From Diacronema lutheri (Eukaryota; Haptophyta; Pavlovophyceae; Pavlovales; Pavlovaceae), in NCBI GenBank assembly GCA_019448385.1, contig JAGTXO010000041.1, positions 62,001 to 126,000 of the forward strand: a DNA stretch of 64,000 nucleotides, written 5' to 3'. Numbering within the stretch: position 1 is the first letter of the stretch; the number at the start of each line of letters is the position of its first letter. The position numbers were made by a program, and so were the translations under genes. The notes under the pieces were generated by a model. The model did no database searches. It was not told the origin of the DNA and was given only the letters and a program-made list of their open reading frames with translations. Positions 1 through 64,000 of the stretch are shown here, in pieces.

Positions 1-1871
1 GGTCTGGCGCAGGTGCACTTCATCGACCCGCACTCCGCCGCGACGCTCTGCGCCGAGCGCTCGCTGCTCCAGTTCCGCGGCCTCCTGTCGGCGGTGACCC
101 TTGAGCGCAGTCGGCCGATGGCGGCCGACGTAGCCGCCGCGGTGATGGCGGGCGCGACGCGCAACCTCTACATCAATTTGGGCTCGTCGGGCTCGCGGCT
201 CGTCGAGCGGCTCACACCCGACATCTTGCGCGACGCCTTTGGCCAGCACGGCACGGTCGAGTCTGTGCGCGTGCTCGCCAAGCAGGCCATCGCGTTCGTC
301 AATTTTACGACCGTCCTCGCGGCCGTGCGCGCCAAGGCCGCGCTGCACGGCACGACGCTCGCGCTGCCGCCGCTGCCGCCGACGGGCGGCGCAGCGGAGC
401 CGGGCAGCACCGCGCCCGCGCCCGCCGCCGCCGACGCGCCCGCCGAGGCGGGCGACGAAGTCGAGCCGCCGGGCGCGCGGGGCGGCGCGCCCGGCGCGCC
501 CGGCGCGCCCGGCGCGGACGTGGCGCCGGCCGGCGCGGGCGCGCCGACGGGGGCGGCGGTCAAGGAGGAGGAGGAGACGCTGATGACGCGCGAGCTGCAC
601 ATCTCGTTCACCAGCGCACAGCAGAACTGCCGCAAGAATCTCGAGCTGCTCACCGGCGCGCTGCAGCTTCCGATGGCGCGCTACGGCGGCGGGCGCGCGC
701 GCGGGCACGGCGCAGGGCGCGGCGGCGGGCGCGGCGTGCACGCGCACGGCGGCCGGCGTGGTGGCGGGCGCGACGGCGGTCTGGTGCGTCCGGCGGAGGA
801 GCTCACGCAGTCGCGCTCCGTCTACGTGGGCAATCTGCCCCTCTCCGCGAGCTACGCCGACCTGTGCGCGCTCGCCTCACCGCATGGCGCGTTCGAGAGC
901 GTGCGGATCGTGCCGAGCACGCGCTACGCGTTCGTCAACTTTGTGCACGAAGAGGCGGCGGCGCGCTTCCACGCCAAGGGGACGGCAGAGGGCGAGCGCG
1001 GCTTTGTGCTGCGCAGCCAGCGCCTGCTGCTCAACTGGGCCAAGGCACCGCCTCTCTCCGACGAGCTGGCGTCGCACATTGCCAACGGCGCCACGCGCCA
1101 CCTCCACCTCGTGGGCATCGACCAGACCGTCACATACGAGATGCTCCAGGCAGAGTTTGGCGGGTATGGCGAGATTGAGTCGATGCGCCTGCTGCCGGTG
1201 CGCGCGCGCGCCCGCGCCCCGCCGCCGCACGCCGCGGCAGTAGCGCGCCGCTCACCGTGCCGCTCGCCGGCGCTTGCTCGCGCGCGCGCGCGCGCGCACG
1301 CGCGCGCACTGGCCGCTTGCGCTGCCGCAGCTCAAGGGGACAAGTGCCTTTATCAACTTCACGTCGATCGCGAGCGCGATCGCGGCCAAAGAGGCGCTCA
1401 ACGGCGTGCCATTCAAGCACAAGACGCTGCTTTTGGAATACGCCCAAGTGAGGGGAGGGCGCGCAGAGCTCGCCACACCCGCGCAACAGTCACGCGCGGC
1501 TCGCTGCAGTCACAGTCACAGTCACGCGCGGCTCGCCGCGCTGGGCTCTGCGCGGGCCGCTGCTGACATGCCTGGGCCGCGCCGCGCCGCGCCGCGCCGA
1601 TGCGCAGGGCCCCGGCCAAAAGGAGAGGGGCGCGCGCCGCGGCAAGGAGGGCGCAGCCGTCACGCAGTATCCCGTCAGGATGGCGCCTCCGGGCGACGAG
1701 GCGGCAAACGCGGCGGCTGACGCCGTGGCGGCCGCGGCCGCGGGCGAAGCTGCGGCGGGCGAGGCGAGCGCGGCAGCGTCCATCGCGGGCTGTGCAGCCG
1801 CGGCTGCCGCTGCGGCCGCGCAGGCGGAGACGGCCGCCATTGATTCGTTCGCGAGTGGCGAGGCTGCGTAA
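1..1871 (+). CDS. Multi-RRM RNA-binding protein, 5' end outside the window
   Basis: The gene enters from the left edge already in frame. Exons read 1-1197, 1331-1447 and 1608-1871, giving 525 residues; both introns start GTG and end CAG, phase 0. The first residues look like the tail of one RRM. Three more follow: one near 160-350 (RNP1-like AIAFVNFT), one near 815-1060 (SVYVGNL and YAFVNFVH), and one near 1100-1447 that is split by intron 1, so that SAFINF lies at the start of exon 2. An acidic, Ala/Pro-rich linker and a Gly-Arg-rich stretch (about 690-770) separate RRM 2 from RRM 3. The C-terminus is Ala-rich. The arrangement recalls fungal Nrd1/Mrn1-type four-RRM mRNA regulators, but orthology is not shown; a general hnRNP role is equally possible. 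Confidence 0.8.
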
Positions 1872-2252
1872 GCGCCACCCAAAGCTCCGCTGCGCTGCGC
1901 TCCCGCGCCGTCCGGGCGCCAGTGGCGCTGATGCGAGCGCGAGTGCGCGGGCGCAGGTCGCCTCGCGCACCGGCGCACCGGAGGTGCCGCCCTGCGCTCC
2001 TGCCACTGCGCGTGCCACCCGTACTGTTTTCACACACGAGCAACCATGGCACCGTGATTGTCGAATTGAACACACTCGTGCACTTCTGCCCAGGGCGCGG
2101 TTGGTTCCAGCGCGGTTGGCTCAAGCTGATCATGGACGCAACTGGAGCGCGCCGTGCACGAGAACAATCTCGTGGCGCACAAAGCAGCCGCGCAGTCGTC
2201 GTCTGTCGACAGCGCACGGAACTTTCGCACAAGGTTATTCCAAAGTTGAAAG
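1872..2252. other. Intergenic, probable promoter of the GH10 gene
   Basis: This gap lies between the stop of the RRM gene and the first ATG of the xylanase. It is less GC-rich toward its 3' end (about 2220-2290), as expected for a promoter or 5' UTR. Open frames here are shadows without coding character. I see no repeats or RNA gene. Confidence 0.4.
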
Positions 2253-3113
2253 TTGAAAGTGGAGCGCGAAAAAAGGCGCGGATTGAAAATGGAGACGCAA
2301 CAGCCGGCCGCTCGAGTCATGCGTGACGTCCAGATCGACTCGCGTCGGGCTGGCGAGGCGGGCGGTGATGCGGCACCGGACGAGTTGCACTTGGATCTAG
2401 CAGCTGCGCCAAAGGCGGCCGAGCTCGAAGCGGGCGTTCAGCGCGACGACGAGGTCGCGCGCCGACGGCGAGCAAATCGTTGCCGGCTAGGCATCGCCGC
2501 GACGTGCTTGATCCTCGCGGTCGCGGGTGTCCTCACGTACCTCATTGTGACGGGCGAGATCGGCCCTAGGCCTGGGAGCCGCATCGCCGCGCCGTCCGCG
2601 CTGCCTGCCAACGAGAGCACCGCTTCCGAGGCGGATGGCGACGACGCAACGCCGCCCAGGCAACCGTGGGTGCCGTTGCGGCGTGTGGCCGACCGAGCGG
2701 GCCTCAAATTTGGGTTTGCCTACAACGACGGGCTCATCTGGAGCAAGCCCATCGCCGAGCAACGAGCGTACAACGAGCTCACTGCGGCGAATGGCAACAT
2801 CGTGACGGCGGAGGTGGTGTGCAAGCCCGAGGTGATGTTCCCGACCGGCCCCGACGCGCCCAACTTTGGGCCGTGTGACCGCTTCCTCGACTGGGCCAAG
2901 GACAACGACATGGAAGTGCGCTTTCACGTCGCAGCGTGGGTGCGTCGCAGCGCCACCGCCCGCGCCGCGCCACCGATGCCACGCACATCGGCGGTCGAGG
3001 GCGTGCGTGGCCACGCACGCGTCATACCGCAGGGCGCCAGAAAGCGCTGCGGCCAAGCACCGGGAGGGGCCAGGGTGGCGCCAGGGGGCATCGGGAGCGG
3101 AGGGGGGGAGAGG

Positions 3114-3160
<47 letters not shown>

Positions 3161-4162
3161 GTTGCCCGCGATCGAAGCGCGACGACAGCTGGCGGCCTCG
3201 CGATTGACTCGCGCCGCGTGTTGTCACCGCGCCGCCGATGGCAGGGCGACTGGAACCCGCAATGGATGCTCGACCTTCCCGCGGCAGAGAAGCGCGATGT
3301 GCTCATTGCATACGTGCGCAAGACGTTGCGCCACTTCCGCAACGTGTCGCACATCGTCTACTGGGATGTGGTCAACGAGGTGATCTGCGATAGCAACCCG
3401 GGCCGGCGCGACTGCGACGCGTCGGTCGGGCGCGCCGAGGATCTCGGCTACCTGCGCGCGCGGCAGGACGCGCCGCGCCCGCCGCTCTGGTACCCCGACG
3501 TGCCCGATTACGTCGATCTGTGTTTTTTGATCGCGCGCGAGGAGCTCGGGCCCAACGCCAACCTCGTGCTCAACGACTACGGCACCGAGAGTCTGGAGGA
3601 CCCGACCGACCCAAACAAGGCGGAGCGCATGTACGCATGGGTGGAGGCGGCGCTCGCGCGGGGCGTGCCGATCGACTCGATTGGCTTCCAGTTCCACATT
3701 TCAACATACCACGACGGCTCCGCCTTCTCCGTCTTCAGCGGGTGGGTCGACGGCGTGCGCGCGATGGCGCTAAAGTACGCCGCCCTCGGCCTCGAGGTGC
3801 ACATGACGGAGATTGACATTGGCTGCAGCTACATCACGATGCCGTGCTTGCCCGACCTGAGCGAGGCGGTGCCCGTGCCCGGCTTCCCCGACATCTTCGG
3901 CGCGTCCAAGCAGGAGGCTCAGAAGGCTGTGCTCTTCGGCAAGCTGCTGCGCATCTGCCTCGAGCTCGACGCGTGCACCGCATACCAAATGTGGGGCTCG
4001 ACCGACAAATACAGCTGGCGCAAGGCCAAGGAGGGCGACACTTTCGGCTCACTGCTCGACCACAACGCGCACATCTTTGACGACAATTTGCAGCCGAAGG
4101 CGTCCGCGTACGCGCTGCTGGCCATTCTCACCGAGTACGTGGCCGCGAATGGGCTGTCATGA
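2253..4162 (+). CDS. GH10 endo-1,4-beta-xylanase with N-terminal membrane anchor
   Basis: Exons 2253-2939 and 3245-4162 encode about 534 residues. A basic, Glu-rich cytosolic head is followed by one hydrophobic segment (about residues 77-100, CLILAVAGVLTYLIV), so a type II anchored or secreted enzyme is likely rather than a cleaved signal peptide. The rest is a GH10 (alpha/beta)8 barrel. The acid/base glutamate is in WDVVNE (residue 274) and the nucleophile in HMTEIDIG (residue 418). The family acts on xylan or related beta-1,4 pentosans. The intron (305 bp, GT-AG, phase 0) splits the barrel after HVAAW and holds a 42-base G run. An alternative start is the ATG at 2289. Physiological substrate is unknown; remodelling of the cell's own polysaccharide scales or heterotrophic digestion are both possible. 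Confidence 0.88.
3117..3158. repeat. Homopolymer G tract, 42 bases, inside the GH10 intron
   Basis: An uninterrupted run of G follows a G-rich lead-in. It lies within the intron, so length changes would not alter the protein, but the G-rich sense strand could form quadruplex structure in the pre-mRNA. Confidence 0.95.
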
Positions 4163-4243
4163 GGCCAGTCTGTTTGGCGCTGTGGTGGCTCAGACTGCCC
4201 CCCCAGTCCCTACATTCTGGAGCCCCGCCCCCCCTTTTTTCCC

Positions 4244-5542
4244 CTATGCGCGCGCGAGGAAGCAAGAGGGGCTCAGCGGAGCGACCGCCTGCCAGATGGC
4301 GCGCACCTCCTCGAGCACGCGCCCGCCGGAGGCGCCGGCCGGTGGGCCACGGCCGTGGCGAGGGTCGTTGGCCGGCGCCAGGCCGGCCGCGCGCGCAGTC
4401 GCGTCCAACAGCCTCTGCTCGTCCGCGCGCGCCAGGTCGGCGAACGCGCGCTCACTGGCCCGGCGCTGCACGGCCTTGCGGCGAAGCGTCGGCCCGAGCA
4501 GTGCAGCCATGGCGGCCGCACGCAGCGCGCGGCGTGCGCGCGTGCCGGCCAGCTGTGCGCGCGCGCTTTGCGAGCGTCGCCGCCGCTCGACGAACGCGCG
4601 GCGCGCGTGCCGGCCGCGCGCGTGCGCCTGCACGCGCGCGGCCGCGCGCATGGCGGTGGCCTGGCGGTTGAGCTCGCGCCGGAGCGCGGTACGCCCGAGG
4701 AAGCCGCGCGCCCACTTTTGAATCTGCGTGGAGGCGACGCGGCGGCGCTGGTCGAGGTCGGTGAGGGCGCTTCGCTCGCTGAGCGCGCGCCGCTCTCGCG
4801 CCCACGGCAAGTCGACGCCGCCGGCGGTCGTGCGAACCTTGTCGAGCGCCATGAGCGCCGAGCTGGCGATGTGCCGGTCGTCGCTCTCGAGCAGCAAAGC
4901 CTCGAGGCGCGCGCCGCCGCCACCGCGCGCGAGCAGGTCGACTGTGTGCGCGTCGTGCGCCATGCTGCAGACGGCGGACGTCGCGTAATGCTGCACGCCT
5001 ACGTCGGCGTGCGACAGGCAGTCAACCATCAGCGACAGGCAGCCCGAGGCCGTCAGGAGCTGCTCGCCAGCCGTGCCGCCGAGCGTGGGCAGGTTGGAGA
5101 CGATTGCGAGCAGCGGGTACACCGTGCCGGTCTCGAGCGCCTCGGCGGCGAGCATCTCGCGCAGGAGCGCCTCGGCGCGCGCGGCAATGTCGGTCGATTC
5201 GACGAGCGCGAACGCCTTGGTCGCGTTTGCGCCCTGCGCCTCGCACAGGACGAAGGCCGCGTCCTTCGCGGCGGCCACGCGGTCGCTCAGCGCATTGCCC
5301 GCGGCCATCGACGGCACGAGCACGGGCAGCCTGTCCAGGTCGTTCGAGATGCGCGCGGAGGCGGCCGCGTGCTCACTCGAGAGCCGGACGCTCTCGAGCA
5401 TCACGACGAGCGCGTTGCCGGTGACGGTGTGCAGCTTCTTGCGGATCGCCGCGCGCCGCGCCGCTCTGCCACGAGCGATGCGCTGGATCGCGACGGCGGC
5501 CTCGGCATACGCCTTGCCCTCGGCCCAACGGCGCCCGTCCAT
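4244..5542 (-). CDS. IQ-motif protein with a helical (armadillo/HEAT-like) middle region
   Basis: The frame from the ATG at 5542 encodes 432 residues and has no visible intron. IQ-type calmodulin-binding motifs are seen near the N-terminus (AIQRIARGRAARRAA) and in the C-terminal half (IQKWARGFLGR, then RVQAHARGRHARRAF). The region between, about residues 60-250, is all-helical in appearance with Leu/Ala-rich repeats and motifs such as SNLPTLGGTAGEQLL and SAVCSMA, which suggests armadillo/HEAT folding. The frame is open upstream to 6316, but that part is antisense to the next gene, so I start at 5542. It is divergent from the carotenoid isomerase gene with a 60-bp gap and convergent with the xylanase. 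A calmodulin-binding scaffold is inferred; no specific ortholog is recognised. Confidence 0.7.
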   Translation of the reverse strand: MDGRRWAEGKAYAEAAVAIQRIARGRAARRAAIRKKLHTVTGNALVVMLESVRLSSEHAAASARISNDLDRLPVLVPSMAAGNALSDRVAAAKDAAFVLCEAQGANATKAFALVESTDIAARAEALLREMLAAEALETGTVYPLLAIVSNLPTLGGTAGEQLLTASGCLSLMVDCLSHADVGVQHYATSAVCSMAHDAHTVDLLARGGGGARLEALLLESDDRHIASSALMALDKVRTTAGGVDLPWARERRALSERSALTDLDQRRRVASTQIQKWARGFLGRTALRRELNRQATAMRAAARVQAHARGRHARRAFVERRRRSQSARAQLAGTRARRALRAAAMAALLGPTLRRKAVQRRASERAFADLARADEQRLLDATARAAGLAPANDPRHGRGPPAGASGGRVLEEVRAIWQAVAPLSPSCFLARA

Positions 5543-5602
5543 CCCCCCTCGGGCTTGGCTTGCCAGTGACAATTCAATTCCAGCCGCGTCCGTGCAACGG
5601 CC
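5543..5602. promoter_or_regulatory. 60-bp divergent promoter between IQ protein and carotenoid isomerase genes
   Basis: Two head-to-head start codons are separated by only 60 bp, so core promoter elements must be shared or lie within the 5' exons. No TATA box is evident. Confidence 0.5.
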
Positions 5603-7504
5603 ATGGGCGCCTTGTGCAAGGCCGCGACACTTCGTATCGGCGGGCTCGCGCTGCTGCTCGCCCTCCTCCCCTCTGCGCGTGCATTCGCTACCGGTCGCGC
5701 GTGCGTGGCGCGCGCCGGTGCGCCCGCACGCCGATGCCGTGCGCTCGCCGCCGGCGCGCGCGCGGCCGACGCGGACGTCGACGTGGCCGTCGTCGGCGCG
5801 GGGCTCGGTGGGCTTGCGGCCGCGGCCATCCTGACGCAGCGCTACGGCAAGACCGTGGGCGTGTTCGAGGCGCACGACACGGTGGGTGGAGTGGCGCATG
5901 CCTTCAAGGCCGGCGGCTTCCACTTCGACGCGGGGCCGACGATCGTGCTCGGGTGCGGCGGCGCGCCCGGCCCGGCAGGGGCCGTCTCGCCGCTGCGGCA
6001 AGTGCTCGACGCGACGGGCGTGGCGGACGCGATCGAATGGCTGCCGTACGATCGGTGGGGCATGATCGTGCCCGCCACCGAGGCGCCCGAATGCGACGGC
6101 CGATGGGACCTCGTCCTCGGCGCCGGCGCGTTTGAGCGCGGCGCGCTCGCGCGATTTGGCGGGCCGCACGCGCTCGCCGAGTTTGCGGCGCTGCGCGAGG
6201 CGACGGCGCCGCTCGCGGCGGGCGCGCAGATCCCGACGCTCGCGATGCGCTCGGACGGCTGGTCTTTGCTGCCGCTGCTCCGGCACACGGCGCCTGTGCG
6301 CGCGCTCCTCGCGCACGGCGCGTCCGTGCCCACCGGCCCCTTCGCGCCCTTCCTCGCCGGCGAGCGCGCGGGCGGGATTGGCGCCGGTGTGCGCGACGCG
6401 TGGCTGCTCGCGTGGCTCGACGCGCTCGCCTTCTCGCTGTCAGGCCTGCCCGCCGCGCGCACGCCCGCTGCGGCGATGGCCGCCGTGCTCCAGCAGCTGC
6501 ACGGCAAGTGCGGCGCGCAACTCGACTACCCGACGGGCGGCTTCGGCGCGATCGCGCGCGCGCTCGCCGGCGCGGTCGACGGCTCGGCGCGCGCGTGCGC
6601 GGCGCGCGGTGGTGGCGAGCTCGCGCTGCGCCGCACCGGCTCTTTTGTGCGCTGCCGCGCGCGCGTTGCGTCGATCGACGTGGAGGGCGGGCGCGCGCGC
6701 GGCGTTACACTCAGCTCCGGTGCGCGCGTGACGGCGCGTGACGGCGTGATCTGCAACGCGCCCGTCTGGGCGCTCGACGCGCTGCTGAGCGGCGGTGGCA
6801 ATGGCGGCGCACCCGTTGACGAAACGCTGCGCTCCTTCTCGCAGCGCGCCTCCCGCGCAGAGATGACACGTAGCTTCCTCCACCTCCACGTGGGACTCGA
6901 CTCCGCCGGCCTCGATCTCACCGAGCTGCGCGCGCACTACACGGTCATGCGCTCGGGGCTGCTGAGCGCCGACCCGTGCGCCGAGCTGAACATGATTGCC
7001 GTTTCGTGCCCATCTGTCATCGATTCGACGCTCGCGCCCGCGGGCAAGATGGTATTGCACGCGTACGGCGCCGGGAACGAGCCGTACGAGCTGTGGGCGG
7101 ACGAGCGCAGGGGGAGCGCGCCGTACGAGCGGCGCAAGGTGGAGCGCGCGCAGGCGCTGTGGGAGGCGGTCGAGCGCGTGATCCCCGACGCGCGCGCGCG
7201 CGCCGAGGTCGCGCTCGTCGGCTCGCCGCTCACGCACGAGGCGTTCAATCGGCGGCCGCGCGGCACGTACGGCGCGGCGGCCGAGGCGCTCCTCGCGGAT
7301 GGCCGCACGCCGTGCAGCCGCCTCGTGCTCTGCGGCGACGGGGTCTTCCCGGGCATCGGCGTGCCCGCCGTCGCGCTCAGCGGCGCGAGCGCGGCGAACG
7401 CGCTCGTCGACCCCTTGCGCCACTGGGCCGAGCTCGACGCGCTCGACCGCGAGCGCGCGGCGGCAGTGGCGGCGGCCGCGGCCGCGGCGGGGACGGCGTC
7501 GTGA
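5603..7504 (+). CDS. Plastid-targeted carotenoid isomerase/desaturase-family FAD enzyme (CRTISO-like)
   Basis: A single exon encodes 633 residues. The leader is bipartite: a hydrophobic signal peptide to about residue 26 ending ...SARA, then FAT at the predicted cut. A Phe after the cut followed by an Ala/Arg-rich transit stretch is the hallmark of import into complex red-derived plastids. The dinucleotide-binding motif VVGAGLGG is at residues 63-70, followed by the GGVAHAF and HFDAGPT signatures of the CrtI/CRTISO amine-oxidase-like family. The C-terminal FAD contact LCGDGVFPGIGVPAVALSG matches CRTISO/CrtD-like members. The family isomerises poly-cis carotenes or desaturates carotenoids. Which reaction this member catalyses cannot be told from sequence; algae carry several paralogs. 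It lies 82 bp upstream of another plastid gene on the same strand. Confidence 0.82.
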   Translation: MGALCKAATLRIGGLALLLALLPSARAFATGRACVARAGAPARRCRALAAGARAADADVDVAVVGAGLGGLAAAAILTQRYGKTVGVFEAHDTVGGVAHAFKAGGFHFDAGPTIVLGCGGAPGPAGAVSPLRQVLDATGVADAIEWLPYDRWGMIVPATEAPECDGRWDLVLGAGAFERGALARFGGPHALAEFAALREATAPLAAGAQIPTLAMRSDGWSLLPLLRHTAPVRALLAHGASVPTGPFAPFLAGERAGGIGAGVRDAWLLAWLDALAFSLSGLPAARTPAAAMAAVLQQLHGKCGAQLDYPTGGFGAIARALAGAVDGSARACAARGGGELALRRTGSFVRCRARVASIDVEGGRARGVTLSSGARVTARDGVICNAPVWALDALLSGGGNGGAPVDETLRSFSQRASRAEMTRSFLHLHVGLDSAGLDLTELRAHYTVMRSGLLSADPCAELNMIAVSCPSVIDSTLAPAGKMVLHAYGAGNEPYELWADERRGSAPYERRKVERAQALWEAVERVIPDARARAEVALVGSPLTHEAFNRRPRGTYGAAAEALLADGRTPCSRLVLCGDGVFPGIGVPAVALSGASAANALVDPLRHWAELDALDRERAAAVAAAAAAAGTAS

Positions 7505-7527
7505 CTCGTGAGTCGTGACAGATTTTG

Positions 7528-7537
7528 GTCACGTGAC
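7528..7537. promoter_or_regulatory. G-box palindrome GTCACGTGAC upstream of the helicase gene
   Basis: A perfect 10-bp palindrome containing CACGTG lies in the 82-bp gap between two plastid-related genes, 50 bp before the helicase start. G-boxes bind bZIP/bHLH factors and mediate light responses in plants; function here is inferred only from position. Confidence 0.35.
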
Positions 7538-7586
7538 TGCTCGTGAGGCTGAAGTGACGCAGACCGTCACCGACCAGCCCCGAGAA

Positions 7587-10500
7587 ATGGCGGCGACGCG
7601 GTTGTTGTTTGGAATGCGAGCGTTGTTGCTCGCCGTTTTGGCGACGTGCCGGGGGGCGCCCGCGACGCGACGTGTCGCTGCTGCGCGTGGACGGGTGCGC
7701 GCGGTGCTTGTGCCTCCACCCGCCGCGGCACCGGCGGGCCAGCTCTCCCTGGATTCGCTCCGCGCGGCCGCGCGGCGGGGCGACAATCTGGACGACGTGC
7801 TCGAGTCGACGCAGCCGTTTCCGCTCGACGGCTTCCAGCGCGAGGCGCTGCTGGCGATGCTGGGTGGCGAGAACGTGCTGCTTTCAGCACCGACGGGCTC
7901 TGGCAAGACCGCCGTCGGCGAGCTCGCCGTGCTCGCCGCGATCGCCGCTGGCCGGCGCGCAGTGTACACCACGCCGCTGAAGGCGCTCTCAAACCAAAAG
8001 TTCTTCGATTTTTGCGAGCGGTTCGGCTCGGAGAACGTCGGGCTGCTCACCGGTGACGTGTGCGTGCAGCGCGACGCGCCCATCCTCCTCATGACGACCG
8101 AGGTCTTCCGCAACATGCTCTTCGACGAGCCCGAGGCGCAGCGCGCGCTCGGCGCACGCGCGCGCACGCGCGCGGCAAACGGCCTGATCGATGAGGTGGG
8201 CGTGTGCGTGCTGGACGAATTTCACTACATGGGCGACCGCGCGCGCGGCGTCACGTGGGAGGAGGTGGTGATTCACGCGCCTCGCGAGCTGCAGCTGCTC
8301 GGGCTGAGCGCGACTGTGCCGAACGGCGAGCAGCTGCGCCGATGGATCGAGGCGACGCACGGCCGGCGCACGCGGCTCGTCCGCTCGGACGAGAGGCCGG
8401 TGCCGCTCCGCTTCCACTTTGTCGACGGCGTGTCCGGGGTCCGGCCGCTCTTCGCCGACGCCGAGGCGATGCCGCCCGCTGTCGCCGGCGCGTCCGCGTC
8501 TGCGTCCACGGGAGGGGCCACCGCCGAGAAGGGCGAGGGGAAGGCGGCGCGTTCGCGCGGCGGGTTTGGCGCGGCGGGCGGCTCGCGCGCGCGCGGCGGG
8601 AAGGGCGCAAAGGCGGCGCGCGCTCTGCGGATCAACGCCGAGCTTCTCGCGCTCACGCCGGCGGGCACGCGCGCGGGCGGGGCCGATGCCGCGAGGCGCA
8701 CGGCCGCAAACGATGGCGGCGGCATGCGCGCGCTCGCGCGCCGCGCGAGCCGCGGCGGCGCGCCGTCGAAGCGCGCGACCACGTCGGGCGGCGGTCGCGC
8801 GCGCTCCGTGGGCGGCGACGCGCGGACGGTGCGCGGCTGGGACGGCTTCCCGCTCGCGGCGCAGCCGCGGCCGCGCGCGCCGACGCCGCCATCAATGCCC
8901 TACTTGCTCCGCTGCCTGCAGCGCAAGGGGATGCTGCCCGCGATCGTCTTCATCTTCTCCAGGGCGGCGTGCGATCAGGCGGCGGCCGCCGCGGCTGCCG
9001 ACGCGCGCTCCATGCTCACCGCCGCCGAGGCGCGCGAGTTGCGCATCCGTGTTGACGCGTTCGAGCGCGCGCAGCGCGCCGCCGCCGCGTCGGGCGCGGG
9101 CGCCGCGGCCGTCGATGCGCAGGCGCTCGCGCGGCTGCGCGCGGGCGTCGCGTCGCATCACGCCGGCCAGCTGCCCGCGTTCAAGAAGCTCGTCGAGCGG
9201 CTCTTCGCGGACAACCTGCTCAAGGCCGTGTTCGCCACGGAGACGCTCGCTGCGGGCGTCAACATGCCGTGCCGCACCGCTGTGATCACCGCGCTCTCCA
9301 AGCGCGGCAACTCGGGGATCGAGCCGCTCGGCGCGTCGTCGCTGCTCCAGATGGCCGGGCGCGCCGGCCGGCGCGGCAAGGATGCGGTCGGGCACGTGGT
9401 GCTCGCGCAGTCGCGCTGGGAGGGCGCGGAGGACGCCTTCCGCATGGTGCAGCGGCCCGCCGACCCGATCGTCTCGCACTTCCTCCTCTCCTACTCGTCG
9501 GTGCTGCGCACGGTTGTCGCCTCCGGTGGGCTCGAGGGCGCGCGCCGCGTGCTCGAGCGCTCGTACGGTGCTTTTGTCCGGCGCGAGGCGGAGGCGGAGG
9601 CGGCGGAGCGGCTCGCGGCGAGCGGCGCGGCCGACGCGCCCGCACGCGGCGCGGCCGACGCTGCGCCCGAGCGCGGCGCTGCGGCGCGCGCCGAGGGCCT
9701 CGCTGTCGAGGCCGCGCTCGTGCGCGCGCAGCTGCGCGCGATCCTCGGCGCCGCGCCGGCCGTGGCGGGCGATGGGGGCGAGGCCGCGCCCGCGCACGAG
9801 GCGAACACCGCCGCGCGCGAGGCGGAGGCGCTGGCGTACGCGGCGCTCGCCGAGCGGCTGGCCGCCGAGCGCAACGTGCTCGAGTGGCTGTGCGCGCAAG
9901 GCGAGCGCGAGCAAGCGGAGAGGCATGCCGACCTCCTTCCCTTCTGCTCGCCCGGCACGCGCCTCCGCGTGCGCGTCGCGCCGCCGTCGGCCGGGCCGCG
10001 ACCGGACGCCAACGGGGGCTCAGGCGCGGAGGAGGCGGAGGCGGAGGCCTACCAGCTCGCCGTCGTGCTCCGTCAGAACGGGCCCGCCGCGCTCGACGCA
10101 CCGCGCGACGCGGGCGGCGCGGCGCCGAGCGCGCGCGCGGACGCGGAGGGGGCGCAGGTCCTCGTGCTCGCGATGGCGGAAGGCGAGGGCGGCGCGCGCG
10201 CGCCGCTCGACGTGGCCGTGCTCACCGCGGCGCACATCGCGCACATCGAGATGGACGATATCCAGCTCGAGTCGGACGCGGTCGCGGCGCTCGCCGCAGC
10301 CGGGCCGCTCTCGCAGCCGCAGGCGCCGCGCGCGGGCGGCGCGGGCGGCGCCGGCGCGCTCGGCCGCGCGCCCATTGCGCGCGTCCACCTGCCGCCGCCC
10401 ATCTGCGGCGCGACCGGCTGGACGCGCGCAGACGACGGCGCGTGGCGCTGCCCCGTCGCGGCGCTCGGCGCGGAGGCCGAGGCGGCGTTGCGTGCGCTCG

Positions 10501-11829
10501 CCGTCGCCACGCGTCCGCTGGGCAACGATGGCGTCGACGCGGCGAGCTCGGACGGCCCGCAGGTGGCGCAGCAGAGGGCGCGGATTGAGCGGTTGCGCGC
10601 TGAGCTCGAGCGCAGCCCAATGCACGCCTCGCCCGACGCGGCCGAGATCGCGCGGCTCGGCGCGCAGCTCGCGCCGCTCGACAAGGCGGAGGCGAAGCAG
10701 CGGCGGCGCGCGGCGCGCCAGGCCGAGCGGCGCGGCGCCGCCGCGTCCGCGCGCGCGGGCGGCGGCGCCTCCGCCGACGCATCGGACTTGCCGTACGGCG
10801 ACGACTCGACGTGGGAGAGCCTCTGCGGTGCGTATGACGTGCTCGTGCAGTACGGCGCGTTCGCGCCCGCTGCGCCTGCGCCCGCGCCCGCGGCGGCTGC
10901 GGCCGTGGCCGCCGCCGCCTTCTTTGCCGCCGACCCGCCAACCGATGGCGCGACGGGCGCGCAGACGCGCGTGGTTGGCGCGGTGGCGGAGGCGCGCATG
11001 AGCGCGCTCGAGCTGAGCGGATTTGGCCGCCTCGTCGCTTCGCTCGGTGCGCGCCCGCGCGCGCCGCGCGCTGCCCACCGCCGCCCCTACCCTGAGGTGC
11101 GCGCACGTTCGCTGGGCGCGCGCGCTCAGCGCGCCGCGCGCCGCGCGCCGCGCCGCGCGGTGCGCAGGCGGCGACAACGAGGTGTTCCTCGCCGCTGTGC
11201 TCATGTCGTCCAACATCTTTGACGGCTGCGCGCCGCACGAAGTCGCGGCCGCGCTCTCGTGCCTTGCCGCTGGCGAGCTGCGTCAGGAGCAGCTCTGTCT
11301 CCTCCGCCCATCCGAGCGCGTACTGCACGCGGCTGAGCAGCTCGAGCCGATCGCGCTCGCGCTCCTCGACGCGCAGGCGAGCGCCGGCGTCGAGTACCCG
11401 GTCAATTGGTCCGTGCAGTACGCGGGGCTCGTGCAGGCGTGGGCTGCGGGGCTGAGCTGGGACGAGGTCATGCGCGCAACCTCGCTCGACGCGGGCGACG
11501 TGCTCCGGCTGCTCTCCCGGACTCTCGAGCTGCTGCGCCAGACGCTCAACGCGCCCTTTGTCGAGCCGCACGTGCGCGAGAGCGTGCGCGAGGCGATGCA
11601 CAACTTTGACCGAGCGCCCATCGCGAACGATTTCCTCGCGCAGGCGCGGGTCGCGGACGCGGCGCTGGGCGGTGGTGGGGACGGTGCGGACGGCGCAGAC
11701 GCGCCGGGTGCCGAGGAGGACGAGGACGAGGACGAGGGGCGGGACGACGAGGGCGAAGGCAGGGTTGGGTGGCTAGGCGGCGACGACGTCGACGACGACG
11801 ACGAGGTCAAAGCAGTGCTGACCTCCTAG
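7587..11829 (+). CDS. Ski2-type DExH RNA helicase, probably plastid (ISE2-like)
   Basis: Exons 7587-11046 and 11168-11829 (intron 121 bp, GTGCGC...CAG, phase 1, rejoining SLG with GDNEVF) encode about 1,370 residues. Motifs in order: I SAPTGSGKT, Ia TTPLKALSNQK, II VLDEFHYMGD, III LSATVPN, IV-like PAIVFIFSR, V ATETLAAGVNMP and VI QMAGRAGRRGKD. This is the Ski2/Mtr4 pattern. The variant DEFHYM and the C-terminal DSHCT-like domain ending near 11640 match chloroplast ISE2. The N-terminus begins with a signal-peptide-like segment and an Arg/Ala-rich transit stretch. A low-complexity basic insertion (about 8490-8880) splits the two RecA domains, and the tail is very acidic. A start at 7515 is open but gives a poorer leader. 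In plants ISE2 acts in plastid RNA processing and affects plasmodesmata; here plastid RNA metabolism is the inference. Confidence 0.85.
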
Positions 11830-11872
11830 TCACCTAGCATGTGCCTGTCAGATCGACTGTCCTTGCGACGAG

Positions 11873-13297
11873 CTACACAGCTCTTCGCCCGTCATGGTCA
11901 GGCGTTGCGCGCAGCCTCCTCGGGCTGCGCGCCCACGCCGTGCGCCACGCGCTGCGAGCCAAGCGCTGCGTGCGCGCGCGCGCACTGGCAGCGTGTGCCA
12001 ACTCGCTCCGCGCGCGGCGGGCCCACGCCGACGCCCCGTCATCGCCGAGCCGGCGGGCCGAGCTGAGCGGTGGCTCGCGCGCAGGCGCGCCGGCATCCCG
12101 CGCGCCATGGATGCGTGCCGCAGGCGCGACGCGGTCCCCGCGCGCCGCCGCCGCGGCCGACGGTGGCTCTGCGCGTGGAATCGTGCTGGTCGCCGTGCTG
12201 TTCGGTGCCGAGCACCAGTGCGGTCCGTCGCCATCGTTGGGCGGCGACCAGCGCACCATGCCCGCGCAGCGCATGGCGTGCAACCAGAGCGTCACCTTGA
12301 CCGTGTTCACCTGCACGCGCTCCTGGTACTTTGCCCTGCCGCCCGCACCCTGGTAGTAATGTTGATACTTTGTGCCCAGGTCGCACGGGCTCGAGAAACC
12401 GTACAGCGACACGCGCTTGCACGCGGCGAGCGCGAACCACACGCCGATGTTGCCCGTAAGCCCGCCCGTCCCAAAGTTCTCGTACAGCGTGCGGTACACC
12501 TCCGGCTCGATCAGGTAGCGGCGCGGTGTCGCGCGCAGCGCGCGCTCAAAGACGACGCCGTTCTTGGCAATCTGTAGGAGCCGCCGCTCGGGCTGTGCGC
12601 GCAGGCGTGTTCCGGCATGCAGCGCGTTGAGGAGGAGGTATGTGGTGCGGTTGCCCACGAAGCGCGTGTACTTTGGCCCGCCCGTCGGGTGGTCGTTGAA
12701 GCGGATGACCGCCTCGTGCGCGTCGATCTCAGCGCCGAGCTCAGCAGCCATCAGCGATGGCGCGCCGCCCACGACTGCGCACGACTTGTGCGGGCGCCAT
12801 TCGCGCTGCACCGCAACGGTGGCAACGCCAACCTGCTGCGCGCGCGCAGCGTACGCGACGTACGCCTTCACCATCGTGTCGACGAAGCGGCGAGCGTTGT
12901 CGTGGCTCGCGATCGCGGCCTTCCACCGGCTGAGCACCGGCGCCGTGCCGTTCCAAAAGAGGCTCGGCAGCTGGCGGAGATGGCGAATCTGCTTGCGCAT
13001 GAAGCAGAGGTCAAACTGCACGTCTGGGCGGGCGGCGCCTTGCATCCCAACCTTGATCGCGTAGCGCGTGTTGACTGCGGCGTGCACCGAGCATGCGGTC
13101 GGCTGGTCGTCGAGCACGTCAAACGCGTACACCTGCTTTCCGCCGCCGCGTTCGGGCTTCGAGTGTAGGCGCAGCTGCGCCGTGTCGAGGAATAGGCGGC
13201 GTGACGCATTCAAACATGTCGCGAGCGGCGACGTAGCGCCCGCGCACCGCCCACACAGCATCGCAAGCGCGAACGTCGTCCTCAATTTTCGCCCCAT
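11873..13297 (-). CDS. GT29-family sialyltransferase-like protein
   Basis: The frame from ATG 13297 encodes up to 474 residues. A short basic head and hydrophobic stretch (about residues 8-20) fit a Golgi signal anchor. Sialylmotif L is visible as CAVVGGAPSLM followed by HEAVIRFNDHPTGG and FVGNRTTYLLLN. Motif S appears as GLTGNIGVWFALAACKRVSLYGF, and the HYY element follows. The arrangement is that of GT29, which transfers sialic acid or related sugars from CMP donors to glycan termini in the Golgi. The last 100 or so residues are Ala/Arg-rich and lack family character, so the true end may be earlier or after an unseen intron. Haptophytes are known to make sialylated glycosphingolipids, which makes the assignment plausible; donor and acceptor are unknown. 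It is convergent with the helicase gene. Confidence 0.82.
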   Translation of the reverse strand: MGRKLRTTFALAMLCGRCAGATSPLATCLNASRRLFLDTAQLRLHSKPERGGGKQVYAFDVLDDQPTACSVHAAVNTRYAIKVGMQGAARPDVQFDLCFMRKQIRHLRQLPSLFWNGTAPVLSRWKAAIASHDNARRFVDTMVKAYVAYAARAQQVGVATVAVQREWRPHKSCAVVGGAPSLMAAELGAEIDAHEAVIRFNDHPTGGPKYTRFVGNRTTYLLLNALHAGTRLRAQPERRLLQIAKNGVVFERALRATPRRYLIEPEVYRTLYENFGTGGLTGNIGVWFALAACKRVSLYGFSSPCDLGTKYQHYYQGAGGRAKYQERVQVNTVKVTLWLHAMRCAGMVRWSPPNDGDGPHWCSAPNSTATSTIPRAEPPSAAAAARGDRVAPAARIHGARDAGAPAREPPLSSARRLGDDGASAWARRARSELAHAASARARTQRLARSAWRTAWARSPRRLRATPDHDGRRAV

Positions 13298-13608
13298 GGC
13301 AAAGGTCAGTTTCTAGTATCCATATCCCAATATGGCTCTCCCATCAAGGGAGAATCGTACAGTTGTCTCCTCCATGCGCTCGCTTGAGGTGGCGCTCATG
13401 GCGCAGAGGGCCGGCGGGCGCTGTTTTGGTGGTGCGGTGGCGGCGTAGGGGGGTTTCGGCTCTCGTGCGGCTTTCAGGCGGTGGCGCCGCGACACGTGAT
13501 ACCATTCAGGTGGGGTGGGGTCTCAGACTGCACGTTCCAAATGTACAGGACACATACCTTTCGGCGCCAAAAACGTGGCGCGCGGCGCACGTATTCCCAT
13601 ATGACTGT

Positions 13609-13670
13609 GTACTTTTCGGCGCACGATGGCGTCTGCGCCGAAAAGTACGCCATCGCGCGCCGAAAAGTAC
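13609..13670. repeat. Near-perfect 26-bp inverted repeat with 10-nt spacer
   Basis: The left arm 13609-13634 and right arm 13645-13670 pair as inverted repeats with three mismatches: one internal and two next to the spacer. Each arm has GTACTTTTCGGCGC at its outer end. A third copy of the 14-mer (13635-13648) begins in the spacer, and a partial copy lies near 13558. The unit could form a cruciform or RNA hairpin. It has no matching copy that I found at the other side of the nuclease gene. Confidence 0.8.
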
Positions 13671-13827
13671 GCACCCATGGCACGCTGCATCATGCCGCCG
13701 CTTGCTTACGAGCGCCCCTGACATGATCCTTGAATGCCCCGGCGCTTGAGCCTGGAGTGGGCAAGTACACCTGTTGTGGCCCTGCTGCTTGCAGGCTTTG
13801 CACGCCTGAAGCTGTCGGCTCGATGCA

Positions 13828-13852
13828 GGGGGGGGGGGGGGGGGGGGGGGGG
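13828..13852. repeat. Homopolymer G tract, 25 bases
   Basis: An uninterrupted G run in noncoding DNA directly before the tandem duplication at 13863. Confidence 0.95.
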
Positions 13853-13862
13853 AATCAGGGAA

Positions 13863-13908
13863 GCAATGCCCACAGAAGAGCTCTGGCAATGCCCACAGAA
13901 GAGCTCTG
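13863..13908. repeat. Perfect tandem duplication of a 23-bp unit
   Basis: The unit beginning GCAATGCCCACAGAAGAG occurs twice without gap or mismatch. It could be a replication-slippage product or a footprint-like duplication next to a mobile element. Confidence 0.9.
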
Positions 13909-14014
13909 CCTCCTCGTCGCCCTGCCGCACGTCAGGAAACCTGACCGCTGTGTGAATGTGGCACGTGCGCACGGCGCACCTGTGGAAAGAAAGCCACCGT
14001 GTTTCGGAACGTGT

Positions 14015-16273
14015 TTAGCGTCGATACGGGTTGTGCCGACTGTCGGCGCAGGCGACGCGGCCCGCGGTCGCATCGAGCAACGCGTCGCTCAGCGCGCCTC
14101 GCGCCGCGGGCCAGCTGGCCGTCGGCGGCGTCGCGCTGGGCCTTGGCGGCTGCACGTGGGTGGCTGTGGACGCCTCGTCGGGCCAGCCTGGCCGGCAAGC
14201 CGCGCCGTCGCACGTCGGCGAGAGCGCGTCGTCCGTTGCACCTCCGCCGCTCCGACCCCGACCGCGACCGCGCCCGCCACTCGCGGCGCCGCGCGCGGCG
14301 GGCGCACCGCCCCCACCGCGCGCGCCGCCTCCACTGCGCGCGCCGCGCGCAGCGGCGCTGCCGCCGCTGCCGCCCTGGCTGCCGCCCTGGCTGCCGCGGC
14401 CGCCGCGGCCGCCGACGCCGCCGGCGTCGCCGCCTTCGTCGTCGCCGTCGTCGTCTTCGTCACCGTCGTCGCCGCCGCCGGCATCGCCGCCGCCGGCGTC
14501 CGCCGCTCCGTGGCGCACGTCGTGCGCGCGCTCCTGCTCGTAGGCCACGCCCCACAGCCGCGCGACCTTGACGAAGCGCGTGCGCTCGGACGTGATCTCG
14601 TCGCACCACTGCTCGCCGGCGGCATGGTGCGCGACCATGTCCAGGACGTCGTAGTAGCTGTTGCGCGCCGCCGTGAAGTCGCGCTGCAAGAAGGCGTTGC
14701 ACCCGGAGCAGAAGGCGATGCGGCGGACGCCGCGCTGCCCGCCGGTTGGACGTGCCACGCGCACCTTTGCGTGGTCGAGCTGGGCGCAGCAGCGCTCGCG
14801 CCGGCGCCCGCCGGCGGCGCCGGCATCGGCGCCAGCGGCGGGCGCCGCGGCGGCCGGCGGTCCGGCCGCAGCGGCGCCCCCCTCGCCGCTCGCAGCGCAG
14901 CCACCGCACGTCGCGTCGCGCGTCGCGGCGGGGCCGGCGGCGCGCGCCTTGGCGCGGAAGACCGAGCAGCACTTGCTCGACAGCGGCTCGGGCACAAACG
15001 TCGTCGCGACGCCGAGCTTGCGCAGCGCGCGCAGCAGCCCGACGCCGAGCGCAGGCGCGGCGCCGCGCGCAAAGCCGCCGCCGCGTGAGCGGTGGAGGAA
15101 GTCGCCGCAGGCGACGAGCAGCTGGTCCGGACGCAGCCCGACGTCCGTCGCGTGCGCCTTGACAATCCGCGCCGCCGCCGCCGCCGCCGCCGCGCGCCCG
15201 CACATGGCCGAGCGCGCGTTCGAGCGCAGCTGCGCCGGCGTCGCGTACACGGGCGCGGTCTCGGCGCGCACGCGCGCGCGCGCAGTGTTTAGGCCGAGCA
15301 GCTGATTCGCCTCGGTCGCCGTGTGTCCGACGTGCGCCGCGCGCAGCGCTGCCTCGAGCGACGCCGCCGTCGGGCCCGCGCTGGCGCCGCCGGCCGGTGG
15401 CACGCCGAGCGGCGCGTGGCGCCTGCGCTCAAGCGCCGCGCGCGCGCGCGCGTGGCCGGCGCGGTGCGCGCGCGCCGCCTGCGAGATGGTCACCGAGATG
15501 GGTGCGAGGCCTTGCCCGCCCGGCTCGTACGTCACCTGCGCGCGCGCGCCCGGGTCGATGACGACGAGCTTGAGCTTGTGCTCCTTGAGCGCCTCGCTCA
15601 GCTCGGCGGGCGTCGCGAGGTCAAGCGGCCCTTTCGGGTCGCGCCACCGGTCGAGGCAGGTGCGATCGCGCAGCGGTGCGGGCTCGAACACCCGAGCGAC
15701 GAGGTTCACCTTCTGCCCGTCACACAGCGCGTACAGCACGGGCTGCCGGCCGGCCGCCGCCTGCGCGGGCAGGGGCTCCGAAGCGACGTACGTCTCGCGC
15801 TCCGCCGCGGTGAGCGTGTTTGGCGGCAGCTCCTCGAGGGCGTAGCGGAAGGCGCGGATGGACACCTTGAAGAAGCGCGCAAAGGCGCGCATGCTCACGC
15901 GCGGGTCGCTCCACGGCCATTCTCTCGAGTCTTTCGGCCGCAAGCGCTCGCCCTCGGCGGTCACCAACGCGGCGAGCTCGGCGTCCAGCGCGTGCCGCTC
16001 GTCGGTGGTGAGGAGACGGTAGAGATCGCGCGCGTGGAACGCGACGCAGCGCGGCACCTGGTCGCTTCGCCTTGGGCAGATGGCGTGCGGCGGCGGCCTG
16101 CCACGGATGCGCGTGTAGAAGAGCGCGAGGCGCGCGACAAGAGCGACGCTCTCCGCTGCGGTGGCGGGCATCTTCACGCCCGCTTGGTCGGCCAGCAGCT
16201 GCACACAGGGCGCGCACGCAGCAGGCAAAACGGCAGGGTTTGTGGCGGCGCAAAGACGTGTCAAACATCGCAT
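14015..16273 (-). CDS. Fanzor/TnpB-like RuvC nuclease (putative eukaryotic RNA-guided endonuclease)
   Basis: One open frame of 752 residues reads from ATG 16273; M35 (16171) is an alternative start, better because a coding-like + segment overlaps the first 34 codons. RuvC-I is KLVVIDPGARAQVTYE with Asp240. At the usual RuvC-II glutamate position the sequence reads LLVACGDF, so Cys389 stands where Glu is expected. About 40 residues later FVPEPLSSKCC supplies Glu429 next to the TSK-like motif. RuvC-III is FLQRDFTAARN with Asp532, preceded by the zinc ribbon pair FCSGC (522, 525). The first zinc pair is imperfect (KCCSVF), and a low-complexity insert sits between the two halves. The N-terminal 230 residues are helical and unassigned. 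The C-terminal 160 residues are an acidic patch and then Gly/Arg-rich. Identification rests on motif order; an inactive copy is possible. Confidence 0.72.
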   Translation of the reverse strand: MRCLTRLCAATNPAVLPAACAPCVQLLADQAGVKMPATAAESVALVARLALFYTRIRGRPPPHAICPRRSDQVPRCVAFHARDLYRLLTTDERHALDAELAALVTAEGERLRPKDSREWPWSDPRVSMRAFARFFKVSIRAFRYALEELPPNTLTAAERETYVASEPLPAQAAAGRQPVLYALCDGQKVNLVARVFEPAPLRDRTCLDRWRDPKGPLDLATPAELSEALKEHKLKLVVIDPGARAQVTYEPGGQGLAPISVTISQAARAHRAGHARARAALERRRHAPLGVPPAGGASAGPTAASLEAALRAAHVGHTATEANQLLGLNTARARVRAETAPVYATPAQLRSNARSAMCGRAAAAAAAARIVKAHATDVGLRPDQLLVACGDFLHRSRGGGFARGAAPALGVGLLRALRKLGVATTFVPEPLSSKCCSVFRAKARAAGPAATRDATCGGCAASGEGGAAAAGPPAAAAPAAGADAGAAGGRRRERCCAQLDHAKVRVARPTGGQRGVRRIAFCSGCNAFLQRDFTAARNSYYDVLDMVAHHAAGEQWCDEITSERTRFVKVARLWGVAYEQERAHDVRHGAADAGGGDAGGGDDGDEDDDGDDEGGDAGGVGGRGGRGSQGGSQGGSGGSAAARGARSGGGARGGGGAPAARGAASGGRGRGRGRSGGGATDDALSPTCDGAACRPGWPDEASTATHVQPPRPSATPPTASWPAARGALSDALLDATAGRVACADSRHNPYRR

Positions 16274-16287
16274 CGCTGCCTCGCGTG

Positions 16288-16635
16288 ATGGTCGACGACG
16301 CCGACGAGGCCTACGCCATCATGGGCGACGACATGGTAATAAAGCGCGACGTGGCGGCGGGCAGCGCGTCGCCGCGGCGTTTCGCGCTGCTGATCGCGCT
16401 CGAGTGCGTGGACTTCGGCCAGCTCGTCGGCTCTCTCGTGCTCGACATTTGCCAGCCGCCCGGATACCCGCGCACTCTGGTGCGATCAGCAGCTGTGGAC
16501 CCTGTGCTGGCTCGGCCAGGGGCGCGTCCATGTTGGAATAAAAGTTCACCTCGAGCAAGCTGTCTTGGTCTGTCAAATCTGGAATCAGCCCGAGCTGTGC
16601 TCGCCATCCACGCACGATGTGACAAACGGGCATGA
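16288..16635 (+). CDS. Unassigned coding-like segment divergent from the nuclease gene
   Basis: The frame starting MVDDADEAYAIMGDDM has strong G/C third positions to about 16473 (...PPGYPRTL), after which GTGCGA could be a splice donor; the frame itself runs to 16635. The frame is also open and coding-like upstream (KDVSNIASLPRV), overlapping the antisense start of the nuclease gene. No family is recognised. It may be one exon of a host gene interrupted by the element, or part of the element. Confidence 0.3.
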   Translation: MVDDADEAYAIMGDDMVIKRDVAAGSASPRRFALLIALECVDFGQLVGSLVLDICQPPGYPRTLVRSAAVDPVLARPGARPCWNKSSPRASCLGLSNLESARAVLAIHARCDKRA

Positions 16636-16947
16636 ACCCGCTCACATTGCGCTTCGCGTAGGTGCACACGTGACAAACGTGGATGCACGGATACGTACCG
16701 CCAGAGCTTGAGGGCGGGATACCGTCAGACGTGCAAGGCTCACCTTCCACGTGTGACGCGAGCTGCTCAGCCTGCCCACCTGGTACAATTGTTCCGCGCT
16801 GTCGAGGAGGACCGTGCAGTGCTTGGCCATCCTTCCCGCGAGCTCCCGCGTGCCCTGCAGCCTCTTGACCAGATCGAACGGCACGCCTGGCATGAGCTGG
16901 TCTCGCTCCTGCGCGTAGCTCAGAGCGCTTAGCTGCTGCTTATTCAT
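16455..16947 (-). CDS. Unassigned two-exon coding-like segment
   Basis: From ATG 16947 the frame reads MNKQQLSALSYAQERDQLMP and continues with clear coding codon use to ...SSSRHTWK. A GTGAGC donor follows, and after about 150 bp a CAG acceptor restores frame in phase 0 at LGLIPDLTDQDSLLEVNFYS. The end is not resolved. The first exon is helical and charged. No family is recognised; it may be a host gene fragment next to the nuclease element. Confidence 0.35.
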
Positions 16948-17442
16948 CCACGTGCATGTGCACGCAGCGGAGCGCGGCGAGCGCACGCGCGTTGTGCATG
17001 AATATGCACAGGCGCGCACACCAAAACTCGTGTCGCACGCGCGCGACTCGCACACGCACACCACGCGCGCGCGTGACCTCGTTTACGGCGCGTGCAAACA
17101 CTCGAGCGACCACGCGCGCACGCGTAGTGCGCGTGCGCGCGCATGTGAGGTAGCAGCCGCGTGCGCTGGTGCATGTGGCCCACGCGCACTGCATCGCCCC
17201 TGCATCGCCCGCGCGTGCTCACCCGGCGCGCGCTCGCGCACTACCCTTGCGCGCCGCGCCGCGCGAGCCGATACGGCTCGCGGAATGCCGCCGCCGCCGC
17301 CGCCGCGCAACCGCAGCAGCCGCTGCGGCCTTCGGGCGGCCGCACGCCGGGCGCGCCGAGCGCCGCCGCCGCCGCCGCCGCCGCCGCCGGACCGCCGTCG
17401 CCGGCCGGCGGCGGCGGCACTGGCGGACGCCCGGCGCTGCTG

Positions 17443-17623
17443 GGCGGTGGAGCTGCGCGCGCGCGAGGTGCCGAGGGAGCGGCTGCGCGAATGCGTCGCG
17501 CTCGACCGGGAGATCTTCGCGGCGCCGGAGGGCCACGTGGGCCCGATGCAGCGGCGCCTCAACGAGTTCCCGCCGCTCGAGTTCCCGCCGCTACGAGCTG
17601 ATGCACGCGCCGATCGTGCTTGA
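17443..17623 (+). CDS. Possible terminal exon of an unknown gene
   Basis: The frame reading VELRAREVPRERLRECVALD, then DREIFAAPEGHVGPMQRRLN, has the strong G/C third-position bias of neighbouring genes and stops at 17623. It overlaps the last codons of the giant minus-strand gene tail to tail. The upstream part of the frame is low complexity. No start or family can be assigned. Confidence 0.25.
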
Positions 17624-20600
17624 CCAGAGGCTGTTCACCACCTCGGCGGCGTACGCGTTTGACGTGAGCCGATCCATGATGAATGGGATGATCGCGCTGA
17701 TCGCGATGATCAGTGGCTCCTGCGGTCGCGCGCGCGAGGCGCGCGAACGGCTCAGCCGGCGGCCGCGCGCGCGCGGACTCGCGCTGCGCGCGCGCGCGCC
17801 GCGCGCGGGGCTGCGCACTTCGACGACGAGCGTCTGCCATTCTGCGATCGTCCACGAGAGGAGCATGAGCCGCGTCTGCTCGGCGCCGATCAGCCGCGAG
17901 AAGGTGACGGCGACGAATGCCATGCCGGTGAAGACGCCCCACATGAGTAGCCACGCCATCGCGATGCGCACGCGCGGCGGCGGTGCGAGCGCGACGCTGA
18001 GCCTCGCGGCCCACTTGCGCCAGCCACGCTGCCTGCGCTCCATGCGCGTGCACGCCGCCTGCACCATCCGATCGTACCAGAGCACGAGCTCCTTGAACGT
18101 GATCTGCTCGTTCCCGTCCGCGTCGAGGGCGCGGCCGAGCAGCGCCGCGCGGCTGCGCGTGAGCCGAAAGCCGACCTCCTTGAGAAGCTCGCGCAGCTCG
18201 GACGCGTCGATACGGCCGGAATCGTCCTTGTCGTACTTGCGGAACTTTGCGCGCAGCCGCACGACGACCGCGTCGGACAAGCTGTGCTCGTGCGCGTCCA
18301 CCCTGAGCTCGCCGAGCAGCGCAGAGCTGCGCGGGAAAGGTCTGCCCGACGCGGCCTGCGCGGCCGGGACGACCGGCGGCGCGGCGGGCAGGACGAACGC
18401 GACGCCGTCCGCCGAGGGCACCGGCTTCGCGTCCGAGCCCGCGCACGGCTCTGGCGGCGGCGGCTTTGGCGGCGGCGGCTTTGGCGGCGGCGGCGCCGCG
18501 CCTGCGGCAACCTGCGGCGGGCGCATGGCCGGCGCGGGTGGCGGGCTGCCGGCGGGCGGCGGCGGCGGAGGCGGCATGCGCGGTACGCCGCGCACCCCGC
18601 CGTCGCCCAGCCCGCGCAGTGGGAGTAGCAGCTGGGTGCCCTCGACGGCCTGCCGAATGCTTGGCGACACACGGCGCGGCGTGGGCGAGGTGGGCAGCGC
18701 GCTCGCCTGCAGCACGCGCGGCTGCGGCGCTGGCTTTGGAGGCGGTGGCGGCTGCTGGCGCGCGGCGCTCGCGCCGGCCGCGCCGGGCGGCAGTGGCGGC
18801 GTCGGATCGGGTGGCGCGGGTGGTGGGTCGGCGGGCAGCGCGCGCGAGGGTGCGGGCGGCCCGCCGACCTGGCTCGCCGGCATCGCCGCCTCGCCCTGCG
18901 CGCCGGGCGGCGCGGCGTGCTCGCATCGCTCGAACGAGGCGCGCGTCTCGTCGCGCGCGCGCACGACCGCAGCGGGCAGCGCCTGCTCGTTCGCACCAAC
19001 GCGCGACGACGCGCGCACCGCGCCTGCGAGCTGCCTCCTTGGCGAGTCGGATGCGGAGAGCGAGGACAAGAAACCGCGCGTGGGCGAGCCAGAGGCGCCC
19101 ACGTACACGGGCGAGCCACACGCGCCCGTTGAGTCGTCGGCAGGCGCCGCCGACGCTGGCGCGATGCACGCAGCCGCCGATGCGGCGGTCGCTCGCGGCA
19201 CGACGCGCTCGCGAGCATATTGCGCGCCCGGTGAGGCCGTTGGCGGCGCGGGCTTGGCGTGCAATGCCGCGTCGCGCCGCGCCTCGGGCTCGACGGCCGT
19301 CGCGGCCGCGGCCGGCGCGGCGTACTTGGCTGCCGCGCGGCTGCGCGCGCGCGACGAGACCCTGCGCGCGGCGGCGTCCGTCAGCCCGGCGTCGAGCGAC
19401 GCCCTGCGCACCGCCTCACGCCTCTTCAACTCGTTGAGCACCGCGTCCTCCTGCCCGTCCACGTCGATGGCCGAGAAGAAGCGCGCGACGACTGGTACGT
19501 TACGTCCGTAACTGTGACGCGCGCCGGCGCCGCACGGCGCGTGCGCACAGTGCGTGTCAGCGCACGCGCGCGCGCGCCCCTCGGCGTGCAGGCGCCATCG
19601 TGGGCGCGCGCGCTGTGCGCGTCGCGCGCACCCGAGGGTGAAGACGAGCTTGAAGAGGACGACAGCCGGGATGCACAGCGCCGAAGTGATCGCCGCGACG
19701 ATGAGCAACTGCACCACGTTGATCGAGACGAGCGGACGCGGCGCCTGCTCGTCGACGCCGACGGACGCGCTGCCGCTCGTCGGCTGATAGAGCATGCACT
19801 CGATGACGAGGCCGAGCATCACGAGGCACCAAAAAGTTTGGCACAGCTCAGCGCGATGGACACCATCTGCGTCTCCGAACCACAGGCCAAGGACCGTGTG
19901 CTCGCTCTCGACGGCCGTGATAACCTGACGGCGTAGCCACGCGAGCGTCTGCTCGGTGCGCGCCTTGAGTCGGCGCGGCGCGGCCGACCCGCCGCTGCCG
20001 CCCACGCCAACGCCCAGCTGCGCGTGGCTGCGCCTGCGCGCGAGAGCGCCGCGCACGTGCCGCTGCACTGCGATGACCGCTCGCTCCGCGCGCGCCTTGT
20101 CCTGCTCGGCAAGCGTGTCGATCCGCACCTTGAGCTCGTCGGACGCCGATCCAACTTCCTTGAGCAGCGCGCGCGCGCGCGCCTCGCGCCGCTTCGCGAC
20201 CTGCCTCCTCTCGTAACGGTCGCGCGCGCAGAAGGCGAGCATCGACGCGCAGTTGGCGGCGGCGAGCGCGAGGACGAGCGAGTAGACGTACGGGTTCTCA
20301 TCAAAGTCAAAATCGGTGATCGCCGCGACGAACTGCTCGCCCGAGAAGGTGTTCACCCTGACCGCCTCCGCGTCCGCCTGCGCCTCCGCAAGGCTCGACG
20401 GCACCGTGACGCCGCCAAACGACGTGAGGTGCGTGCACGCACACCATAGGAGGCCATCCTCGGCACCGGACGGCGGCGCGACGGTCCGGCACCCGCGCAT
20501 GCTCCACACGCCGAGCGCCTCGTCCCAAAAGCGGCACTGCGGCACGAGCGCGCAGTTTGCGCCCGAGAAGCGCGGCGCGCACGCACACGCACCCTGCACG

Positions 20601-23600
20601 CACGCGCCGCGCCCGGAGCAAAAGTTGTACTCGCGGCAGTCGCCCGCGGCGCCGGGTTGCGCCTCGTTGGGCGGCTGCGGCGCGAGCGGGATCGAGACGA
20701 GCAGCGGCTGGCTCAGCCCCGAGATGTCGAGCTCCGACGCGTCGCCCGCCGGCAGCAGCGCGACGGTGAAGACCGCTGTCTGCAACGGGCCCAGACGCAC
20801 GGCGCCGCCGTCCGCGGTCGGCGGCGCGCCCGCGCCCGCCGCCTGCGCGGTCGGCTCGCCGAGCACGTTGCGCTCGAAAGCGTAGAGCACCACATCCACG
20901 CCGTCATCGACCACGCCCGCTGGCTGGCCGTTCAAGATGGCGGCGGGCAGCGAGACGCCACCGGTCGTGCCGGGCGCGCCCACGTTGGAGGCCGCAATTT
21001 GCGCGACGGTCGCGCGCGCGGCGGACACGTTGACGCCGGCGCCGAGCGCGCTCGAGCCCTCGCCGCTCGCCGTGCCGCTCAGCAGGCTCGCCGCGAGGCC
21101 CTTCGCCGCGCCGGTCGCGCCGTCCGCCACGCTCGCCGCCTCGGCCTCGTTCAGGCCGCTCGCCGCCGAGCCGAGCGCGGCGTCAAGCGCACCGATCACG
21201 CTCGCGGCCGTGGCCTCGTCGACGCCGTCCTCGCGCGAGGCGTTGACGAGGCTGGCGAGCTGCCCGAGCCCCGCGGCCTGCGCGCCGCCGCTCAAGCCCG
21301 CACCGCCGCCCGACGCCAAGCCAGCGTCGAGGATGGTGAACAGGACGCTCGCCGATTGCTTGCGCGAGATCGGCGTCGATGCGCTGCTGCTCGCGGCGGA
21401 CGCGCTGACCAGCAGCATGCGCTCGACGACACCCGCATCGGCACTCGTGCCGTTGGCCTGCAGCCTCCGGCCGAGCAGCGCAGCCGAGCCGCCATCGCCC
21501 GCCGAGCAGTTGGTCGTGTTGCCGCCGAGCGCGGCTATGGCGGCCAGCAGCTGGTTGGCCCTGCCCGCGTTGCCGATGAGCACGGCGGTGCTTGCCGCAT
21601 CGAGTGCGCCGCGCACCGTCTCGCAGTCCACGTGCGCGGGCGCGTCGACCTGCACGACGCGCGCCTCGGACGCGGCCGCGCCGTAAAAATCGCTCACCGT
21701 CACGCCGAGCTCGATCTCGCCGGCGGGCAGGTAGGTCCTCGTGTTGGACGAGAGCTGGCGCTCGCGCAGCGGCTGCGCAAAGGGCGCGCCCGGCAGCCGT
21801 GCGTCGAAGAGGTAGAGAAGCGGCAGGTCCTCCGTATCATCCGTCCATGCGCTCGCCGACATGTGAAACAGCGTGTGCAGCGCCACCCCGCCGCTGAGCG
21901 GCGCAACGACGAGCTGGCCGCCGTAGGGCGGGCGATTGACCACGACCTCGACCGAGGCGGTCGCGGACTGGCCCGCGCCGCTCACCGTGAGCTCGAAGAC
22001 GTACAGCGCGCTCGCGGTGAGCACACCCGACCGCAGCACCAGGTTGGGGCCGGAGGCGCCCGTCACCGTCACCGCCGCGTCGTCGGCGAGGTCAAGGCTG
22101 GCGTCGACGCGCGCGAGCGCGCCCTGTCCGTCGCTGCCTCCGACGGCGGTGAACGCGCGCCACGCGTAGCTCCATTGCACGAGCCCGGCTGCCGCGTCCG
22201 CCTCGGCCCGTGCGTCGAGCGACGTGACGATGCGCAGGGCGTCGACGGGCCGTGACCAGGTCGGGTTCAGCTTGATCGCGGTGAGGGGCTCGATCAAAAT
22301 GGACGGCACGTCGGCGGGCACGACGCGCACACGCACGGCTGCGCTCGCCGGCGCGAGCCCAAACTGGGACGACGGCTTGGAGAGCGTCAGGCTCGCGACG
22401 TAGAGGTCCGCGGGCAAGCTGCCCGCGCCGAGCGCGAGCGCGCGCGCCGAGCCGTCGACGCCCGTGGGCAGCGCGATCGGCTCGGCACTGCCCACGAGCT
22501 CGTCGGTTACGCGCGCGAGCGCCCACGAGAAGACAAGGCCGCTGTCCACCGAGCTCGACGCGTCGTCGAGCTCGTTCGGGTCAAAGGAGGCGGACGCGTC
22601 AATCTCGAACGGTGCGCGCGACGAGACCGTACGGTCGCCGCCAGCGATGCGCGGCACGAGCGGCTGCGCCGCGACGCTGACGCGCGCGGCGGCGGTGGAG
22701 AGCGTCGCGGTCGGGTCCGCCGCCATCCGCGCGCTCAGCTGGAACGTGTACACCACGCCGACGGAGAGCGTGAGCGGCGGGAGCGACAGCGCCGGGAGCG
22801 ACGTTTCGCCGAGCACGGGCACGGGCGCGCGCGCCGCGTCGCCCGACCCGGCGACAGCGTCCTCCGTGGCAAGGAGCTCCCACGCAAAGAGGATCGTCGC
22901 GTCGTCCAACGTCCAGCACGACGCGAGCTCCGCGCGCCCCTGCAGCAGCAGCGTGGCGGACGGGCGCGCGACGAGCTCGGAGGGGCCATCAATCTCGAGC
23001 GAGGGCGCGGCGAGGCCGTTACGCGTCACCGCCCACTCGAGCACGTCGCTACGCACGCCGAGGAAGGACGTGACCTGCAGCAGGAAGACGAAGGAACTGC
23101 CGACGGACAGGTCGATCTCGAGCAGCGCCGCGCCCGGCCCGTCGAGCGCCCGGAGGCGCGCGTTGAGCGCGGGCGCGTCGTCCGAGCGGCCCGGGTCGAC
23201 GCGCCATGCGTACGATGGCAGCGCGATGCCCGCGGCGAACGAGGCGCTCGCGTCGAGGCGGAGCGTTGAGCGCGGGCAGTTGCTGATCTGGCGCGGCCCG
23301 CTCAGCGCGGCGACGGGCTGTGCGCAGCTCGCTGCGCCGCACGCCTCGTCGATGTCGATGCGCGCGGACGAGGCGGCGCAGAGCGCGGCCGTGCAGCTCG
23401 AGGCAAGGTTCGCGGGGCCAAGCGCGCCTGGCCGAACGCCAATCGTGTCGCCGGGGCGAAGCGCGGTCAGCGCGTTGAGCTGCGCCAAGAGCAACGTGTC
23501 CGACCGCCAGAAGCAGATCGGCGCGCTCGCCGAGCTGCCGCGTAGCCGCGCGACGGTGGCGTCGTCCAGCACGCGCGCGCACGGCTGCGCGCCAAACATG

Positions 23601-26600
23601 CGCGCGCGGTCGGTGGGCTGCGGGTCGAAGTGGACGAGGAGCTGCGTGGCCTGCGGCGAAAAGGCGGCCAAGACGATCTCAGGCGAGTGCAGCCCGCGCA
23701 GCGTGAAGAGCGGCGCGCTCGCCCCGTCGGCGGGCGCAAATTGCACGCCGTTGAGCGCAACCGTCACGCGCACAGGACCCTCAGCGCCCCACGCCGCCTC
23801 CTGCACGATGAGCGTGTCGCTCACCGAGACGGGCGGGCCGGCGACGACCGGTCCAAAGCGCACGCGCAGCAGCGCGCGCAGCGCCGCGACGCTCGCGCCG
23901 TCCGCCACGCCCGCCGCGCCCGCGAGGCGCTCGAAGCCGGAGCCGACGATCGTCGTGATGGTGCCGCCATCCGCACTGCCCTCCGGCGGCGAGATGGCTG
24001 TGACGGTGGGCTGGCGATAGTAGTAGAAGGTGCGGCCGCTCGACGAGAACGAGCCATCGAGCCCGCCGCTCAGCGTCAGCTCGACGCCGACCGCGCCCGC
24101 GCGCCCGCTCGCGCGCGCTGGCGTCACGCAGCGCGCGCGCGTCGCGCCGCCGACGGGCGCCAGCAGCGTCGCGGGCGCGTCGCACCGGCACGCGCGGCCA
24201 AATGAGCAGCAGAGCTGCCCCGCGCCGAGCGCGCGGAAGCCCGTGCCCGTCAGCGTGAGCGCCGTGCCGCCCGTGACGGGCCCGCCCGGCGGGCTGAGCG
24301 CGGCAACGGTGATGAGCCGCGCGTCGTACAAGTAGAAGGAGGCGGACTCGAAGAAGGCAGGCACGAGGTCGAGGCGGTTAAGCGAGAGCGAGACGGTGTA
24401 CGCGCCGTCCGACGCGGTCGCCGCGCCTGGCGCCGAGCACACCACTGAGCTCGCGCTCACGAAGGCCGCACCCACGCTGATCACCGCCGAGCCGTCGGCC
24501 GCGGCGTAGACGCACGACGGGCCGCCGGGCAGATCGACAAAGCCGCTGCCCGTGAGCGTAAGCGCGCTCTGCGCGCCGAGCGGCGCGCCGAGCGGCACGC
24601 CCGTGCGCACGGCCGCCGTGTAGAAGGTGAGCGCCAGCCCGGTCGGCACAAAGGCCTGGCCGTCGAGCGCAACCTCGATCGGGACGGCCTGAGGGCTTTG
24701 CTCGTTAGGCGAGACGACGGGCGCGGCGCACACAACCTCGCCGCCGCCTTGGTCGGGCATCGTGGCGCTCACGTCGCGGTCGCCGCTCGCCAGCTTGAAG
24801 CGCACCGCGAGCGCGCCGTAGTCAACGAGCCCGCCGCCGCGCACGGTGACAAGCGCGCCGGCCGCGCCTTGCGGCACGCCGGCGGGCGCGATCGCGCTTG
24901 CGAAGATGAGAGCGCTGTCATAGACGGCAAAGTCGTTCGAGACGACGATCGGCTCGCGCGGCAGGCCGGTCACGTCCGACAGCTCCTCCGCGACCAGCGA
25001 GAGGGGCATTGCGCCCACCGTTAGCAGCGCGGGCAGCGCGCAGACGATCTGCCCCACGGAGACAGACACGACGGGCACCCGTTCGCCGCTGCCGAGGGCG
25101 CACCGGAGGATCGCCACCTTGGCGATGGCCTGCGCGCCAAAGCCGCTGCCAAAGACTGTCACGGACGTCGCGCGGCCGAGCGCCGCGCCCGTCGGCACGA
25201 GCCTCGTGATCGTCGCGCTCGCGAAGGGATCGGACGGGAGCGTGGCAGAGAGGCTGACGCTGTCGACCAACCGAAAGGCGACGGCCGAGCCGGCGCGCGC
25301 GAAGCGGTAGCAGAGGCGGAGGCCGGCGCTCACCTCGCCAATGGAGAAGGACGCGCCGCCGCCCGCCTGCACCACCGCGCGCGCGCCTCCGCCCACCGTC
25401 GAGCCGGCCGACGCGGCGGCGCACGCGGCGGCGGCCTCCGGTGCGCTGCCCCCCACCCACACGGCCTCGTCGCCCGCGCCGACGCCGACGCCGGTGAAGG
25501 TGAGCGCGAACGGCTCGGCACGCACCGCCACGCTGGCGAGCGGTCCCGTCACCTCGAGCACGTCGATCGAGAGCGCGGGGTAGGCGACGAAGGGCTCGGC
25601 GCCGAACGCATAGCAGAGCGCGTACCCAATGCCGCCCGCGCCTCGCCGCATTTCAAACGAGGCGCGCGCGGACGTGACGGTCTGCAGCCCGCCGAGCATG
25701 GCGAGGGGCGGCACGGCGGCGCAGCTCGTCGTGCCGCGCGGCGCCCAGTACGCGCGGTCGCCGTTCGCCACGCCCACGCCGTCGAAGCCGACCTCCATGC
25801 TCTCCCCGACGCTGCCCACCGGCGCGTTCGGCGTGACGAGCGCGACAAGGCCGAGCACATCAAGGGTGATCGCCGGGTAGTGCGCATACGGCTTGGTGCG
25901 GAATCGGTAGCACAAACTGAGGCCGAGTTGGCGCGCCGTCGGCCGGAACGGCGCCGCGCTCGCCGCGCCGACCGCGAGCAGCCCGCCAAACGCCGCCAAC
26001 GCAATCGGCCCGCCCGCCACGTCGGTGCACTCGGCCGCGGATACGACCCACAGCGCCGAGTCGCCGGACGCGAGGCCAACGCCGCTGAAAACGAGCGGCT
26101 CGCGCGTGCCCGCGACGGCGACCGTGCGCGCGGGCCCCTGCACCTCCGCGACCACCAGGCGGATGGCCGTGTAGAGCACGAACGCCTCCTCCGCGCCAGC
26201 GTGTCGGTAGCACAGCCGCGCGTCGCGCACGGCCGAGTCGAAGGCGAACGCGGCGGTCATGTTGGCCGAGAGCTGCGCGGCGGGGCCGACAAAGCCAACA
26301 GCGCCCGCGTCGCCCGCCTGCGCGCAGCTCGCGCCGCCTGCCGCGTCGACCGCCACCCAGCGCGCGACGTCGCCCGCGCGCACGCCGACGCCAGCAAAGG
26401 CGATCTCCTCGGCAGCCGCGGCGCGCGCGAGCGCGAGGGAGTCGAGCGGCTCGCGCACTTGCAGCACGTCGAGCGTCAGGTTCGCGTGCAGCGCGAACGG
26501 CTCGCCCGCGAACGCGTAGCACAGCCGCAGGCCGAGCGCGCCCTCGTCAAACGCGAAGCGCGCCGTGCCGTCCGCGCCGACCGGCACGCCAAAGGCAGCC

Positions 26601-29600
26601 GCGTCCGCGCAGTCGGCCGCGGCCGCATCAACCCACGCGGCAGTGTCGCCCGCGCCGACGCCGTGGCCGACGAATGCGATCGTCTCGGGCACGCTCGCGA
26701 CGAGCGTCGACGCGATGGGGCCGCTCAGCCCGAAAACGCTCAGCCGCACACCGGCAAACGGAGCAAACGGCCGGTCGCCAAACGCGTAGCACAGCTGCAG
26801 CCCGGCGATGCCCGCGGACGCGGACGTGCGCTCGAAGAGGAAGCGCGCGCGCGCGAGGCCGTCTGCGCCGACGGTGACAGGCTGCACGCCGCCGAGACCG
26901 GCGCGCACCTCCGCGAGCGCGTCGTTGCACGCGCCGGCGCTTGCCGGCAACCACTGCGCGCGGTCGCCCGTGGCGAGGCCGACGCCGCGGAGGGTGAGGA
27001 GTTTGGGCGCGTCGCGCACGGCGACCGAGCGCGCGGGCGAGCTGATGCCGAGCACGCGCAGCTGCACCGCCGGCCACAGCGCGCGCGGCTTGCCGCTGAA
27101 CTTGTAGCAGAGCCGTGCGAGCCCCGCCGGCGTCGGCGCGGTCGGCGCAAAGAGGCCGACCGCGCCGCCCTGCGCGATGCGCACTTCGCCGCCGAGCGCC
27201 GCGTCGATCTCGCCCGCCGTGCACGCGGCCTGCAGCGCGCGCAGCGCGTCGGCTTCGGGCAGCGACGCGTTCGGCGCGAGCCACGCCGCGCTGTCCGTCG
27301 CGCCGACGCCAAGGCCGAGCCCTTGCAGGGCGATCGGCGCGCGCACGCCCGCGACCGCGGTCGTGAGCGCCGGCCCGCTGACGAGGTACGTGGCGAGCGC
27401 GACGAGTGACACGTCGAGCACCTGCGCGAACGCGCCGCCCCGCCGTGCGAAGCGGTAGCACAGCACGAGGCCCGCCGGCGCGGGCAGCTGGATGGTGAAC
27501 GCAATCGACAGCGACGCGCTCACGTTGAGCAACCCGCCGTACGCGCCGTCGGCCGAGGCCGTGGCGCAGTCGGCGCCGCGCGCTGCCCAGAAGGCAAGGT
27601 CGCTCGCTTCGAGGCCAACGCCGTCGAGCGCGAGCACCTCCGCCGCCCCAACGACGGCAGCGCTTGGCCTGCTCGGCGACGTGACCCCCAACGCGTCCGC
27701 GCGCACGGCGCCGAACGGCGCGAACGGCGCGTCGCTCTCGTTGCCGAAGCGGTAGCAGAGCGCCATGCCGAGCGCGGGCGTGGCGAATGTGAAGATGGCG
27801 ACGCCACCCTCGCTCACCACCGCCTCTGCCGCCGCGCTCTCGGCGCAGCCGGCTGCACCGGCGCGCACCCAGCGGGCACGGTCGCCCGCGCGCACGCCGA
27901 CGCCAGCAAACGTGACGCGCTGCGCGAAGCCGGCGAGGGCTATCGTGCGCACGGGCGAGCTCACCGCGAGTGCGTCCGCCACCCACGCGCTGTAGAGCGC
28001 GAACGGCTCGGTGCGCAGCCGGTAGCACAGCCGCAGGCCGCGCGCGCCCGCCTGCATGGCGAAAAGCATCGCCATGTCTGCGGCCAACGGCCGCTGCTCG
28101 CCGCCCAGCGCTACATCGGCGGCGGCGGCGCAGTTGGCGGCGTCAGCGCGCACCCACTTTGCGCTGTCCGCCACCGAGAGCCCAACGCCGTTGAGCTGCA
28201 GCCGCGCAGCCACGCCCGCGACCGCGCGCAGCGCAACGTCGCCGGCGCCGTCGAGCGCGGGCGCACCGATCGGAGGCTCGCCGAGCCCGAGCACGTCAAG
28301 CGTCAGGTTGGCGTACAGCCGGTACGGCTCCCCCGCAAACGCGTAGCAGAGCACGAGGCCCGGTGCCAGCTGCTCGAACGCAAAGGTGGCGCGCGCGCCG
28401 CTCAACAGCTGCTCGCCTCCCAGCGCGTCGTCGGCCGGCGTGGCGCAGTCCTCCCCACCCGCACGCAGCCACTTGGCCGCATCGCCAGTAGAGACGCCGG
28501 TGCCAGAAAAGCGGATGTCGGTGGGCACGCCGCGCGACGCGTACGACCGTCCCGAGAGCGATGCGACTTCAAAGACGTCGAGGAGCAGCTGCGCGTCGAG
28601 GGCAAACGCATTATCGGCCAACCGCCTGCAGCACAGCCGGTAGCCGTAGCCGGCAAGGGACGCGGTGAAGAGCGCACGCCCGCCCGCGTCGAGCAGCTGC
28701 AGCCCGCCCAGCTCGGCTCGGGGCGCGGCGCCGTCGCACGTGCCGTCCAACACGTCCAAGTGCGCCGCCCAGAACAGCTCCGAGCCCTCGGTCAGTCCGC
28801 GCAGCTGGGCGCCCACGTCGACGAGCTCGGCGACGCCCACGACCGCCGTGACGACCGTCGCGTTCTCGCGCTTGGGTGGCGGCGGACTCGGTGGCGGCGG
28901 GCGGGGCGGAGGCGGCGGGCTCGGCGGCGAGAGGGGCGGCGGGCTCGCGGGCGGCGACGGGCTCGGCGGCGGCGGCGGGCGCGGCGGCGGCGGATTGGGC
29001 GGCGGCGGTAGCAACGGTGGCGGCGGGCGCGGCGGCGGCGGGCTGGGCGGCGGCGGCGGCGCGCTCGGAGGCGGGCTGGGCGAATTGACGAAGGCGCACA
29101 GCTCCGCGCCGCCAAAGAGCGCGCCCGACTCGTAGTTGAAAGCGGCAGCGTCCGTGCAGCCCGGGAGGATCTCACGGGGGCTGTGCACGAGCTGGAGCTG
29201 CACTGCGCCCTCAAGCTCCGCCCTCGCGCTTACAAGCACGGCGAGCACGTCGGACAAGGTGCCCGCCGTGTCCGGCTGGTACACGGACGCGACGACGAGC
29301 ACCGCCGGATCGGCCGGAGGCGAGGGCGGCGCGGACGCGCTAGCCTCCTGCAAAGCACGCCGCGCGGCCAGCTCGCGTGCCGCGACTTGGGTCAATCTCA
29401 CACCATCCTGCTGCGCGCCCGTCAGCCGAACTATCGTAGCGAAGAGTGCGCCGAGCTGCGGCGCGGTGAGGCTTGGCGCGCTGGCCTCGAAGGCAAAGAG
29501 AACGTGCACGACGCGGCCCGGCGGCGAGGGCGGCGGTGAGGGCGGCGGGCTGGGCGGTGAGAGCGGCGGCGGCGGCGAGGGCGGCGGCGAGGGTGGCGGT

Positions 29601-32600
29601 GACGACGGCGGAGGCGAGGGCGGCGGTGACGGCGGCGGCGCCGGTGGCAGGGGTGGTGGGAAAGGCAGCATGCGCGGCGGAGGCGGCAAGCTGGGCGGCG
29701 GGCTGGGCGGCGGCGGGCTGGGCGGCGGGCTGGGCGGCGGCGGGTTGGGTGGCAGGCTGGGCGGTGGCGGGTTGGGCGGCGGGCTGGGCGGCGGGCTGGG
29801 CGGCGGACGAGGCGGCGGGCTAGATGGCGGTGGGCTTGGCGGCGGGCTTGGCGGCGGGCTCGGCGGCGGGCTCGGCGGCGGGCTGGGTGGTGGACTTGGC
29901 GGCGGGCTTGGCGGCGGGCTTGGCGGCGGGCTGGGCGGTGGGCTCGGCGGCGGGCTCGGTGGCGGGCTGGGCGGTGGGCTGGGAGGTGGACTGGGCGGCG
30001 AGCTAGGCGGCGGGCTTGGCGGCGGGCTGGGCGGCGGGCTGGGCGGCGGGCTGGGCGGCGGGCTGGGTGGCGGGCTCGGCGGCGGGCTGGGCGGCGGCGA
30101 GGGCGGCGGGCTTGGTGGCGGGCTTGGCGGAGGACTTGGCGGAGGGCTAGGCGGCGGAGACGGTGGCGGACTCGGCGGCGGAATGGGCGGCGGGCTGGGG
30201 GGCGGGCTTGGCGGCGGGCTCGGCGGCGGGCTGGGTGGCAGGCTCGGCGGCGGGCTGGGCGGCGAGCTGGGCGGCGGGCTGGGCGGCGGGCTCGGCGGCG
30301 GGCTGGGCGGCGGGCTTGGCGGCGGGCTGGGCGGCGGGCTGGGCGGCGGGCTGGGCGGCGGGCTTGGCGGCGGGCTCGGCGGCAAACTGGGCGGCGGCGA
30401 GGGCGGCGGGCTAGGCGGCGGGCTCGGCGGCGGGCTGGGCGGTGGACTGGGCGGCGGGCTGGGCGGCGGGCTGGGCGGCGGGCTGGGCGGCGGGCTGGGC
30501 GGCGGGCTCGGCGGCAGGCTGGGCGGCGGCGAGGGCGGCGGGCTAGGCGGCGGGCTTGGCGGCGGGCTTGGCGGCGGACTCGGCGGCGGATTCGGCGGTA
30601 AACTCGGCGGCGGGCTTGGCGGCAAGCTCGGTGGCGGGCTAGGCGGCGTACTTGGCGGCGGGCTTGGCGGTGGCGAGGGCGGCGGGCTGGGCGGCGGGCT
30701 GGGCGGCGGGCTGGGCGGCATGCTCGGTGGCGGACTCGGCGGCGGGCTGGGCGGCGGCGAGAGAGGCGGGCTGGGCGGTGGGCTGGGCGGCGGGCTGGGT
30801 GGCGGGCTGGGCGGCGGGCTCGGCGGCGGACTCGGCGGCGGGCTGGGCGGCGGGCTGGGCGGTGGACTGGGCGGCGGGCTGGGCGGCGGGCTGGGCGGCG
30901 GCGAGGGCGGCGGGCTGGGCGGCTGGCTGGGCGGCGGACTCGGTGGCGGGCTGGGCGGCGGGCTTGGCGGCGGCGAGGGAGGCGGACTGGGTGGCGGGCT
31001 GGGCGGCAGGCTCGGCGGCGGGCTTGGTGGCGGACTGGGCGGCGGACTTGGCGGCGGGTTGGGCGGCAAGCTTGGCGGCGGCGAGGGAGGCGGGCTGGGT
31101 GGCGGGCTGGGCGGCGGGCTCGGCGGCGGGCTTGGTGGCAAGCTGGGCGGCGGGCTGGGCGGCGGGCTGGGCGGCGGGCTGGGCGGCGGGCTGGGCGGCG
31201 GGCTGGGCGGCGGGCTCGGCGGCGGCGAGGGAGGCGGGCTGGGTGGCGGGCTGGGCGGCAGGCTCGGCGGCGGGCTTGGTGGCGGCGAGGGCGGCAGGCT
31301 GGGCGGCGGGCTCGGCGGCGGGCTGGGCGGCGGGCTCGGCGGCGGGCTGGGCGGCGGGCTTGGTGGCGGCGAGGGCGGCAGGCTGGGCGGCGGGCTCGGC
31401 GGCGGGCTGGGTGGCGGGCTGGGCGGCGGGCTGGGCGGCGGGCTTGGTGGCGGGCTGGGCGGCGGGCTGGGCGGCGGGCTGGGCGGCGAACTCGGCGGCG
31501 GGCTCGGCGGCGGGCTCGGCGGCGGGCTGGGCGGTGGACTGGGCGGCGGTGAGGGTGGCAAGCTTGGTGGCGGACTCGGCGGCGGGCTGGGTGGCGGGCT
31601 CGGCGGCGGGCTGGGCGGCGGGCTGGGCGGCGGCGAGGGCGGCGGGCTGGGCGGCGGGCTGGGCGGCGGGCTTGGCGGCGGGCTTGGCGGCGGCGAGGGC
31701 GGCGGGCTTGGCGGCGGGCTGGGCGGCAGGCTCGGCGGCGGGCTTGGTGGCGGCGAGGGCGGCGGGCTGGGCGGCGGGCTGGGCGGCGGGCTGGGCGGCG
31801 GGCTGGGCGGCGGGCTGGGCGGCGGGCTGGGCGGCGGACTCGGCGGCGGGCTGGGCGGCGTACTGGGCGGCGGGCTGGGCGGCGGGCTTGGCGGCGGCGA
31901 GGGCGGCGGGCTGGGCGGCGGGCTGGGCGGCGGGCTGGGCGGCGGGCTTGGTGGCGGGCTTGGCGGCGGGCTGGGCGGCGGGCTGGGCGGCGAACTCGGC
32001 GGCGGGCTCGGCGGCGGGCTCGGCGGCGGGCTGGGCGGTGGACTGGGCGGCGGTGAGGGTGGCAAGCTTGGTGGCGGACTTGGCGGCGGGCTGGGTGGCG
32101 GGCTGGGCGGCGGGCTGGGCGGCGGGCTGGGCGGCCGCGAGGGCGGCGGGCTGGGCGGCGGGCTGGGCGGCGGACTCGGCGGCGGGCTGGGCGGCGTACT
32201 GGGCGGCGGGCTGGGCGGCGGGCTTGGCGGCGGCGAGGGTGGCGGGCTGGGCGGCGGGCTGGGCGGCGGGCTGGGCGGCGGCGAGGGCGGCGGGCTGGGC
32301 GGCGGGCTGGGCGGCGGGCTGGGCGGCGGGCTGGGCGGCGGGCTGGGCGGCGGGCTGGGTGGCGGCGAGGGCGGCGGGCTGGGCGGCGGGCTGGGCGGCG
32401 GGCTCGGCGGCGGGCTTGGCGGCGGGCTTGGCGGCGGCGAGGGCGGCGGGCTCGGTGGCGGGCTGGGCGGCAGGCTCGGCGGCGGGCTTGGTGGCGGCGA
32501 GGGCGGCAGGCTCGGCGGCGGGCTTGGTGGCGGCGAGGGCGGCAGGCTGGGCGGCGGGCTCGGCGGCGGGCTGGGCGGCGGGCTTGGCGGCGGGCTGGGT

Positions 32601-35263
32601 GGCGGGCTGGGCGGCGGGGTGGGCGGCGGGCTGGGTGGCGGGCTGGGCGGCGGGCTGGGCGGCGGGCTGGGCGGCGAACTCGGCGGCGGGCTCGGCGGCG
32701 GGCTCGGCGGCGGGCTGGGCGGTGGACTGGGCGGTGGTGAGGGTGGCAAGCTTGGTGGCGGACTTGGCGGCGGGCTGGGTGGCGGGCTGGGCGGCGGGCT
32801 GGGCGGCGGGCTGGGCGGCGGCGAGGGCGGCGGGCTGGGCGGCGGGCTGGGCGGCAAACTAGGCGGCGGGCTTGGCGGCGGGCTTGGCGGCGGCGAGGGC
32901 GGCGGGCTCGGTGGCGGGCTGGGCGGCAGGCTCGGCGGCGGGCTTGGTGGCGGCGAGGGCGGCAGGCTGGGCGGCGGGCTCGGCGGCGGGCTGGGCGGCG
33001 GGCTGGGCGGCGGGCTGGGTGGCGGGCTGGGCGGCGGGGTGGGCGGCGGGCTTGGTGGCGGGCTGGGCGGCGGGCTGGGCGGCGGACTGGGCGGCGAACT
33101 CGGCGGCGGGCTCGGCGGCGGGCTCGGCGGCGGGCTGGGCGGTGGACTGGGCGGCGGTGAGGGTGGCAAGCATGGTGGCGGACTTGGCGGCGGGCTGGGT
33201 GGCGGGCTGGGCGGCGGGCTGGGCGGCGGGCTGGGCGGCGGCGAGGGCGGCGGACTCGGCGGCGGGCTGGGCGGCGAGCTGGGCGGCGGGCTCGGCGGCG
33301 GGCTTGGCGGCGGCGAGGGCGGCGGGCTGGGCGGCGGGCTGGGCGGCGGGCTGGGCGGCGGGCTGGGCGGCGGACTCGGCGGCGGGCTGGGCGGCGGGCT
33401 GGGCGGCGGGCTGGGCGGCGGGCTCGGCGGCGGGCTGGGCGGCGGGCTGGGCGGCGGGCTTGGCGGCGGGCTTGGCGGCGGCGAGGGCGGCGGGCTCGGT
33501 CGCGGGCTGGGCGGCAGGCTCGGCGGCGGGCTTGGTGGCGGGCTGGGCGGCGGGCTGGGCGGCGGGCTAGGTGGCGAGTATGGCGGCGGGCTGGGCGGCG
33601 GGATGGGCGGCGGGCTGGGCGGCGGGCTTGGCGGCGGGCTCGGCGGCGGGCTCGGCGGCGGGCTTGGTGGCGGCGAGGGCGGCAGGCTGGGCGGCGGGCT
33701 CGGCGGCGGGCTGGGCGGCGGGCTTGGCGGCGGGCTGGGCGGCGGGCTTGGTGGCGGCGAGGGCGGCAGGCTGGGCGGTGGGCTGGGCGGCGGGCTGGGC
33801 GGCGTGCTTGGTGGCGGGCTGGGCGGTGGGCTGGGCGGCGGACTTGGCGGCGGGCTTGGCGGCCGGCTGGGCGGCGGGCTGGGCGGCGGCGAGGGCGGCG
33901 AGCTGGGCGGCGGGCTGGGCGGCGGGCTGGGCGGCGGCGAGGGCGGCGGGCTGGGCGGCGGGTTGGGCGGCGGGCTGGGCGGCGGGCTTGGCGGCGGCGA
34001 GGGCGGCGGGCTCGGTGGCGGGCTGGGCGGCAGGCTCGGCGGCGGGCTTGGTGGCGGGCTGGGCGGTGGACTCGGCGGCGGTCTCGGCGGCAAGCTCGGT
34101 GGCGGACTTGGCGGCGGGCTGGGCGGCGGCGAGGGCGGCGGCGAGGGCGGCGGACTGGGCGGCGGGCTGGGCGGCGAGCTTGGCGGCGGACTGGGCGGCG
34201 GGCTCGGCGGCGGGCTGGGCGGCGGGCTTGGCGGCGGTCTGGGCGGCGACGAGGGCGGCGGGCTGGGCGGCGGGCTGGGCGGCGGGCTTGGCGGCGGGCT
34301 CGGCGGCGGGCTGGGCGACGGGCTGGGTGGCGGACTGGGCGGCGGGCTGGGCGGCGGGCTGGGCGGCGGGCTGGGCGGCGGGATGGGCGGCGGGATGGGC
34401 GGCGGACTTGGCGGCGGGCTGGGCGGCGGGCTGGGCGGTGGGCTGGGCGGCGGGCTGGGCGGCGTGCTTGGTGGCGGGCTTGGCGGTGGGCTGGGCGGTG
34501 GGCTGGGCGGCGGACTTGGCGGCGGGCTGGGCGGCGGGCTGGGTGGCGGGCTGGGCGGCGGGCGGGGCGGAGGCGAGGGCGGCGGCGAGGGCGGCGGGCT
34601 GGGCGGCGGGCTGGGCTGCGGGCTGGGCGGCGGGCTGGGCGGCGGGCTTGGCGGCGGACTCGGCGGCGGGCTGGGCGGCGGGCTGGGCGGCGGGCTGGGC
34701 GGTGGACTGGGCGGCGGTGAGGGTGGCAAGCTTGGTGGCGGACTTGGCGGCGGGCTGGGTGGCGGGCTGGGCGGCGGACTGGGCGGCGGGCTTGGCGGCG
34801 AATTTGGTGGCGGACCTGGCGGCGGGCTGGGTGGCGGACTCGGCGGCGGGCTCGGCGGCGGGCTGGGCGGCGGTCTAGGTGGTGGGCTCGGCGGCGGGCT
34901 GGGTGGCGGAGGCGGCGGTGGGCTGGGCGGCGGGCTGGGCGGTGGCTGAGGTGGCGGTGACGGCGGATGTGAGGGCGATGTGCTCGGCGGCGGGCTGGGC
35001 GGCGGGCTCGGCGGCGGGCTCGGCGGCGGGCTGGGTGGCGGGCTCGGCGGCGGGCTGGGTGGCGGGCTCGGCGGCGGGCTGTGCGGTGGGCTCGGCAGCG
35101 GCATGAGCTGCTGGCTGGGTGGTGGGCTGGATTTCGGGCTGGGCGGCGGGTTGAGCGTGCTTTGCGGCGGCGCCATGGGCTGCGGCTGTGCCGCTACCGT
35201 CGAGCAAAGCGCGACGACGCAGGCGAGCGCCATGGCGCGGCATGGCGCTCCCCGCGGGGCCAT
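17591..35263 (-). CDS. Giant polycystin-1-like REJ/GPS membrane protein with huge Ser-Pro repeat ectodomain
   Basis: Exons 35263-19632, 19511-17819 and 17719-17591 (introns 120 and 99 bp, both GTGCGC...CAG) encode about 5,817 residues. A signal peptide (MALACVVALC from Met11) leads into about 1,870 residues of SPPP repeats (DNA 29524-35150). Next comes a short globular part with a GCTDAAAFNY motif and a second Pro-rich stretch (28873-29085). Twelve copies of an approximately 100-residue domain ending LCYxF lie at 25220-28870, then about five IPT/TIG domains (23760-25210), a REJ region with NRPPYGGQL (21640-23330), GAIN-like sequence, an EGF-like module (20560-20640) and a GPS site with FWDEALGVW and CTHLTSFG (20405-20550). 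Membrane segments lie near 20228-20299, 19790-19850, 19632-19735, 17824-17965 and 17674-17716; an IQ motif is near 20070 and two EF hands at 18091-18240. No PLAT domain or full channel is seen. Role in adhesion or mechanosensing is inferred. Confidence 0.85.
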   Translation of the reverse strand: MAPRGAPCRAMALACVVALCSTVAAQPQPMAPPQSTLNPPPSPKSSPPPSQQLMPLPSPPHSPPPSPPPSPPPSPPPSPPPSPPPSPPPSPPPSTSPSHPPSPPPQPPPSPPPSPPPPPPPSPPPSPPPRPPPSPPPSPPPSPPPSPPPGPPPNSPPSPPPSPPPSPPPSPPPSPPPSLPPSPPPSPPPSPPPSPPPSPPPSPPPSPPPSPPPSPQPSPPPSPPPSPPPSPPPRPPPSPPPSPPPSPPPSPPPSPPPSPPPSPPPSTPPSPPPSPPPSPPPSPPPSPPPIPPPIPPPSPPPSPPPSPPPSPPPSPSPSPPPSPPPSPPPSPPPSPPPSSPPRPPPSPPPSPPPSPPPSPPPSSPPSPPPSPPPSPPPSPPPSPPPSPPPSLPPRPPPSPPPSPPPSPPPSLPPSPPPSPPPSPPPSPPPSPPPNPPPSPPPSPPPSPPPSPPPSSPPSPPPSPPPSRPPSPPPSPPPSPPPSPPPSTPPSPPPSPPPSLPPSPPPSPPPSPPPSPPPSPPPSPPPSLPPSPPPSPPPSPPPSPPPSPPPSPPPIPPPSPPPYSPPSPPPSPPPSPPPSPPPSLPPSPRPSPPPSPPPSPPPSPPPSPPPSPPPSPPPSPPPSPPPSPPPSPPPSPPPSPPPSPPPSPPPSPPPSPPPSPPPSSPPSPPPSPPPSPPPSPPPSPPPSPPPSPPPSPPPCLPPSPPPSPPPSPPPSPPPSPPPSSPPSPPPSPPPSPPPSPPPTPPPSPPPSPPPSPPPSPPPSPPPSLPPSPPPSPPPSLPPSPPPSPPPSPPPSPPPSPPPSLPPSPPPSPPPSPPPSPPPSPPPSPPPSPPPSPPPSLPPSPPPSPPPSPPPSPPPSPPPSSPPSPPPSPPPSPPPSPPPTPPPSPPPSPPPSPPPSPPPSPPPSLPPSPPPSPPPSLPPSPPPSPPPSLPPSPPPSPPPSPPPSPPPSPPPSPPPSPPPSPPPSPPPSPPPSPPPSPPPSPPPSPPPSPPPSPPPSPPPSPPPSPPPSPPPSPPPSPPPSTPPSPPPSPPPSPPPSPPPSRPPSPPPSPPPSPPPSPPPSPPPSLPPSPPPSPPPSPPPSPPPSPPPSSPPSPPPSPPPSPPPSPPPSPPPSPPPSPPPSPPPSPPPSPPPSTPPSPPPSPPPSPPPSPPPSPPPSPPPSPPPSPPPSPPPSPPPSLPPSPPPSPPPSPPPSPPPSPPPSPPPSPPPSPPPSPPPSPPPSPPPSPPPSPPPSLPPSPPPSPPPSPPPSPPPSPPPSSPPSPPPSPPPSPPPSPPPSPPPSPPPSPPPSPPPSLPPSPPPSPPPSPPPSPPPSPPPSPPPSLPPSPPPSPPPSLPPSPPPSPPPSPPPSPPPSPPPSPPPSPPPSPPPSPPPSLPPSPPPSPPPSPPPSPPPSPPPSLPPNPPPSPPPSPPPSPPPSLPPSPPPSPPPSPPPSPPPSPPPSPPPSQPPSPPPSPPPSPPPSPPPSPPPSPPPSPPPSPPPSPPPSPPPSPPPSPPPSPPLSPPPSPPPSPPPSMPPSPPPSPPPSPPPSPPPSPPPSTPPSPPPSLPPSPPPSLPPNPPPSPPPSPPPSPPPSPPPSPPPSLPPSPPPSPPPSPPPSPPPSPPPSPPPSPPPSPPPSPPPSPPPSLPPSPPPSPPPSPPPSPPPSPPPSPPPSPPPSPPPSPPPSSPPSPPPSLPPSPPPSPPPSPPPSPPPIPPPSPPPSPPPSPPPSPPPSPPPSPPPSPPPSPPPSPPPSPPPSPPPSPPPSPPPSPPPSSPPSPPPSPPPSPPPSPPPSPPPSPPPSPPPSPPPSPPPSPPPSPPPSPPPSPPPSPPPSSPPPRPPPSPPPSPPPNPPPPSLPPNPPPPSPPPSPPPPSPPPSLPPPPRMLPFPPPLPPAPPPSPPPSPPPSSPPPSPPPSPPPPLSPPSPPPSPPPSPPGRVVHVLFAFEASAPSLTAPQLGALFATIVRLTGAQQDGVRLTQVAARELAARRALQEASASAPPSPPADPAVLVVASVYQPDTAGTLSDVLAVLVSARAELEGAVQLQLVHSPREILPGCTDAAAFNYESGALFGGAELCAFVNSPSPPPSAPPPPPSPPPPRPPPPLLPPPPNPPPPRPPPPPSPSPPASPPPLSPPSPPPPPRPPPPSPPPPKRENATVVTAVVGVAELVDVGAQLRGLTEGSELFWAAHLDVLDGTCDGAAPRAELGGLQLLDAGGRALFTASLAGYGYRLCCRRLADNAFALDAQLLLDVFEVASLSGRSYASRGVPTDIRFSGTGVSTGDAAKWLRAGGEDCATPADDALGGEQLLSGARATFAFEQLAPGLVLCYAFAGEPYRLYANLTLDVLGLGEPPIGAPALDGAGDVALRAVAGVAARLQLNGVGLSVADSAKWVRADAANCAAAADVALGGEQRPLAADMAMLFAMQAGARGLRLCYRLRTEPFALYSAWVADALAVSSPVRTIALAGFAQRVTFAGVGVRAGDRARWVRAGAAGCAESAAAEAVVSEGGVAIFTFATPALGMALCYRFGNESDAPFAPFGAVRADALGVTSPSRPSAAVVGAAEVLALDGVGLEASDLAFWAARGADCATASADGAYGGLLNVSASLSIAFTIQLPAPAGLVLCYRFARRGGAFAQVLDVSLVALATYLVSGPALTTAVAGVRAPIALQGLGLGVGATDSAAWLAPNASLPEADALRALQAACTAGEIDAALGGEVRIAQGGAVGLFAPTAPTPAGLARLCYKFSGKPRALWPAVQLRVLGISSPARSVAVRDAPKLLTLRGVGLATGDRAQWLPASAGACNDALAEVRAGLGGVQPVTVGADGLARARFLFERTSASAGIAGLQLCYAFGDRPFAPFAGVRLSVFGLSGPIASTLVASVPETIAFVGHGVGAGDTAAWVDAAAADCADAAAFGVPVGADGTARFAFDEGALGLRLCYAFAGEPFALHANLTLDVLQVREPLDSLALARAAAAEEIAFAGVGVRAGDVARWVAVDAAGGASCAQAGDAGAVGFVGPAAQLSANMTAAFAFDSAVRDARLCYRHAGAEEAFVLYTAIRLVVAEVQGPARTVAVAGTREPLVFSGVGLASGDSALWVVSAAECTDVAGGPIALAAFGGLLAVGAASAAPFRPTARQLGLSLCYRFRTKPYAHYPAITLDVLGLVALVTPNAPVGSVGESMEVGFDGVGVANGDRAYWAPRGTTSCAAVPPLAMLGGLQTVTSARASFEMRRGAGGIGYALCYAFGAEPFVAYPALSIDVLEVTGPLASVAVRAEPFALTFTGVGVGAGDEAVWVGGSAPEAAAACAAASAGSTVGGGARAVVQAGGGASFSIGEVSAGLRLCYRFARAGSAVAFRLVDSVSLSATLPSDPFASATITRLVPTGAALGRATSVTVFGSGFGAQAIAKVAILRCALGSGERVPVVSVSVGQIVCALPALLTVGAMPLSLVAEELSDVTGLPREPIVVSNDFAVYDSALIFASAIAPAGVPQGAAGALVTVRGGGLVDYGALAVRFKLASGDRDVSATMPDQGGGEVVCAAPVVSPNEQSPQAVPIEVALDGQAFVPTGLALTFYTAAVRTGVPLGAPLGAQSALTLTGSGFVDLPGGPSCVYAAADGSAVISVGAAFVSASSVVCSAPGAATASDGAYTVSLSLNRLDLVPAFFESASFYLYDARLITVAALSPPGGPVTGGTALTLTGTGFRALGAGQLCCSFGRACRCDAPATLLAPVGGATRARCVTPARASGRAGAVGVELTLSGGLDGSFSSSGRTFYYYRQPTVTAISPPEGSADGGTITTIVGSGFERLAGAAGVADGASVAALRALLRVRFGPVVAGPPVSVSDTLIVQEAAWGAEGPVRVTVALNGVQFAPADGASAPLFTLRGLHSPEIVLAAFSPQATQLLVHFDPQPTDRARMFGAQPCARVLDDATVARLRGSSASAPICFWRSDTLLLAQLNALTALRPGDTIGVRPGALGPANLASSCTAALCAASSARIDIDEACGAASCAQPVAALSGPRQISNCPRSTLRLDASASFAAGIALPSYAWRVDPGRSDDAPALNARLRALDGPGAALLEIDLSVGSSFVFLLQVTSFLGVRSDVLEWAVTRNGLAAPSLEIDGPSELVARPSATLLLQGRAELASCWTLDDATILFAWELLATEDAVAGSGDAARAPVPVLGETSLPALSLPPLTLSVGVVYTFQLSARMAADPTATLSTAAARVSVAAQPLVPRIAGGDRTVSSRAPFEIDASASFDPNELDDASSSVDSGLVFSWALARVTDELVGSAEPIALPTGVDGSARALALGAGSLPADLYVASLTLSKPSSQFGLAPASAAVRVRVVPADVPSILIEPLTAIKLNPTWSRPVDALRIVTSLDARAEADAAAGLVQWSYAWRAFTAVGGSDGQGALARVDASLDLADDAAVTVTGASGPNLVLRSGVLTASALYVFELTVSGAGQSATASVEVVVNRPPYGGQLVVAPLSGGVALHTLFHMSASAWTDDTEDLPLLYLFDARLPGAPFAQPLRERQLSSNTRTYLPAGEIELGVTVSDFYGAAASEARVVQVDAPAHVDCETVRGALDAASTAVLIGNAGRANQLLAAIAALGGNTTNCSAGDGGSAALLGRRLQANGTSADAGVVERMLLVSASAASSSASTPISRKQSASVLFTILDAGLASGGGAGLSGGAQAAGLGQLASLVNASREDGVDEATAASVIGALDAALGSAASGLNEAEAASVADGATGAAKGLAASLLSGTASGEGSSALGAGVNVSAARATVAQIAASNVGAPGTTGGVSLPAAILNGQPAGVVDDGVDVVLYAFERNVLGEPTAQAAGAGAPPTADGGAVRLGPLQTAVFTVALLPAGDASELDISGLSQPLLVSIPLAPQPPNEAQPGAAGDCREYNFCSGRGACVQGACACAPRFSGANCALVPQCRFWDEALGVWSMRGCRTVAPPSGAEDGLLWCACTHLTSFGGVTVPSSLAEAQADAEAVRVNTFSGEQFVAAITDFDFDENPYVYSLVLALAAANCASMLAFCARDRYERRQVAKRREARARALLKEVGSASDELKVRIDTLAEQDKARAERAVIAVQRHVRGALARRRSHAQLGVGVGGSGGSAAPRRLKARTEQTLAWLRRQVITAVESEHTVLGLWFGDADGVHRAELCQTFWCLVMLGLVIECMLYQPTSGSASVGVDEQAPRPLVSINVVQLLIVAAITSALCIPAVVLFKLVFTLGCARRAQRARPRWRLHAEGRARACADTHCAHAPCGAGARHSYGRNVPVVARFFSAIDVDGQEDAVLNELKRREAVRRASLDAGLTDAAARRVSSRARSRAAAKYAAPAAAATAVEPEARRDAALHAKPAPPTASPGAQYARERVVPRATAASAAACIAPASAAPADDSTGACGSPVYVGASGSPTRGFLSSLSASDSPRRQLAGAVRASSRVGANEQALPAAVVRARDETRASFERCEHAAPPGAQGEAAMPASQVGGPPAPSRALPADPPPAPPDPTPPLPPGAAGASAARQQPPPPPKPAPQPRVLQASALPTSPTPRRVSPSIRQAVEGTQLLLPLRGLGDGGVRGVPRMPPPPPPPAGSPPPAPAMRPPQVAAGAAPPPPKPPPPKPPPPEPCAGSDAKPVPSADGVAFVLPAAPPVVPAAQAASGRPFPRSSALLGELRVDAHEHSLSDAVVVRLRAKFRKYDKDDSGRIDASELRELLKEVGFRLTRSRAALLGRALDADGNEQITFKELVLWYDRMVQAACTRMERRQRGWRKWAARLSVALAPPPRVRIAMAWLLMWGVFTGMAFVAVTFSRLIGAEQTRLMLLSWTIAEWQTLVVEVRSPARGARARSASPRARGRRLSRSRASRARPQEPLIIAISAIIPFIMDRLTSNAYAAEVVNSLWSSTIGACISS
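25220..28870 (-). repeat. Twelve tandem copies of a novel ~100-residue extracellular domain
   Basis: Within the giant gene each copy has the pattern GVGxxxGDxAxWV...C...GG...F.F...GLxLCYxF...PFxLY...V. Two conserved Cys per copy (W-x-C region and LCY) suggest one disulfide. Copies diverge enough to be ancient, unlike the nearly uniform SPPP tract. I do not recognise a named family. Confidence 0.7.
29524..35150 (-). repeat. 12-bp coding repeat, roughly 470 units, encoding (Ser-Pro-Pro-Pro)n
   Basis: The + strand is a monotonous GGCGGGCTGGGC-type array. On the minus strand nearly every unit encodes SPPP, with scattered substitutions (L, T, R, N, I, S, Y at single positions). Blocks of several units recur as higher-order repeats, for example the GAGGGTGGCAAGCTTGGTGG block near 31550, 32050, 32740 and 34720 (with a variant at 33160). 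SPPP arrays are typical O-glycosylated rods of the pherophorin/extensin class. Confidence 0.95.
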
Positions 35264-36133
35264 AAAACCGTCAAGCCAGGTTTTGCGGTTTCCTTCTAAT
35301 GAGGTTGAGTAACGTGATATGAACGTTTCAATAAAGGCTGCCCTGAGCCTTCCAGTTCACGACGTCGACTGCACACGGGGGTACACATGGCGTCGGAATG
35401 CAACGGCCGCCCACAAGTCCTCGAGAACCTCGCACACACAGTCCGGGCCAGGACGCACGCGGGCCCGTGGATTTCGCCATACGTGCAGCACATGGCAGCG
35501 CGCGCCCCCGCTCGACATGCCCAGACCGCGCATATCTTTGAGCCCCGTGCCGCTGACGCGCCGAGCGCCGCGCCGCGTGCGCGCACGTGCTCTACGGCGG
35601 ACGAGGACAAGGCGTTTATCACGGAGTTGCCAAGCCAGCAGGCAAGCGCGCACGATCAGCTCCTCGCCGAATGGGAGACCTGGGTCCAAATGCAGCTCGA
35701 CGATCTTGTGCTCGCGCGCAGCGGCGGTTGGCGCGTCATGTCCACGACGGCACGTCAGTCACAGCCGTCGCGCGAGTGGGCAGCCGTCGGGCCTTTGGCG
35801 CCGCGCGACGAGGAACGCGCGCCGTCGCGAGCCGGCGCGAACCGCGGCACTGTGAGTGTAGCTCCCGGCCGGGGCAGCGGTGCCGGCTGCGAATCCGGCC
35901 GGAGGCGACTGCATTGGGGGACTGCCAGTGCAGTCGCTCGTCACCCTCCCTAGGCTAGGGGAGAATATCCGCGTTGCCACGCTCTGTGCGTCTTTGTGTT
36001 GGCACTGAGCGTTGGGCTTGGGCTCTTGGCTCTTGCGGTTTGCGGTTCGCGCCATTGCAGTTTGGGGTTCGCGCCATTTTCTTTTTTGAGACGGTCGCCC
36101 GTCAAACGCCGTCGGCGGGCAGCGTCCGTGGCA
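35264..36133. other. Intergenic between giant gene and DnaJ-type gene
   Basis: Holds divergent promoters. A frame at 35387-35953 (188 codons, MASECNGRPQVLENLAHTVR...) is partly coding-like to about 35725 but has no recognised domain and I do not call it a gene with confidence. A structured noncoding segment lies at 35868-35937. A 19-bp near-identical direct repeat occurs at 36038-36056 and 36060-36078. Confidence 0.45.
35868..35937. ncRNA. Possible structured RNA or hairpin pair
   Basis: Two adjacent stem-loops are visible. The first pairs CCGGCCGG-type arms around 35868-35902. The second pairs 35905-35917 with 35925-35937 (13 bp, one G-T pair, 7-nt loop). No known RNA family is recognised; a T-arm-like GCGAATCC is present but no complete tRNA can be drawn. 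Confidence 0.25.
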
Positions 36134-36889
36134 ATGCGAGCTGTCGTCGCGGCGGTGGTGCTCGCATTTGCGCACAGCGTCCACGCGTCGAGGGCGGCGA
36201 GGCAGCTACGCTCAGAGGTGCGCGCGAAGCGCACGCGCGCGCCCGCTGCAGGCGGGCTCACGCTGGCGACCTCTGGCCTCAGCGACGAGTTGCGGAGGGT
36301 GTACTCGGCCGTCGCGCCCGTATCGGGCGCGTGCGCGGACGAGCCAGCGCTGCGCCGCTCGTTGAGGCAGGCGTACGAGCCGCGGCTGCAACCGGTGGCC
36401 CGCACGCCGACGAGCGCAAAACTTGAGAAGTTGCTCGAACACGCCAAGCAGAGCGCGGAATGCGGCCGGTGCGGCAACAGCGGGATCGTCGCCTGCCCTG
36501 CGTGCTCGGGCCAGGGCGCGCTTGGCGGGCACGACAACATGCTGCCCTCTCAGATCATTGGTTCGAAATGGACGCGCATTTCGTTCTGCGACGACGGTGG
36601 CGTCGGCAGCAAAGTCCTCGTGACCGTGCTCAAGCTCGGCTTCAAGGAGCGGCGCGTGTACGCGCAGGTCGCCGCCGTCTCGAGCAAGGGCGCGGGCGAC
36701 GGCACGACGGCGTGGGTGCCGCTCGCGGAGATGCGGGACCGCGCCCGGTGGCGCGCGGGCTGGCTCAGCGTCGCCGAGATTGAGCAGCCCGCCGGGCAGA
36801 AGGCCTGCCCCGCCGGGTGCGTGGATGGCCGTTCGGTTTGCAAATCGTGCAATGGTCGCGGCTCGGCGCTCGCATACCGCCAGCCGTGA
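36134..36889 (+). CDS. DnaJ-type zinc-finger protein, probably secreted or plastid (BSD2-like)
   Basis: The chosen start gives 251 residues with a cleavable leader MRAVVAAVVLAFAHSVHASR; the frame is open to 35996, but the upstream part is not leader-like. Two CxxCxGxG-like pairs, CGRCGNSGIVACPACSGQG near the middle and CPAGCVDGRSVCKSCNGRG near the end, form the DnaJ cysteine-rich zinc fold, separated by a beta-rich insertion of about 85 residues. No J domain is present. Plastid proteins of this build (BSD2, PSA2, LQY1) act in photosystem or Rubisco assembly and have disulfide-isomerase or holdase activity. The plastid role is an inference; the unusual split of the two zinc pairs by a globular insert means it is not a standard BSD2. 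Confidence 0.65.
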   Translation: MRAVVAAVVLAFAHSVHASRAARQLRSEVRAKRTRAPAAGGLTLATSGLSDELRRVYSAVAPVSGACADEPALRRSLRQAYEPRLQPVARTPTSAKLEKLLEHAKQSAECGRCGNSGIVACPACSGQGALGGHDNMLPSQIIGSKWTRISFCDDGGVGSKVLVTVLKLGFKERRVYAQVAAVSSKGAGDGTTAWVPLAEMRDRARWRAGWLSVAEIEQPAGQKACPAGCVDGRSVCKSCNGRGSALAYRQP

Positions 36890-38072
36890 GGCAACGGCCG
36901 GCAGCCTCGGAAGGGAGGTCAGCATCCCATTCAAAAGAGGTCCGCGTTCGCCAGCACGACCTGTCGAGCCCGATGACCATCCGCCTCGTCAACACGCTCG
37001 TGCGCTGCGCGTGGTGTTGGATCGCCTTTGCTCGCAACTACTCGAACGCGCGCAACACCAGCTTAAAGGCCCTCGAGCTACGCGGACCAAGAGCGATGAT
37101 GGTGGGCGCGCCGCCGGTCGCGCTGTGCACCGCACCCGCTGCCGGCGATGCAGCCCCTTGCCGTGCGCGCTCGAGCCGACGCAGCCGCGCGCGGACGGGC
37201 TGCTGGCTCACCCTCGCGGACGCAACGACCGCGGCCCCTCCACTCGGACGCAACGACCGCGGCCCCTCCACTCGGACGCAACGACCGCGGCCCCTCCACT
37301 CGGACGCAGCGCCCGCGGCCCCTCCACTCGGACGCAACGACCGCGGCCCCTCCACTCGGACGCGGCGCCCGCGGCCCCTCCACTCGGACGCAGCGACCGC
37401 GGCCCCTCCACTCGGACGCAGCGCCCGCGGCCCCTCCACTCGGACGCAGCGCCCGCGGCCCCTCCACTCGGACGCAACGACCGCGGCCCCTCCACTCGGA
37501 CGCGGCGACCGCGGCCCCTCCACTCGCGGCCGCCGACGGCGCGGCTGCTGGCCCCGCCCGGCTGAGCTGCGTGGGCCTCCCACACGCACGGTCCTTGCCC
37601 CGGATACCCAAGGCTAGGGCGTCCGGGGTGGTGCACGAGGAATGCACCCGCGGGCCATGCGCGCACATCAGCTGCGCCCAGTCGCGTATGCGTGCGCTGC
37701 ACGCCGACCCACATTGCGACGGACCACGGGGGATGCCTGCGCACGACGCGCAAACGCGTCTCCTGCGCCAGCCCGCGCATTTACGCGCCGCGTCACTCCC
37801 GTCTGCCTCCCCGGCTGGGCGTACGCGTCGCCCGTCTCCGCGCGGATCGCCTAGCCGAGCTGCAGCGCGCGCCGTCCGCGCCGAGATACGTCCGCGTCGG
37901 TCGGCGGGCGCGCGGGCGAGTAGCGGCGCAGGAAATTGTCGGCTAAGGCCATTATGTGCAAGGCGCCGCGCGGCGACGAGGGCGCAGCCCCGCCGCGCTG
38001 CCAAGCAGGCTGGGTCCTCTCGTTTTCAAGTTGGGCGTTTTGGGCGCATCGCGAGGGCGACCCAACCTCGTG
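36890..38072. other. Intergenic with a 28-bp minisatellite
   Basis: Apart from the minisatellite (37222-37529) I see no gene. Several long frames here exist only because a 28-bp repeat without stops keeps all frames open. The last 100 bp before 38073 are the probable promoter of the TerC gene. Confidence 0.6.
37222..37529. repeat. Minisatellite, about 11 copies of a 28-bp unit
   Basis: Each unit is a variable 10-mer (CGCAACGACC, CGCAGCGCCC, CGCGGCGCCC and similar) followed by an invariant GCGGCCCCTCCACTCGGA. Variation is confined to three positions, so the array has expanded recently. No spacers exist, so it is not a CRISPR array. Confidence 0.9.
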
Positions 38073-39411
38073 ATGCGGCATGGACGGTGGCTCGCCGTGG
38101 CGCTCCTGCTCGCGCGAGCCTCGCACGCGGGCGCGAACCGCGCCCCGGACGTGCGCGCGCGCGCACGCGAGCTGCGCCCGCACGCTCCGTGTTCGCTCGA
38201 GCGCGAGAGCGGCCGGCCGCGTGGTGGCGCGCTGCGCTCGCTCCGCGGCGGCTCGTCCGAAGCCGCCGCTAAGGAGTACAGCGACGCGATCAAGTGGACG
38301 TCGGTGACGATGGTGGCGACCGTGCTGTTCGGGCTCGGCGTGGTGTTGCCGCTCAAGGGGCGCGACGCTTCGCTCGACTTTTTCACCGGCTTCCTCATCG
38401 AGAAGATCCTGTCCGTCGACAACCTCTTCGTGTTCGTGATGATTTTCGACGCGTTCAAGACGCCCGAGCAGTACCAGCGCAAGGTGCTCACCATCGGCAT
38501 TGTATCGGCGATCGTGCTGCGCGGGCTCATGATTGCCCTCGGCGTGCAGCTCGTCCAGCGCTTCCGCCCCGTGCTCCTCGCCTTTGCCGCCATCCTGATA
38601 CTCTCGTCGCTGAAGGCGAGGCGCGGCCGTGCGCCGCGCAGCCGCGCTGCGCCATGCGCGTGGCGGCGGCGCGCGCCGCTGACGCGCAAGTCGGCGCGCG
38701 CTGCAACGCCCGCCTTGTCCGCGTGCGCAGATGGCGAGCGAGAGCATGCGGCCGCACGTGGCGCCGTCCGCCATGTCAGCCGAATCGCCGAGCGGCATCA
38801 TTAAGGTTGCGTCGCGGCTCGTCGGTGCGACGTCGCGCTACGACGGCGCAAACTTCTTCACAACGCACAACGGCGTGCGGTGCGCGCGCACGCGTCTCCG
38901 CCCCTCGCAATCGCGCCGCGCACGCGGCGCTCACGCGCGCGCGCGGCGCCGGCGAGCGGTGCGGCGTTGCGGGCGATCTCGCAGCAAGGCGACGCCGCTG
39001 CTGCTCGTGCTCATCTGCATCGAGCTGTGCGACGTGATGTTTGCGGTAGACTCGATCCCTGCGATCGTCGGGATCACGCAGGACACGATGATCGTCTTCT
39101 CGTCCAACGTCTTCGCAATCCTCGGGCTGCGCAATCTCTACGTGCTCCTCGCGCGCGCAGTCAAGGACCTCGTCTACCTCAAAATCAGCGTCGCGCTTAT
39201 CCTCGGTTTCGTCGGGGCCAAGCTGGTGCTCGACTTCGCGCACATCCACATCTCATCGCTCTACTCGCTCGCCGCCGTCTTCGCCGTGCTCGGCTGCGGC
39301 GTCGCCGCGTCGCTTGCGCAGCAGAGCCGCGCGGCGTCGCAGCCGGCCGCCAAATCGACGGCCGTGCGTCGGCGCGGCGGTCGCTTCTTGCGCAAGGCGC
39401 GCGCGAGCTAA
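38073..39411 (+). CDS. TerC-family membrane protein, probably thylakoid
   Basis: Exons 38073-38615, 38731-38874 and 38989-39411 encode about 369 residues. The leader has a signal peptide (WLAVALLLARASHAGA) and an Arg-rich transit part. The TerC core begins near SDAIKWTSVTMVATVLFG. Hallmarks are FFTGFLIEKILSVDNLFVF, ATPLLLVLICIELCDVMFAVDS and SNVFAILGLRNLYVLL, with acidic residues inside the membrane helices. Intron 1 uses a GC donor (AAG|GCGAGG), which joins SSLK to MASES in phase 0; intron 2 (114 bp) is GT-AG and stop-free. Bacterial TerC relates to metal (Mn) export and tellurium resistance; the plant homolog is needed for thylakoid membrane protein insertion. A plastid role is inferred from the leader. 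Confidence 0.85.
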
Positions 39412-39771
39412 GCCGGCGCGCGCGCGCGGCGCGCATAGTATGCAAGCGCGAGGTGCCCAAGGGGCGAGGGCCAGGGCGCACCCCGCGGAGCGCGCTGGCC
39501 CCAGCCTGTCTGTGTGAGGCGTGCCGTCCCCTGGCGCTTGGTCTGCCCTGGCCAGCAAGCAGCGCGCATGGGGCTCGGCCGTCGCGCCAAACAATGCCAT
39601 ACCGATTGCTTGTAGATTTGCCTCGCCTCGCCTCGCACACGCCGCTCATCTCCGTGCAGGCATGGCACCGCGTCGCTGGGTGCGGCGCGCAGCGACGAGG
39701 CGTCGGAGCTGCGCCCCTTTTCAAAAACCAGAGGTGGGGGTGGAGGGGAGGGGGTCACGGGGAGGCGAAAA
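39412..39771. other. Intergenic between TerC and NOP56
   Basis: No gene or repeat recognised; a pyrimidine/purine-rich GGGGGTGGAGGGGAGGGGG stretch sits just before the NOP56 start. Confidence 0.4.
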
Positions 39772-41799
39772 ATGGCAGAGGTGAGATATCTCCTCTTCGA
39801 GTCCGCGTCGGGCTACGCGCTCGTCGAGCGCAAGGGCTCTGAGGAGATCGGCGTGCAGAGCGAGGAGGCGCAGCGCACATTGACCGACTTTGGGCGCTTC
39901 TCGCAGATCTGCTCGATCAAAGCCTTCCTCCCGTTCACGTCGGCGGAGAATGCGCTCGCGAACATCAACGACATCTCCGAGGGCCTCATGACGGACGAGC
40001 TGCGCGAGTTTCTCGAGAGCAACCTTGGCAAGGCGCTCAAAGGGGGCAAGGAGAAGGTCAAGTTTGCCCTGGGCGTCGCCGACTCCAAGATCGGTGGCAC
40101 GGTTCAGGAGAGCACGGGCATCCCGTGCGTGTGCAACGACCTCGTGCAGGAGCTCCTGCGCGGCGTGCGTGCGCACTTCGCTAAGCTCGTCAAGGTGCTG
40201 CGGCGCGGAGTGGGGCACCGCAGCGGCGGTGCTCTGCATGCAGTTGCTTGGCGCGCGCCGCGTTCGACGTGACGCGCGCGCGTGCGCGTGCGCCCCCCAC
40301 GGGAGCAGGGCCTGCGCGACGGTGACGCAGAGAAAGCGCAGCTCGGGTTGGGCCACGCCTATTCGCGCTCCAAGGTTAAGTTTGATGTGAACCGCACGGA
40401 CAAGCACATCATCCAGGCGATCGCGCTGCTCGACCTGCTCGAGAAGGACATCAACACCTTTGCGATGCGAGTGCGCGAGTGGTACTCGTGGCACTTCCCC
40501 GAGCTGAGCAAGGTGATCACGGACAACTACTTGTACGCAAAGGCGGCCCAGTTCATCCAGCGGCGCGAGTCGCTCACGCCCGAGCGCGTCGTCGAGCTCG
40601 GCGCGACCCTTGTCGATGCTGAGAAGGCGTCGCTCGTGTACGAGGCCGCCAAGACGAGCATGGGCATGGACATCTCCGACATTGACCTTCTCAACATTCA
40701 CACCTTTGCGCTGCGCGTATCAAAGCTCGCCGAGTACCGCAAAGTGCGTGCCGAGCCGTGCGGCGCGGCGCGTAGCGCGCCCCCGGCGCATACACGCGTT
40801 CAGGCCGCCGCTGGGGGCTGTGCGCGCCCCTCGCCGCCGCGACGCGCTCGTGGCTGCACCCACGCATCTGGGAGCGTGTGCCGGAGCTGTGCCCGCGCGC
40901 GCACGCGTGGCGCGAGCGCGCACGCGCTCCGCGCGCGGCGGGAGGGCGAGGCGTCTGGCCACACGTTGTCTCACGGCTCCGCGCACACCGTCGCGCCGCT
41001 CCAGTCGCTCGCCGAGTACCTGCACTCCAAGATGGAGGCGTGCGCGCCCAATTTGCAGGCGCTGATCGGCGACTCGGTTGGCGCGCGCCTCATCTCGCAC
41101 GCCGGCTCGCTCACGTCGCTGAGCAAGTACCCGGCGTCGACGGTGCAGATCCTTGGCGCGGAGAAGGCGCTCTTCCGCGCGCTCAAGACCAAGGGCAACA
41201 CGCCCAAGTACGGCCTCATCTTCCACTCGACCTTCATCGGCCGCGCGGGCGCCAAGAACAAGGGGCGCATCTCGCGCTACCTCGCCAACAAGTGCTCGAT
41301 CGCCTCGCGCATCGACGCATTCTCCGAAACGCCGGTGCGCGCGACACGCGGCAGCGCGCCGCCGCCAAGCGCCTGGCGCGCCTGGCGCGCGTGCGCGCGT
41401 ACCATGCGGCTCGCGCGCACACGCCGCGCCTCGCGCGGCGCCGTCGTCTGGCCGCCGTCCGGTCCGCGCGCATCGCGTCCGGGCAGACGAGCAAGTTTGG
41501 CGAGCGGCTGAAGGACCAGGTCGAGGAGCGGCTGCGCTTTTACGACACGGGCGAGACGCCGCGCAAGAACCTCGACGTGATGAAGGAGGTGATGGCAGAG
41601 CTCGCGTCGGACGAGGAGGCGGCCGCAGCGGAGCCGAACGCCGCGAAGAAAGGCAAGAAGGACAAGAAGGACAAGGAGGCGAAGGGGGGGGGGTGCGGCG
41701 GTCGATGACGCCGCCGGCAAGGAGAAGAAGAAGCACAAGTCCGAGAAGAAGGACAAGGACGACGCCGGGCCCGAGAAGAAGAAGAAGAAGAAGGACTGA
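39772..41799 (+). CDS. NOP56: Box C/D snoRNP core protein NOP56
   Basis: Exons 39772-40194, 40333-40743, 41005-41334 and 41487 onward. The N-terminal NOP5NT domain ([13 protein letters not shown]) is followed by the coiled-coil and the Nop domain with [44 protein letters not shown] and [20 protein letters not shown]. The run [19 protein letters not shown] and [19 protein letters not shown] are NOP56 type rather than NOP58. NOP56 binds box C/D snoRNA with fibrillarin, SNU13 and NOP58 in the nucleolus for rRNA 2'-O-methylation. The last exon carries a Lys-rich tail. As read, the frame stops at 41708 after a 10-base G run (41684-41693); a one-base length difference there joins a further Lys-rich stretch ending at 41799, the expected NOP56 tail. 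All introns are GT-AG, phase 0. Confidence 0.93.
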
Positions 41800-42378
41800 C
41801 CCGTTGTTGACCGTCAGAATGAAAGGACTTGATTCTGCCGCCTGCTCGATCGGCAAGCATTTTTGAAGCACCGGAAATTCCTCGGCTGCCTTGGCGACCA
41901 TGGGCTTCACCGCGTCGCCGGCAGAGGTCACCGCGTCGCTCGCAGCAGTCAAGCCCTTGTTCAGCGCGGCGACAACCGGCTCCATCGCCGTCTGCACCTG
42001 CTCCATGGCGACACGGGCTGCGAGCGCACCCGCACGGTCGAAGAGGCGCGCAGGGGGCGGAGGGCGCCGTTGGTGAGGCCACCGGCCACGGCCATGAAGT
42101 GCGGGGGGCGTTCGCACCCGCTGCAACTGCGTGTGGATGAGCTCTCGCCGAAGCGTCGCCGAAAAGTTTGGAAATTTTTGTGTCTTGCGAGCCGAGGGGC
42201 CCGCTCGAGAACATCGGGCGCCTTCTCGCGCGTGCGATCATTGAAGTGCGCGGACTCATTGAGGTGCACGCGCGGGTGCGGCCGCGCCCACAGCGCCACA
42301 AGCGCGCCCCAAGCGCGCCCGCGCGCGCCCGCGCGCTCACGCACGACCGCGTTGTGCGCCGATGCAGGTCGTGGATCA
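41800..42378. other. Intergenic with one possible minus-strand exon
   Basis: On the minus strand from ATG 42006 a coding-like stretch reads MEQVQTAMEPVVAALNKGLT and continues to KCLPIEQA near 41838, an amphipathic helix-rich sequence. No stop follows before the antisense of NOP56, so an unseen splice would be needed. The motif FPVLQKCLP resembles VPALGGCLP at the start of the neighbouring + gene. The rest looks noncoding. Confidence 0.3.
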
Positions 42379-42879
42379 ATGGATATTCGTGCGTCCATCC
42401 GCGCGTACTTGCCAATGATCGTGGAACAGGTGCCGGCGCTCGGCGGCTGCCTTCCCATGAGCGGCTCCGACGATGAGGCTGCGCCCGCTGGTGCACTGGC
42501 GACCACGGCGGCGGCGGCCGAAGCGAGCGACGCACACGTGGTGACCGCGGGCGGCCTTGGCATCAAGATGCCGGCTGTGGACACGCAGCTTGCGTCCTCG
42601 CGCTCGCAACGACCACACTCTGGCACAGCAACGCCGGCCGACTTCATGTCATTGCGCGAGCAGCGTCAAGCATCTTCCCAGCCCGGCACGCCACCCCCGA
42701 GCGTTCGCCCGCCAACCGCAACGACGGCTGCTGAGCGCCTCGTGAGCGCGGGCGCATTGGCCATCAAGGTGCCGGCGGTGAACACCGAGCTCTCGCACAC
42801 GCGCCCGCCCGGGACGGCGACGCCGCCCGAATCCATGTCGCTGCGCGAAGAGCGCCCGCCGCCGTCCGCCCGAGGCTGA
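42379..42879 (+). CDS. Small protein with a duplicated ~40-residue motif, unknown
   Basis: The frame encodes 166 residues starting MDIRASIRAYLPMIVEQVPA. Two copies of an internal unit are visible: VVTAGGLGIKMPAVDTQL followed by GTATPADFMSLREQR, and LVSAGALAIKVPAVNTEL followed by GTATPPESMSLREER. The N-terminal helix is amphipathic and the C-terminus is Pro/Ser-rich. There is no signal peptide or known domain. The frame is open upstream to 41863 without coding character, so I start at the ATG before MDIRAS. Conservation between the two units argues for a real protein. Confidence 0.55.
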   Translation: MDIRASIRAYLPMIVEQVPALGGCLPMSGSDDEAAPAGALATTAAAAEASDAHVVTAGGLGIKMPAVDTQLASSRSQRPHSGTATPADFMSLREQRQASSQPGTPPPSVRPPTATTAAERLVSAGALAIKVPAVNTELSHTRPPGTATPPESMSLREERPPPSARG

Positions 42880-43170
42880 ACGGCGGCGCGCGTTCGTGCA
42901 CACGCCTGCCTGCTGCGCTCCTCAGTGCCAGTGCCGCCACGCCTGGCGCTGGTTGCGATCACTGTGGCGAATGGTTGCGCATTACAGAGCAGCGAATGAG
43001 TGAGGACACGTGCGCGGCACGTGCCGGTGCGAAAACAACAGCTTTGCGCGCACGTGCACAGCGCCGGCAGCGCCGCGCGCCCGCGCAGCGCGCTGCATGC
43101 GGGCACGTGCGTGGAATGGCCCCGCATGGAAGCTCGGAAACGAATTATGACCTTCACATTCCCAAGCTCG

Positions 43171-43788
43171 TCAGGCGTCCGCTTTGCTCCGCGCGAGCAG
43201 CAGCCGGACGTTGTCCATGGCCGCGCGGTAGAGCTGCCGCTTGTACGATTCGGCGGCGTCGCGCGGTGGCTGCCGGCGCGTGGGGAGGACGGACGCGCGG
43301 AGCGTGGCCTCGCCAAAGAGGGGATTGAAGCCGACAGATGCGCCATCGGGCCGCGCGACGAACGACGCGAGCGTCTGCGCGAGCTCAGGCTTCTCGCGCC
43401 GAAGCTGGGCGAGCTTGTCGGGCAGGAGGTGCGCGCGCCGGCGGAGCGCGAGAAAGCGCTGCTCGCGCTTCCAAACGAGGCGCAGCGCGCGCGGCACGGC
43501 CTGTGGTACGGCCGTGGCGAACTCCTCCGCGGAGACAGGCGCGCTAGCGCCGCCTGCGCCACCGCGCTCGGCCGCGGACGCGCCGCGGAGCGACTTGAGC
43601 AGACCCTCGGTCACGCTCGCGCGCACGTGCTTCATCTCGTCGCGGAGCAGCATCTGGCGCCAGAGGCCTTGTACCTCGCCCTTGATGGGCGGCAGCCGCT
43701 GCTGGTTGAGCAGCGCTCGCCGTCGCGCTTGGCGCACGAGGAAGCTCTCGCCCGCCGTAGAGAACGCGCGCACGTGGAGGAGCATCAT
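43171..43788 (-). CDS. Conserved-looking small basic protein, possibly mitochondrial
   Basis: A frame of 205 residues starts MMLLHVRAFSTAGESFLVRQ, a short hydrophobic/basic head with the RxFST pattern common at mitochondrial presequence ends. The remainder is helical and rich in Arg and Leu (NQQRLPPIKGEVQGLWRQML, DKLAQLRREKPELAQTLASF, YKRQLYRAAMDNVRLLLARS). No family is recognised; size and basic composition would fit a mitochondrial ribosomal or assembly protein, but this is a guess. It is divergent from the mitochondrial-type lipoyl gene with a 54-bp gap, which supports co-expression. Confidence 0.6.
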   Translation of the reverse strand: MMLLHVRAFSTAGESFLVRQARRRALLNQQRLPPIKGEVQGLWRQMLLRDEMKHVRASVTEGLLKSLRGASAAERGGAGGASAPVSAEEFATAVPQAVPRALRLVWKREQRFLALRRRAHLLPDKLAQLRREKPELAQTLASFVARPDGASVGFNPLFGEATLRASVLPTRRQPPRDAAESYKRQLYRAAMDNVRLLLARSKADA

Positions 43789-43842
43789 GGCTCTCGCTAG
43801 CGATTTTTAGAAAGCCTGTGGCGAAAAGGTTTTTGACGTACA

Positions 43843-44493
43843 ATGCTCAGCCTCGCCGCTCGGCGCGTGTTCCTGCCACGGTCGGCACGCTGCGCACGAT
43901 GGCTCTCGCTGCCGGCGCACAAGGTGCTCGACATGCCCGCGCTTTCGCCGACGATGACGCAGGGGAACATCGCCTCGTGGAACAAGAAGGAGGGCGACAC
44001 GGTCTCCGCGGGTGAGAGGCTTGGCGAAATCGAGACGGACAAGGCGACCGTCGACTTTGAGTCGATCGATGACGGGATCGTTGCGAAGATCCTGCTGCCC
44101 GAGGGTACGCAGGACATCGCGGTGGGCACGCCTGTGATCATCATGGTCGACGAAGCCGAGCACGTTGCAGCCTTCAAGGACTACAACAGCCCTGGTCCAA
44201 CGCCGAAAACGCCGGCCGCGACCGCAGCCCCAGCTCCTCCGCCGCCGCCGCCGGCCGCCGCGGCGACACCGAAGCCCGCGGCCGCCGTCGCCGCACCAAC
44301 GATCACTGGCGATGGACGGTGCGTATGCTGCCGGCCCTCGCGCGTTAGAGTGCGGCCACGGGCGCGACCATCCTGAGCGCGAGATCCCCCTTCCCCTTTC
44401 GCCGCCACTCTGCGCAGGCGCCAGCCCGGCTCTCTGGGCAGCGTCGCTGGGAAGGTGTACTTCAACGAGGAGCGGGGCTTCTACCGGCTGTGA
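43843..44493 (+). CDS. Lipoyl-domain protein (truncated PDH E2/E3BP-like), mitochondrial
   Basis: Exons 43843-44318 and 44442-44493 encode 175 residues. A mitochondrial-type presequence ([20 protein letters not shown]) leads into one complete lipoyl domain: [20 protein letters not shown] with the lipoylated Lys in [12 protein letters not shown] and [14 protein letters not shown] Pro/Ala linker follows. The intron (123 bp) begins GTGCGT and ends GGCAG; phase 2 on both sides rejoins GDGR to [16 protein letters not shown] and a stop. No E1/E3-binding domain or acetyltransferase catalytic domain (with its DHR-type motif) follows, and the next gene begins 320 bp later. Either this is a free lipoyl carrier, an E3BP-like fragment, or an E2 whose 3' part was lost. 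Confidence 0.7.
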
Positions 44494-44816
44494 GTGGGGG
44501 CCGTCGGCAGCTGACCGACTTGCACGGTGCCCACTCGGCGAGCCGCCGCGGTAGGCAGCAGCGCGAGGGGAGCTGCAGATTGTGCGCGCCGCCGTGAGGC
44601 TGCCGGGAACGGCCAGCACCGTGAGGAGCAGCGTGGGTGGAGCGCGTTCCGCGTCGTGTCTGCATTGCAGGCTGCGCACAGCGCACAGCGCAACGATGCT
44701 CCGCACGAGAACAGATTTAAAAACATCTCCGCCCCCGACGGCCGGGGTCGTGTTGAACGGTGTCGACCGGCGCGCCCGTCGGTCGCCGCCCAGGCACACG
44801 CGCTCGCCCAGGCACG
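44494..44816. other. Intergenic between lipoyl and YkuK-like genes
   Basis: A coding match to the missing E2 domains was looked for and not found. A short repeated CCCAGGCACACGCGCTC occurs at about 44789 and again inside the next gene near 44910. Confidence 0.4.
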
Positions 44817-45455
44817 ATGAGGGTGCGCTTGCTATCGCGCTCGCTCTCCCGTAGGACATCCGTGCCTGCCAAGCGAAAGGCGCCGCAGCGCGTGGACGAC
44901 GCGCTCTCCGCCCAGGCACACGCGCTCACGGCGCCAAGCCCCGACACCTGGTTGTGGCACGATGGGCATGGCGCGCAGATGCGCTCCTTCCCGAACGTGC
45001 TCGTCGCGGTCCGAGCGATGATGGAGGCGGTCCCAAACTGCGAGGTGCACGTCGGCACGGACTCGAAGCTCGTCGCTCGGAGCGATGGGCGCGCAGTTGG
45101 CGGGCTGGCGAGGTACAAGTACGTGACCGCCGTCTGCGTGCGGGAGACGGGCCACGGCGCATGCTATTGGCACTCGCGGCACTCGTGCGTGCTGCCCTTT
45201 GCGAGCCTCGACATGCGGCTGTGGAAGGAGGTTGAGAACTCGATGGTTGTCGCCGATTGTGTGTGCGCCCACCTGCGCGTTCCGCGCGAGGTGATCACGG
45301 TGCACGCCGACGCCAACGCTGACGTGCGCTTCAAAAGCGCGCGGCACACAGCGATGCTCATCGGCATCATCAAGGCCGGTGGCTACGATTTTCGCATCAA
45401 GCCCACGTCGTGGGCGACGTGGGTTGCCGACAGGCATTGCAACTCGCGCCGCTGA
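44817..45455 (+). CDS. YkuK/DUF458-type RNase H-like protein
   Basis: The chosen ATG gives 212 residues with an Arg/Ser-rich, presequence-like head (MRVRLLSRSLSRRTSVPAKR); a start at 44760 is also open. The core reads VHVGTDSKLVARSDGRAVGG, where the Asp of GTDS fits the first RNase H-fold acidic residue, then YKYVTAVCV, RLWKEVENSMVVAD (Glu) and VITVHADANADVRFKS (Asp). This acidic pattern matches the bacterial YkuK (DUF458) family, a predicted RNase H-like group without established substrate. In eukaryotes such genes are uncommon, so bacterial or organellar ancestry is plausible. Its stop lies 9 bp from the stop of the convergent flagellar gene. Confidence 0.65.
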   Translation: MRVRLLSRSLSRRTSVPAKRKAPQRVDDALSAQAHALTAPSPDTWLWHDGHGAQMRSFPNVLVAVRAMMEAVPNCEVHVGTDSKLVARSDGRAVGGLARYKYVTAVCVRETGHGACYWHSRHSCVLPFASLDMRLWKEVENSMVVADCVCAHLRVPREVITVHADANADVRFKSARHTAMLIGIIKAGGYDFRIKPTSWATWVADRHCNSRR

Positions 45456-45464
45456 CACATGAAT

Positions 45465-47008
45465 TTAGGCGAGCGGTGCTGCGGCGCCGTGTGAGCTCAT
45501 CCCTCTGATCTCGCCGCCCTCCAGACCGTCGGTCGTGAGGAAGGTCTCGTCACCCTCGTGCACGGCCGGCCCGATGTCGAAGTCGTCGGCGGCCATCGCG
45601 CTGCCCAGGTTGGCGTCGTCCTGAAGGTCGAGCAGGTGGGGTGGCAAGTGCTGCATCGGCTCGCTGTTGTTGATTTTGGCGAAGAGGAGCCGCAGCACGC
45701 GCTCTCGGTCCGCCCACGTCAGGTCAGCGATGTCAACGTGCTCCTCGACCGAGCGCGGCAGCTGCGAGATGGCGCGCCGGTCCGACGGCGTGATCAACGG
45801 CAGCATGCTCCGGCGCGCCGCGGCGGAGGAGGCCACCTTCGCGGCGGGCGGCCGTTCCCTCGCCAAATGCGCCTGCGCACGACATCCGCGCGGTCGCGCG
45901 GCGCGGGCGAGGCGCGCGCTCAGGCGCGGCGGCCGCGGCGCACGCCGGGCCGGCGCGACATCGCGCGCCGCGCGGCCACCTTGACCTCCTCGATAGACTC
46001 GAGCAGGAAGGTCTCGACCTCGTTGCGCTTCTCGAGGATGAGCTGCGCGAGTCGCTTCACGTTGGCCAGCTCCTTGGCCTTGAGCTTGAGCAGTCCACGC
46101 ATGCCCGACGCCTCGAGCTCGAGGTCGCGCGCGCGCCGCTCGTGCGCGTCGGCTGCGAGCTGCGCTTTGCGCTCGTACTCCTTGACGACCTGCGAGAGGG
46201 ATTTCTCGAGGCTCTTGACCTTTGCGGCCAGGTCCTTGATCTCGCGCGTCTGCCGGAAACCCTGCTTGGCGTACTCCTTGAGCCCATCCTCGTTGAGCTG
46301 CACCTCGCGCCGCAGCCGGCGATTCTCCTCGTCGCGCTTGCGGCTCAGCTTCTGAAGCTCGTCGGTCTCCTGCACCTGCAGCCGGAGCTCCTCGGCCATG
46401 CGCCGATTCTCAAAAAGCACCTTCTTGGTGCTCGCGTCGAGCCGCTCGACCGCCTCCTCCTGCGAGTTCTTCTTGATCTCCGCGAGCATCTGCTTGGCCT
46501 CGCGCTGGAGCTTGGCCTTCTCCTCGACGAACTTGCGCTCCATCTGCTTGACGGTCTCGTCGTGGTTCTCCTCCGCCTCGAGGCGCTCGCGCCGCTCGTG
46601 CTCGTGCTCCGCTTCAAGCTTCGCCTTGTCCTCCTTGAATTCGTGCAGCGCCTGCAGCTCCTTGTGCAGCTGGCTCACGTCGTTCTCGAGCTGCTGCGCG
46701 AGTGTGCGCGCTGCGTCTTGCGACTCCTTGAGCTTCTTGGCGGCGGCGAGGCGTTCGACCTCGCGCTCGCGCGAAAGCATCTCGCGCTGCTGCTCGATCG
46801 AGTTGCGCAGCGACTCGATCAGCTCGTCCTTGCGCTCGCCGTCGTGCCGCAAGAAGCTGATGATCTGCCGTGCTTCGCCCTCGCGCACCTCGCGCTCGCG
46901 CTTGAGCGCCTCGTTCTCGTCGCGCAGGTCGTGCGACCGCTGCTTGTACTCCTCGAGCGATTTTTTCAGCGTCTCCAGCTGCAGCGCCCGCATGTCCTCC
47001 GTGGACAT
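45465..47008 (-). CDS. Long coiled-coil flagellar/basal-body protein (BBOF1-like)
   Basis: Exons 47008-45944 and 45872-45465; the 71-bp intron starts GTGCGC, ends GCAG and is phase 0. The protein has about 490 residues. Exon 1 is nearly all heptad coiled coil (LEEYKQRSHDLRDENEALKR; EKAKLQREAKQMLAEIKKNS; EIKDLAAKVKSLEKSLSQVV). Exon 2 is globular and carries AISQLPRSVEEHVDIADLTW then ADRERVLRLLFAKINN, a pattern I associate with basal body-orientation factor 1 (CCDC176), which acts at motile cilia. The name rests on recalled similarity and is tentative. A GTG further upstream is open but ATG 47008 is preferred. Presence of the gene fits a flagellated alga. Confidence 0.65.
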
Positions 47009-47297
47009 GGCCGCCGCGACGGCCGCCACGCGCGCGTCGCGCTTCTCCAGGCAGACGGCGGGCGGGCCGTTCTAGAAGCGAAACGGTGGGGCGCACATGG
47101 AGGCGCTTCTATGGGGTCCTTTGAGAGGCACTTTTCTTTGCCTTGGGTCATCGTTTGCGGACGGGTCAGGTCAGGCGCGCGTGTGCGTGCGCGCGCGTCG
47201 GACGTCTGCGTGCTGGCGAACGCCCCACATAGCTCGGGCGCGACGCCCACGGCGGCGGGGCGTGTGAGAGACATTTTCAATCGAGGGTGTGCGTGCG

Positions 47298-48164
47298 CTA
47301 GATCTTGGTGATCTTGGAGGCCTGCACGAGCGGGTTGGCCTTGGCCACCTGCTCGCGGCCCATCTTCTTGTAGTCGAAGGGGCAATCGTGCTGATCCGAG
47401 TAGCGGTGGCTCGTGCAGTACGAGTAGCCGCAGCGGCACTTGAAGGCCGTCAAGCCGATCTTCTTGCTGCACGAAAAGCAGCGCGAAGGGTCGGCCTGCA
47501 CGGGCGGTGCCGGCGAGGACGGGCTCGCCGCGGGCGCAGCCGCGGCCGCCACCGCCACCGCCACCACAGACGCTGCCGCCGCCGCCGCCGCCGCCGCCGC
47601 TGCCGCAGGCGCGCCGTGCGCGTTGCGCTCCGCAGCATCTTCCCGAATGACGACGGGCGCGCTGGGCTCGCCTGCGCGGAGGGGCGGGCGGCGGAGGAGG
47701 GGACACGGGCACGGCGAGACGTTAAAATGAACGCCGCACGCGCGCGCGCGGCCAACGGACTCGGCGGGCTCGGCGCGCGGCGCGGCGCGCGCGGCACGCG
47801 ACAGAGGCCCGCGGAGGTGTGGTCAAGTGACGCACGCCGCTCGCGCGTGGCGGGACGCACTTGCGGGCGGCGCCGCGGAGAGCGATTTGTTGGAGTGCAC
47901 GTCCTTGAAGCACTTCGAGCACATGTTCGACGTCAGCGGGTTCCTGCGCGGCAACGCGCCACCCAGGCCGCGCGCGGCCCGGCGGGCGTGGTTCAGGTCA
48001 ATCGAGGTGGCAGGCCGCGCGCGCGCGCGAGCGAGCGCTGGAAAGGGGGGGCGAGGCCGGCGCGCGCACCCGTAGAAGCCGCAGCCATTCGAGCAGAGCA
48101 CCGGCTCCGTGCTCGCCTCGGCGCGCGCGCCGCCGCCCATGTGATGGTCGCCGTTCGAGCTCAT
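47298..48164 (-). CDS. A20/AN1 zinc-finger stress-associated protein
   Basis: Exons 48164-48070, 47943-47861 and about 47599-47298 encode 159 residues, typical for the SAP family. The A20 finger is split by intron 1: VLCSNGCGFYG joins NPLTSNMCSKCFKDVHSNKS in phase 2. Intron 2 joins in phase 1 before an Ala/Val-rich linker. The AN1 finger is complete: CFSCSKKIGLTAFKCRCGYS, then CTSHRYSDQHDCPFDYKK and the conserved tail ANPLVQASKITKI. The exact acceptor of exon 3 is uncertain because of a GGC repeat. The family binds ubiquitin and modulates stress responses; human ZFAND5/6 are relatives. Confidence 0.88.
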
Positions 48165-48287
48165 CTCTCACCCCCGCCTCCTCAGGGGGTTGTGTCCCTC
48201 TGTGAACCGAGCAGCCTCCACCTCTCCCCAAACCGCTACTATAGAGATATTCCTGAGGAAAAACGACCTCTGGCTGATTGGAGCCCT

Positions 48288-50024
48288 CTAGGCGCCATCG
48301 CGCCGCGCGCCACGCGGCTGCGGCCACGGGCCCCCGTCCTCGCGACGGCGCGCCTCGCCGCCAAACACGCGCCGGCGCCCGCGCCGCGCCGCGCAGCCGA
48401 GCGCGGGCCGGAAAGGCGCGGACGCCGAGCGCAGCGGCTGCTCGTCCGAGCGGCTCATACTGGCGCCGACGCGCACCTCGACGGGCGCGGACAGCCACTC
48501 GGTGCGCCCGACCACCCGCTGCTCACCGTTGGCCATCGCCCAGCCCCGGTCGGTGCGCGCGCGCGCGAGGTGCGACTGCGGCGGCATGTTGGCCGGCGCA
48601 ACGCGCGCGCCGCCGGGCATGCCCCAGTGATCATCGACCTGCGCTCGGACGGCGAGTGCGAACGCGCCCGTGCTCAGCGCAAGCACGCACAGCTCATGTG
48701 TGCCCGCACCCGTCTCTGCCGGCGTCGACGCCCATACCGCGCCGACCTGCGCAAGCGCACGGAACACTTCGGAACTGCCCGGTACCGTCGCCCACGGCTC
48801 AGCGGCGGACGCGCGCCAGACGAGCTCCGCGCGGTTGATGCGCGTGGCGCCCCACATGCGCCACGCGACACGCACGATGCGGCCCACGCGAACCACCACT
48901 GGCCGGCCGGGGCCGGCGGGCGTGGGCTCGACGAGCAGCAGCTCGACGTGCGGGCGCAAAAAGTCAATCGCGGTGAGGGCGAGGCGGATGTTGCGCGGGA
49001 CGTGCCCGTCGCCGGGGCCGCCGGGCGTGAGCACCGCCGCGCTGCTCCCGAGCGTGCTCTCGCGCGGCCGCTTGGGCCCCGCCTCGACGAGGAAGACGAG
49101 CGCGCGCGCCGACGCATTCGTCACGTCCGAGCGGCCCGGCGCGTAGCCGCCGTGCGAGCGCGGCGCGCAGCGCACAGCGCCGGCGCGGTCGAAGGAGGCG
49201 GCGTAGCCCCAGTCCTCCATCCCGCCGTGCACCGGGTACACCTGCTCGTTCATCGTGCCATATGGGTACGGCTTGTCGACTCCGCCCGTCGACGCATACG
49301 CGGACATTGAGCGCGCGATGTCGACGAGCGCGGCGTCGTCGGGTGCGCGCGATGGCCCGTTGCGGTGGTGGTTGAAGGAGCCCCACGGGTAGCCGATCGA
49401 CGTCATTCCGCCGTGGAACGTGACGACGATCTGGAAGAGCTGCCGGCGGAAGAGCTCGTTGACCGTGCGGCCGGCGATCGTCGTCATGCAGCGCTCGGGC
49501 TGCTGGACGTAGCCAAAGTCGCGGTTTGGGAAGAGGCTGAGCTCGAGGCGTGTGTTCGTCTCGTACCCCACCGCATTCGTCAGCGGCACGATCCAGATGC
49601 TCGCTCCGTCCACCAGCCGCCGCACCCACGGCGTCGTCGCGTACGCGTCGGCGAGGAAGCGCGCGAGCTCGATCGTCGAGACGGGGCCGATGCGCTCGTC
49701 GCCGTGGAGGCCGCCGAGGAAGAGTATGTCGGGGCGGTCCGGATCGGGCAGCGTCTGCCTGTTCGTAATGTGCAGGATGTGGTTGAGGCACGGCCCGAAC
49801 GTGCGCTCCTGCGTGCCGGGCGTGCGCGTGCGGCACGTGCCCGCCGTGCCCAGCCCATACGCGCCCTGCGCTGTGGTGTGCTTGACGAGCGACGGGTAGT
49901 GCGACGCGAGCGAGCGCATCGCATCGACAGCCTGCGCGTACGTCGGGTACGTGTACCGCCGTGTCCCCGCGACCATGTGCGCTGCGAGCACGGCGAGCAG
50001 CGCCGCGGACGCGTGCGGCGCCAT
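48288..50024 (-). CDS. Secreted M14-family zinc carboxypeptidase
   Basis: From ATG 50024 the protein has about 578 residues with signal peptide MAPHASAALLAVLAAHMVAG. Zinc ligands are His and Glu in LGGLHGDERIG and a later His in VVTFHGGMTSIGYPWG; the catalytic Glu is in RALVFLVEAGP. Between the motifs are the usual NxR-like substrate residues (SLFPNRDFGY). A C-terminal beta-rich domain (WRMWGATRINRAELVWRAS) follows, then a low-complexity basic tail. M14 enzymes remove C-terminal amino acids or trim peptidyl glutamate or peptidoglycan stems. The frame is open upstream to 50204 but lacks a leader there. A secreted or vacuolar peptidase is inferred. Confidence 0.85.
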   Translation of the reverse strand: MAPHASAALLAVLAAHMVAGTRRYTYPTYAQAVDAMRSLASHYPSLVKHTTAQGAYGLGTAGTCRTRTPGTQERTFGPCLNHILHITNRQTLPDPDRPDILFLGGLHGDERIGPVSTIELARFLADAYATTPWVRRLVDGASIWIVPLTNAVGYETNTRLELSLFPNRDFGYVQQPERCMTTIAGRTVNELFRRQLFQIVVTFHGGMTSIGYPWGSFNHHRNGPSRAPDDAALVDIARSMSAYASTGGVDKPYPYGTMNEQVYPVHGGMEDWGYAASFDRAGAVRCAPRSHGGYAPGRSDVTNASARALVFLVEAGPKRPRESTLGSSAAVLTPGGPGDGHVPRNIRLALTAIDFLRPHVELLLVEPTPAGPGRPVVVRVGRIVRVAWRMWGATRINRAELVWRASAAEPWATVPGSSEVFRALAQVGAVWASTPAETGAGTHELCVLALSTGAFALAVRAQVDDHWGMPGGARVAPANMPPQSHLARARTDRGWAMANGEQRVVGRTEWLSAPVEVRVGASMSRSDEQPLRSASAPFRPALGCAARRGRRRVFGGEARRREDGGPWPQPRGARRDGA

Positions 50025-50142
50025 TTCAAGTTTGTGGACACCGCTCTTCACCGTCAGTCCGGAGGCCACGCTTCGCCGGCCGGGCAAGCGGCAGCGCGCG
50101 GCGCGCGCGCCATCTGACCTGACACTGTCGGGCATCAGCGAA

Positions 50143-50241
50143 GGCGACTCACTTCCTTGCGCGCTTGTCGCCGCGAGCTCGGTAAGGCGCCCGAACCACG
50201 CCACGATGGCGACTCACTTCCTGGCGCGCTTGTCGCCGCGA
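50143..50241. repeat. 34-bp direct repeat (65-bp offset) duplicating the Nse4 3' end
   Basis: Copies at 50143-50176 and 50208-50241 differ at one position. The second contains the last codons and stop of the Nse4 gene; the first lies just downstream of it, in the gap before the M14 gene start. Confidence 0.9.
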
Positions 50242-51266
50242 TTGCTGCCGGACGCGTCGGCGGCGGCGGCCGACCTGCGCGTCGGCAGCATGCGCTGCGC
50301 GCCGTACCGCTTGCGCAGCTGCTGCCACGTCGGGTAGTCGAGCTTGAGAATGTTCTGCACCTTGCTCAATCCCTCGCGGTACGCCTCGGCGGATGGCGGG
50401 CGTGTGAAGCGGACCATTGGCTCGCCGTCGGCGATGTCGATGCGCACGTTACCCTCCTTGAGGTGGAAAGAAAAGTCGAACATGTTCTCGATCGTCTGGC
50501 CGAAGCCGACTGCCTCCTCAGGGTTGAGCACCAGGTGGAAGAAGTTGAGACCGTTTCCCCCGTTCGCGGCCGCGTCCTTCTCCGCACGCTCGATCGTGGC
50601 GCGCATCGCGTCGCACCGCCTCTTCTGCGTCATCTCGGTCTCGGTGTTCACGGACGTGGCTGTCAGCTCCTTGGGCCGCACCTCCGCCTCAAGCACGTCC
50701 TTGACGCGCTTCTCACGCGCCTTTCGCTCCTTGCCGACGATGGCGACGAGGCTCGCGCTCCACGGCGAGTCCCACGCGGGCGCGGCGTTGGACATGTCGT
50801 GCGCAAAGTCGGCAAGAGCATCCCAGTTGATCGCAACGCTCGCCGTGTCCTTCTGCGCATCCGTCATCCCTTCAAGCGTCTCGGCCGAGATGTTGCCAAA
50901 CTTGAGCTTGATCGCGCGCATGAACTCGAGCGGCGTCGACTGGTTGAGATTGGACGACTGCATCGTGCCGAGGCGCGAAGCCTTGAGGATGCAGCGCGAA
51001 TCGATTGCCGCGTTGCGCGCCGTCTCGTGCGCCTCGCCCTCCTTGCGCGACATCTTGAAGAGCTCGTTGAACGCCTCGACCTGCGTCGCGAGCATCGTGT
51101 TGGTCGGCTGCGTGTACTCGGCCTCGCGCTCGTCGAGCTCGGCAGCACGCGTGCGATACTCCTCGCGAAAGCGCTGCGTGCCGCCCTGCGTGCCGCTCTG
51201 CCCGCCGCCCTGCGTGCCATCCCCGCTCTGCACCGGCGCGTCTCTGCCCCCTCCACGACGCTCCAT
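50214..51266 (-). CDS. NSE4: SMC5/6 complex kleisin subunit Nse4
   Basis: The frame from ATG 51266 encodes 350 residues without introns. The C-terminal winged-helix part has the family signature: FFHLVLNPEEAVGFGQTIEN followed by MFDFSFHLKEGNVRIDI. Upstream helices (FREEYRTRAAELDEREAEYT and INWDALADFAHDM) fit the Nse4 N-terminal and linker regions; the tail is basic (GDKRARK). Nse4 bridges the SMC5-SMC6 heads with Nse1 and Nse3 for DNA repair and chromosome segregation. The frame stays open upstream into the Rab gene only because GC-rich DNA lacks stops; the two are separate genes. Confidence 0.85.
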   Translation of the reverse strand: MERRGGGRDAPVQSGDGTQGGGQSGTQGGTQRFREEYRTRAAELDEREAEYTQPTNTMLATQVEAFNELFKMSRKEGEAHETARNAAIDSRCILKASRLGTMQSSNLNQSTPLEFMRAIKLKFGNISAETLEGMTDAQKDTASVAINWDALADFAHDMSNAAPAWDSPWSASLVAIVGKERKAREKRVKDVLEAEVRPKELTATSVNTETEMTQKRRCDAMRATIERAEKDAAANGGNGLNFFHLVLNPEEAVGFGQTIENMFDFSFHLKEGNVRIDIADGEPMVRFTRPPSAEAYREGLSKVQNILKLDYPTWQQLRKRYGAQRMLPTRRSAAAADASGSNRGDKRARK

Positions 51267-51538
51267 CGCCGGAGACGTTTGAAGAAATGGCGCGAAAGAG
51301 GACTTCGGACCCCCGGAGAGAGCACTGGCCACTGGCCACGGCGCGCGGGCCCATCCGGTCGGTACGCGCAGTGTGCAAGAGGGCCAAGTCAACGTGATCG
51401 GAGACCGGGCGCGCGCGATGCGGACGAGTGTGCAGTGACCGCGTGCCTCGAGATCGAACGCGACGGCGCGCATCGGAAGCGCACGGGCCTCGCGGATTAC
51501 GCAGGGGCGGCAGGGCGGCGAGACCCGGCTGCGACACA

Positions 51539-52286
51539 TCAGCAGCAGCCAAGGCCTCTGCGCGCGGGTGACCTGTTGAGATTGACGCCTGTGTGGCGTG
51601 AGCGTCGCCGCGCGCGCGCGCACGCACAGGTGCTGGTCACACGCGAGGCAGAGCAACGCGCGTGAGGCGCGCGTCCTCGGAGTGCTTTTCTCCCCTCCTC
51701 TCATAACCGGCGCCCGTCCCGCGCGCCACGCACCGATCGTGCTGGGCTGCTCTGCGCGCTGCGCTTGCCGCTGCTGGTATCGCTCGGCGGCACACGCAAA
51801 TGTCTCCGCGATGCCCGTGCCGTCCAACGCGGAGGTGTGGAACACGTCGGCGCTGTACTTGGCTGCCAGCGCGGTGAGCTCCTCCTCCGAGACCACCTCC
51901 GCCCGCCCGTCGCCCCGCAGGTCAGCTTTCGTGCCCACGAGGCAGACGTGGCAGCCGCGGTCGGCCTCGGCCTCCACCTTTTTGAGCCACTTGCTGCCGA
52001 GCGCGTCAAAGGAGGCGCGATCGGTGCAATCAAACACGACGAGGGCCGCGCGCGCACCGCGGCAATAGAAGCTCGACAGCGAGTCGAAGCGCTCCTGCCC
52101 TGCCGTGTCCCAGATGCCGACGTTGCACGCGCCGCCGGCCGTCTCGATCCGGCGGAGCGCAAAGGACGCGCCGATCGTCGAGGTGGTCTCGCCAAAGTTG
52201 TTGTAGAGGTAGCGGCAAACGACGGCGGTCTTGCCCACGCCCGGATTGCCCAGCAGCACCAGCTTCAGGTCGACCGGCGTGTCCAT
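51539..52286 (-). CDS. Rab24-like small GTPase
   Basis: Exon 1 is 52286-51734 and exon 2 a 17-nt exon 51555-51539. Nucleotide-binding motifs: G1 LLGNPGVGKT, switch I TSTIGASF, G3 WDTAGQERF, G4 variant GTKADL (in place of NKxD) and G5 TSALDG. The G4 variant with RGCHVCLVGTKADL and the CRGARAALVV segment is characteristic of Rab24, an autophagy-linked Rab. Reading on past exon 1 gives no prenylation site, but a GTGCGT donor in phase 1 and an AG acceptor join STIG to LGCC and a stop, restoring a di-cysteine geranylgeranylation tail (189 residues). It is divergent from the KH-domain gene with a 152-bp gap. Confidence 0.8.
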
Positions 52287-52438
52287 CTCCCCTCGACCCG
52301 CTGGCCGCCTTCTTCCGGCAGCAGCAGGGTCCACCTTTTGGCTTTTTGGGCCTTGGCTCCTGCGGCGAAGGACTGATCGGCGCGTACACCATCCTCGAGG
52401 GCGAGCGCAAACTCGCGCGCGGCTGGGCCGAGGACGTC

Positions 52439-52584
52439 ATGAGTGACCACGCGGCGAAGCGGTGGCGGACAGGGTCGGACGATGACTACGTTTCTCACGG
52501 CCCGGACGCGAGCGGCCACGACCGTGGCGGCTACGACGACGACGGCCGGCGCGCGCAACACGGAGGCGGGATGGGCGGCATGCT

Positions 52585-52617
<33 letters not shown>

Positions 52618-52884
52618 GGGCGATGACGGCGGCGGCGGCGTGATGGGCGGGATGGGCGAGCTGCAGCTGCCGCCTGGCGCGATGGAGCAGTTCATGCTGA
52701 CGCCCGAGTTTGCGCACTTTAGCCAGCACATGATCGACGGCTTCAAGGCGCAGAACCAGCCACCGCCGGACGCCGAGACGATCCGCGAGCAGTACCGCGC
52801 GTGGAAGATGCAGCAGCTGCTGCAGTTCCGGCAGCGACAGCAGCTGATGCTGGCGCAGCAGCTGATGGCGCAGCAGTTGATGGT

Positions 52885-52917
<33 letters not shown>

Positions 52918-53652
52918 CGCCGGCTCGAAGCGTTCGTCGGCCGAAGCTGGCATCACCGCTGGCGTAGGGCACGACGGCGAGCAGTACCGCGGTGGCGACC
53001 GCGGTGGCGAAAAGATCTCGTTCCGCGTGCCCGCCGATGCCGTGGGCACGATCATGGGCTCCAAGGGCGTGCGTGTCAAGGAGATCCAGCACGAGTCGGG
53101 CGCGCGCGTCTTCGTCAACCGCGACGAAGAGCCCGGCACCAACGAGCGCGTGGTGCACATCACGGGCACGCGCGAGGCAATCGAGCATGCACGCAGGCTG
53201 GTGGAGATCCGACTGAGCGAATGGCGCGCCGACGGCGGCGGCAAGACCTCCGGTCCAGGCATGCAGCTCGGCACGGGTGAGTCCGAACTGGAGGTGCTGC
53301 ACGTGCCGAGCGTCGCCGTCGGCTTTCTGATCGGCACGGGCGGCTCGGCGATCCACGCGCTGCAGGAGGAATCTCGCGCGCGCGTCTCCGTTTCGGCCGG
53401 GCCTGACACGCTCGTAGACGGGCAGCAGAGCCGCGCCGTCACGATTACGGGCAGACGCGAGGCGGTGGACGCTGCCAAGGAGCTGATCTCTGCTCGCGTT
53501 GCGCTCTTCAACACCTCGTCGGTCGAGAGCAGGGCGGCGAACAGCCTGCTCCGCGCGGACGGTGAGACGGACGCGGTGGGTAGCGGCTGGCGCTCGCCGC
53601 AGGACGGCGCGCGCGGCGGCGGCGGCGGCGGCGGCGACGGCGGCGACGGCGG

Positions 53653-53685
<33 letters not shown>

Positions 53686-55291
53686 CGGCGGCGGCAACGC
53701 GAGCGACGACGAGGGCGGCGACGGCCCGTTGATCGTGCGGATCGAGGAGCGCGACGCGATCGGCTACATCATCGGCAGGGCGGGCTCGATCGTGAATGCG
53801 ATTGAGGTGGAGCACGGCGTGCGCATCAAGCTTGACCGCGAGGCGCAACCGGTCGAGTTGCGCATCTCTGGCGGCGCGGAGCGCAGCTGCCAGAAGGCCA
53901 AGGAGGCGGTGCTGCGCAGGCTCGACGAGTGGCGCAACCTGCCCGCAGGCGCCGCACCGGGCGGGCGCGGCGAGGACCAGACCGTCTTCGTGCCGATGCC
54001 GCGCCCCTCTCTCGGCTTCATCATAGGCAAGGGTGGCGCATCCATCGGCGCGATCGAATCGGAATGCCACGTGCGCATGTCCGTGATGCGCGACCACGTG
54101 CCGCCGGGCGTGCAGGTCGTCGGGCCGTCGAGCGGCGTCGAGCGCGCGCGCGCGCAGCTCTTCGAGCGCCTCGACGAGTGGAAGGCAAACGGACCGCCGC
54201 AGCCGAGCGGACGCGACGGCCGGCGCGGCGATGATTGGTACGCGCAGAGCGGCGGCGGCGGCGCCACCGGCGGATCTGGCGCTGGCGCGGCCGCGCCCCC
54301 GCGCCCGTCCGGCCCCACGACGACTCTCGAAGTCCTGATCCCCGACCGCCTCGTGCGGCACGTGATTGGCAATCGCGGCTCCAAGATTGACTCGATCGAG
54401 GCGGAGACGGGCGTGCGGATTAAGATCCCCAAGGACGAGCCGCTCATCGGGCCGGACGAGTGCAAGTGCGCGCGCGCGCGCGCCAGCCCGCGTGCCGCGC
54501 GCGCGCCGCGCCGCTCATCGGCGCGCCCGCCCGCGCCCACCCGCGCGCGCCCCGCGCCCCGCGCCCCGCGCAGACGTGTGCTCATCACGGGCACGCCAGC
54601 CGCTTGCGCGGCGGCGCGCTGGCTTGCGGAAGAGGCGGCCTTTCGCGAGGAGGGCGGCCCGCCGAGGGACCGAGACGTGCGCGCGCAGCAGCGCGGCGTC
54701 CGCGGCGTGCGCGCCCGCGCCTGCTCGCGCTGCTGACGTCAGCTCGCGCGCCCTCCGTCCGCGCCTCGCGACCTCGCGCGCCTCGACGCGCGCGCGCGCG
54801 CGCCACGCACACGCCGTCGTCACGCGCAGCAGCAGCAGTGGAGGGGCGGCGGCGGGATGGGCGGCTTCGGCAGCGGTGGAGTCGGCAGCGGTGGCTTTGG
54901 CGGGACGGGCATGTGGGGCGGCGCCGGGATGGACGGGCGCGGCAGCCGTATGGCCGGCGGAGGCGGCGGCAGCGGCGGCGGCAGGCTGATGGGCGGCATG
55001 GGGTCGGACGCGGGGCCGATGGGCGCCGGCGGCGCTGCGGCGATGTGGGGCGCGGGCGCGGGCGCGAACCCGGCGCAGGCGCAACTGGCAATGGCGATGA
55101 TGATGCGCAACATGGCGGCGGCAGGCGGGATGGGCATGGGAGGGATGGGCATGGGCCCGATGGGCATGATGGGCGGCTCGGTTGGGTTTGGCGGAGGGCG
55201 TGGCGGGCCTGGCCCGGGCGGCTCAGGCGGCCCGGGCGGCGGCCGGCCGCGGCAAGACGGGTTCCGCGATGGCGGGCGCGGGCGCCGATGA
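52439..55291 (+). CDS. Five-KH-domain RNA-binding protein with Gly/Met-rich tail
   Basis: Exons 52439-54465, 54574-54676 and 54830-55291 encode about 863 residues. Five KH domains are visible, each with a GxxG loop: IMGSKGVRVKEI, LIGTGGSAIHAL, IIGRAGSIVNAI, IIGKGGASIGAI and VIGNRGSKIDSI. The last KH is split by intron 1 (108 bp, phase 2), rejoining PDECK with RVLITG. The N-terminal part has Gly-rich and Gln-rich low complexity including ten CAG codons. The C-terminal exon is Gly/Met-rich with QQQW at its start. The build resembles FUBP/KSRP or vigilin-type regulators of mRNA stability, splicing or transcription. An upstream ATG at 52346 is open but gives a poorer start. Confidence 0.85.
52886..52915 (+). 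repeat. CAG trinucleotide repeat, ten pure units, coding for Gln
   Basis: Ten uninterrupted CAG codons lie within a Gln-rich stretch of the KH-domain protein; one CAC follows. Confidence 0.95.
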
Positions 55292-55504
55292 CGACAAGCC
55301 GCCGCGCTCAGAGCCGCCCATTCGGTTGACGGAATGCCGACGTGAGGTTGCGAAAGAAGAATCGTGCTGAGAGGCGGCCCGCACGGCCCGCACCGCGGCA
55401 CTGCCGAATGGTGCAAGAAAACGACGTGTCAAAAAAGTAAAAAGTCCGTCCGCGAGTGCCGATGTCTGCGACTACTCATGCAAAGTCTGCGACCGAACTT
55501 CAGC

Positions 55505-56260
55505 ATGGACGTCGCCGATCTCGTGGGCGCGTGCCGGCCGCCTCCCGACGATGTCGACGCCGTGCCGGAGAGCGACGACGACGAGGTGGTGGGCGTGGCG
55601 CTGAGGCCACCTGCAGGCGCTGCCGATTTTCGCGCGACAATGTATGAGCCCTGGCCGGACGCGGCGCAGTGCGCGTTCGGCCGAGCGTGCGGCGTGCAGG
55701 CGCCCGTCCGGATGGGCGTGCTGCAGCACGCGAACGGCAGAGGCAGGGCGGCAGCACCCGCGGCAGCACCAGCAGTAGCACCCGTGGCAGCACCCGCGGC
55801 AGCACCCGCGGCAGCACCCGCGGCAGCGCTGTTGCCCCAGCAACCTGAATCTCCTCCTTCGCCTTTCCCGGCGCAACCGATTGCGGCCGAGCCGACGCAA
55901 TGCTCGGATCCTCGCGTCACCGCGACTCGCGAGTTGACGAGTGTGGCGCGGCTGTGCCGCACCGCGGGAGGCACGCTCGCCTTTCCGCACAGCAAGGCTG
56001 CCGTGACAGCGACGAGCGCGATCGGCCGCGATTGCTTCAAGCTCGCGGCGCGCTTGATGCGCAAGTGCGCCAAGCAGGGCACGCCGCTGCGGACCTCAGC
56101 GACATTCCGCATCGCGCTCATGCGCCGCGTGCACGAACTCAACCTGCCTGAGCACGTGCTCAGGAGGATCACGGCGCGGCTGGCGCCTCCCGTGCGCGCA
56201 CGGCTGGCGGGCTCGAGGCGCGCGGATGGCGACTCGAGTGCCATTATTGAAATTCCTTGA
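55505..56260 (+). CDS. Unknown protein with Ala-Pro repeat and helical C-terminus
   Basis: From ATG 55505 (MDVADLVGACRPPPDDVDAV) the protein has 251 residues; the frame is open to 55364. An acidic N-terminal part is followed by a (Ala-Pro-Ala-Ala) minisatellite stretch near 55747-55830 and then a helical domain with CFKLAARLMRKCAKQGTPLR and TSATFRIALMRRVHELNLPE. The C-terminal domain looks folded and basic, perhaps DNA- or protein-binding, but no family is recognised. A T-rich polypyrimidine stretch follows the stop. Confidence 0.55.
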   Translation: MDVADLVGACRPPPDDVDAVPESDDDEVVGVALRPPAGAADFRATMYEPWPDAAQCAFGRACGVQAPVRMGVLQHANGRGRAAAPAAAPAVAPVAAPAAAPAAAPAAALLPQQPESPPSPFPAQPIAAEPTQCSDPRVTATRELTSVARLCRTAGGTLAFPHSKAAVTATSAIGRDCFKLAARLMRKCAKQGTPLRTSATFRIALMRRVHELNLPEHVLRRITARLAPPVRARLAGSRRADGDSSAIIEIP

Positions 56261-56304
56261 ATTTTTTTCTTTCTTTTTTTCTTTTTTTCATGTTCGTCGT
56301 GAGT

Positions 56305-57171
56305 TCATTCCGCACTCGACATGTGCAGCTCGGCGAGTGCAACTGGGGGCAAACCCACGCGCGCGCGCTGCGGCGACGCGGATTCACCGCCTCGCCCACC
56401 GCCGTCACCATCCACGGCGGCGTCGTCGTCGTCGACGGCGCCGCCCGTGCGACCGTGACTGCCCGCGTCCGGGTCCGCGCCGCCGCCGCCGCCGCGCAGG
56501 GCTCGGCGCAGAATGGCGAGGTCGCGTTCGACGCCCTGCACGTTAAGCTTGGCGTACAGCGAGCGCAGGAAGGGCAAATCGACCGTCGGCGAGTGCACGC
56601 CCACGAAGCCGACGAGGAGGTCGCGCGTGCCGCGCGTGACCGGCGCGCCAGAGTGGCGCAGCTTGCCCGAGTGCACGACAAGGTCGCCCTGGGCGCGTGG
56701 GCGGACGGCGTTGCCACCAAGTGCGTCGATCTGCGTCCCGCCGCCGTCGAACGCGCGCGGGTCGCTCAGCGCGACGTTGAAGGAGAGCAGCGAGCGGTCG
56801 CGGTGCGGCCGCAGCCCCCGCTGGGCGTCCGCGCCGCGCTCGGCGGTGTACCGGACGACGAAGAGGTCCATGTAGTGGAGCTCGGCGGGCGCAAAGCCGT
56901 ACAGTCTGGCGAGCGTCGGGAAGAGCGTCTCGCGCGTCTCACGTGCCAGCCACGCGCGGAGCTCGGGCACGGCGAGCGCCTCGAGGTCGGTCGTCGGCAC
57001 GGACGCGTGCCGATCAGTGCCCCAACCATCCGAGGCGTCGGCGGCGCGAACAAGCCAGCGGCACGTGTCGCGCGACCAGCAGCGGCAAAGGTGCACGCGC
57101 CCCAGTCTGTTGCCCGCCGCACCTGGAACAGACAGCGTCTCGTAAGGCGCCAGAATCCGGCCGCCCGCCAT
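56305..57171 (-). CDS. 2-oxoglutarate/Fe(II)-dependent dioxygenase
   Basis: The frame from ATG 57171 (MAGGRILAPYETLSVPG) encodes 288 residues. The iron triad is visible: His and Asp in LRPHRDRSLLSFNVAL and the distal His in VVHSGKLRHSGAPVTRGTR, where the Arg would bind 2-oxoglutarate. The double-stranded beta-helix layout and FVVRYTAE fit the prolyl-4-hydroxylase-like superfamily. The C-terminal 60 residues are Gly/Asp-rich and disordered. Substrate is unknown. The next gene starts 143 bp away on the other strand. Confidence 0.8.
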   Translation of the reverse strand: MAGGRILAPYETLSVPGAAGNRLGRVHLCRCWSRDTCRWLVRAADASDGWGTDRHASVPTTDLEALAVPELRAWLARETRETLFPTLARLYGFAPAELHYMDLFVVRYTAERGADAQRGLRPHRDRSLLSFNVALSDPRAFDGGGTQIDALGGNAVRPRAQGDLVVHSGKLRHSGAPVTRGTRDLLVGFVGVHSPTVDLPFLRSLYAKLNVQGVERDLAILRRALRGGGGGADPDAGSHGRTGGAVDDDDAAVDGDGGGRGGESASPQRARVGLPPVALAELHMSSAE

Positions 57172-57314
57172 GGATTTCGTCGGCGGTTGCGACCCGACCC
57201 TGAGGGTCGAAAAGGTGTCCCGAGGGCCGGATTCCGGGAATCCAATTTTTCTTCGTTGGTGTCTCGTTCTCACGCAGACGGTGCCCAATCAACCAAGCGT
57301 CCAGCACGCTGGCC

Positions 57315-59078
57315 ATGTTCCTCGTGCCGCACATGGCGGAGGACGCGCCGATGGCGGCGGCGGACGGCGAGGCGTCGGCGGAGACGACGCCCGTCTTCGC
57401 GCAGCACTTTGCGCCCCTCGAGGTTGTCAAGGCGGCGGTGGGCGGCGCCAAGCTGCGCGCACCGACCGGCCGGCTGAGTGCCGGCGGTGCCAAGGGCGCG
57501 CCGCGGCTGGGCGTGCGCGCGGAGGCGTCGCGCAAGATCGCTTTCACGGACGACCCGTCCGCAGCCGGTGCGCTCGTCGCCGCGGCCAACGCCGCGCTCG
57601 CCCAGCGGCTGCCGAACGCTTTTGACGCGTTTCCGGGCGCGGCCGCCGCCGCGCTGCCGGCGCCATGGGACGTGCCCATGTTCCTCTCGCACTCGCACGC
57701 GCTGCAGCGGGTGCCGGCCAAGGCCGCGCCGGCCGCCCTGCCCGCGCCCTCGCCGCTCGTCAAGCGCCTCCTCGCGCCCAGCCGCGACCGCCTCATCGTC
57801 GCGGTGAGCGTCGTGTGGCGCGGCGGCGGCGACGTCGTCTCGCTGCTCGGCTGTTTCACCGGCTGGCGGGAGCGGGTTCCGATGGTGGCGGACGGGAGCG
57901 GCGCGCACTTTGTGACCGTCCACCTTCGCGCGGGTGAGTACCGTTACGTCTTCGAGGTGAACGGCCGGCTGTGCGTCGCGGACGACGAGCCGATGGCGGA
58001 CGCGTGCGGCGCGGGTGCTCCCGTCCCGGCGGCGAACGTGCTGCTCGTGGACGACGGCGCGGAGTTTGACGGCGAGGAGCGCGCGGAGGCGCTTTCGCGC
58101 GCCGACGATCCGCTCGGCGCCGCGCCGTGGCTCGCGCGCGCGAGCGACGCCGCCGCTGACGGCTGCTACACGCAGTCGACGCCGACGGCCGCGCTGGGCC
58201 TGTGGGTACCGCAACTGCCGCCGCATCTGGCGAAGCTGCACGGCGTGCGCGCCGCGCCGCTCTCCCTCCGCCGTGCGCCGCGCGCCGGCCAGCCGCCCGT
58301 CGAGTGGCACTCTGAGCTTGGCCACGTCGCCTTTGCGCTCACGGCCGCGCCGCCGCGAGCCAAGTTTGGCGAGGCGCAGGGTGAGATGTCGGAGGACGAC
58401 AACTACGCCGATTCGACGTCGGACGACCAGTCGATGCCGTCGGCGCCGGGCTCGCGCCATGGCACGCCGCTCGAGCCCGCGCCGCGCGCGCCACCGCCCG
58501 CCTCGCGCGCGCCGGCTGCGCCTGCCGCCGCGGCGTGCATTTCTGTGACGAACCGCTGGCGCGCGCACGCTCGCGTCACGTCGATCCTGTACACGCGCGC
58601 GCCGGCGGCCGCGCCGCCGAGCGCGCGCGACGGCTCGACCGTCGACTCGGGCGTGAGCGCGCCGATCCGGATCCCCGCCACGGGAGGCGCGCCTGCCGCG
58701 CGCAAGTCCGCGGCACCGGCCGTCGACGCGCCGCCGCCGCAGCTCAGCATGGCCGCCGCCGCCATCGCTGCCACACGCAACCCGCGGCTGCTCGTCTCGC
58801 GCGCCTACTCGGACGTTTCGATGGGACGCCCGCCCTCGCCCCCCTCGTCGCCCGCGACCAAGGCACCCGAGCCGTGCGGCGGCGGTGGCGTCAGCGGCGG
58901 CGGCGGCGGCCTCTGGTTCGACCAGGGCTACATGAGCCTCGGAGACGACAAGGAGGGGCCGGGCGCCGACGTGCCCCTCTCCTTCCTCCTGCCCACCGGC
59001 ACTGGCGACGTGGCTGCGAAGCCGCCGTTCGCCCCCTTTGGCTGGATGGTCGCTGACCTCAGCGCCGCGCTCCGCTGA
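57315..59078 (+). CDS. AMPK/SNF1 beta subunit with CBM48 and ASC domains
   Basis: A single exon encodes 587 residues, about twice the usual length because of Ala/Pro-rich linkers. The CBM48 glycogen-binding domain is near residues 155-250: VSVVWRGGGDVVSLLGCFTGW and LRAGEYRYVFEVNGRL. The ASC domain, which binds the alpha and gamma subunits, appears in pieces: VPQLPPHLAKLHGV, then VEWHSELGHVAFAL, and finally ISVTNRWRAHARVTSILYTR. The kinase complex senses cellular energy. Insertions within ASC are unusual, so complex assembly is plausible but not certain. Confidence 0.75.
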   Translation: MFLVPHMAEDAPMAAADGEASAETTPVFAQHFAPLEVVKAAVGGAKLRAPTGRLSAGGAKGAPRLGVRAEASRKIAFTDDPSAAGALVAAANAALAQRLPNAFDAFPGAAAAALPAPWDVPMFLSHSHALQRVPAKAAPAALPAPSPLVKRLLAPSRDRLIVAVSVVWRGGGDVVSLLGCFTGWRERVPMVADGSGAHFVTVHLRAGEYRYVFEVNGRLCVADDEPMADACGAGAPVPAANVLLVDDGAEFDGEERAEALSRADDPLGAAPWLARASDAAADGCYTQSTPTAALGLWVPQLPPHLAKLHGVRAAPLSLRRAPRAGQPPVEWHSELGHVAFALTAAPPRAKFGEAQGEMSEDDNYADSTSDDQSMPSAPGSRHGTPLEPAPRAPPPASRAPAAPAAAACISVTNRWRAHARVTSILYTRAPAAAPPSARDGSTVDSGVSAPIRIPATGGAPAARKSAAPAVDAPPPQLSMAAAAIAATRNPRLLVSRAYSDVSMGRPPSPPSSPATKAPEPCGGGGVSGGGGGLWFDQGYMSLGDDKEGPGADVPLSFLLPTGTGDVAAKPPFAPFGWMVADLSAALR

Positions 59079-59442
59079 GTGCCACCCCGCCCAGGCCGTG
59101 CGCCCCCGACTCCGCCCGCCCGTGCCGCGCCCGAGAGGGCGCGCGCTCGGCGTCCAACGCGGCCGCGCGGCCGCGCGCGTGCGCGCGGCACGTTGCCGAC
59201 GCGCGCCGCGGCCGCCACCCCCCCCGCCGACCGACCGGTCGAGCACACACTTTGCGACCCCCGTTGCACGCGCGCCATCTGGGCGTGCTCGCCTTTCAGA
59301 ATTTCGAGCCTCAGTCTGAATTCTGTCGTCACTGGAAGACTGTCTCATACTGATACTGACACTCTGTGGCTGCTCACCTTCGCCTTATTAAGGGCCGGCT
59401 GCCCTCCATCCGTCATCGGGCGAGCGGGCGGCGCGACGGCCC
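59079..59442. other. Intergenic before the ankyrin-like gene
   Basis: GC-rich at first and then AT-richer (59280-59400), with a short imperfect palindrome CAGAATT/AATTCTG around 59297-59324. No gene seen. Confidence 0.4.
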
Positions 59443-60453
59443 ATGCGGCCGCGCGGCGCGGACAGCGAGGCGCTGATCGTGCGCAAGCTTGCAGGCGATC
59501 CCCTTCGCTCGGTCGCGCGCCAGCTCGCGCCGGACGACGTTGTCTGCTTCCGCCTGACGTGCGCGCTGTTTCGTGAGCACTCGGAGCCGCCCGCGGCAAA
59601 GTCACACGCGGCATTTGTGCGCACCTTGCCGCTGCTTCGCTGGGCGTGGGCGCAGCTGGACGGCTTCAAGCTGCCCGACGGCGAGCTGTGCGCCCTCGCC
59701 GCCCGCGCCGGGCGCATCGACGTGCTGCAGCAGCTGCGCGAGTGGCGCTGCCCGTGGGACGAGAGCACGTGCGCGGCCGCGGCCGCGGGCGGCCATCTCG
59801 CGACGCTGCAGTGGGCGCGGGCGGAGGGATGCGCGTGGGGCGAGAGCACGTGCGAGGCGGCTGCGCGCGAGGGTCACCTCGATGTGCTCCAGTGGGCGCG
59901 CGAAAACGGCTGCGAGTGGTCGGAGGGCACGTGCGAGGAGGCCGCGCGCGGTGGCCACCTGCACGTCCTGCGCTGGGCGCACGAGCAGGGCTGCCGGTGG
60001 AACACGCTCACGTGCTGGCGCGCGGCGGGCAGCGGGCACCTGCACGTCCTCCAGTACGCGCGCGAGCACGGCTGCGAGTGGCACGAGGCGACGTGCACGG
60101 CCGCGGCCGATGGCGGACACGGCGATCTGATTCGGTGGGCGGTGCAGCACGGCTGCCCGCTCAGCGCGAGCGCGTGCACGGCGGCCGCGCGCAACGGGCG
60201 GCTCGACATTGTGAGCTGGCTGCGCGAGTGCCGCTGCGAGTGGGACTGGCTCACGTGCCACGCCGCCGCCGCGAACGGGCACCTCGACGTGCTGTGCTGG
60301 GCCGTGGAGCACGGCTGCCGGTGGGACCGCGGCCAGTGCGAGCAGCAGGCGCGCCAGAACGGGCACACGCACGTCTTGCGCTGGATCCGCGAGCGCCGCC
60401 GGGTGCGGCGCCACGCGAGCTACACCTACACCCCGCCGCTCCCGCCCGTCTGA
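59443..60453 (+). CDS. Ankyrin-like repeat protein with possible F-box-like head
   Basis: The protein has 336 residues. After an N-terminal helical segment (DDVVCFRLTCALFREHSEPP) that resembles the short F-box-like heads of this class, about ten repeats of 27 residues follow with consensus CxWxxxTCxxAAxxGHLxVLxWAxxxG, for example STCEAAAREGHLDVLQWARE. Such Cys/Trp-type ankyrin variants are abundant in protists and in large DNA viruses of protists. They mediate protein-protein binding, often in ubiquitin ligases. Target unknown; no intron. Confidence 0.8.
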   Translation: MRPRGADSEALIVRKLAGDPLRSVARQLAPDDVVCFRLTCALFREHSEPPAAKSHAAFVRTLPLLRWAWAQLDGFKLPDGELCALAARAGRIDVLQQLREWRCPWDESTCAAAAAGGHLATLQWARAEGCAWGESTCEAAAREGHLDVLQWARENGCEWSEGTCEEAARGGHLHVLRWAHEQGCRWNTLTCWRAAGSGHLHVLQYAREHGCEWHEATCTAAADGGHGDLIRWAVQHGCPLSASACTAAARNGRLDIVSWLRECRCEWDWLTCHAAAANGHLDVLCWAVEHGCRWDRGQCEQQARQNGHTHVLRWIRERRRVRRHASYTYTPPLPPV

Positions 60454-60649
60454 CGGCTGCGCCGCCGTTGCGCGCGGTTTGGAACGCGCCGCCCGTCGCC
60501 CCGGCCGCAGCGCGGCGCGCGAGGCGCCGTACGGCCATCCACTCGCGGCCTCTAGCTGGCGCGCGGCGGTGGCGTCATGGACACATCTGAACCTCACATC
60601 TGAACCTCGTGACAACACACGAGACACTCACACCTTCTATCTACAGCGC

Positions 60650-61507
60650 TCACGCGAGCTGGTCGATGAGCACGTCGCGCATTGTGGTCGCGACGGCCGA
60701 TCCCTGCGCCTCACCCAGCTTGAAGACCGACTCGATCACCTGCACCTCCGTCGCTGTCGTATCCGCTCCGCAGAAGGCCGCCCAGTCGTTGACGACCATG
60801 CCCGCACCGATCACGTCCGAGCCGCGGTTGACCGTGCCCGCGACGATCGGCACCTGCAGCAGCTGCGCAAGCTCGTCCTGGTCCTCGATCGGCGTCTTCG
60901 GGTGCACAAGCGCGCCCTGATTCGAGAGCGAGCAGTACGAGCCGACCAGCACGTTGCCCGCGATTGTTTGCCTGAAGACCTCGACGCCTGCGCGCGCGGC
61001 GCGCGCGCGCGCGCGTGGCACGGCGGCGTTCCAGTTGAGCAAGCGGGCGCAAGCGCGCGCGCGACAGAAGGGCCAACGGATTGCCGCGCACCCCGACCGC
61101 GGCGCACCGAGCACATCGGCGACGATCTCCTCGGTCTCTCGGTCGAGGTCCGAGTGCACAAACGCGACGTGGTCGTTGCACGCGATCACGTTGCCAAGGG
61201 CGGAGAGGCGCTCCTCGACACGCTGAATCACCACGCCCTCGGGCAGCGCGTTGCGCAGGTGCAGCAGCTCCTGGTCCGTCGTGGACGTCGGCACCACCAG
61301 CCCGTTCTTGTTGCCGGCGCACATGCGGCCGATGATGCGCGTGCCGGCGATCGACGTGTGGACGATCGGGATGTGGCCGCCTAGCTCGGCCTCGAAGGCG
61401 GAGTAGAAGTTCTCTGAGCCGCCCACGCCCACCAGGCAGTACCTGTTGGTCAGCTTGGCGAAGACGCCGACCTCGTTGGAGTGCTCGAACTGCACGCGCG
61501 AGCACAT
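60650..61507 (-). CDS. EIF6: Translation initiation factor 6 (60S anti-association factor)
   Basis: Exons 61507-61108 and 60987-60650 encode 245 residues, exactly the usual eIF6 length. The start [20 protein letters not shown] matches the family. Further landmarks are [64 protein letters not shown] joined by the splice (120 bp, phase 1) to [18 protein letters not shown], and [14 protein letters not shown]. eIF6 binds the 60S subunit, prevents premature joining and aids 60S biogenesis. It shares a short divergent promoter with ABCE1. Confidence 0.95.
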
Positions 61508-61583
61508 GGCCGGGTGACGACCGGGCCACGGGAGCCTTGCTTTTTCCGCGGTTGGATCACCGCGTGGCGCGCGTGCGCCAGCG
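61508..61583. promoter_or_regulatory. 76-bp divergent promoter between eIF6 and ABCE1
   Basis: Start codons of two ribosome-cycle genes face away from each other with 76 bp between them. A TTTTTCC/GGTTGG-type stretch is present but no TATA box. Co-regulation is a reasonable inference. Confidence 0.55.
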
Positions 61584-63946
61584 ATGGGGAAGAAGGACAA
61601 GGAGGAGGCGCTCATCCGCATCGCGATCATCGACGCGGAGAAATGTGCGCGCCGCTCTGTCCGGGCGCGACGCGCCGTCGCGCTCGCCTGAGTGCGAGGC
61701 CGTAACCTCGCCGCGCCACGCGCGCCGCCGGCGCCGCGTGCCTCGCACTCACGCGCGCAGGCAAGCCCAAGAAGTGCGCGCAGGAGTGCAAGAAGAGCTG
61801 TCCTGTCGTGCGGATGGGTGCGCGCGCGCCGCTGGCTGGCCGTGGGCGCCCGCTCGCCGCACGCCGCGCCGTCGCGGCCTCGGGACGCGGCGCGCGCGTC
61901 GCGCCGGCGCAGGCCTTGATAGCCGCGCGCGCGCGCCGTGCCGCGTCGCGGCGGCGGCGGACGGCCCCGCGCAGGCAAGCTGTGCATCGAGGTGTCGAAG
62001 ACATCGAAGATCGCGTGGATCTCGGAGGAGCTGTGCATCGGCTGCGGCATCTGCGTGAAGAAGTGCCCGTTTGACGCGATCTCGATCATTAACCTGCCAA
62101 AGTCGCTCGAGTCGCAGACGACGCACCGCTACGGGCCCAACTCGTTCAAGCTGCACCGGCTGCCGCTGCCGCGGCCGGGGCAAGTGCTCGGGCTCGTTGG
62201 CTCGAACGGCACGGGCAAGTCGACCGCGCTCAAGATCCTCGCCGGCAAGCAGAAGCCCAACCTGGGCGCCTTCGAAAGTCCGCCCGACTGGGAGGAGATC
62301 CTCAGGTACTTCAGAGGCTCGGAGCTGCAGAACTACTTCACGCGCGTGCTCGAGGACGACCTCAAGGCGATCATCAAGCCGCAGTACGTCGACCACATCC
62401 CGCGCGCTGTCAAGGGCCAGGTGGGCGAGATCCTGCGCAAGAAGGACGAGCGCAACGTCTACGACGCGAGGGACGGCAATGCCTCCATCCTCGACATCCT
62501 TGACCTCAACGACGTGCAGGAGCGAAACGTTGAGGACCTGAGCGGCGGCGAGCTGCAGCGCTTCGCGATCGGCGTGGTCGTCGTGCAAGAGGCGCAGATC
62601 TACATGTTCGACGAGCCCTCCTCCTACCTCGACGTCAAGCAGCGCCTCAACGCGGCGCGGTGCATCCGCTCGCTGCTCGCGCCAAAGACGTTCGTCATCT
62701 GCGTCGAGCACGACCTGTCGGTGCTCGACTACCTGTCCGACTTCATCTGCTGCCTCTACGGGATGCCCGGCGCGTACGGCGTCGTGACGATGCCCTTCTC
62801 CGTGCGCGAGGGGATCAACATCTTCCTCGCCGGCTTCATCCCGACTGAGAACATGCGCTTTCGCGACGAGGCGCTCACCTTCCGCGTCGCCGAGGTGGAC
62901 GAGCGCAAGGGCGAGGCGGACAAGCACGACCGGTACGAGTACCCGGCGATGACCAAGACGATGGGCGCGTTCAAGCTCGAGATCAAGCCGGGCAAGTTCT
63001 CCGACTCGGAGATCCTCGTGCTCCTCGGCCAGAACGGCACGGGCAAGACGACCTTCATCCGGATGCTCGCTGGGATGCTCGAAGCGGACGACGGCACGCG
63101 CGTGCCCGAGCTCAACGTGTCGTACAAGCCGCAGAAGATCTCGCCAAAGTTTGACGGGTCGGTGCGCGCGCTGCTGCACAAGAAAATCCGCGACATGTAC
63201 GTCCACCCGCAGTTCGTCTCCGATGTGATGAAGCCGCTCAACATCGAGGCGCTCATCGACCAGGACGTGATGCACCTCTCCGGAGGCGAGCTGCAGCGCG
63301 TCGCCATCGCGCTCGCACTCGGCACCGTCGCCGACATCTATCTGATCGACGAGCCGTCCGCCTACCTCGACTCAGAGCAGCGCATCATCGCAGCGAAGGC
63401 GAGCCGCGCGCCGCCGCCGCCGCCTCCGCCGCCGCCGCGCGCGCCGCCGTCGCCGCCCGCCTCACGCGCGCGTGTGCGCCCGCGCCGGCCTCGCGCGCGC
63501 GCTCGATCGCTCGGGCAGGTGATCAAGCGTTTCATCATGCACTCGAAGAAGTGCGCCTTCATCGTCGAGCACGACTTCATCATGGCGACGTACCTCGCAG
63601 ACCGCGTGATCGTGTACGACGGCAGGCCGGGCGTCACGTGCACCGCGAACACGCCGCAGGCCCTGCTCTCGGGCATGAACCGCTTCCTCGAGGGGCTCGC
63701 GATCACCTTCAGGCGAGACCCGGAGAACCACCGGTGCGTAGCAGCGCGCGCGCGCGCGCGCGCGCGAGTGGCGCCGCGCGCAGCAGGCGCGCGCGGGTTG
63801 CGGCGCACGCCGCCCGACCGCGCGCGCGCGTCGCCGCGGCACGGCCCGCGCGCGCGCGCGCGCGCAGGCCACGCATCAATAAGTACGACTCGGTGAAGGA
63901 CAAGGAGCAAAAGGAGTCGGGCCAGTTCTTCTTCCTTGACGATTAG
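61584..63946 (+). CDS. ABCE1: Ribosome-recycling ATPase ABCE1 (RLI1)
   Basis: Exons 61584-61644, 61761-61817, 61975-63398, 63519-63733 and 63868-63946 encode 611 residues. The Fe-S cluster ligands are [15 protein letters not shown] and [12 protein letters not shown], assembled across introns 1 and 2. Two ABC cassettes follow: Walker [13 protein letters not shown] and [11 protein letters not shown], signatures LSGGELQR in both, and Walker [11 protein letters not shown] and [10 protein letters not shown]. The C-terminus [20 protein letters not shown] and FFLDD is diagnostic. Intron 3 uses a GC donor (AAG|GCGAGC), joins IIAAK to VIKRF and is 120 bp without stops. ABCE1 splits post-termination ribosomes in the cytosol and also acts in initiation. 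Confidence 0.96.
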
Positions 63947-64000
63947 GGCGCGCAACGCGCGGCGCGAGGCTTGTCGCCACCCTCGGCGGCCGCCGCGCAA

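Follow-up and report, generated by a model that had tools for sequence, protein, structure and literature searches.

A 5'-truncated Fanzor1-like gene fragment within a terminal-inverted-repeat element of the haptophyte Diacronema lutheri, most likely a nonfunctional relic

Does the 752-codon open frame on the minus strand at positions 14015 to 16273 of the DNA analyzed here encode a whole RNA-guided nuclease of the Fanzor (eukaryotic TnpB) type, or is it what is left of one? The window, by which we mean the entire 64,000-nucleotide stretch under study (positions 62,001 to 126,000 of contig JAGTXO010000041.1 from the haptophyte alga Diacronema lutheri), contains stops in frame 1 when the same interval is read on the plus strand. 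An earlier note on this DNA had recognized ordered RuvC-I, zinc ribbon, and RuvC-III motifs in the 752-residue frame, and all of these are indeed present in that order, as VVIDPG (D240), PEPLSSKCC (E429, SS432), C435/C436, C495/C496, FCSGC (C522/C525), and QRDFTAARN (D532). The motif that it described as TSK-like is instead SSK, and residues 1 to ~38, which it had counted as Fanzor, come from another element (see below). A Gly-rich stretch (40 Gly in 90 residues) occupies residues ~591 to 680; the Gly/acidic/Arg tail is not peculiar to this gene, because similar tails occur in two families of relatives from the same genome (families B and C, below). A loose RuvC/zinc ribbon pattern, composed after the family had been seen, had a single match when all six frames of the 64-kb window were searched, none in 300 residue shuffles of these frames, and one in 20,000 shuffles of the ORF.

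Searches of the genome (43,492,796 bases in 103 contigs) recovered at least 148 matches to the PF07282 profile with 150 of 306 candidates scored, and these divide, by score and by the loci read, into family A (TSQDCSKC type) and the large family B. DNA comparisons (40 of 230 candidates scored) further delineated family C, with ~70% identity to the window sequence, and a small set, W, to which the window copy belongs; all family counts are lower bounds. Sequence comparisons make the window ORF a homolog of TnpB/Fanzor proteins by way of these relatives in the same genome, and the case rests on them because the window protein taken alone scores 14 to 15.1 bits against PF07282 (E = 0.058), below the Pfam cutoff of 26.3. 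Members of family B (27.4 to 28 bits) and family A (40 bits) pass this cutoff, and family C (18 bits) fails it. Hence, the profile search that had been proposed as a check misses with the window protein itself and succeeds with an aligned relative, the 570-aa family B protein P0002, which matches PF07282 with 28 bits and aligns to the window protein with 33% identity over 522 aa (E = 2e-43). Likewise, phmmer searches with the window protein retrieved a family C open frame (2.7e-80) and a family B open frame (7.5e-41), and a profile of the window, C, and B proteins aligned with the family A profile in hhalign with 97.5% probability (E = 8.4e-12) over a region spanning RuvC-II to RuvC-III. On the basis of the phmmer and P0002 alignments, together with the shuffle counts, we reject a chance match to the motifs.

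Matches to more remote reference sets are weaker. The window protein had no match in NCBIfam, and its one match in the PDB was at chance level, with no significant match to a solved structure. The profile of window, C, and B proteins gave six weak PDB matches (E = 0.6 to 0.74), with names of the OrfB/IS605 or transposase kind. Family A has Cas12m as its best profile match (E = 0.036) and reaches SpuFz1 at E = 0.29, as the fifth of five matches. PADLOC assigned Cas12f matches to families B (E = 0.0065) and A (1e-7) and gave only a weak irrelevant match with the window protein, and the NCBIfam guided_TnpB model (cutoff, 100 bits) scored 24.5 bits with family A and 14 bits with family B, with no match for family C.

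Fanzors are distinguished from most TnpB proteins by a DPG at RuvC-I and by a glutamate situated six residues before the zinc finger (PMC10711439), and both traits are found in the window ORF (DPG at 240 to 242; E429 relative to C436). The search pattern given in that work, with 120 to 160 residues between the DPG and the Glu, plus CxxC pairs, is not matched by the ORF, which has 186 residues in this interval and a split first Cys pair. The motif given in PMC3627910, D-X(125,275)-[TS][TS]-X-X-C4-X(5,50)-RD, does fit, with 191 residues from D240 to S432-S433, followed by K-C and C436, and an RD five residues after C525. In the zinc ribbon, the second pair (C522xxC525) is in place, and the first is formed by C436 and C495/C496 rather than by a CxxC. 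In an alignment of the window protein with one family C and one family B protein, C436, C495, C522, and C525 are invariant columns, and the aligned B and C members have the same split knuckle, which thus looks like a trait of the clade rather than a sign of decay. We also considered F439, at the place of the second knuckle Cys, as such a sign and rejected it, as this position is occupied by Pro in the aligned family B protein and by Leu in that of family C. The configuration of the core, with its DPG at RuvC-I, its Glu six residues before the first zinc ribbon Cys, and its RD at RuvC-III, is like that of the Fanzor1 proteins SpuFz1 of Spizellomyces punctatus and GtFz1 of Guillardia theta (PMC10711439). 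Unlike these, the window copy has no upstream part, a first ribbon pair that is not CxxC, and a long low-complexity tail. With TnpB (OrfB) of IS200/IS605 and IS607 elements it has the RuvC/zinc ribbon core in common, and it differs from them in the alternative position of the Glu and in its eukaryotic host.

Comparison with the closest copies reveals how much of the parent gene is missing. By BLAST, the other Fanzor copies share only 14030 to 16160 of the window, with 96% identity over 2131 bp to the copies on contigs C42 and C36 and 89.5% over 2130 aligned bp to that on C33; base-level alignment carries the similarity to about 13998, across an 87-base gap. The identity to the C42 and C36 copies ends at 16160, while these copies run on upstream and are 97.6% identical to each other over 4863 aligned bp, past the 5' break of the window copy and as far as the C42 sequence was retrieved. 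Upstream, the C42 locus contains an open frame of 2369 aa, and the region resembles, by eye, the family B/C sequence around HTT.YFL, which suggests that the N-terminal part of the Fanzor is encoded there; a stop interrupts the C42 frame in this region. The part missing from the window copy would accordingly be the N-terminal WED/REC region. At the other end, from which a guide RNA would be expected to come, the window copy stops short of the C42 element by ~46 bases, as counted by eye. A genome search for further copies, suggested earlier as a way to define the ends of the element, therefore yielded for the C42 and C36 copies a 3' terminus of their own and further upstream sequence, both of which the window copy lacks. 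Folding gave no sign of a structured guide RNA, as the folds of three related element ends (z-scores of -1.03, -0.14, and -0.13) were no better than those of shuffles. We also do not claim a retrocopy: an ~87-bp GT..AG-like stretch of C42 is absent in the window, but the alignment there leaves a single C out of register, and inspection by eye shows no poly(A).

The sequence on both sides of the Fanzor segment (Table 1) matches an unrelated element, here called H, which has terminal inverted repeats of ~55 bp. Query bases 1 to 123 are 98% identical in DNA to the H copies on C74 and C71 (40 of 230 candidates scored). These two copies are without the Fanzor segment, show no match to the W segment or to family B, and have ~360 bp of other sequence between their matching H blocks. 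Short sequences are common to the window, C42, and C74 at both joins, CGCAG at the 5' one and TGGC at the 3' one. As the open frame crosses the 5' join, its codons 1 to ~38 are H sequence; a one-base difference in C74 just before the join places the matching H stretch in another frame, so that coding by H at this point is putative. The surrounding H copy is decayed: no full H inverted repeat was found in the window at up to 8 mismatches, and only short cores occur, at 13609 to 13670. The region from 13.6 to 17.3 kb thus matches dispersed elements, and the proposal that the gene sits in mobile-element sequence is borne out by H on both flanks and by Fanzor copies elsewhere. Next to the end of the H match at 17285, positions 17286 to 17577 show 79 to 80% similarity to the flanks of two copies of family C (L043 and L047). 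Further out on the minus strand are, on one side, an open frame of 5890 aa that contains a long PPPSPPPS repeat (17591 to 35263) and, on the other, a gene for a glycosyltransferase family 29 protein (sialyltransferase) at 11876 to 13297 (PF00777; E = 2.3e-18).

TABLE 1 Window positions of the Fanzor-like segment, its motifs, and the adjoining H sequence
Feature	Position	Strand	Basis
Fanzor-like segment: RuvC-I, RuvC-II, zinc ribbon, RuvC-III, acidic/Gly-rich tail	14015..16160	minus	Last coding part of a W-family Fanzor; BLAST 14030-16160
Codons 1 to ~38 of the open frame, from element H, non-Fanzor	16161..16273	minus	DNA identity to C74/C71, base-level alignment
RuvC-I Asp D240 (DPG)	15554..15556	minus	Opposite DPN (family B) and DPG (family C) in the 3-member alignment
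Alternative RuvC-II Glu E429	14987..14989	minus	Six residues before the first zinc ribbon Cys; invariant in the 3-member alignment
RuvC-III Asp D532 (RDFTAARN)	14678..14680	minus	RD..AAR invariant in the 3-member alignment
Zinc ribbon with split first knuckle: C436 ... C495/C496 ... C522xxC525	14699..14968	minus	3-member alignment
Low-complexity tail: acidic, then Gly/Arg/Ala-rich	14018..14503	minus	Composition; families B and C have similar tails
Element H, 3' side of the captured segment: blocks 13674-13826 and 13886-13996	13674..13996	minus	80 to 81% and 86% identity to C74/C71
Element H, 5' side: blocks 16151-16465 and 16755-17285, with ~290 bp between them unmatched	16151..17285	minus	89 to 90% identity to C74/C71

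We therefore favor, at a probability of roughly 0.77, the view that the ORF is a 5'-truncated Fanzor1-like gene fragment captured in H and that, having neither the upstream coding part nor the 3' end, it is most likely a nonfunctional relic. A fragment comprising the RuvC core, zinc ribbon, and low-complexity tail would have been taken up by a copy of the unrelated element H, each join having a short shared sequence, and the open frame would happen to run from H across the join. In the complete relatives, by analogy with characterized Fanzors, the protein would bind an RNA from the 3' end of the element and cut matching DNA. The homology, the truncation, the chimeric makeup, and the longer relatives are observed in the sequences, and the route by capture, the loss of function in this copy, and the activity of the relatives are inferred from them. 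Pack-type elements are terminal-inverted-repeat transposons that capture gene fragments. Like them, H is a terminal-inverted-repeat element that carries part of a foreign gene internally; unlike in them, the piece in H stems from the nuclease of another mobile element.

Selective constraint bears directly on this view and on its strongest competitor, an expressed chimeric gene of H and Fanzor parts with a retained use, e.g., as an RNA- or DNA-binding regulator devoid of the nuclease recognition lobe. We computed dN/dS for five sequences (10 pairs), leaving out the C33 copy, in which the motifs are split over two frames, and the C89 copy, which is partial and has Asn for the RuvC-I Asp. The values were 0.65 for the window versus C42, 0.60 for the window versus C36, 0.98 for C42 versus C36, 1.0 within family C, and 0.72 to 0.75 for W versus C, where silent sites are near saturation. 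As 38 of the 59 changes between the window and C42 are replacements (binomial P = 0.14), neutral drift of the window copy is not rejected. Against its being a relic, the window copy retains an open frame and all of the catalytic residues (D, E, and D), and its dN/dS of 0.60 to 0.65 is below 1, a combination with which weak constraint would be compatible; furthermore, the 5' join falls, by eye, at an apparent splice acceptor of C42, which could make for a spliceable chimeric gene. The single frame that spans the join, together with these kept residues and ratios, is what speaks for a gene in use; however, the ratios are not clearly off neutrality, no annotated protein equal to the 752-aa ORF was found among the 8000 candidates scored per search, the frame of the matching H stretch is shifted in C74, and the H copy around it is decayed, so that we regard such a gene as improbable.

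Less probable still is the reading from which this study set out, a mobile element's Fanzor nuclease gene that is complete and active. The D-E-D residues, the zinc ribbon cysteines, and the uninterrupted frame are what such a gene would have, but the ORF is not among the annotated proteins in those same searches, the upstream part and the parental 3' end are gone, and H adjoins the segment on both sides, with the first ~38 codons foreign. What stands of the earlier note is thus that an alga has a Fanzor/TnpB homolog here, within mobile-element sequence; the gene for an RNA-guided nuclease is not whole. Least probable, if only slightly more so, is that H is the natural carrier of a Fanzor as its regular gene and the window holds a degraded H-Fanzor transposon with no capture involved: in seven other H copies, ~2.3 kb replaces a 258-bp stretch of C74, and the one that was read, on C5, shares 93.9% identity over 1826 bp with family B in its middle, but this is a piece of family B in rearranged order (by eye) and the window insert is of the W family. 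H has thus taken up Fanzor sequence on more than one occasion. Moreover, the nearly identical copies on C42 and C36 extend further upstream and possess a 3' terminus of their own, and C74 and C71 showed no match to either kind of insert.

The captured fragment leads to a wider Fanzor system in D. lutheri that is more notable than the window gene. The published assembly of strain NIVA-4/92 comprises 43,502,671 bp in 103 contigs with 73.25% GC (PMC8379373). Across the last 1300 bp of family B (e.g., loci L009, at C1:1-6000, and L076), 40 of the 40 matches scored (883 candidates at first look) are identical at a rounded 100%, and its exact 30-base 3' terminus occurs in 193 copies (88 forward and 105 reverse), with 0 for the reversed control. 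No inverted pairs of these termini are evident by eye among the places listed, which are a part of the 193, and the flanks differ in all eight cases read; a hairpin followed by a terminal TATAC is found in families C and W as well. The family B Fanzor is preceded by an open frame of 4504 aa that contains a chromodomain (PF00385, E = 1.7e-12; L009:3415-3567 and upstream, on the minus strand of C1) and, further upstream, a lambda-exonuclease-like match (TIGR03033, E = 2.2e-5, at 24.6 bits below its cutoff of 68; YqaJ, E = 0.022). Between the chromodomain and the Fanzor N-terminal region, there is no stop on C1 and one stop on C29, and on C47 the chromodomain and the first N-terminal motif share one frame in which the later motif was not found. 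Because 73% GC makes long frames cheap, a single giant family B protein is only a candidate. No transposase was recognized, and no Rep or helicase was detected by Pfam in the open frames scanned. We tentatively suggest, as a possibility well short of even odds, that the window fragment stems from a clade of giant Fanzor elements, represented by its most abundant member, family B, with its chromodomain and Fanzor N-terminal region in one frame, its lambda-exonuclease-like nuclease upstream, and its at least 193 identical 3' termini, which would be recently or currently mobile and encode an RNA-guided nuclease directed to particular chromatin.

Some observations on the assembly belong here. Contigs C1, C6, C12, C26, C29, and C92 (at their starts) and C71 and C86 (at their ends) stop at the 3' terminus of family B or no more than ~25 bases from it, which probably reflects assembly breaks at this repeat; these are 8 of the 19 contig ends read, six of the 19 having been picked for their family B matches. 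Telomere-like repeats vary by contig, with CCCCTA at C9, CCCTCA at C75, and CCCTTA-like units at C36 (ends L066, L067, L070, and L074). The annotated protein KFE25_000685 (P0001; contig C89) is a fusion of a WD40/Utp12 protein with a portion of a Fanzor copy and is probably a gene-model artifact.

Several features of this system have precedents. CRe-1, CRe-2, and CRe-3 of Chlamydomonas reinhardtii are Helitron2-like Fanzor1 elements, of which CRe-1 is 5'-truncated and overabundant at its 3' end (PMC3627910). The D. lutheri families resemble them in being of high copy number and often 5'-truncated with the 3' end kept, and in having a hairpin near that end; they differ in that the frames scanned are without a Pfam Rep or helicase and the termini end in TATAC, and the window copy has lost its terminus. 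CMe-1A of the red alga Cyanidioschyzon merolae numbers ~150 Fanzor copies that are ~80% identical to their consensus (PMC3627910), a comparable number in one alga; family B, in contrast, is near identical. The same work describes Fanzor genes in viruses of Emiliania huxleyi and Phaeocystis globosa, and neither high copy number nor a link to haptophytes is therefore new with D. lutheri. Three scans of viral contigs yielded no relative of the window ORF: one gave no pattern match, and none of the 48 stretches from the second or the 1 stretch from the third was confirmed.

In the literature retrieved on Fanzor in haptophytes, there was nothing but a CRISPR review, and Fanzor was absent from the term counts of the papers listed on Diacronema, Emiliania, the Pavlov- taxa, and giant transposons, a nonexhaustive set, as PMC3627910 covers both Fanzor and Emiliania. 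A mention of D. lutheri Fanzors in a supplement is possible. No Fanzor-chromodomain fusion was apparent from titles and the beginnings of abstracts in the literature on Fanzor, transposons, and chromodomains, and the term "transpos" occurs 0 times in the main text of the D. lutheri genome paper (PMC8379373). The split zinc knuckle and the link to a chromodomain are testable departures from the Fanzors as described in PMC10711439 and PMC3627910. By itself, the window copy adds one decayed Fanzor fragment, yet it leads to numerous, partly near-identical Fanzor elements in a cultured alga. The effect of Fanzor on transposition in the host has been termed mysterious (PMC3627910), and these near-identical copies would permit direct tests of the role of Fanzor in transposition in a natural host.
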